Source of the DNA: Enterobacteriaceae bacterium UBA2655
GTDB lineage: Bacteria; Pseudomonadota; Gammaproteobacteria; Enterobacterales; Enterobacteriaceae
Direction of reading: 5' to 3'
DNA: 27,720 bases
Assembly: GCA_002359495.1 (NCBI GenBank)
Contig: DENB01000049.1
Span: 5,561 to 33,280 of the forward strand
Below are positions 1 through 27,720 of the stretch, piece by piece. Made by a program: the position numbers and the translations under genes. Position 1 is the first letter of the stretch. Each line of letters opens with the position of its first letter. Below the pieces are notes generated by a model. That model ran no database searches. It saw nothing but the letters and a program-made list of their open reading frames with translations, and was not told the DNA's origin.

Positions 1-1
1 C

Positions 2-697
2 TTTATCGAAGCGAATCAGGACCCGCAAACCGGCGAGCCGATGAGCGTGCGTCAACTGCTGGCGCAGCGCACCGTACAGGCGATGATGGCGGGCTTCTTC
101 TGCATCAACTTCGTCTCCTACTTTTTCTTTACCTGGTTCCCGACCTACCTGGTGGAAACCTTTCACCTGTCGCTGATGAAGTTCGGCCTGCTGGGCATGC
201 TGCCGGGCCTGGCGGCGATCGTGGGCGGCTGGTGCGGCGGCCTGCTGTCAGACAGCCTGGTGCGCCGCGGCTACTCCCTCAGCGTGGCGCGCAAAATCCC
301 GCTGGTCGGCGGCATGTTGGGCAGCGCGACGATCGGCCTGGCGGCCTTCTCGCCCACGGTGGGCCTGGCGCTGGCGGCGCTCTGCTTTGCCAACTTCGCC
401 GCCACCTTCGCCTCGGCGGCGCTCTGGGCGCTGCCTTCCGACGTCGCGCCAAACCGCGCCAACGTCGCCACCATCGGCGGCATCCAGAACATGGCGGCCA
501 ATCTCGCCGGGATTATCTCGCCGGTGATGATCGGCGTGATCATGCAGTTCACCCACTCTTTTGTTATCCCGCTGGAGATCGCGGGGGTGGTAGGCATTGC
601 GGGCGCGCTGATCTACGGCTTCTGGCTGCCGCGCGTTAAACCGATGCAGTTAAACCTGGCGCAGGCTGCGCAGAGCAAAACAGGAGTTGAAGTATGA
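2..697 (+). CDS. MFS transporter, C-terminal part (5' end outside window)
   Basis: The frame is open from base 2, so the gene begins before the window and only about 231 C-terminal residues are seen. Several hydrophobic segments alternate with short loops. The stretch around FTWFPTYLVE, followed by a GGWCGGLLSD loop and an R/K-rich cytoplasmic turn, is typical of the second half of major facilitator transporters, most like the anion:cation symporter (ACS) family that moves organic acids such as sugar acids and aromatic acids. The internal ATG at 41 is not needed as a start, because reading continues upstream without a stop. Its TGA overlaps the ATG of the cyclase-family gene (ATGA, 694-697), so the two are probably translationally coupled and act on related compounds. 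The substrate cannot be told from this half. Confidence 0.85.
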   Translation, partial: FIEANQDPQTGEPMSVRQLLAQRTVQAMMAGFFCINFVSYFFFTWFPTYLVETFHLSLMKFGLLGMLPGLAAIVGGWCGGLLSDSLVRRGYSLSVARKIPLVGGMLGSATIGLAAFSPTVGLALAALCFANFAATFASAALWALPSDVAPNRANVATIGGIQNMAANLAGIISPVMIGVIMQFTHSFVIPLEIAGVVGIAGALIYGFWLPRVKPMQLNLAQAAQSKTGVEV

Positions 698-1743
698 ACA
701 CGAATTCACGCTGGAAAAAACGGCCTGACCATTCAACCTGGGGCGATTTCGGCGCCGACGACCAGCTGGGCCGCCTTAATCTGCTGACGAAGGAGAAAGT
801 GCGCGAAGGCGTCGCCGAGGTGACGACCGGCGACACCTTTTGCCTCAGCCTGCCGCTCGATTTGCCCGGCGGCACCGCGATGAATCCGCGCCGTCCGCCG
901 CCGCAGTTGAACGCCACGCGCCGCGGCGAGCACGCCAATATGACTTATCCGCTGTCGCGCGACGACGCCCGGCTCAGCGATGTGATTTGCGACGATACCG
1001 TGACGCTGGCGCTGCAGTATTCCACGCAGTGGGACAGCCTGGCGCACATGGGCCAGTGGTTCGACGTTCGGGATAACGGCCAGCCGGAAATGGTTTTTTA
1101 TAACGGCTATCGGGCGGGCGTCGATATCGTCGGCGAAACCGACTATCGCGGCGGCTGCGGCTGCCATCAGGGCGCGCATCTCGGCGCGAAAGCGCTGGGT
1201 ATTGAGAATATGGCGCAGCAGGGCATTCAGGGGCGCGCGGTAATGATCGATATCAAGCGCCACTTCGGCACCGAACGCTTCGCCTTTGGCTATCGCCATC
1301 TGCAACAGATCCTCGCGGCGGATGAGATCGACATCAGACCGGGCGATATGGTCTGCTTCCGCACCGGCATGGATGAAGCCATTCTGTCGATGGCCGGCGA
1401 ACCTGACATGGCTTATCTCAACAGCCATTTCGCCGGGCTGGACGGCGCCGACGGCGCGCTGCGGCAGTGGGTGGAGCAGAGCGGCGTGGTCGCCCTGATC
1501 GCGGACAACCCGGCGGTAGAGATGTTGCCTGCGCGGCCGCTGAACGATGACTTCTACCCTTCGCATCCTTTGCACGACCTCTGCCTGTTCCGCCTCGGCG
1601 TCTATCTCGGCGAGCTTTGGCTGTTGAGTCCGCTGGCTGACTGGCTGGCGCAACAGCGGCGCCACGCCTTTCTGCTGACGGCCCCGCCGCTTCGGCTGCC
1701 TGGCGCGGTAGGTTCGCCCGCCACGCCGATCGCCACCGTCTGA
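694..1743 (+). CDS. Cyclase-family (PF04199-like) metal-dependent hydrolase
   Basis: A 349-residue soluble protein. The N-terminal stretch with STWGDFGADDQLGRLNLL, the LQYSTQWDSLAH segment near residue 110, and GIENMAQQGIQGRAVMID near residue 175 are characteristic of the cyclase family that includes kynurenine formamidase and isatin hydrolase. Those enzymes hydrolyse amide or lactam bonds with a metal held by an HxGTHxD-type motif; here the corresponding region reads QWDSLAH, as in the longer subfamily, so the metal site differs from the classical one. No signal peptide is seen, so it is likely cytoplasmic. The start has AGGAG eight bases upstream (caggagttgaagtATG) and overlaps the MFS stop. 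Its place between two transporter genes suggests hydrolysis of an imported compound. The substrate is unknown. Confidence 0.85.
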   Translation: MNTNSRWKKRPDHSTWGDFGADDQLGRLNLLTKEKVREGVAEVTTGDTFCLSLPLDLPGGTAMNPRRPPPQLNATRRGEHANMTYPLSRDDARLSDVICDDTVTLALQYSTQWDSLAHMGQWFDVRDNGQPEMVFYNGYRAGVDIVGETDYRGGCGCHQGAHLGAKALGIENMAQQGIQGRAVMIDIKRHFGTERFAFGYRHLQQILAADEIDIRPGDMVCFRTGMDEAILSMAGEPDMAYLNSHFAGLDGADGALRQWVEQSGVVALIADNPAVEMLPARPLNDDFYPSHPLHDLCLFRLGVYLGELWLLSPLADWLAQQRRHAFLLTAPPLRLPGAVGSPATPIATV

Positions 1744-1821
1744 CTCTCTGCAACCGTCAATCCCGGCGCGGCCGACAGGGAGATGCAACCCAACCGGCCC
1801 GCCCTCCTGTGAGGAATCACG

Positions 1822-3168
1822 ATGAGCGCTTCGCAACAGGATTTAGCCGCCCCGCAGGCGGACCATCGCCTGCCCACCACTTTTCAGGGTTATCTGCGCA
1901 GTTTCGGTCCCGGCCTGGTTCTGGCGATGACCTTTCTCGGCACCGGCGATCTGGTGGCCTCCACCGTCGCCGGCGCCAACTACGGTTACGACCTGCTCTG
2001 GACGCTGGTGATCGCGTTGCTGGCGCGGGGATTTATGATCTCCTATATCGCCAAATACACCCTGATGAACCGCTTTGGCGACACGGATATTATTCAGGGC
2101 TATAAACGCGTCTGGCGCGGCTTTCCCCTGTTTTTCGGCATCTTGATCGCGCTGGTGGCCTTTGTGGTGCAGATGAGTTTTTTACGCGCCGGCGCGGTAG
2201 GACTTTATCAGCTGTTTAACCAGACCGGCGGAGAGACCTGGGGCGTTTTTCTCTGGAGCGTGGTAATTGTCGTGGTCACGCTGCTGATGATGGTGACCCG
2301 CAACCAGTATCGCCATCTGGAAACGCTGGCGCGCATCGCGTCGGTGATTATGATCGGCTCCTTTCTTTACGCGCTGTTCAAAGTGGGCCATTTCGACGTG
2401 ACCGGCTTTTTTCGCGGGCTGACCTTCGGCCTGCCGGAGAACGCCGGTCCGTTTTTCGCCGTGTTTATCGCGGTTTCGACCATCGGCGCCATCGGCGGCT
2501 CCACCAGCAATCTGCTCTATCCCGGTTTTATGCGCGACAAAGGATGGGTTGGGCCGCGCTATCGCAAGCTGCAGCAGCTCGATCTGCTGTTCGGCATGCT
2601 GCCGATGCTGATTATTAATGTGCTGTTCTGGAGCGTGGCGGCGGAAGCGGTGCACGGCTCCGGCAATACCATCGCCGATGAGAACGATTTATCGCGGATG
2701 ATGGCGTCGGTGGTAGGCCCGGCAGGCCCGACGCTGCTCTGGACCTGTATTTTCCTCGCCAGTTTTACCAGCTTTCCATCGCAGGCACGCGGCTTCTGCT
2801 CGTTGATTTTCAGCTGCGTGCATCACGCCTCCGATTTGAATCGGCGCTATGCCGCTCCCGATGACAACCCCTGGTTTAAACGGATACAGATCGGCGTTTA
2901 TATCGTTCTGCCGATTATCGTGACCTTTCCCGGCGCGCCCGATCTGGTGATGCTGAACGTGCTGGGCACCAGCGTCGCCACGTCGCTGGTGCTGCCTCCG
3001 CTGCTGGTCGGCCTGGTGATTATGACCAGCCGTAAGCGCTTTATGATGGCGGGTTGCGCCAACCGGCTCTGGGAACAGGCCATCCTGGGGATCATTTCAC
3101 TGATCGGCATCTGGTCGACATTTGAGATTGTGCGAAATTTTTTCCGTCAGGCGCTGCACCTTATTTAA
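1822..3168 (+). CDS. Divergent Nramp-family transporter
   Basis: A 448-residue polytopic membrane protein with about eleven hydrophobic segments. The N-terminal SFGPGLVLAMTFLGTGDL, followed by AGANYGYDLLW, matches the first transmembrane helix region of Nramp (SLC11) divalent metal transporters in fold and position. However, the DPGN metal-binding motif of TM1 aligns with GTGD (residues 40-43), and the TM6 MPH motif is replaced in the GAIGGSTSNLLYP stretch (about 222-234). Classical Mn2+/Fe2+ transport therefore cannot be assumed; the cargo may be another cation or even an organic compound. The ATG is preceded by GAGG (gtgaggaatcacgATG). It lies 78 bases after the cyclase gene on the same strand and probably belongs to the same unit. 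Confidence 0.8.
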   Translation: MSASQQDLAAPQADHRLPTTFQGYLRSFGPGLVLAMTFLGTGDLVASTVAGANYGYDLLWTLVIALLARGFMISYIAKYTLMNRFGDTDIIQGYKRVWRGFPLFFGILIALVAFVVQMSFLRAGAVGLYQLFNQTGGETWGVFLWSVVIVVVTLLMMVTRNQYRHLETLARIASVIMIGSFLYALFKVGHFDVTGFFRGLTFGLPENAGPFFAVFIAVSTIGAIGGSTSNLLYPGFMRDKGWVGPRYRKLQQLDLLFGMLPMLIINVLFWSVAAEAVHGSGNTIADENDLSRMMASVVGPAGPTLLWTCIFLASFTSFPSQARGFCSLIFSCVHHASDLNRRYAAPDDNPWFKRIQIGVYIVLPIIVTFPGAPDLVMLNVLGTSVATSLVLPPLLVGLVIMTSRKRFMMAGCANRLWEQAILGIISLIGIWSTFEIVRNFFRQALHLI

Positions 3169-3205
3169 AGGCCGAGGGTCGGAGCAGACGCCCTGTATAA
3201 CGACG

Positions 3206-3265
3206 CCAACAGGCAGTATGCGTAAGCATCGCCAGTCTGACTAAGCGGCGCATACTGCCTGTTGG
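3206..3265. repeat. 17-bp perfect inverted repeat between convergent genes
   Basis: The arms ccaacaggcagtatgcg (3206-3222) and cgcatactgcctgttgg (3249-3265) are exact reverse complements separated by 26 bases. The repeat lies between the convergent Nramp gene and yacL. Neither side has a T-tract, so this is not a textbook intrinsic terminator. It could still block read-through in both directions as a long hairpin, stabilise 3' ends, or be a copy of a dispersed intergenic repeat. Confidence 0.7.
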
Positions 3266-3274
3266 GAAAGCGGT

Positions 3275-3634
3275 TTAACCCCGCAGAAACTGGCGGTACG
3301 CCGCGATTAACGCCAGGAAGTCCTCTTTGCCGCAAAACGCCAGGCTCTCTTCGTCGTAAAAGGTCATGCCCTCTTCCAGCTCCGCCTCGTCAAACGCCAG
3401 CACGTTGGCGCGAACCATCACCTCTTCATCATCCAGCCAGAGGGTATATTCGTGGCCGACGCGCTGCCACTGTCGTTCACTGCCGCGTAACTGCGCGGCG
3501 GCGGCGATAATCTCGTCCAGTACGCGGGTATCGCCCTGCACTTCCTCATTAAACCAATGTCCGATGGCTTCATGCCCGACAGAGAGGCGAACCTTTACGC
3601 CCCCTGTGACATCATGCAAAAATTCATAGTCCAT
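3275..3634 (-). CDS. yacL: YacL (UPF0231 family protein)
   Basis: A 119-residue acidic cytoplasmic protein, near-collinear with E. coli YacL (120 residues): it begins MDYEF and carries the conserved [23 protein letters not shown] and [10 protein letters not shown] stretches. The molecular function is not established in any organism I know of. I chose the ATG at 3634 because it gives the family N-terminus and has GGAG nine bases upstream; the longer reading that starts MCAMDYEF would place the ribosome site directly against its start codon. In E. coli it directly follows acnB; here two extra genes intervene, and about 117 bases separate it from the cytochrome b561 gene upstream. Confidence 0.93.
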
Positions 3635-3751
3635 CGCGCACATCTCCTCATCGTTGCGTCGCTGCCCGGCAGAAATGCCGCCTGCCTGGATTTTACTACC
3701 CGACAGCGTTTGGCAAAATAAAAAAGAGGCAGGGAAAAGCCGGGGCACCCT

Positions 3752-4276
3752 TCAGCGCATCCGGGAGAGGATCGGGTTTTTATCCACCCAGTGATGTTTG
3801 GCGACGGCTGCGACATGCAACAGCAGCATGACGCTGAGCGCGATACATCCGCCGCGATGAATCATAAAGAAGAAGTGATTTACCGCTTCGTTACGGACAG
3901 GCTGCGGAATATTCACCAGACCAAACAGGCGATAGCCATGCTCCAGCATGATAAAGCCGCTAATTAGCACCACGAAAATAATCAGATAAAACAGCTCGTG
4001 CATAAATACGATAGCGCCTTTTTTCGCGCCAGTGATATGGCTGCCGTAAGGCACTGAAGGCCGGAAAAAGCGCCAGACAAAACGCATAACCATTAACACC
4101 GTGACAACTGTCGCCAGCGACATATTCAGCTCAGAGAAAAAGGCGAAGATTTTTTTATCAGTAATAAAGTGCAATGCGTAACCGACTATTGAGGCGTAAA
4201 TAATACCGACTGCGCAAACCCAATGTAATAACCGGCTGAATTTATCATAACGCGCGCGAACGTTTGAATTATCCAT
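3752..4276 (-). CDS. Cytochrome b561 (CybB-like)
   Basis: A 174-residue protein with four predicted membrane helices, matching the bacterial cytochrome b561 family, inner-membrane di-haem proteins that move electrons between quinol and acceptors including superoxide. The start is typical (RYDKFSRLLHW, His18), and the C-terminal helix carries IHRGGCIAL and LLLHVAAVAKHHWVDKN (His140, His154, His161/162), the usual haem-ligand region, ending in LSRMR. By eye alignment with E. coli CybB, the helix-2 haem histidine falls on Asn51 here, so one haem may be bound differently or be missing. The ATG follows GGAGTTGAA, a good ribosome site. It sits just downstream of the LPMO gene, with that gene's terminator between, so it may have its own promoter. 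Confidence 0.85.
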   Translation of the reverse strand: MDNSNVRARYDKFSRLLHWVCAVGIIYASIVGYALHFITDKKIFAFFSELNMSLATVVTVLMVMRFVWRFFRPSVPYGSHITGAKKGAIVFMHELFYLIIFVVLISGFIMLEHGYRLFGLVNIPQPVRNEAVNHFFFMIHRGGCIALSVMLLLHVAAVAKHHWVDKNPILSRMR

Positions 4277-4306
4277 TTCAACTCCGAAGCGAATTTAACG
4301 TTGAAT

Positions 4307-4331
4307 AAAAAAAGTGGCCCTTGCGGGCCAC
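4307..4331 (-). terminator. Intrinsic terminator of the gbpA-like gene
   Basis: Read on the minus strand, a 7-bp GC-rich stem (gtggccc/gggccac on the plus strand, 4314-4320 with 4325-4331) and a four-base loop are followed by seven T (plus-strand A run 4307-4313). It begins 12 bases after the stop of the LPMO gene. Confidence 0.9.
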
Positions 4332-4342
4332 GAAATTAAGAT

Positions 4343-5797
4343 TTATTTCTTCAGAGTCCAGGCATCTTTCCAGTGGCTGCCCACGCCCGGCTCGTAATGA
4401 TTGGCCGAGGCGGACCACTGCTGGCAATAACCGCTGTACGGGAAAGGTTTACACTCGTAGGTGTGGCCGTCTTTCGGCTGCAGAACGACGGTGCCCGCTT
4501 TATAGGACTTCAGCTTGTCCGGGAAGGTGAAATCGTAATCGCCGGTGTCGCCGCCGGTAGAACCTGATTTCAGCTGCAGATCCTGCGTGCCCTGTTCAAT
4601 CACTTGCCCGGTCGGGTTGGTCGCGACATAACGCAGGATGTGATGGCCTGCCTGAACGTTGTTCAGCGCGATGCTGAGCGGATACTCGCCGGTGCTGAAG
4701 GTCTCTTTCAGGAAGCCTTTGTTGGCGCCCGCATGATCGCTGACGGTCGCTTCCAGCGTCACGTCGCCGGTCACATCAGCCTTCAGCGAGACCTCTGACT
4801 TACCCTCGACGATATCGCTGGCCTGGGCGTCGCTCAGGGTAATGCTCTCTTTAATCTCCTGATGGGACAGTTCATAGGAGATCACTACGCTTTGCAGATT
4901 GCTGCTGGTGCGGACATAGACGTTGTTAGTGCCGTATGCCGGGTTAATCTCCCCGCTCTGGTCTTTCACGCCCACGCGAATATCGCTGTGGCTGGCGTTC
5001 AGCTTCTCCGCCAGATCGTGAGACCAACGCTGCATCGCGCCCTGCTCTACGTTGCTGATTTCCAGCGCGGTTTGCATGGCGCTGACTTCCTGCCCGTTGT
5101 TATCAATAAAGCGCGCAATGACTTTATCGCCTTTGTTCAGGTCCTGGCCATAAATCGCGCCGTTAAGCTGCTTGCTCCACTCCGCTTCCTGGCCTGGATC
5201 GTCGCCGTTGTTGTCTGCCGGGAAGTTTACGTCGATAACCTGGTAGAAGCTGTTAGCGGTATTATCGATTTCCCAGACGGCATAAATAATCTGATAGCCG
5301 GTACGCTGCGGCACATCGCAAACATGCGTGACCACAGTTTCCGGCGTTAAGCCTTTGCCATCGATTTCACAGAAAGGTTTTGCTTCAAAGGAGTCGCGCG
5401 TCAGCGGTTTATTAACGTCCCAATCTTGTTTAGTAATGAAATACTGCCATTTGGTTGTTGCATGGAGTGCGGTGTGATACCAACGGAACTCATTACGGCC
5501 TGGCTTAATATCTGTTTTCAGCCACTCAGATACGCTTTGACGATCCAGAGGTTCAAATCCCGATACGCCTGCGCTGGCCAACTGACCATCAGCCGGTTTC
5601 GCCGCCACAGGGAAGCCTTTGGTTTGTTCGATGCTCTGCGGTTCCCATTGCGCCCTGCCGCAATTCATCTGTTTGTTCAGCTTACACATATAAGCACGGC
5701 TTTCCGGTTTTTCAACATAACCGTGCGCCAGCGCGCCGCCAGAGATTAATGCTAAAGAGATCGTTAATGCGATATTTTTTAATTTCACTTTTGACAT
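4343..5797 (-). CDS. gbpA: GbpA-like secreted chitin-binding protein / AA10 lytic polysaccharide monooxygenase
   Basis: A 484-residue protein, about the length of Vibrio cholerae GbpA (485). A signal peptide (residues 1-24, ending GGALA) is followed by mature His25 (HGYVEKPESR), which with His112 (in YHTALH) would form the copper histidine brace of an AA10 LPMO. The AA10 domain spans about 25-195, including NCGRAQWEPQ and a conserved cysteine pair. Two middle domains (about 205-410) resemble the GbpA cell-surface-binding modules, and the C-terminal 60 residues, with paired aromatic residues and cysteines, look like a chitin-binding module of the CBM5/12/73 type. Family role: oxidative cleavage of chitin and adhesion to GlcNAc surfaces. 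The ATG has only AGG directly against it; GAGAGG lies about 25-30 bases upstream, so the ribosome site is poor. It has its own terminator. Confidence 0.92.
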   Translation of the reverse strand: MSKVKLKNIALTISLALISGGALAHGYVEKPESRAYMCKLNKQMNCGRAQWEPQSIEQTKGFPVAAKPADGQLASAGVSGFEPLDRQSVSEWLKTDIKPGRNEFRWYHTALHATTKWQYFITKQDWDVNKPLTRDSFEAKPFCEIDGKGLTPETVVTHVCDVPQRTGYQIIYAVWEIDNTANSFYQVIDVNFPADNNGDDPGQEAEWSKQLNGAIYGQDLNKGDKVIARFIDNNGQEVSAMQTALEISNVEQGAMQRWSHDLAEKLNASHSDIRVGVKDQSGEINPAYGTNNVYVRTSSNLQSVVISYELSHQEIKESITLSDAQASDIVEGKSEVSLKADVTGDVTLEATVSDHAGANKGFLKETFSTGEYPLSIALNNVQAGHHILRYVATNPTGQVIEQGTQDLQLKSGSTGGDTGDYDFTFPDKLKSYKAGTVVLQPKDGHTYECKPFPYSGYCQQWSASANHYEPGVGSHWKDAWTLKK

Positions 5798-6190
5798 CCT
5801 GTTTTGTTTTTAGAAAATTAAATTCCTCTCAGGACGCTTATTCTAAGCAAGCTAAGAAATAAAAAATGATAGAATATTAACGACATACTGCATTTGCTTA
5901 TGTAAAAAAAGTTATCCAAAAAATTTGCGAGGCGATGAACAATAAACAACACTTTTTAAATATTGACATTAATTTTCATAAGTAGATATTTATGAACAAA
6001 TAAAAATAATTTTTTAATTCTCTGATAATGAAATGTATGGCCTGACGGCGACGAGGCAGAAAAAAATGACTTCATCATTAAGCAAAATAATGACGATCGA
6101 GAAATAATTTTATATGCTCACTATTGTATTTCTTTAAGGCGTTTAAGACTGCCAACGCCAGATTTTTGTGAGATATAAAAACAGAGCAAT
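5798..6190. other. AT-rich intergenic region between the LPMO gene and acnB
   Basis: About 390 bases with no supportable gene. It must hold the promoter of the LPMO gene (minus strand), but I could not pick a convincing -35/-10 pair. The region is strikingly A/T rich compared with its flanks, as is common for H-NS-bound regulatory DNA (inference). A plus-strand TTGACA at 5963 with TATTTA 18 bases later resembles a promoter, but no plus-strand gene follows. Confidence 0.6.
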
Positions 6191-6214
6191 AAAAAAAGGG
6201 CGACATCGTCGCCC
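6191..6214 (-). terminator. Intrinsic terminator of acnB
   Basis: On the minus strand a 7-bp stem (gggcgac/gtcgccc, plus-strand 6198-6204 with 6208-6214, three-base loop) is followed by seven T. It starts about 20 bases after the acnB stop codon. In the plus direction the same stem is followed by ttctcttt, so weak bidirectional function is possible. Confidence 0.92.
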
Positions 6215-6234
6215 TTCTCTTTGCTGATTGCGCG

Positions 6235-8832
6235 TTATACCGCCGTCTGAAAAATCACGCCTTGCGCTTTTTCCGTGTACTGGTTCAACTGGTCGAAGTT
6301 GAGGTAACGGTATGTGTCGGCCGCCGTCTTATCCACCTGCGCCATAAATTGCTGATACTCATCCGGCGTCGGCAGCTTGCCCAGCAGCGATGCGACTGCC
6401 GCCAGTTCGGCCGAGGCGAGAAACACGTTCGCGCCGGTGCCGAGACGGTTCGGGAAGTTACGCGTCGAGGTAGAGACGACGGTCGCGCCGTCCGCCACGC
6501 GCGCCTGGTTGCCCATGCAGAGCGAGCAGCCCGGGATCTCGATACGCGCGCCACTTTTGCCGAAGACGCTGTAGTAGCCCTCTTCCGTCAGCTGCGCCGC
6601 GTCCATTTTGGTTGGCGGCGCAACCCACAGACGGGTCGGCAATTGGCCTTTGTGGCTGTCGAGCAGTTTGCCGGCCGCGCGGAAATGGCCGATGTTGGTC
6701 ATACAGGAACCGATAAACACCTCGTCGATCTTCTCGCCCTGGACATCGGAGAGCATACGCGCATCATCCGGGTCGTTCGGCGCGCAGAGAATCGGCTCGT
6801 TGATTTCGGCCAGATCGATGTCGATCACGGCGGCGTATTCCGCATCCGCATCGGCTTCCAGCAGCTGCGGATCGGCCAGCCATTTTTCCATGCCCTGAAT
6901 ACGACGCTCCAGCGTCCGGCGATCGCCGTAGCCTTCCGCAATCATCCACTTCAGCAGCACGATGTTGGAGTTCAGGTACTCAATAATCGGCGCCTGATCC
7001 AGCTTGATGGTGCAGCCGGCGGCGGAGCGCTCGGCCGATGCGTCGGTCAGTTCAAACGCCTGCTCCACTTTCAGATCCGGCAGGCCTTCAATTTCTAGAA
7101 TGCGGCCGGAGAAGATGTTTTTCTTGCCTTTCTTCTCAACGGTCAGCAGACCTTGTTTGATGGCGTAGAGCGGAATGGCGTGCACCAGATCGCGCAGAGT
7201 GATGCCCGGCTGCATTTTGCCTTTGAAGCGCACCAGCACCGATTCCGGCATATCCAGCGGCATAACGCCGGTTGCGGCGGCGAAGGCCACCAGACCGGAG
7301 CCCGCCGGGAAAGAGATGCCGATCGGGAAACGGGTATGCGAGTCGCCACCGGTGCCGACGGTATCCGGCAGCAGCATGCGGTTCAGCCAGGAGTGGATCA
7401 CGCCGTCGCCCGGGCGCAGCGAGACGCCGCCGCGGTTCATGATAAAGTCCGGCAGCGTGTGGTGCGTAGTGACGTCAACCGGCTTCGGATAGGCGGCGGT
7501 ATGACAGAACGACTGCATCACCAGATCGGCTGAGAAGCCGAGGCACGCCAGATCTTTCAGTTCGTCGCGGGTCATCGGACCGGTGGTATCCTGGGAGCCG
7601 ACCGAGGTCATTTTCGGTTCGCAATACTGACCTGGACGGATGCCGTCGACGCCGCAGGCGCGACCAACCATTTTCTGCGCCAGTGAGAAGCCGCGCGTGC
7701 TCTGCGCCACATCTTTCGCCTGACGGAACACGTCGCTGTGCGGCAGACCGAGCGACTCGCGCGCTTTGGTGGTCAGGCCGCGGCCGATGATCAGCGGAAT
7801 GCGGCCGCCGGCGCGCACTTCATCGATCAGCACGTCGGTTTTCAGTGCAAAATTCGCCAGCACTTCGCCGGTTGCGTGGTTGCGCACTTCGCCTTTAAAC
7901 GGATAGATGTCAATGACATCGCCCATGTTCAGGTTGTTGACATCCACTTCGATCGGCAACGCGCCCGCATCTTCCATGGTGTTGAAGAAGATTGGCGCGA
8001 TTTTGCCGCCCAGCACTACGCCGCCGCCTTTTTTGTTCGGCACGTTCGGGATGTCGTCGCCCATAAACCACAGCACGGAGTTGGTGGCGGATTTACGGGA
8101 AGAGCCGGTTCCCACCACGTCGCCGACATAGGCGAGCGGGAAGCCTTTCGCCTGCAGCGCTTCGATCTGTTTGATCGGACCGACGTTGCCCGGCTCATCC
8201 GGCTCAATGCCTTCGCGGGCGTTTTTCAACATCGCCAGCGCATGCAGGGGAATATCGGGACGCGACCAAGCATCGGGCGCCGGCGAGAGATCGTCGGTGT
8301 TGGTTTCGCCGGTCACTTTGAATACGGTAACGGTGATCTTTTCCGCCAGCTCAGGACGCGTGAGATACCATTCGGCATCAGCCCATGACTGCATCACCTG
8401 TTGAGCATGTGGATTGCCCGCTTTCGCTTTCTCTTCCACATCATAGAAGCTGTCGAACATTAGCAGCGTATGGGAAAGCGCTTTGGCGGCGATGGGTGCC
8501 AGTCGGGCATCGTCGAGAGCATCGATCAGCGGATGAATATTGTAACCGCCCTGCATGGTGCCCAGCAGTTCGATAGCTTTTTCAGGGGTTACCAGAGGAG
8601 AGGTCGCTTCACCTTTGGCGATGGCCGCCAGGAAGCCAGCTTTTACATAGGCTGCTTCGTCGACGCCTGGTGGGACACGGTTAACTAACAGATCTGTCAG
8701 GAATTCTTCTTCACCCGCTGGCGGGTTTTTCAGCAGTTCAACCAGCGCGGCCATTTGGGATGCATCTAATGGTTTAGGAACAATTCCCTGGGCTGCACGC
8801 TCGGCAACGTGCTTACGGTATTCTTCTAGCAC
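6235..8832 (-). CDS. acnB: Aconitate hydratase B
   Basis: Reversible citrate-isocitrate isomerisation in the TCA cycle; cytoplasmic 4Fe-4S enzyme, which in E. coli also binds mRNA as an apo-protein. The 865-residue product is the same length as E. coli AcnB and near-identical through most of its length. Visible family marks include the N-terminal HEAT-like domain ([10 protein letters not shown] to about residue 160), [12 protein letters not shown], the GDSHTRFP stretch and the cluster cysteines in IGSCMTN and PGCSLCMGN near the C-terminus. I start it at the GTG at 8832, which gives the E. coli N-terminus and has GAGGAG six to seven bases upstream; the in-frame ATG 66 bases earlier would add 22 non-conserved residues. 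It has its own promoter and terminator. Confidence 0.98.
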
Positions 8833-8933
8833 GACGTTCTCCTCGCTCTCATTGTATAGGCTTTCCGGCCACCTCATTGATGCTCTGGAGATCGGCATCC
8901 TGTGTAGGGTCAGGTGTCCGGTTTGCGGGGGGC

Positions 8934-8962
8934 AGCATAGCAGGATTTCGTGCGCTTGTTAA
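8934..8962 (-). promoter_or_regulatory. acnB promoter
   Basis: On the minus strand, TTAACA (plus 8957-8962) and TATGCT (plus 8934-8939) are separated by exactly 17 bases, with TGC just before the -10 as an extended element. Transcription would start near 8927, leaving a leader of about 95 bases before the GTG. In E. coli this gene is controlled by CRP, ArcA, Cra and Fis, and its leader is paired by RyhB; I did not identify those sites here. Confidence 0.7.
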
Positions 8963-9394
8963 TCTGTTTACAAAAAAGCAACATTGTTACATCAGGGATT
9001 GAAAACAGCAGTATAAAATTGCAACGTCGGAATGAGATGTATGATGGCGTAACGCAATAAGACAAAACGGTACGCCGAAAGTTTAGGATTCTTTTTGCTA
9101 CCATAAACTTTCTTGCCCCCTGTTGCGTATGCTTTTTTGTGATGAAACTGACGTATTCTGCCGGTGTACTTCCAACAGTTATTTAGCATATTGTCGGGTT
9201 ACACGTCGAAATGCGCAGCAGAAAGCACAACTTCCGTTAGTAGTTAAAACAAGCCTACTACGCTAAATGGCTAGCGCAATTAACGCAGTAGCAACGAAAA
9301 CAAATTTTTAAGCATGAAAAAATAATCATTAATTACGTGCTAAAAATGTGTTTGGCATTTTTAATCCTCCGGGTTGAACCTTAAAGGAGGAAAT
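8963..9394. other. Intergenic region between acnB and the LysR-like gene; edge of the accessory block
   Basis: About 430 bases without a supportable gene. The composition shifts from GC-rich to AT-rich here, so the left edge of the accessory block is probably within it. An imperfect inverted repeat (12-base arms with two mismatches, 9255-9266 and 9280-9291) lies about 105 bases before the regulator start and could be a regulator site. No tRNA, integrase or direct-repeat attachment site was recognised. Confidence 0.5.
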
Positions 9395-10189
9395 ATGTTT
9401 ATATCAAAAGCAATGCGCGTTTTTGTGACTGTTTACCGTGAAAAAAGCTTGAAATCTGCCGCAGAACAGCTCTGTCTTACTGTACCGCCAGTGTCGCGGA
9501 TGCTTAAAATTCTCGAAGAACGTATTGGCGAAAAACTATTTATCATCGAACGTAACAGGATACGGCCAACTCATGCGGCTGAATGCCTTTACAACCAAAT
9601 CCTTCCACACTACTGTGCGCTTGAAAAGCTGAAAAAAACGCCTGAGCGCTCGCTTAAGCTTTCATCGCCTTATCTTAATACACTGATTGTTACCGACCTT
9701 TTTGAAACATTACCTGTACATCCGGAATATCAAACGCTCTTGCGGCAGGCCGACGGTATACAAGATGACGACGATATTTTTATCAGCCTGCATTCTGTCG
9801 CTTCGCCTTCCCATTTTCTCATTGAATATGCTGAATTAACGTTATCTCTATGTTGCATAACTTCGCTCGTTGCCGACTGGAAAAAAAGCGCGATACTGGC
9901 TGAACAGGATATTATTTGTCAACCTGGGTTTCAAAAAGCGCTGGAAGTGTTACGCACACATGGCTTCAAAGGAAATTATCGCCGTATTGATAACCCGGTT
10001 GTTTTGCAAAGTGCACTTTTAAAGGAGGAAGGCATTATTTTCCGAATATTTAATAAAATACCCTCAAAACTTAACACGTTACCCTACATTTACCGTCAAC
10101 CGATTTTTATCTACACCAATCAATTTAAGAAAAACTCTTTTCAAGAAGAAATTGTTACTGGAATCAAAAAGAGCATAGGAGATTTATAG
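9395..10189 (+). CDS. LysR-like transcriptional regulator
   Basis: A 264-residue protein. The first 65 residues form a LysR-type winged helix-turn-helix: MRVFVTVYREKSLKSAAEQL, then VPPVSRMLKILEERIGEKLF. The remaining 200 residues do not obviously match the standard LysR effector-binding domain: they are shorter, with an acidic run near residue 125 (DDDD) and a lysine-rich end. This resembles the atypical LysR proteins found in enterobacterial accessory islands. The ATG is preceded by a near-perfect AAAGGAGG four bases upstream; a TTG at 9374 would start ahead of that ribosome site and is unlikely. It is followed on the same strand by a small membrane protein gene. Targets and signal are unknown. 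Confidence 0.75.
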   Translation: MFISKAMRVFVTVYREKSLKSAAEQLCLTVPPVSRMLKILEERIGEKLFIIERNRIRPTHAAECLYNQILPHYCALEKLKKTPERSLKLSSPYLNTLIVTDLFETLPVHPEYQTLLRQADGIQDDDDIFISLHSVASPSHFLIEYAELTLSLCCITSLVADWKKSAILAEQDIICQPGFQKALEVLRTHGFKGNYRRIDNPVVLQSALLKEEGIIFRIFNKIPSKLNTLPYIYRQPIFIYTNQFKKNSFQEEIVTGIKKSIGDL

Positions 10190-10433
10190 GCATTAACACT
10201 AAATTCTGTTACCTAAGTAATAAATTACGTTATGATGACTCCAGATAATTCGGATAAGTTATATACCAACTTGCTTAGTAATGAGAATGGTTGCATCCCT
10301 AAAAAAAAATCAAATAGAGGATTAACAAAATTCTTTTTGTATCTGGAAGTATTTTTATACATACACCGGAGCCAAGTTAGAAAAAGTTTAATCTCATGCC
10401 ATATCAGATATGTTGGCAACAGGAGGAGACAAA
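10190..10433. other. Gap between the LysR-like gene and the small membrane protein gene
   Basis: About 240 AT-rich bases. A reading frame from 10232 crosses it and runs into the next gene, but has no ribosome site and no recognisable sequence, so I do not call it. No clear terminator or promoter was seen. Confidence 0.4.
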
Positions 10434-10754
10434 ATGAGTCATCTCATAACATGGGAATTTTTGAATGCGTTTTTCAGACCCCCCCTTTTTTTTTGCTTCA
10501 TCTTTTCTTTATGGGGTGGCATGGTTTGCTATCTGCTTAACAGATGTTTCAGAGCGATTGCTGTCATTCAGTTCCCATTATTCTCACAACTCATTATCTC
10601 TACATTTTTAGGTACGTTAGCAGGAGTTTTTTGTCAGAACATGGCATTGAGCGAGTCTATTATTCAGATCGTGTCCGGACTAGCAGGTGCTATTGGCAGC
10701 AACCTACTGTACTGGCTATGGAAATGTTGGTTCCCACTCAGAAAATCATATTAA
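10434..10754 (+). CDS. Small three-helix membrane protein, holin-like
   Basis: A 106-residue hydrophobic protein with three likely membrane helices (about residues 15-35, 45-66 and 72-96) and a short positive tail (KCWFPLRKSY). The last helices, with GTLAGVFCQN and SGLAGAIGSNLLYW, have the small-residue pattern of phage class I/LydA-like holins. No endolysin or spanin gene is nearby, so lysis is unlikely to be its job; a role in protein release or simple membrane function is possible. AGGAGGAG lies about eight bases before the ATG. The gene contains a C7T9 homopolymer tract early on (10479-10494). Family assignment is by shape only. Confidence 0.5.
   Translation: MSHLITWEFLNAFFRPPLFFCFIFSLWGGMVCYLLNRCFRAIAVIQFPLFSQLIISTFLGTLAGVFCQNMALSESIIQIVSGLAGAIGSNLLYWLWKCWFPLRKSY
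10479..10494 (+). repeat. C7T9 homopolymer tract inside the holin-like gene
   Basis: Seven C directly followed by nine T lie about 15 codons into the reading frame (codons for RPPLFF). Slippage by one base in either run would shift the frame and truncate the protein. Confidence 0.9.
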
Positions 10755-10875
10755 TGATGTTCACAACAAGACGTTAGCACAATCAGTAAATAAGGATTAT
10801 TATAAAAGAAAAAAACCAAACAAATTAAAAAATCATGTAAAACAAACAAAAAATAAAAAACATTAAGGACATTTT
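10755..10875. other. A-rich leader before the GH51-like gene
   Basis: About 120 bases, very rich in A on the plus strand. It ends in AAGGA six to seven bases before the ATG of the glycosidase gene. No clear promoter pair or operator was identified, and no copy of the 18921-18934 palindrome is present. Confidence 0.4.
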
Positions 10876-12738
10876 ATGAAAATCGAAGAAAAATATATAA
10901 AAGAAACACCTACCATCATTACAGTTAATATCAATCACCCTCTGCACGCTATTAACCCTGGCTTACTGGGCGTGAACCACCGTTATTTTCTTAATGGCGT
11001 GGGCATGTGGGATCCTGAACTTCGTCGGGTTAAGCCAGAGTTTCAGGAAAAATTTGATACAATCGGATTAACAACGATTCGTTATCCGGGTGGCACAACT
11101 GCCAATCTTTTCCAGTGGAAACGCGCAATTGGTGCTTATAATACACGTATCCCACAAGTTGATCCCTACCTTGATATGGGGCCCGATGATTGTTCTTTCG
11201 GGCTTGATGAGGCGCTACGTTTTGCCGAAAGTAATCATATGGAAACCCTCTATGTTTATAATTTCGGTAATGGCAATGCGCAGGACGCCGCTGAGTTAGT
11301 TGAATATCTGAATGCTCCGAATGATGGAAAACACCCTATGGCGGCGCTCCGTGCGGCAAATGGTCATCCGGAACCTTACAACATTCGCTCTTTTGAAATT
11401 GGTAATGAAATTGCCTTTATACCTCAACTGGTCGATCAAGAATATTGGCTGAGAGGCGCGCCAGAAAGCCAGTGGGCTGAATTATATGTTCACGGCGGCA
11501 CAGTAAATTTTACCGATCAGAATACAGGATTGGAGAGTGACTGGCGAGATAGTGCGGCAAAAAGCGATGGCTCTTCACTTCAGGTAAAATATATTAAATA
11601 TGCTCCCGTCAATGCCGCCGTCATGAATCCGCAAATTAAAGTAGCGGGTCAATCCTGGAATAGGATTGAAAGTCTCATTTATGCAGGAAAAGAAGATGTT
11701 TACGTTCTGGACGAACAAACCGGAGCCATTTATTTCGGCGATGGGACTCATGGTAATATCCCACCTCTTGATAGTATCATTACTGCCAGCTATAGCACCA
11801 CGCATGATGGTTTTAAAGATTATGTTAAATCCATGAAGGCAGTTGATCCCACTATTAACGTTTATATGGCGATGAATATCGTTGATGTACTGGTCCAGGC
11901 TGGTAAAGACATTGACTATGATGGTATGGTTATTCATCCTTACGGCTCATTTGAGGGTCCGTTCGATCCCGATAACATTCCGCAATATTATTATAGTGCA
12001 ATGGTAGATGCCGAAAGAAAAGTGCAGGTAGTAAAAAACTTACAAATTTCTCTGCAAAATTATTCCGGTAGAGATATTAAACCTGTTATCACTGAGTATG
12101 CCTTACATGATAGCGAGTTTAAGAAAATTGGAACGACTAATGAGACTGCACTTTATTATGAGGGTACATTAGGCGCAGCGCTTTATAGCGCTTATCAACT
12201 TATCCAGTTTATAAAAATGGATTTGGATTATGCATTAAGGCATTCACTCATTGACCGGATGTTTGAAAAATTATCTGCAACCCCGATGGCGTTTTTTGAC
12301 ACTTATACATTCCTCAAATCTGCACATGCCTGGATGATGGAGATGTTTTGCCAGCGAACCGGAGAAATGGAAGTTCAATCGTATTTTGAGAATGTGCCTG
12401 AATTAACCGTAACCGTAAGTGAAAATGGGCAGCCTGTGCAACGCACTATTCCTTTGCTGAGCGGAATGGCTTCGGTGGAAGGTAACGAATGTTACCTTAT
12501 GGTTCTCAACAGCTCGGCAGATAATCCGATAAGCGCATCGATTAATCTGCCAGTAAACGGCGTTGTCGATGCTGAAGTTTGGTCTCTGACCGCTGAGAAT
12601 ATCGATGATTACAATACTGATGAACAGCCTGACAAAGTCATCAAACAGGTTTCCGCCGTCAGTGTATTTGACGGTGTTCTGAACTATAGTTTTCCGGCAC
12701 ATTCGCTTACTGCTTTTAAGGTTATTATGAACGCGTAG
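10876..12738 (+). CDS. GH51-like glycoside hydrolase with an inserted FGDG beta domain
   Basis: A 620-residue protein without a signal peptide, hence probably cytoplasmic. The core resembles clan GH-A arabinofuranosidases (GH51): GLTTIRYPGG near residue 65, NGHPEPYNIRSFEIGNE with likely acid/base Glu178, KPVITEYALHD with likely nucleophile Glu407, and a C-terminal beta-sandwich ending in FPAHSLTAFKV. Between the two catalytic residues, about residues 205-310 form an extra segment whose end (GAIYFGDGTHGNIPP, then ASYSTTHDGF) looks like the beta module seen in some phage baseplate and large surface proteins. An alternative family is GH79 or another GH-A member, so alpha-L-arabinofuranosidase activity is not assured. 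The ATG has AAGGA upstream. An intrinsic terminator follows 18 bases after the stop. It is convergent with the sulfatase operon. Confidence 0.75.
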   Translation: MKIEEKYIKETPTIITVNINHPLHAINPGLLGVNHRYFLNGVGMWDPELRRVKPEFQEKFDTIGLTTIRYPGGTTANLFQWKRAIGAYNTRIPQVDPYLDMGPDDCSFGLDEALRFAESNHMETLYVYNFGNGNAQDAAELVEYLNAPNDGKHPMAALRAANGHPEPYNIRSFEIGNEIAFIPQLVDQEYWLRGAPESQWAELYVHGGTVNFTDQNTGLESDWRDSAAKSDGSSLQVKYIKYAPVNAAVMNPQIKVAGQSWNRIESLIYAGKEDVYVLDEQTGAIYFGDGTHGNIPPLDSIITASYSTTHDGFKDYVKSMKAVDPTINVYMAMNIVDVLVQAGKDIDYDGMVIHPYGSFEGPFDPDNIPQYYYSAMVDAERKVQVVKNLQISLQNYSGRDIKPVITEYALHDSEFKKIGTTNETALYYEGTLGAALYSAYQLIQFIKMDLDYALRHSLIDRMFEKLSATPMAFFDTYTFLKSAHAWMMEMFCQRTGEMEVQSYFENVPELTVTVSENGQPVQRTIPLLSGMASVEGNECYLMVLNSSADNPISASINLPVNGVVDAEVWSLTAENIDDYNTDEQPDKVIKQVSAVSVFDGVLNYSFPAHSLTAFKVIMNA

Positions 12739-12756
12739 CTCTGATTTCCTGTTGTC

Positions 12757-12786
12757 GCGATGCCTCTTCAGAGGCATCGCTTTTAT
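12757..12786 (+). terminator. Intrinsic terminator of the GH51-like gene
   Basis: A perfect 10-bp stem (gcgatgcctc/gaggcatcgc) with a ttca loop is followed by ttttat, 18 bases after the stop codon. Confidence 0.93.
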
Positions 12787-12796
12787 ATCTGCGCGA

Positions 12797-12925
12797 TCAG
12801 GTATTCTCTGAATTGGACGGATAAAGTTTCGTGCCTGCTTTTAACACTGCGTCATCGCTGTTCCGCATCGGCGGCAGCATTAACCATAAACAGATTGTCA
12901 AAAATAACGCAGCCCGGGCCAGCAT
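12797..12925 (-). CDS. Possible 42-residue single-helix membrane peptide
   Basis: An ATG 13 bases after the maturase stop opens a short frame starting MLARAALFLTICLWLMLPP, which would form one membrane helix, followed by a hydrophilic tail of about 23 residues. It is on the operon strand, and its stop lies just before the terminator of the convergent glycosidase gene. There is no clear ribosome site, and the peptide is not one I recognise, so it may be chance or the remnant of a longer gene. Confidence 0.25.
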   Translation of the reverse strand: MLARAALFLTICLWLMLPPMRNSDDAVLKAGTKLYPSNSENT

Positions 12926-12938
12926 CGCTGATAGTGAT

Positions 12939-14228
12939 TCATTTTCCACAACAGTTTTTATATTTTTTTCCACTGCCACAATGGCAAGATGCATTCCTGC
13001 TGCCGGGCTGATACAGCTTTACCTCCCGAGCCAATATTTGCATAATAATATCTGCTGGATATCCCGCTGCCATTAAGTCACGCATCAGGTTCATTTCCCG
13101 CCCGATATGTTTAAAGAAATGTTTATAACCTGCACAAAGGTAATTATGACCCAACTGGCCACTCATGGATATGGCAAAGCGGTGTTTCGGGCAGCCACCA
13201 TGACAGGCAAATCGATACTTACATTGCAGACACTCCTGCGTCAGCGTTTCACTTTTTGCTCGTCCAAATGTTATAGCCTGTTCGCTATTGTTCAGCGTTT
13301 TGATCGTTTGCCGATGAATATTTCCCAGCAGATGCTCTGGATAGACAAAGTGGTCGCAATTATAGAGATCGCCATTTGATTCCAACGCCAGAGCATGACC
13401 GCAGTTTTCTGAATGAACGCATAATACGGGGGGTTGACCACTCCAAGCTGCTAGGGCTACGTCAAACATCTGCACCGATACTCGTCCCACATCCCGACGC
13501 ACCCAGATATCGAAAATTTTGTTGAGAAACTCCCCGTACTGCCAGGATGGTACGCTCCAGGGAGCCAGCGTTGCCGCACTCTCGCCAGGCTGTACCAGCT
13601 TTAATAACGCAACGTCAGCAGTACTAATACGCTCAACCAGCGGAATAAATTGAATATGCCGTGAACCGGCAGAAACAAGGAATTCATACACTTCAGCCGC
13701 ATAGCCGACATTGTGTTTGCCAACTACGGTCAGAGTGTTAAAGGCAACGCTGTATGTTTTCAAAAGTTTCAGCGCATCTATTACATGCTGGTAAGTGCCT
13801 GCCCCACTGCGCGTCACCCGATAAGTATCATGCAGGTGTTGAGGTCCATCTATAGAGAGACCAATCAAGAAGTTATGTTCAGCAAAAAAAGCCGCCCATT
13901 CAGGAGAGAGCTGAATTCCGTTAGTTTGCAACGCATGCTGAATCTGTCTGCCGCCGCCATATTTATTACACAGCGCAATGACCCGCCGGAAAAAGGACAG
14001 CCCCATGATGGTAGGTTCGCCTCCCTGCCAGGCAAAGAGCACCTGTTGACTCGGCTGCGCTTCAATATGCTGCCTGATATATTGTTCAAGCGTCTCTTCT
14101 GACATACGCCAGTTCTGCTTTCGCTCCGGATAAAGGGCATCTTTTTCCAGATAGAAGCAGTAGCTGCAGTCAATATTACAGACCGAACCTGTCGGCTTTG
14201 CCATTACATGACACCCATGTACAGCCAT
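12939..14228 (-). CDS. Anaerobic sulfatase-maturating enzyme (radical SAM/SPASM)
   Basis: It oxidises the active-site cysteine of a sulfatase to formylglycine in the cytoplasm, using S-adenosylmethionine and iron-sulfur clusters. The 429-residue product shows CNIDCSYC (Cys17, Cys21, Cys24), the CX3CX2C radical SAM motif; FAWQGGEPTIMGL; the SPASM cysteines in CVHSENCGHALALESNGDLYNCDHF and CLQCKYRFACHGGCPKHR; and a C-terminal SEC-C zinc motif (CHCGSGKKYKNCC). It is the last well-supported gene of the operon, starting 19 bases after the second DUF202 gene; AGAAGG lies 13 bases before the ATG. Its obvious partner is the Cys-type sulfatase in the same operon. E. coli has only a short yidF remnant next to yidGH; here the gene is complete. 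Confidence 0.95.
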   Translation of the reverse strand: MAVHGCHVMAKPTGSVCNIDCSYCFYLEKDALYPERKQNWRMSEETLEQYIRQHIEAQPSQQVLFAWQGGEPTIMGLSFFRRVIALCNKYGGGRQIQHALQTNGIQLSPEWAAFFAEHNFLIGLSIDGPQHLHDTYRVTRSGAGTYQHVIDALKLLKTYSVAFNTLTVVGKHNVGYAAEVYEFLVSAGSRHIQFIPLVERISTADVALLKLVQPGESAATLAPWSVPSWQYGEFLNKIFDIWVRRDVGRVSVQMFDVALAAWSGQPPVLCVHSENCGHALALESNGDLYNCDHFVYPEHLLGNIHRQTIKTLNNSEQAITFGRAKSETLTQECLQCKYRFACHGGCPKHRFAISMSGQLGHNYLCAGYKHFFKHIGREMNLMRDLMAAGYPADIIMQILAREVKLYQPGSRNASCHCGSGKKYKNCCGK

Positions 14229-14247
14229 GTTCAGACGATATCCTTCT

Positions 14248-14571
14248 TCAGTACAGTCTGATAACGCTGCTGAGGACGACGGCCAGCGCATTCAGAAACA
14301 GCGCCGCGCAAATTAACTGCTTAGCACTATTAGTTTTGCGTAAAATTAACTCAGTATGCCACAAACGCTTTTGCTGATGGCTCAGCGTGTTAACTACCAG
14401 CGCTAAAGTTAATAAGGCAGAAATACTCCCCATAAGAATTAGCACGGCATGCCCACGATAAAATCCCGATTTTGCCATCAGCAACGCGAGAATAAGGATA
14501 GAACAGGCAGTACGGTGCCACGACATCGCTGTACGCTCCGGCTGCAGGCCGGAATCTTTTTCACTCTGCAT
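14248..14571 (-). CDS. yidG: YidG-like DUF202 inner-membrane protein
   Basis: A 107-residue protein with three predicted helices. The N-terminal DSGLQPERTAMSWHRTA segment matches the DUF202 signature and aligns with E. coli YidG (DPGLQPERTSLAWFRT). I start at the ATG at 14571, five bases after the yidH-like stop; a GTG overlapping that stop (GTGA) is an alternative. The ribosome site is weak, suggesting translational coupling to the upstream gene. DUF202 proteins have no firm bacterial function; the same domain makes up the membrane part of the yeast VTC complex. It is always paired here with the yidH-like gene, as in E. coli, between a regulator and the sulfatase maturase. Confidence 0.85.
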   Translation of the reverse strand: MQSEKDSGLQPERTAMSWHRTACSILILALLMAKSGFYRGHAVLILMGSISALLTLALVVNTLSHQQKRLWHTELILRKTNSAKQLICAALFLNALAVVLSSVIRLY

Positions 14572-14576
14572 CTGAC

Positions 14577-14918
14577 TCACAGCACCACCAAAATAAACAA
14601 TGTAAGCATAATGCCAGTGGCCAATCCTGCACTCAGCCAAAGCAGCCCATGTGGAAAAGGAAGATCAGCGTCATGTCTCATTGCTCGCTCATTGTTAACC
14701 CAGCGACGGTAGGCATAATATGACAGGCAGGCAGCGGTCAATCCCAGCGTCACAACCAGGCTCTCCCGGAACAGGTCGGGCGCAAGTTCGGCAGCCAGTT
14801 GATCAATGCCGATAGCTGCGGCCATAAATGCCAGTGCGGTGCGTATCCAGGCTAAAAAAGTACGCTCATTAGCCAGCGTGAACCGGTAATCCGGTGATTT
14901 TCCCTGTGTTTCCCACAT
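14577..14918 (-). CDS. yidH: YidH-like DUF202 inner-membrane protein
   Basis: A 113-residue three-helix membrane protein closely similar to E. coli YidH (115 residues): PDYRFTLANERTFLAWIRTALAF, then IDQLA, then NNERAMRHDADLPF. The ERTFLAWIRTAL stretch is the DUF202 hallmark. Its ATG shares one base with the gntR stop (TAATG), so it is translationally coupled to the regulator. The function is unknown. In E. coli the yidGH pair also lies beside a sulfatase gene (yidJ), so the association with sulfatases recurs. Confidence 0.92.
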   Translation of the reverse strand: MWETQGKSPDYRFTLANERTFLAWIRTALAFMAAAIGIDQLAAELAPDLFRESLVVTLGLTAACLSYYAYRRWVNNERAMRHDADLPFPHGLLWLSAGLATGIMLTLFILVVL

Positions 14919-15643
14919 TATCGGCCGTTCTCTACAATGTATTGATAATATTCCGCAATATGTTTCGCGATAGTGTATTCAACCAGATCCCCGCGTTCAT
15001 TAAAGCCCTTACGGATTTTAACCAGCAGAGGAACCGCAGAGCTAATATTGAGAATTTGGCAATCTTGCTCAGTCGGCAGTTCAGCAGTAAGGATGTCCTG
15101 ATAGGTATCAATATTTTCATTTCGCTCTTCTAAAGCCTGATACAACCCTCCGGAAACTTCTTCCGGCGACAGTAACCCTAAAGCTGGCGTCAGGTAGATA
15201 TAATTAACTTGGGCAGGCAAATTGTTTTCCCGATACAGAATACGGGTCAAACATTGAAGTTTTTCTGACAGCTCAATGCCGAAGAGCGTGCCTACCGACT
15301 CCGGCGGAGAGAGAAATTCCAGCGTAAGCGTTTTCCGAGAGATCGTCTGTTGCTGTTGACCATCCATCAAACTAATGCGTGTTTTTATTCCCTGTTTTTC
15401 TGAAGTGCTGATAACCATCGTCCCGATGCCTGCCTGACGCTTTACTAACCCTTTCGCCACGAGTTCAGCCAGAGCACGACGGGCCGTGATACGGCTGACG
15501 CCAAAACGCTCCTCAAATTCAGCCTCTGTAGGCAACACATCGTTCTTTTTGTATTCGCCTGTTTTGAGCTGATGCAGCAAAATTTCATACAGTTGCGCAT
15601 ACAGCGGCTTGGCTCCCCGTGAGTAATCGAGATCTTTTTTCAC
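14918..15643 (-). CDS. GntR/HutC-family transcriptional regulator
   Basis: A 241-residue protein. Residues about 10-78 form a GntR winged helix-turn-helix (PLYAQLYEILLHQL, LPTEAEFEERFGVSRITARRAL), and about 90-235 form a UTRA ligand-binding domain (HutC subfamily; TRILYRENNLPAQVNYIYL, then EYTIAKHIAEYYQY). HutC regulators usually repress sugar or amino-acid pathways and release DNA on binding a phosphorylated sugar or pathway metabolite. The start is a GTG with GGA eight bases upstream; no better ATG in frame exists. It lies within the operon, between the sulfatase and DUF202 genes, so it probably autoregulates through the palindrome before the PTS gene (inference). The effector could be the phosphorylated PTS product. 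Confidence 0.92.
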   Translation of the reverse strand: MKKDLDYSRGAKPLYAQLYEILLHQLKTGEYKKNDVLPTEAEFEERFGVSRITARRALAELVAKGLVKRQAGIGTMVISTSEKQGIKTRISLMDGQQQQTISRKTLTLEFLSPPESVGTLFGIELSEKLQCLTRILYRENNLPAQVNYIYLTPALGLLSPEEVSGGLYQALEERNENIDTYQDILTAELPTEQDCQILNISSAVPLLVKIRKGFNERGDLVEYTIAKHIAEYYQYIVENGR

Positions 15644-15666
15644 AAAAATATTCCATTTGAAGCATG

Positions 15667-15683
15667 CCCCGAAGATGTCGGGG
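15667..15683 (-). other. Hairpin between the sulfatase and gntR genes
   Basis: A 6-bp GC-rich stem (ccccga/tcgggg, five-base loop) lies in the 49-base gap between the sulfatase stop and the gntR start. No T-tract follows, so it may be an mRNA-stabilising or processing hairpin that sets different levels for upstream enzymes and downstream genes. Confidence 0.5.
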
Positions 15684-15692
15684 ATTCAGGTA

Positions 15693-17438
15693 TTAATTGA
15701 GCCGCATTTCTAATGCCATTTTGTAAAACAGGCTCTGATGCTGTGCAATCGTAATTTCTTCCAGTACGAACTGCCACAGATCTTCCTTTGTCCACTCCGG
15801 CCTGGCAACCTTCTCCAGTTTGAGCAAAAGATCGGATTGGCCGCTGTTTTCCAGATGTTGTTGAATACACAGTATGCCGTAACGGATTTGCGGCGAGTAG
15901 TCGCGAAATGCCGGTATCAGCATCGGATCCAGCCCCAGCAAGGGTAAAGCCGGTTGGGTAAATCCATAGCGAGACTCGAGTTCTTCCGGCGCATCGCTCT
16001 CTTTCATGTAGCGTTCCATCGCTAAAAAGAGGCGTCTGGCAACCTCCTGATCCTGGCATTGCCATTCCTGTTTTGGATCGCTTTTAAGATCATACAAACG
16101 GTGCCCAAACCGGTCCGATCTTTGAAGCATGACCGATTCTGCTGGAATTTTCATGAGTGGACAGCCTTTGGTAAAGCTGAAACCCGGATGCAAAGTCATC
16201 CTCTGTAATTCCTGCGGCGTAAAGCGGCGATTAATACGGGTGGGCATCAGAGTATATTCATACAGATTAGCGATGCCCTGCTCAACGGGGGAACGCATGT
16301 AAACATAGCGGCCATCAGTAATATTCACATGGCACCCGTGATAGCCAAACAGCGCATAATCACGTACTGGCGTGTCGTCAAGGATGGCAGGCTTCAGGGA
16401 AACGCCTTGCATATCGACCGGTATTTCTGCCCCGAAGAAATCCAACAGCGTGGCCGGAATATCGATGGTTTGCGCCAGCGCCTGGCGCGAACCGCCTGCG
16501 TCGGCACAGTCCGGATGCCAGATAAAAAACGGAATATTCGCCACTTCATTATATAGCGGCATAATATTTTTGCCCCACCACTCATGCTCACCTAGCAGGA
16601 AACCATGATCGGTATTGACGATAAGCATCGTATCTTTCCATAGTTCGTATCTATCCATGTAGTCAAGCACTCTGCCCACATACTCATCCACCATTGTCAG
16701 CAATGCCTTATAGTACTTTTGGATAATAGCTTTGCGTTCGCCACTCTCCGTGACAAAGTAATATGGCGGCCACCCATCAAATAAAGAGGACTCATCAATA
16801 CCATACATTTTCAGGTATTTTTCTGGCACAAAGAAGGGTTCATGCGGGTCGAAACACTCAAGCTGGAGAAACCATTTATCTGCAGCATGGTTGGTCCGTA
16901 TGAATTCCAGACCACTACTTATTGTGCGCGCCAGAGGATGTTCATCCTCATGTTTCATGAATTGCACGTTGATTTGATGCTGCGTTCGACTGGCGATCCG
17001 CCGTTGCTTAATTTCTTCCGGCTCTCCGGATTCATACTGGCAGAGCGGCTCATCTACTACCCCTTTCCAGGCATCGCCTTCCTGGCCTCGAATAAATTCG
17101 TAAGTGCTGTAACGGGAATGGTATGTGGCACCGCCATCCCGCCAGTAGTGCTTATGATCGGTCACCAGGTGCGTATGGATACCATGTTTTTTCAAAATTT
17201 CCGGCATTGAATCATCAAACGGCTCCAGTGGAGACCAGGAACGATGCAGGAAATTGTACCTGCCCGTATGGATTTCACGGCGTGCTGGCATACAGGGCAT
17301 ACTGCCAACGTAAAAATTGTTAAAACGTACCGTTTTTTCTTTAAGCCTTTGAAAATTGGGCGTGATGGCTGCATCGCTGCCATAAGCAGATAACATGTGC
17401 TTATTAAGTGAATCGAACATCAACATGATGGCCTTCAT
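15693..17438 (-). CDS. Cytosolic Cys-type sulfatase
   Basis: Hydrolyses sulfate esters. The 581-residue protein has the alkaline-phosphatase-like sulfatase fold: N-terminal MFDSLN with Asp9 as metal ligand, TPNFQRL, and the CMPARREIHTGR signature with Cys49 (CxPxR) as the residue converted to formylglycine. FDPHEPF (His199) and NTDHGFLLGEHEWWGK (Asp277, His278, Lys290) complete the active site. There is no signal peptide, so it should act in the cytoplasm on an imported substrate. The Cys form fits the anaerobic maturase encoded in the same operon. GGAG lies seven bases before the ATG, and the gene starts 27 bases after the PTS gene. Substrate specificity is unknown; it is only distantly like E. 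coli YidJ. Confidence 0.95.
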   Translation of the reverse strand: MKAIMLMFDSLNKHMLSAYGSDAAITPNFQRLKEKTVRFNNFYVGSMPCMPARREIHTGRYNFLHRSWSPLEPFDDSMPEILKKHGIHTHLVTDHKHYWRDGGATYHSRYSTYEFIRGQEGDAWKGVVDEPLCQYESGEPEEIKQRRIASRTQHQINVQFMKHEDEHPLARTISSGLEFIRTNHAADKWFLQLECFDPHEPFFVPEKYLKMYGIDESSLFDGWPPYYFVTESGERKAIIQKYYKALLTMVDEYVGRVLDYMDRYELWKDTMLIVNTDHGFLLGEHEWWGKNIMPLYNEVANIPFFIWHPDCADAGGSRQALAQTIDIPATLLDFFGAEIPVDMQGVSLKPAILDDTPVRDYALFGYHGCHVNITDGRYVYMRSPVEQGIANLYEYTLMPTRINRRFTPQELQRMTLHPGFSFTKGCPLMKIPAESVMLQRSDRFGHRLYDLKSDPKQEWQCQDQEVARRLFLAMERYMKESDAPEELESRYGFTQPALPLLGLDPMLIPAFRDYSPQIRYGILCIQQHLENSGQSDLLLKLEKVARPEWTKEDLWQFVLEEITIAQHQSLFYKMALEMRLN

Positions 17439-17465
17439 GCGCTTTCTCCATAAGAAAAATTCATT

Positions 17466-18890
17466 TTATGCCTGCCCGTTTTCCGTTGTTTTATCGTAGC
17501 GGCGGTATTTGCCAACTGCATAGGTCAGTACAAAGGCTGCGGCACATCCGGTTAGCCAGGCAAAAATATATTGCATATATTTACCGTCAGCGATAAGCGG
17601 CAGCGCAGATAGTCCAGCAGCGCCAATACCGTGCGTGGTCACATTGAACAGCACCACCATTATGCCGCCAATGCCCGCGCCGATAGAGCCGGTAATAAAG
17701 GCGAAGCCTGCTGGAATGTTCACGCCAAAAATGGTGGGTTCACCTACGGCTAATATGGAAGTCGGAATGGCGCCTTTAGCAATTTTTTTCATCATAGGAT
17801 CACGGGTAAGCAGCAGCACCGCTATCGCTGCGCCAACCATTCCGGAATTGGACATTATTTGAATGGCAAACAGCGGAGCATGCCCGGTAGCGTTGATCAT
17901 TTCCAGATGGATAGGGAACAAACCATGATGAAGGCCAAGGGAGATCAGAAACGGGAACAATGCAGCTAGCACAAACCCTGCCGCCATCCCGCCATTGGTG
18001 AGCAACCCGTTCAATCCGTGTAATATCGCATTTGATACCACCCCTGCGGCTGGCATTATTAAAAAAAGTAAGGCCGCAGCCATAACGCTCAAAATAACGG
18101 TGGGCGTCAGCACAACATCCAGCACATCCGGGATCAGTCGACGCACTCTTTTTTCCAGCCAACACATCAGCCAGACGCAAAAAATGACGCCAATCAGCCC
18201 GCCCTGGCCGGGCGTCAGACCCAGGACGGAAATTTGTGGCGCAATAGTAATCGCACCCAATACTCCACCCATTATGATTGTACCTCCAAACTCTTTTGCC
18301 GCCGTTACGCCGGTATAAATTGCCAGAAAACCGAACAGCGATTTAGAGACAATATTAAGAAATTCACACAGGCCCAAAAGATGACGTTGTTCAAGCACCA
18401 CCTGAGCGGGTGATAAATTACCGGCAGCCATAACTTGGTTAACCATTGCGTAGGAATCTGCCGAGTTAATTAAGACATTGTTTAGCCCCATCAGGATCCC
18501 GGCGGCGATTAATGGCGGCAGAACCGGAACAAAGATATTAGCGATATGCTTAAGCACCACTTTTATGAAGGTCTGTTTTTGCGCCCTTTCCCGGGCTTGG
18601 TTTGCACGTTGTTCCATGTCGCATGACGGAGGAATAATGGGCATTACCTTCATGTTATTACTGATAATGGCAGCGATTTTAGAGGATTTTCCCGGTCCGA
18701 CAATAACCTGCAATGTATCGTCTTCTACCACGCCAAGCACGCCCTTAATCGTTTTCAGCGCCTGCATATCTATCTGAGTCCTATCAACAACCGACATTCT
18801 TACTCTGGTCATACAATTAGTCACATGAGCCAGATTCTTCAGCCCGCCGCAATATTTCACAATGGAGTCAGCAACAAGGTTATAGTTCAT
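17466..18890 (-). CDS. PTS EIIBC permease, glucose/glucoside superfamily (MurP-like architecture)
   Basis: Imports and phosphorylates a sugar. The 474-residue protein has an N-terminal EIIB domain (about 1-85) with the phospho-Cys in VTNCMTRVRM (Cys26) and VGPGKSSKIA, then an EIIC domain of about ten helices with GLHHGLFPIHLEM, NSGMVGAA and the LAVGEPTIFGV signature. The length and order match E. coli MurP (474 residues, N-acetylmuramate), but the specificity need not be the same. No EIIA domain is fused or encoded nearby, so it likely borrows EIIA-Glc (Crr). I start at the ATG at 18890 with AGGA seven bases upstream, rather than the GTG at 18917, which lies at the predicted transcription start. 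First gene of the sulfatase operon, preceded by a CRP-type promoter. Confidence 0.93.
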   Translation of the reverse strand: MNYNLVADSIVKYCGGLKNLAHVTNCMTRVRMSVVDRTQIDMQALKTIKGVLGVVEDDTLQVIVGPGKSSKIAAIISNNMKVMPIIPPSCDMEQRANQARERAQKQTFIKVVLKHIANIFVPVLPPLIAAGILMGLNNVLINSADSYAMVNQVMAAGNLSPAQVVLEQRHLLGLCEFLNIVSKSLFGFLAIYTGVTAAKEFGGTIIMGGVLGAITIAPQISVLGLTPGQGGLIGVIFCVWLMCWLEKRVRRLIPDVLDVVLTPTVILSVMAAALLFLIMPAAGVVSNAILHGLNGLLTNGGMAAGFVLAALFPFLISLGLHHGLFPIHLEMINATGHAPLFAIQIMSNSGMVGAAIAVLLLTRDPMMKKIAKGAIPTSILAVGEPTIFGVNIPAGFAFITGSIGAGIGGIMVVLFNVTTHGIGAAGLSALPLIADGKYMQYIFAWLTGCAAAFVLTYAVGKYRRYDKTTENGQA

Positions 18891-18920
18891 TTTAGCATCC
18901 TGCGTTCTGTTTTTCACTCA

Positions 18921-18934
18921 ATTGTTATAACAAT
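18921..18934 (-). promoter_or_regulatory. Palindromic operator on the -10 of the PTS-sulfatase operon
   Basis: ATTGTTATAACAAT is a perfect 14-base palindrome with the GT...AC form that GntR/HutC regulators commonly bind. The minus-strand TATAAC within it (plus 18924-18929) sits at the position expected for a -10 with a start near 18917. A bound repressor would cover the promoter. Confidence 0.65.
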
Positions 18935-18950
18935 ATAACATTTAAAATAA

Positions 18951-18966
18951 TGTGAGAAATGTCATA
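18951..18966 (-). promoter_or_regulatory. Candidate CRP site (class II) of the PTS-sulfatase operon
   Basis: TGTGA-GAAATG-TCATA matches the CRP consensus TGTGA-N6-TCACA with one arm exact and four of five bases in the other. Its centre is 41.5 bases upstream of the predicted start at 18917, the classical class II activation position, and no good -35 element is seen, as expected for a CRP-dependent promoter. Confidence 0.65.
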
Positions 18967-19392
18967 GATATAGATCAAAAAATTGTTGCATTTTATAAGG
19001 TGAGATCGGACATAGATTTTGGAGAAAATACAGATGTTAAGAAAATTTTTGTCAGTACTCTTTGCATTCTGAAAACTGTCTAATATTATTGAAAAACAGT
19101 AAAGTGCGCGGCCATAGCCAACATCAGTATGAAAAGTGATTAATTAATTTTTTTGAAGTAATAATCTGCCTCTTTCCTGATAAGCGTATTAACTTTTATT
19201 AACCAAAATGAATATAACAGCTTATTAAGTCTGGCTTTTATGTTTTTTCAGCACGCCATCGAGCAATGAAGCTGACATCGTAACAGGCAATGCACTGAAA
19301 AAATTGACTTTTAAAAGCGGGTAACGTTCCTTACATACGTAGAGAAAATAATTATTCAAAAACAGTATATTTATGAATCAGACATTTCTTTA

Positions 19393-19417
19393 AACATAAG
19401 ATTTATATTCTTATGTT
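19393..19417. repeat. 9-bp inverted repeat upstream of the lyase gene
   Basis: aacataaga and tcttatgtt flank a 7-base spacer, about 190 bases before the lyase start. It could be an operator for a dimeric regulator. Confidence 0.5.
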
Positions 19418-19553
19418 ATATTAATATATTCCGTAAGCTAACCCTTGCGAAAAGTTAGTTTTTATCGTTAACTGGAATTTAAGCAACTGCAAAGCGCCCG
19501 AATCTTTCTAATTGTTAGAATGACTATTGTATATCACAGGGTGTAATACGCAT

Positions 19554-19568
19554 TAGCTTAATAAGCTA
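19554..19568. repeat. 7-bp inverted repeat just before the lyase gene
   Basis: tagctta-a-taagcta is a 15-base near-palindrome ending 40 bases before the lyase ATG, a sensible place for an operator. Confidence 0.5.
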
Positions 19569-19607
19569 CAGTTCAGGAAGACATTTATCCTTTTGAAGAA
19601 GCATAAA

Positions 19608-21185
19608 ATGATTAAATTATTAAATACTTTCAAAAAATTCACCAATTTTATTTTTATTACATTATTTTTTACTCCAGCAGCCTATCCTGAAGTACTTAAG
19701 TCAGTACCGAGTACTTTTACTGCTAAAACAGGCGGCGAGGCACGATTTCTGCTATTTCTTCCTGAAGGAGGCGCAATTTTACCTAATAATGTTCATGTCG
19801 ATGGCCTGCCTTCCGATTTTACCCCTCTTCTGACCTGCACGGGAAAAAAAGGGGACAAATGCAATGCTCAGGCGGGAACGGACGATCTGCCGATCCTGAC
19901 GCTGAAAGTCGCGGTCCCTTCATCAGCGGAGGAAAGAAAATATACCGCCACAATAACTTATGAGCATGAAGGCATAATATATAAAAGCACAGCCGTTATT
20001 GATGTCAGAGAAAAAATAAAATTTACTCACCCAGGCATTATGCTAAATAAGGCGATGCTGGAACAAATCAATGCTCATTTGCAATCTGGAAATCCAGTAT
20101 GGAGCAGAGCCACGCAAATCGCCTCGGAAAGTTTTTATGGCAGTAAATCCTACCAGCCTTCACCTCATAGCACCGTCTCCGCCGATGGTAATGAAGCGAC
20201 CGATCTGCGAAACGACGCGATTGCCGCCTATACACAAGCGTTACTCTGGTCCGCTACTCATGATGAAACCTACGCCAGAAACGCCATACGTATTATGAAC
20301 GCGTGGTCTGAAATGCTTTCCACTGACTTTACAGGTAGTAACCGATTCAACCTGGCGGCTTGGATGGGAGATGTCTGGCCGCGCGCTGCTGAAATTATCC
20401 GCTACACATATCGGGACAAGGATGGCAATGCGATCTGGAGAAGCGACGAGATTGCCCGCTTCGAAGATATGCTGAATAAATATTATGCCCGCTTTATTCT
20501 GGGTGATTTTTACACTTCTGGTATGTATGGCGGTAACTTAATTGCTTCTCAGGCGGCAGCGCTGATCAATATTGGCGTATTTAATAATGATGCGGAGACC
20601 TTTCTTGCCGGCATTGAAAAGTGGCGCCGTATGTTACCGGCTTATATTTATATGAAAAATGATGGTGATATACCTGCCCCGCCTGTTTTCTGGAGAAATA
20701 ACTATATCAACCGCACTAATTTATTAGGTCGTAACGGCTATTGGTATGATCAGAATCTTAAAGCTGATGAAATTGGCGAGGGTGGTATTAGCCAGGAGAC
20801 CTGCCGGGATTTGGGACATGTACTTTGGGGTTTTTCAGCGTTAGCGAATGGAAGTGAAACGGCCAGAATTCAGGGCATTGATCTCCATGCCGAAACAACA
20901 ATGGGGACGTCAAACACGGCTCGTCTTTCCGCCGGTCTTGAATTTAATCTGGCGTTTCTTAATGCGAATGAAAGCAATAAAACCATTGCGGCGCCTGCGG
21001 CTTTATGCGGGGGAGTCATCAACGCAGGACAATCTCCAGGCAAAGGTGAAATTTTATTCAATGATATTGTGATGCGCAGAGGGCTTTCGCTGCCGGAAAC
21101 GTCCCGTTATTTAGAAAACCAAAGGCCTACTTCAGCGAGCTATTTTATGATTTGGGAAACAATGAGTCACTATAGCAACCCCTGA
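19608..21185 (+). CDS. Secreted alginate-lyase-superfamily polysaccharide lyase
   Basis: A 525-residue exported protein. A signal peptide (MIKLLNTFKKFTNFIFITLF...TPAAYP) is followed by an Ig-like beta domain (about 28-135, with Cys77 and Cys85 close together) and an alpha-helical lyase domain (about 140-450). HPGIMLNK, AIAAYTQALLWSATHDETYARNAIRIMNAWSEML, and ISQETCRDLGH...ALANGSETARIQGIDL are typical of the PF05426 alginate lyase fold (PL5/PL38-like); Gln396, Glu397, Arg400, Asp401 and His404 are the conserved cluster. Family members cleave uronate-containing polymers by beta-elimination; alginate itself is not assured. I start at the ATG at 19608, although its ribosome site is weak (AGAAG); the TTG at 19593 would lengthen the signal peptide by five residues. 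It diverges from the PTS-sulfatase operon and is likely co-regulated. Confidence 0.85.
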   Translation: MIKLLNTFKKFTNFIFITLFFTPAAYPEVLKSVPSTFTAKTGGEARFLLFLPEGGAILPNNVHVDGLPSDFTPLLTCTGKKGDKCNAQAGTDDLPILTLKVAVPSSAEERKYTATITYEHEGIIYKSTAVIDVREKIKFTHPGIMLNKAMLEQINAHLQSGNPVWSRATQIASESFYGSKSYQPSPHSTVSADGNEATDLRNDAIAAYTQALLWSATHDETYARNAIRIMNAWSEMLSTDFTGSNRFNLAAWMGDVWPRAAEIIRYTYRDKDGNAIWRSDEIARFEDMLNKYYARFILGDFYTSGMYGGNLIASQAAALINIGVFNNDAETFLAGIEKWRRMLPAYIYMKNDGDIPAPPVFWRNNYINRTNLLGRNGYWYDQNLKADEIGEGGISQETCRDLGHVLWGFSALANGSETARIQGIDLHAETTMGTSNTARLSAGLEFNLAFLNANESNKTIAAPAALCGGVINAGQSPGKGEILFNDIVMRRGLSLPETSRYLENQRPTSASYFMIWETMSHYSNP

Positions 21186-21253
21186 ACCCGTCCGGTAAAA
21201 ACGTAAGCCGCCGCTACAGGAATTTGTTTACCTACAACCTGAGCTGCATGCAT

Positions 21254-21280
21254 AAAAAAACGGCCCCAGCGGGGCCGTTT
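21254..21280 (-). terminator. Intrinsic terminator of lpd (possibly bidirectional)
   Basis: On the minus strand a 7-bp stem (cggcccc/ggggccg, three-base loop) is followed by seven T (plus-strand A run 21254-21260). It starts 23 bases after the lpd stop. In the plus direction the stem is followed by TTT, so it may also end the lyase transcript. Confidence 0.92.
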
Positions 21281-21302
21281 GAATCAGATTAACTTTAGTG
21301 GT

Positions 21303-22727
21303 TTACTTCTTCTTCGCTTTCGGGTTCGGCAGATCGGTGATGCTGCCTTCGAAGATTTCCGCCGCCAGGCCGACCGACTCGTGCAGCGTCGGGTGCGCAT
21401 GGATAGTCAGGGCGATATCTTCAGCATCGCAACCCATTTCGATAGCCAGACCGATTTCGCCCAGCAACTCGCCGCCGTTGGTGCCGACAATGGCACCGCC
21501 GATGATGCGATTGCTCTCTTTATCGAAAATCAGCTTGGTCATACCGTCCGCGCAGTCGGAAGCGATAGCACGGCCAGACGCCGCCCACGGGAAGGTCGCG
21601 GTTTCATAGCTGATGCCTTTCTCTTTCGCTTCTTTCTCAGTGAGGCCGACCCATGCCACCTCCGGCTCGGTGTAAGCGATAGACGGGATCACTTTCGGAT
21701 CGAAGTAGTGTTTTTTACCGGCGATCACTTCCGCCGCTACGTGGCCTTCATGCACGCCTTTGTGCGCCAGCATCGGCTGCCCGACGATATCGCCGATAGC
21801 ATAGATATGTGGCACATTGGTGCGCATCTGCTTATCAACGCGGATAAAGCCGCGATCGTCGACTTCCACGCCCGCTTTGCCTGCATCCAGATTTTTACCG
21901 TTCGGCACACGACCAATCGCCACCAGCACTGCGTCATAACGCTGCGCTTCAGCCGGCGCTTTTTTGCCTTCCATCGAGACGTAGATGCCGTCTTCTTTCG
22001 CTTCTACGGCGGTGACTTTGGTCTCCAGCATCAGGTTGAATTTCTTGCTGATGCGTTTGGTAAAGACTTTCACCACATCTTTATCCGCAGCCGGAATGAC
22101 CTGATCGAACATCTCGACCACATCGATTTCTGAACCCAGCGAATTATAAACGGTGCCCATCTCCAGACCGATGATGCCGCCGCCCATCACCAGCATGCGC
22201 TTCGGCACTTCTTTCAGCTCCAGCGCAGCGGTAGAGTCCCATACGCGCGGATCTTCATGCGGGATAAACGGCAGCTGAATCGGACGGGAACCGGCTGCGA
22301 TGATGGCGTTATCGAAATTGATGGTGGTTGAGCCGCCTTCGCCTTCTACCACCAGGGTATTGGCGCCGGTAAACTTGCCCAGACCGGTCACGACTTTGAC
22401 CTTACGCCCTTTCGCCATGCCCGCCAGACCGCCGGTCAGCTGGTTAATGACTTTCTCTTTCCAGGTGCGAACCTTGTCGATGTCGGTAGAAGGCTGACCA
22501 AAGACGATGCCATGCTCTTCAAGCGCTTTCGCCTCTTCAATCACTTTCGCGACGTGCAGCAGAGCTTTAGAAGGGATACAGCCGACGTTCAGACAGACAC
22601 CGCCAAGGGTGCTGTAACGCTCGACAATGACGGTCTCCAGACCTAAATCAGCGCAACGGAAGGCTGCAGAGTAGCCTGCAGGACCTGCCCCAAGTACCAC
22701 GACCTGAGTTTTAATCTCTGTACTCAT
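21303..22727 (-). CDS. lpd: Dihydrolipoamide dehydrogenase (E3)
   Basis: Reoxidises dihydrolipoyl groups of the pyruvate and 2-oxoglutarate dehydrogenase complexes and the glycine cleavage system, passing electrons to NAD+. The 474-residue product matches E. coli Lpd in length and nearly throughout. It shows the FAD-binding VVVLGAGPAGYSAA, the redox disulfide GGVCLNVGCIPSK (Cys45, Cys50), the NAD-binding VMGGGIIGLEMGTV, AIGDIVGQPMLAHKG and the catalytic HAHPTLHE. I use the second of two tandem ATGs (22727), which gives the E. coli N-terminus and better spacing from AGAGG. It has its own promoter between it and aceF, plus read-through from the pdh operon. Confidence 0.98.
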   Translation of the reverse strand: MSTEIKTQVVVLGAGPAGYSAAFRCADLGLETVIVERYSTLGGVCLNVGCIPSKALLHVAKVIEEAKALEEHGIVFGQPSTDIDKVRTWKEKVINQLTGGLAGMAKGRKVKVVTGLGKFTGANTLVVEGEGGSTTINFDNAIIAAGSRPIQLPFIPHEDPRVWDSTAALELKEVPKRMLVMGGGIIGLEMGTVYNSLGSEIDVVEMFDQVIPAADKDVVKVFTKRISKKFNLMLETKVTAVEAKEDGIYVSMEGKKAPAEAQRYDAVLVAIGRVPNGKNLDAGKAGVEVDDRGFIRVDKQMRTNVPHIYAIGDIVGQPMLAHKGVHEGHVAAEVIAGKKHYFDPKVIPSIAYTEPEVAWVGLTEKEAKEKGISYETATFPWAASGRAIASDCADGMTKLIFDKESNRIIGGAIVGTNGGELLGEIGLAIEMGCDAEDIALTIHAHPTLHESVGLAAEIFEGSITDLPNPKAKKK

Positions 22728-22844
22728 CATGACCTCTTAATTGATTTCCGGCGGGTCAGACGTCTTTTTTACCTGTCGCCGCGAGCGACGAGTAAATGAG
22801 TTATTAGCAACGCCCTTCATCCACCGGGACGCGTTCACCGCAAG

Positions 22845-22873
22845 AGTTTACAGAATTGTTAACAGACTGCAAA
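22845..22873 (-). promoter_or_regulatory. lpd promoter with ArcA-like box
   Basis: Minus-strand TTTGCA (plus 22868-22873) and TAAACT (plus 22845-22850) are 17 bases apart. Between them GTTAAC...TGTAAAC resembles the ArcA direct repeat (GTTAA units 11 bases apart). E. coli lpd has a separate ArcA-repressed promoter in the same place. Confidence 0.6.
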
Positions 22874-22898
22874 CAGCGGCGTCACGAACGGCTACAAC

Positions 22899-22920
22899 AA
22901 GGCCGGCATTTGCCGGCCTT
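22899..22920 (-). terminator. Hairpin after aceF (terminator or attenuator)
   Basis: A 10-bp stem (aaggccggca/tgccggcctt) with a two-base gap lies nine bases after the aceF stop. The following minus-strand bases (gttgtagc) are only weakly T-rich, so partial termination before the lpd promoter is more likely than a full stop. Confidence 0.65.
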
Positions 22921-22928
22921 GATTAACT

Positions 22929-24818
22929 TCACATCACCAGACGGCGGATATCTGACAACATGTTGCCGATGATGGTGATAAAGCGCGCGCCATCAGCACC
23001 GTCGATCACACGGTGATCGAAAGAGAGAGAGATCGGCATCATCAGACGCGGCGCGAACTCTTTACCGTTCCATACCGGCTCCATCGCCGACTTGGAGACG
23101 CCAAGGATCGCTACTTCCGGCGCGTTAACAATCGGCGCGAAGTGGGTGGTACCCAGGCCGCCAAGGCTGGAAATGGTAAAGCATCCGCCCTGCATATCGC
23201 TCGCCGTCAGCTTGCCGTCGCGCGCTTTTTTCGAGGTCGCCATCAGCTCGCGGGAAAGCTCGGTGATGCCTTTTTTGTTCACGTCTTTAAAGACCGGAAC
23301 CACCAGACCGTTTGGCGTATCAACCGCCACGCCGATGTTGATATATTTCTTCAGCGTCAGCTTCTGCCCATCTTCAGACAGCGAGCTATTGAAGCGCGGC
23401 ATCTGCTCCAGCGCAGCCGCGACCGCTTTCATGATAAACACCACCGGGGTGTATTTCACATCCAGCTTGCTCTTCTCCGCTTCGGCGTTCTGCTGCTTAC
23501 GGAACGCTTCCAGATCGGTGATATCGGTTTTGTCGAAGTGGGTAACGTGCGGGATCATCACCCAGTTGCGGCTCAGGTTAGCGCCTGAGATTTTCTGGAT
23601 GCGGCCCAGTTCGACTTCTTCGATTTCGCCGAACTTGCTGAAATCGACTTTCGGCCACGGCAGCATGCCTGGCAGACCGCCGCCGGTCGCAGCGGCCGGC
23701 GCCGCTTCAGCGCGTTTCACCGCTTCTTTAACGTAGCTCTGCACGTCTTCTTTCAGGATGCGGCCTTTACGTCCGGTCCCTTTAACTTTCGCCAAATTAA
23801 CGCCGAATTCACGCGCCAGACGACGGATAACCGGCGTGGCGTGGACATATGCGTCGTTTTCAGCGAAATCGCTTTTGGCGTCCGCTTTCGCTGGCGCTGG
23901 CGCCGCTTTCTGCTCGGCTTTCGCCGGGGCAGCCGCTTCTTCTTTCTTCGCAGCCGGCGCAGCGGCAGGCGCAGCGCCTTCTACTTCGAAGACCATGATC
24001 AGCGAGCCGGTTTTCACCTTGTCGCCGGTAGAAACTTTGATCGCTTTGACTGTGCCTGCGAACGGCGCCGGCACTTCCATAGACGCCTTGTCACCTTCAA
24101 CAGTGATCAGCGACTGCTCGGCGGCGACTTTATCGCCTACCTTCACCATCACCTCGGTCACTTCGACTTCATCGCCGCCGATGTCCGGAACTTCAACATC
24201 TTTGGCGCCGGCAGCGGCGGCAGGCGCCGCGGCGGCCTCTTCTTTCACTTCCGGCTTAGGCGCAGCAGAGGGCGCCGCGCCTTCCGCGTCGAAAATCATG
24301 ATCAGCGAGCCGGTGCTCACCTTATCGCCCGCGGCGATTTTGATCTCTTTCACGGTACCGGCGAACGGCGCCGGCACTTCCATCGAGGCTTTATCGCCCT
24401 CGACGGTGATCAGCGACTGCTCGGCTTCCACCTTGTCGCCCACCTTCACCAGGATCTCGGTGACTTCCACTTCGTCGCCGCCGATGTCCGGCACGTTCAC
24501 TTCTTTGCTCTGCGTCGCAGCGGCGGCAGGCGCCGGAGCGGCCTCTTTCTTCTCTTCCGCTGCGGCCGGCGCCGCGTCTGCCGCGCCTTCCGCGTCGAAG
24601 ATCATGATCAGCGAGCCGGTTTCAACTTTGTCGCCGGTTGCGATTTTGATCTCTTTTACCACGCCAGCCTGAGGCGACGGCACTTCCATAGAGGCTTTAT
24701 CGCCCTCTACGGTGATCAGCGACTGCTCGGCTTCCACCTTGTCGCCCACCTTTACCAGAATCTCAGTGACTTCAACTTCGTCTGACCCGATGTCCGGTAC
24801 CTTAATTTCGATAGCCAT
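22929..24818 (-). CDS. aceF: Pyruvate dehydrogenase E2, dihydrolipoamide acetyltransferase
   Basis: Core of the pyruvate dehydrogenase complex; transfers acetyl groups from lipoyl-lysine to CoA. The 629-residue protein (E. coli 630) has three tandem lipoyl domains, each with the EGDKASMEV motif (lipoylated Lys41, Lys143, Lys244), joined by Ala/Pro-rich linkers. A peripheral-subunit-binding domain (about 325-362, [16 protein letters not shown]) and the catalytic domain (about 395-629) follow, the latter ending with [15 protein letters not shown], which holds the active-site His. The three lipoyl-coding segments are near-repeats at DNA level, so this stretch is prone to recombination. It starts 14 bases after aceE. 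Confidence 0.98.
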
Positions 24819-24832
24819 TACTCATTTACCTC

Positions 24833-27496
24833 TTATGCCAGACGCGGGTTGACTTTATCTGCATCGATATCGAATTTGGCGATCGCATCGGCCACCACTT
24901 TCTTATCGATTTCGCCACGTTTAGCCAGTTCGCCCAAAGCCGCAACCACAACATAGGATGCGTCCACTTCGAAGTGGTGACGCAGATTTTCGCGGCTGTC
25001 GGAACGGCCGAAACCGTCGGTGCCCAGCACGCGATAGTCGCTGGCCGGAATGTAGCTGCGAACCTGTTCGGCAAACAGCTTCATGTAGTCCGTCGAGGCC
25101 ACGGCCGGCGCGTCGTTCATCACCTGCGCGATGTACGGCACGCGCGCTTCTTCGGTCGGGTGCAGCATGTTCCAGCGCTCGCAATCCTGGCCGTCGCGCG
25201 CCAGTTCGGTGAACGAGGTCACGCTATAGACGTCGGAACCGATGCCGTAATCTTTCGCCAGGATCTGCGCGGCTTCACGCACGTGACGCAGGATAGAACC
25301 TGAACCCAGCAGCTGCACTTTGCCTTTGCTGCCCTCTACCGTTTCCAGCTTGTAGATACCCTTACGGATACCCTCTTCCGCACCCTGCGGCATCGCAGGC
25401 ATGTGGTAGTTTTCGTTCAGCGTGGTGATGTAGTAGTAAATGTTTTCCTGCGCTTCGCCGTACATACGCACCAGGCCATCATGCATGATGACCGCCACTT
25501 CGTAGGCGTATGCCGGATCGTAGGAGATGCAGTTAGGGATGGTCAGCGACTGGATGTGGCTGTGGCCATCTTCATGCTGCAAACCTTCGCCGTTCAGCGT
25601 GGTGCGGCCCGAGGTGCCGCCGACGAGGAAGCCGCGCGCCTGCTGGTCGCCCGCCGCCCACAGCAGATCGCCGATGCGCTGGAAGCCGAACATGGAATAA
25701 TAGATGTAGAACGGGATCATCGGCAGGTTGTTGGTGCTGTAAGAGGTCGCCGCCGCCAGCCAGGATGCGCCTGCGCCCAGCTCGTTGATCCCTTCCTGCA
25801 GAATCTGGCCTTTCTCGTCTTCTTTATAGTACGCCACCTGCTCGCGGTCCTGCGGGGTGTACTGCTGGCCGTTCGGGCTGTAGATGCCGATCTGACGGAA
25901 CAAGCCTTCCATACCGAAGGTACGGGCTTCGTCGGCGATGATCGGAACCAGGCGATCTTTAATCGACTTGTTCTTCAGCATCACGTTCAGCGCGCGCACG
26001 AAAGCGATGGTGGTGGAGATCTCTTTACTCTGCTCTTCCAGCAGGCCGCTGAAATCTTCCAGCGACGGCATCTCCAGCTTCTCGCTGAACTGCGGCTGAC
26101 GGCTCGGCAGATAACCACCCAGTTTTTCACGCTGCGCGTGCAGGTAGTTATGCTCTTCCGAACCTTTTTCGAAGGTCACGAACGGCAGGCTGTCCAGCTT
26201 GTCATCCTCTACCGGCACGTTGAAGCGATCGCGGATGTAGCGAATGCCATCCGTGTTCATCTTCTTCACCTGGTGCGCGATGTTTTTACCTTCGGCGGTG
26301 TCGCCCATACCATAGCCTTTGATGGTATGGGCCAGGATTACGATCGGCTTGCCTTTGGTATCCTGCGCTTTTTTCAGCGCCGCATAGATTTTCTTCGGAT
26401 CGTGGCCGCCGCGGTTCAGGGCCCAGATCTCGTCGTCGGTCATATCTTTAACCAGCGCGGCGGTTTCCGGGTATTTGCCGAAGAAGTGCTCGCGCACGTA
26501 GGCGCCGTCGCGAGATTTAAAGGTCTGGTAGTCGCCGTCGACGGTTTCGTTCATCAGCTGGATCAGCTTGCCGCTGGTATCTTTACGCAGCAGTTCGTCC
26601 CAGCGGCTACCCCAGATCACCTTGATCACTTCCCAGCCGGCGCCGCCGAAGATGCCTGCCAGTTCGTTGATGATTTTGCCGTTGCCGGTAACCGGGCCGT
26701 CGAGACGCTGCAGGTTACAGTTGATGATAAACACCAGGTTGTCCAGCTTCTCGCGCGTGGCGATAGTGATGGCGCCTTTAGATTCCGGCTCGTCCATTTC
26801 GCCGTCGCCGAGGAAGGCGTAAACGGTCTGGCCCGAGGTATCTTTCAGCCCACGGTGCTCAAGGTATTTCAGGAATTTAGCCTGATAGATGGCGGACAAC
26901 GGACCCAAACCCATGGAAACGGTCGGGAACTGCCAGAACTCCGGCATCAGTTTCGGGTGCGGATAAGAGGAGAGCCCCTTGCCGTCGACTTCCTGACGGA
27001 AGTTGTTCATCTGCTCTTCGGTCAGACGTCCTTCCAGGAAGGCGCGAGCGTAGACGCCCGGCGAAATATGGCCCTGGAAATAGACCAGGTCGCCGCCGTC
27101 TTTATCATTGCGCGCGCGGAAGAAGTGATTGAAACAGACCTCGTAGATAGTCGCGGAGGACTGGAACGAGGACATATGTCCGCCCAGCTCCAGATCCTTT
27201 TTCGAACCACGCAGAACGGTCATAATAGCGTTCCAGCGGATAGCGGAACGGATACGGCGCTCCAGAGTCGTATTCCCCGGATAATCCGGTTCATCTTCAA
27301 CGGCAATAGAGTTGATGTAGTTGCTGAGGGTAGAACCTTCAGCGACCTTCACGCCGCCTTTGCGGGCAGCGCCCAGAACCTGATCGATCAGGTACTGCGC
27401 GCGCTCAACACCTTCTTCACGGATGACCGATTCGATCGCCTGTAGCCAGTCGCGAGTTTCGATCGGATCCACGTCATTATGTAAACGTTCTGACAT
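24833..27496 (-). CDS. aceE: Pyruvate dehydrogenase E1 component
   Basis: Thiamine-diphosphate-dependent decarboxylation of pyruvate and acetylation of the E2 lipoyl group. The 887-residue product has the same length as E. coli AceE. The N-terminal SERLHNDVDPIETRDWLQ segment binds E2; the ThDP motif runs from GDGEMDE to NCNLQRLDG; FQGHISPGVYARAF, HTIKGYGMGD and GTSGRTTLNGEGLQHEDG are active-site regions. Differences from E. coli cluster near residues 50-75 and 460-500, as in Erwiniaceae proteins I recall. The ATG is preceded by ATAAGGAATACACCCC, as in E. coli. Expression is expected to be repressed by PdhR from the pdhR promoter outside this window. Confidence 0.98.
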   Translation of the reverse strand: MSERLHNDVDPIETRDWLQAIESVIREEGVERAQYLIDQVLGAARKGGVKVAEGSTLSNYINSIAVEDEPDYPGNTTLERRIRSAIRWNAIMTVLRGSKKDLELGGHMSSFQSSATIYEVCFNHFFRARNDKDGGDLVYFQGHISPGVYARAFLEGRLTEEQMNNFRQEVDGKGLSSYPHPKLMPEFWQFPTVSMGLGPLSAIYQAKFLKYLEHRGLKDTSGQTVYAFLGDGEMDEPESKGAITIATREKLDNLVFIINCNLQRLDGPVTGNGKIINELAGIFGGAGWEVIKVIWGSRWDELLRKDTSGKLIQLMNETVDGDYQTFKSRDGAYVREHFFGKYPETAALVKDMTDDEIWALNRGGHDPKKIYAALKKAQDTKGKPIVILAHTIKGYGMGDTAEGKNIAHQVKKMNTDGIRYIRDRFNVPVEDDKLDSLPFVTFEKGSEEHNYLHAQREKLGGYLPSRQPQFSEKLEMPSLEDFSGLLEEQSKEISTTIAFVRALNVMLKNKSIKDRLVPIIADEARTFGMEGLFRQIGIYSPNGQQYTPQDREQVAYYKEDEKGQILQEGINELGAGASWLAAATSYSTNNLPMIPFYIYYSMFGFQRIGDLLWAAGDQQARGFLVGGTSGRTTLNGEGLQHEDGHSHIQSLTIPNCISYDPAYAYEVAVIMHDGLVRMYGEAQENIYYYITTLNENYHMPAMPQGAEEGIRKGIYKLETVEGSKGKVQLLGSGSILRHVREAAQILAKDYGIGSDVYSVTSFTELARDGQDCERWNMLHPTEEARVPYIAQVMNDAPAVASTDYMKLFAEQVRSYIPASDYRVLGTDGFGRSDSRENLRHHFEVDASYVVVAALGELAKRGEIDKKVVADAIAKFDIDADKVNPRLA

Positions 27497-27540
27497 GGGG
27501 TGTATTCCTTATCTGTGTCTAATACGTTGAATTGTCTGGA

Positions 27541-27603
27541 GCCTGTCTCCCTGTACTCTTTCCCCTTTCAGATTCAGGAGGCGAAAAGCACAAGGAGACA
27601 GGC
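27541..27603 (-). other. Inverted repeat in the pdhR-aceE leader
   Basis: Exact 10-base arms gcctgtctcc (27541-27550) and ggagacaggc (27594-27603) flank 43 bases in the 140-base gap between pdhR and aceE. The transcript could form a long hairpin with an internal loop upstream of the aceE ribosome site. No T-tract is present, so processing, stability or attenuation is more likely than termination. Confidence 0.6.
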
Positions 27604-27636
27604 CCGTCGTTTTATCCGCGCGTTCGTTGCCGCGCG

Positions 27637-27720
27637 TTATTCCTTACGTTGCTGTAAACGACGCAGGGAGCGTTCACGACGACTCTGCTCCCGACTTCTG
27701 TCCAGCAAGATTTCCTCAAT
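27637..27720 (-). CDS. pdhR: Pyruvate dehydrogenase complex regulator PdhR, C-terminal end (partial)
   Basis: Only the last 27 codons and the stop are inside the window. They read IEEILLDRSREQSRRERSLR and then RLQQRKE, matching the basic C-terminal tail of E. coli PdhR, the GntR-family repressor that senses pyruvate and controls pdhR-aceEF-lpd. The gene continues beyond the right edge on the minus strand. Confidence 0.93.
   Translation of the reverse strand: MEEILLDRSREQSRRERSLRRLQQRKE

What the first reader, a model, noticed from the sequence alone, without database searches (positions are those of the whole stretch)
9395..21185. Sulfated-glycan utilisation block inserted between acnB and lpd
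The block combines an exported alginate-lyase-superfamily enzyme, a PTS EIIBC permease, a cytosolic CxPxR sulfatase, its anaerobic maturase, a HutC-type regulator, two DUF202 proteins and a cytosolic GH51-like glycosidase. Together they would let the cell depolymerise, import with phosphorylation, desulfate and split a sulfated glycan, with sulfate removal inside the cytoplasm. Import of a still-sulfated sugar by a PTS is known from Gram-positive glycosaminoglycan loci but is unusual in enterobacteria. Enzymes for unsaturated uronates (GH88/GH105, kduI/kduD) are not in the window, so the substrate is open.
Basis: partly seen in the sequence, partly recalled or inferred. Interest (0 to 1): 0.75.

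Follow-up and report, generated by a model that had tools for sequence, protein, structure and literature searches.

The report
Sulfated-sugar operon beside holin-linked glycosidase
A gut-type bacterium carries a travelling gene set that probably imports a small sulfated sugar and strips its sulfate inside the cell, next to a sugar-cutting enzyme that may be let out of the cell through a phage-type pore.

Summary
The block is not one unit. Its core is a six-gene operon, EIIBC-sulfatase-HutC-DUF202-DUF202-anaerobic maturase; EIIBC-sulfatase-HutC recurs in 16 of 16 loci with close sulfatases. TTGTTATAACAA precedes it in 16 of 16, with a CRP-like site exactly 17 bp upstream in 15 of 16; the window's assembly holds one exact copy. 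PTS import plus cytosolic desulfation of a small sulfated sugar is well supported but untested. It is not unusual in enterobacteria: related sulfatases sit beside two other PTS types. LysR-holin-glycosidase is a second unit, beside the operon in 2 of 16 loci (window, Rahnella bruchi). The GH51-like enzyme lacks a signal peptide while many relatives have leaders, so I propose holin-dependent export rather than a cytosolic role; no endolysin is linked, so this is unproven. The alginate-lyase-like gene is beside the operon in 1 of 16 and is probably incidental. New variant of known kinds; growth and secretion tests decide.

The parts
9395..10189 (+). LysR-type regulator (264 aa), 66% identical to the Rahnella bruchi copy; two of the relatives at 36-38% sit in holin/M15-peptidase/LPMO cassettes
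10410..10754 (+). LydA-type (superfamily III) holin, 114 aa; only PF16083 match in the held 4.1 Mb assembly; coding in Rahnella bruchi at the same place (42% identity over 106 gap-free residues)
10876..12738 (+). GH51-like retaining glycosidase, 620 aa, no N-terminal hydrophobic leader; invariant E178 (presumed acid/base) and E407 (presumed nucleophile); inserted domain at about 202-308
12757..12780 (+). intrinsic-terminator-like hairpin after the GH51-like gene
   Evidence: consensus scan; total number of hits, 16, is not above the 13.0 +/- 4.0 of shuffles
12939..14291 (-). anaerobic sulfatase-maturating radical SAM enzyme (anSME), last gene of the PTS-sulfatase operon
14248..14640 (-). DUF202 protein b (small membrane protein)
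14577..14918 (-). DUF202 protein a
14918..15643 (-). HutC/GntR-UTRA regulator, presumed repressor of the operon
15693..17438 (-). cytosolic type I (formylglycine) sulfatase, 581 aa, CMPAR motif at 49-53, no leader
17466..18890 (-). PTS EIIBC permease, glucose superfamily, sucrose/beta-glucoside/MurNAc branch, no IIA domain found
18922..18933 (.). presumed HutC operator TTGTTATAACAA; one exact copy in the held assembly; identical upstream of EIIBC in 16 of 16 loci
18951..18966 (-). CRP-like site TATGA-N6-TCACA, 17 bp upstream of the palindrome (same spacing in 15 of 16 loci)
19593..21185 (+). alginate-lyase-superfamily (PL5-like fold) protein with an N-terminal hydrophobic leader; beside the operon only in this window among 16 loci

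Best explanation
The block is a composite of separately controlled units inserted between acnB and lpd. Unit 1 (12939-18966, minus strand) is a sugar-catabolic operon: CRP activates it and the HutC-type protein represses it from TTGTTATAACAA, which covers the -10 region; EIIBC, with the general IIA-Glc, imports and phosphorylates a small sulfated sugar; the cytosolic formylglycine sulfatase, activated without oxygen by the operon's own anSME, removes the sulfate; the resulting ordinary sugar phosphate goes to central metabolism. Unit 2 (9395-12780, plus strand) is a LysR regulator, a phage-type holin and a leaderless GH51-like glycosidase: the holin lets the glycosidase leave the cytoplasm so that it cuts a sulfated glycan outside and feeds unit 1. 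The alginate-lyase-like gene is a neighbour with no shown part in this. Shown: gene content, conservation, palindrome, CRP-like spacing, adjacency of both units in two genomes. Inferred: binding of HutC and CRP, import and desulfation, holin export, the substrate.
For: EIIBC directly upstream of the sulfatase, same strand, in 16 of 16 distinct loci; HutC in 16 of 16, anSME in 15 of 16, DUF202 pair in 11 of 16. Palindrome 16 of 16; CRP-like site at a fixed 17-bp spacing in 15 of 16, with at most 1 mismatch in 13 of 16 against 0.1% of mononucleotide-shuffled 120-mers. One exact palindrome in the held 4.1 Mb. Sulfatases with PTS types A (16), B (11) and D (1) form one supported clade (100/99). 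Rahnella bruchi has LysR-holin-GH51L-EIIBC-SULF-HutC-DUF202-DUF202-anSME in one row. The GH51L of the window and of R. bruchi lack a leader, while the Aliivibrio homologue starts with a Tat-like RR leader and Paenibacillus homologues have hydrophobic leaders and, in part, S-layer domains. The two presumed GH51 catalytic glutamates are invariant in 35 homologues; the fold is GH51. In Paenibacillus thalictri a 35% GH51L homologue lies beside two sulfatases, a GH95 and ABC permeases.
Against: Units 1 and 2 are adjacent in only 2 of 16 loci, and the palindrome is not upstream of unit 2, so they need not share a substrate. No endolysin or spanin is linked to the holin in either locus; an M15 peptidase like that of the G017 cassette lies elsewhere in what reads by eye as a Mu-like prophage. 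LysR relatives at 36-41% have a holin beside them in 2 of 6 other contexts looked at, and deletion of the Salmonella LysR gene stm0014 had no marked effect on ChiA (PMC10109510, passages). Not all GH51L relatives have leaders: 13 of 60 scanned, the Tat-like one among them, stay below 1.5 in a crude hydropathy test. In Tatumella an arylsulfotransferase gene lies beside the operon, which could point to aryl sulfates rather than a glycan. Activity, binding and growth were not testable. Paenibacillus genomes can hold many sulfatases (recalled), so the P. thalictri neighbourhood may be chance.
Confidence: 0.6

Rival explanations
1. One integrated pathway: exported lyase depolymerises, PTS imports a sulfated oligosaccharide, cytosolic sulfatase and cytosolic GH51-like enzyme finish it.
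For: All genes are adjacent in the window; R. bruchi keeps GH51L next to the operon; GH51L has no leader; a disaccharide importer would need a cytosolic glycosidase.
Against: GH51L missing beside 14 of 16 operons and the lyase beside 15 of 16; of the 13 genomes with a type A operon reached through, only R. bruchi has GH51L at E<=1e-60; many GH51L relatives carry leaders and a holin gene lies directly upstream in both copies.
Confidence: 0.15
2. Unit 1 as proposed, but unit 2 is unrelated to it: a degenerate holin cassette that happens to lie beside the operon, the GH51-like protein being a cytosolic enzyme and the holin a leftover.
For: Only 2 of 16 loci are linked; no endolysin; no shared palindrome.
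Against: LysR, holin and GH51L keep order, strand and coding capacity in two genomes at 66, 42 and 73% identity while their orientation relative to the operon differs; a third LysR (P0242, 65%) and a third leaderless GH51L (P0004, 53%) come from contigs of the same stated length, 14234 bases, hence probably the same contig.
Confidence: 0.25
3. Unit 1 does not serve carbon supply but sulfate scavenging or handling of another sulfate ester, such as an aryl sulfate or its glycoside.
For: On the S. entomophila plasmid genes downstream are annotated sulfite exporter TauE/SafE and sulfur transferase; an arylsulfotransferase (PF05935) gene lies about 1.4 kb from EIIBC in Tatumella and another beside a GPH-type sulfatase locus, L051.
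Against: A CRP-like site at constant spacing in 15 of 16 loci and a PTS permease point to catabolite-controlled carbon use; the arylsulfotransferase was found in 1 of the 12 type A loci from which neighbours were scanned.
Confidence: 0.14

Closest known systems
Proteus vulgaris chondroitin sulfate operon (PMC9067506, passages)
   Same: Enterobacterales; putative PTS genes and a putative sulfatase in one operon
   Different: That operon carries lyases, an unsaturated-glucuronyl hydrolase and monosaccharide genes; the operon here has none of these and adds maturase, HutC and DUF202 genes
E. coli IIC-IIB-sulfatase cluster between rlmC and artJ (two genomes inspected)
   Same: Related cytosolic sulfatase (47-48%) directly behind PTS genes
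   Different: EIIC-GAT type PTS; no HutC, DUF202 or maturase annotated beside it; sulfatase placed outside the A+B+D clade, on a long branch
Enterobacterial type B loci: Glc-type EIIBC directly upstream of a sulfatase (11 fetched of 13; family searches on L048 only)
   Same: PTS and sulfatase of the same clade; DUF202 nearby in 9 of 11 and a divergent anSME in 9 of 11
   Different: Different PTS subtype; in L048 an aldose-epimerase/RpiR fusion instead of HutC
Type 10 secretion: S. marcescens chiWXYZ and Salmonella chiA operon (PMC10109510, PMC13284979, PMC9527704, passages)
   Same: Holin gene and, in Salmonella, a LysR gene beside a carbohydrate-active enzyme
   Different: No peptidoglycan hydrolase or spanin here; the presumed cargo itself lacks a leader
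GH51 alpha-L-arabinofuranosidases (3ug3, 3s2c, 4atw)
   Same: Fold (Foldseek E 2e-34, TM 0.81 by target length) and two invariant glutamates at the expected motifs
   Different: 18% identity and an about 100-residue inserted domain that resembles part of baseplate-J-like proteins

Membership tests
Type I formylglycine sulfatase | CxPxR motif and sulfatase domain above cut-off | tested here: met
   CMPAR at 49; PF00884 118.8 vs 25 bits
Type I formylglycine sulfatase | matching anaerobic maturase | tested here: met
   TIGR03942 494.9 vs 349.45 bits; in the operon in 15 of 16 loci
Type I formylglycine sulfatase | sulfatase activity on a sugar sulfate | not testable with these tools
   -
PTS glucose-superfamily EIIBC | EIIB and EIIC domains above cut-off | tested here: met
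   PF00367 38.4 vs 27, PF02378 89 vs 30.7 bits
Sucrose, MurNAc, beta-glucoside or trehalose permease | NCBIfam cut-off score of TIGR01996, NF007152, TIGR01995, TIGR01992 | tested here: not met
   258.1, 213.5, 216.8, 173.8 bits against 559.3, 516, 614.7, 591.95
Glycosaminoglycan-type PTS operon | unsaturated-uronyl hydrolase and uronate genes with the PTS and sulfatase | tested here: not met
   none among the ten block proteins scanned; a lyase-superfamily gene is beside the operon in this window only; 19 neighbours from 12 of 16 loci gave one LPMO and no lyase or glycoside hydrolase, other neighbours were not scanned
Type 10 secretion system | holin | tested here: met
   PF16083
Type 10 secretion system | linked peptidoglycan hydrolase | tested here: not met
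   none seen in the block or in R. bruchi locus L055; an M15 peptidase lies elsewhere, by eye in a prophage
Type 10 secretion system | holin-dependent release of the cargo | not testable with these tools
   needs a secretion assay
GH51 | fold and two catalytic glutamates | tested here: met
GH51 | arabinofuranosidase activity / NCBIfam ArfA cut-off | tested here: inconclusive
   NF051901 71.4 vs 625 bits; PF06964 31.2 vs 27; activity not testable
PL5-like alginate lyase | fold | tested here: met
   AF2 model pLDDT 91; A1-III, AlgL and Smlt1473 at E 1e-5 to 5e-4, 11-17% identity, with PL17 enzymes and a chondroitinase close behind; no sequence match in the PDB

The most novel reading that the evidence does not exclude
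A Gram-negative bacterium exports a folded, leaderless glycosidase through a phage-type holin with no endolysin partner, to release a sulfated sugar that a PTS-sulfatase operon then takes up: a holin acting as the translocator of the enzyme itself. [quoted passage not shown] it also names hints, such as leaderless MaeB of S. marcescens, whose secretion fell in a holin mutant (passages).
Probability: 0.33. Interest if true: 0.72.

Novelty: new variant of a known kind. Interest (0 to 1): 0.52.

Why it matters
The operon is a defined, portable and cheaply testable example of desulfation after PTS uptake in Enterobacterales, with a predicted operator and promoter geometry; the paper searches I made listed no description of it. 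The holin-glycosidase pair makes an open question directly testable: whether a holin in a Gram-negative cell can move a cargo enzyme other than an endolysin.

Tried and rejected
Tried, led nowhere or rejected. (1) My first lead, recalled, was the E. coli yidFGHJ set; the one paper search with that name found no paper using it among the 10 listed of 271, and the recurring partner is a PTS, so I dropped it. (2) A phage or plasmid source for the LysR-holin-GH51L unit: holin matches in phages are weak (12 records, 32-34% over 62%), the GH51-like gene has no plasmid match at E<=1e-20, and neither protein was found in viral contigs by this close-relative search. (3) LysR relatives on plasmids: 5 records match, I looked at 3, none with a holin beside it; told as evidence against. 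(4) GH51L frequency: 1 of 369 genomes of the class (the window's own; only three others are of its order), 0 of 329 of the Thaumasiovibrio family (without a positive control); I did not run it over the 295 family genomes. (5) The palindrome as a sign of co-regulation of the glycosidase or lyase: rejected, one exact copy. (6) Defence-system reading: no PADLOC match in 5 proteins. (7) Flanking repeats as insertion marks: only short pairs, none at the block's ends that I could use. (8) The first hydropathy table was computed on gapped rows and is wrong; redone. (9) The output was cut in the middle, so I recounted all 16 loci. Rows left out: in the tree I used 59 of the 96 loci; left out were 4 near-duplicates (L035, L036, L037, L140) and 33 distant loci, among them Paenibacillus macerans L064, which has a Glc-type EIIBC 1.7 kb from the sulfatase as well as ABC permeases. 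In one search many distant loci show none of the transporters I probed for.
Full report
What is there. The window is G000:C47:5561-33280 of a 4.1 Mb, 112-contig assembly, 91.75% complete. Between acnB (6235-8898) and lpd (21303-22730) lie LysR, holin and a GH51-like gene on the plus strand; then on the minus strand, read from its promoter, EIIBC, sulfatase, HutC, DUF202, DUF202, anSME; then an alginate-lyase-superfamily gene on the plus strand. G+C is 40% for the LysR-holin-GH51L unit, 48% for the operon, 45% for the lyase-like gene and 57% in both flanks. The two congeners in the survey (G146, G240) have a LysR-like and an aldo/keto-reductase-like gene at this spot, and Rahnella bruchi has a 1.2-kb interval without the block (these gene names are read from sequence, not from a family search). 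Neither congener has a sulfatase match at E<=1e-80. The site is variable and the block is an insertion.

The core operon recurs. A scan of one genome per species returned 72 loci with relatives of the sulfatase. Thirteen of them have sulfatases of 64% identity or more; with the window, genome G027 and a Serratia entomophila plasmid (found through EIIBC) this makes 16 distinct loci. EIIBC is directly upstream in 16 of 16 (for the plasmid by way of its finding), HutC is present in 16 of 16, anSME in 15 of 16 (not in Thaumasiovibrio), the DUF202 pair in 11 of 16. The stretches compared reach 6-9 kb to each side in most loci, less for L056 (1.3 kb on one side) and the plasmid (1.7 and 4.5 kb). In the family survey EIIBC at E<=1e-170 occurs in 5 of 295 genomes, the same five that hold the closest sulfatases; the wider sulfatase family occurs in 22 of 295. 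I scanned 19 neighbouring proteins from 12 of the 16 loci against Pfam: they are diverse (regulators, transporters, TonB receptor, fimbrial genes, dienelactone hydrolase), with one LPMO (L060), one arylsulfotransferase (Tatumella L054) and no lyase or glycoside hydrolase. So the insertion sites differ and no depolymerase travels with the operon as far as this sample shows.

Regulation. The 12-bp palindrome TTGTTATAACAA lies upstream of EIIBC in 16 of 16 loci, and one exact copy is in the window's assembly. A CRP-like site TATGA-N6-TCACA lies exactly 17 bp further upstream in 15 of 16 (at most one mismatch in 13, two mismatches in 2, absent at that place in Thaumasiovibrio); at most one mismatch was reached in 0.1% of mononucleotide-shuffled 120-mers. 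If CRP sits at -41.5, as in class II promoters (recalled), the palindrome covers -16 to -5 and its middle, TATAAC, is the -10 element; the start is then near 18917 and the first codon is the ATG at 18890. I infer CRP activation and HutC repression. The palindrome is not in front of LysR, the holin, GH51L or the lyase-like gene.

What the operon does. The sulfatase has the formylglycine motif, no leader and its own anaerobic maturase, so desulfation is presumably cytosolic. EIIBC belongs to the sucrose/beta-glucoside/MurNAc branch but stays far below every specificity cut-off. With no glycosidase in the operon, I infer a small substrate whose desulfated phosphate feeds ordinary metabolism. Relatives of the sulfatase sit beside three other PTS types: Glc-type EIIBC in 11 of 11 type B loci fetched (of 13), lac-type IIC in an Erysipelotrichaceae contig, EIIC-GAT plus IIB in E. 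coli (family searches on one locus of each). In a 59-row tree the 16 type A, 11 type B and the one lac-type sulfatase form one clade (100/99); type A alone is one clade (100/99); E. coli's lies outside on a long branch, so its place is unsure. In 552 of 5426 E. coli genomes a stretch similar to part of the query was found, in the listed rows within a sulfatase gene; two were inspected, one with an annotated internal stop in its IIC gene. Some more distant sulfatases sit with GPH or MFS symporters or ABC permeases; for many no probed transporter was near. So PTS plus cytosolic sulfatase is a recurring enterobacterial theme, and the Proteus vulgaris chondroitin operon is a published precedent (PMC9067506, passages).

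The holin unit. The GH51-like protein folds as GH51 (AlphaFold2 pLDDT 91; Foldseek E 2e-34 to 3ug3) with two glutamates at the GH51 catalytic motifs invariant in 35 homologues. In the searches made it is rare. The window and R. bruchi copies have no leader, whereas the Aliivibrio homologue starts MKRRNFLK (Tat-like) and Paenibacillus homologues have hydrophobic leaders, several with S-layer domains; in a crude hydropathy test 47 of 60 homologues reach 1.5 near the N-terminus and 13 do not, P0004 and P0011 among the latter. In the window and in R. bruchi a holin gene lies directly upstream (42% identity over 106 gap-free residues) and a LysR gene before it (66%; GH51L 73%). The genus of the window is not told, so I do not say that these are two genera. 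The holin is the only PF16083 match in the assembly. LysR relatives at E<=1e-15 are in 3 of 295 genomes besides the window's own (eight candidates per genome at most were scored, so this is a lower bound). Two of these three lie in a cassette with an M15 peptidase, a PF16083 holin and, on the other strand, a leaderless LPMO. Salmonella's chiA operon has LysR, holin and peptidoglycan hydrolase genes, but loss of its LysR gene had no marked effect on ChiA (PMC10109510, passages). Against a fixed link, the third chromosomal LysR relative and the three plasmid ones looked at have no holin beside them, and no endolysin is linked here. A review states that in Gram-negative bacteria only endolysins have so far been shown to be moved by holins, and names leaderless MaeB and Tc toxins as possible further cargo (PMC9527704, passages). 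The pair is thus a test case, not a proven system.

Link between the units. They are adjacent in 2 of 16 loci, in opposite relative orientation, and the two sulfatases are sisters with moderate support (82/82). Of 30 genomes reached through sulfatase loci, 2 hold GH51L at E<=1e-60: R. bruchi and Paenibacillus thalictri. In the latter a 35% homologue lies beside two leaderless sulfatases, a GH95 and ABC permeases. This supports, weakly, a sulfated glycan as the GH51L substrate.

The lyase-like gene. It has a hydrophobic leader and an alginate-lyase (PL5-like) fold, occurs in 2 of 295 family genomes at E<=1e-60, the other of which (G082) is not among the 22 sulfatase holders, and is beside the operon only here. 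I treat it as incidental.

Papers. Of PMC10109510, PMC13284979, PMC9067506 and PMC9527704 I saw passages found by term search, not whole texts; other papers only as search listings. None of the ten searches (the first two returned no paper, some lists were longer than shown) listed a description of this operon or of this holin-glycosidase pair; subscription papers are mostly not held.

Noticed in passing
window 3752-5797: A GbpA-type LPMO (with leader) and a cytochrome b561 lie between acnB and yacL; in both congeners yacL follows acnB directly, so this side of acnB is variable too.
   Followed up: partly
L138:9610-10215 and L139:6109-6714: LPMO genes beside a LysR-M15-holin cassette encode AA10 proteins whose HGH motif starts near residue 12 with no leader: possible leaderless type 10 cargo.
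   Followed up: partly
window 10876-12738, residues 202-308: The GH51-like family carries an inserted domain that matches TIGR02243 / a baseplate-J-like chain (9gtp).
   Followed up: partly
L141:7179-10357: E. coli O157:H7: EIIC-GAT IIC, IIB and sulfatase between rlmC and artJ; 552 of 5426 genomes match part of the query DNA.
   Followed up: partly
L054:5201-7099 and L051:5290-7266: Arylsulfotransferase (PF05935) genes beside the operon in Tatumella and beside a GPH-type sulfatase locus.
   Followed up: no
L060:16781-17452: An LPMO (PF03067) gene 2.3 kb from the operon in Enterobacteriaceae bacterium RIT693.
   Followed up: no
L144 (G000:C100:58000-75000): By eye a Mu-like prophage with M15 peptidase and spanin-like gene in the same genome.
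   Followed up: no
L142: The six-gene operon on a 145-kb Serratia entomophila plasmid typed conjugative, next to sulfite exporter and sulfur-transferase genes.
   Followed up: no
window 27501-27632: Rfam tp2 sRNA match beside aceE.
   Followed up: no
window 14248-14918: DUF202 genes travel with the sulfatase in types A, B and GPH loci; role unknown.
   Followed up: partly
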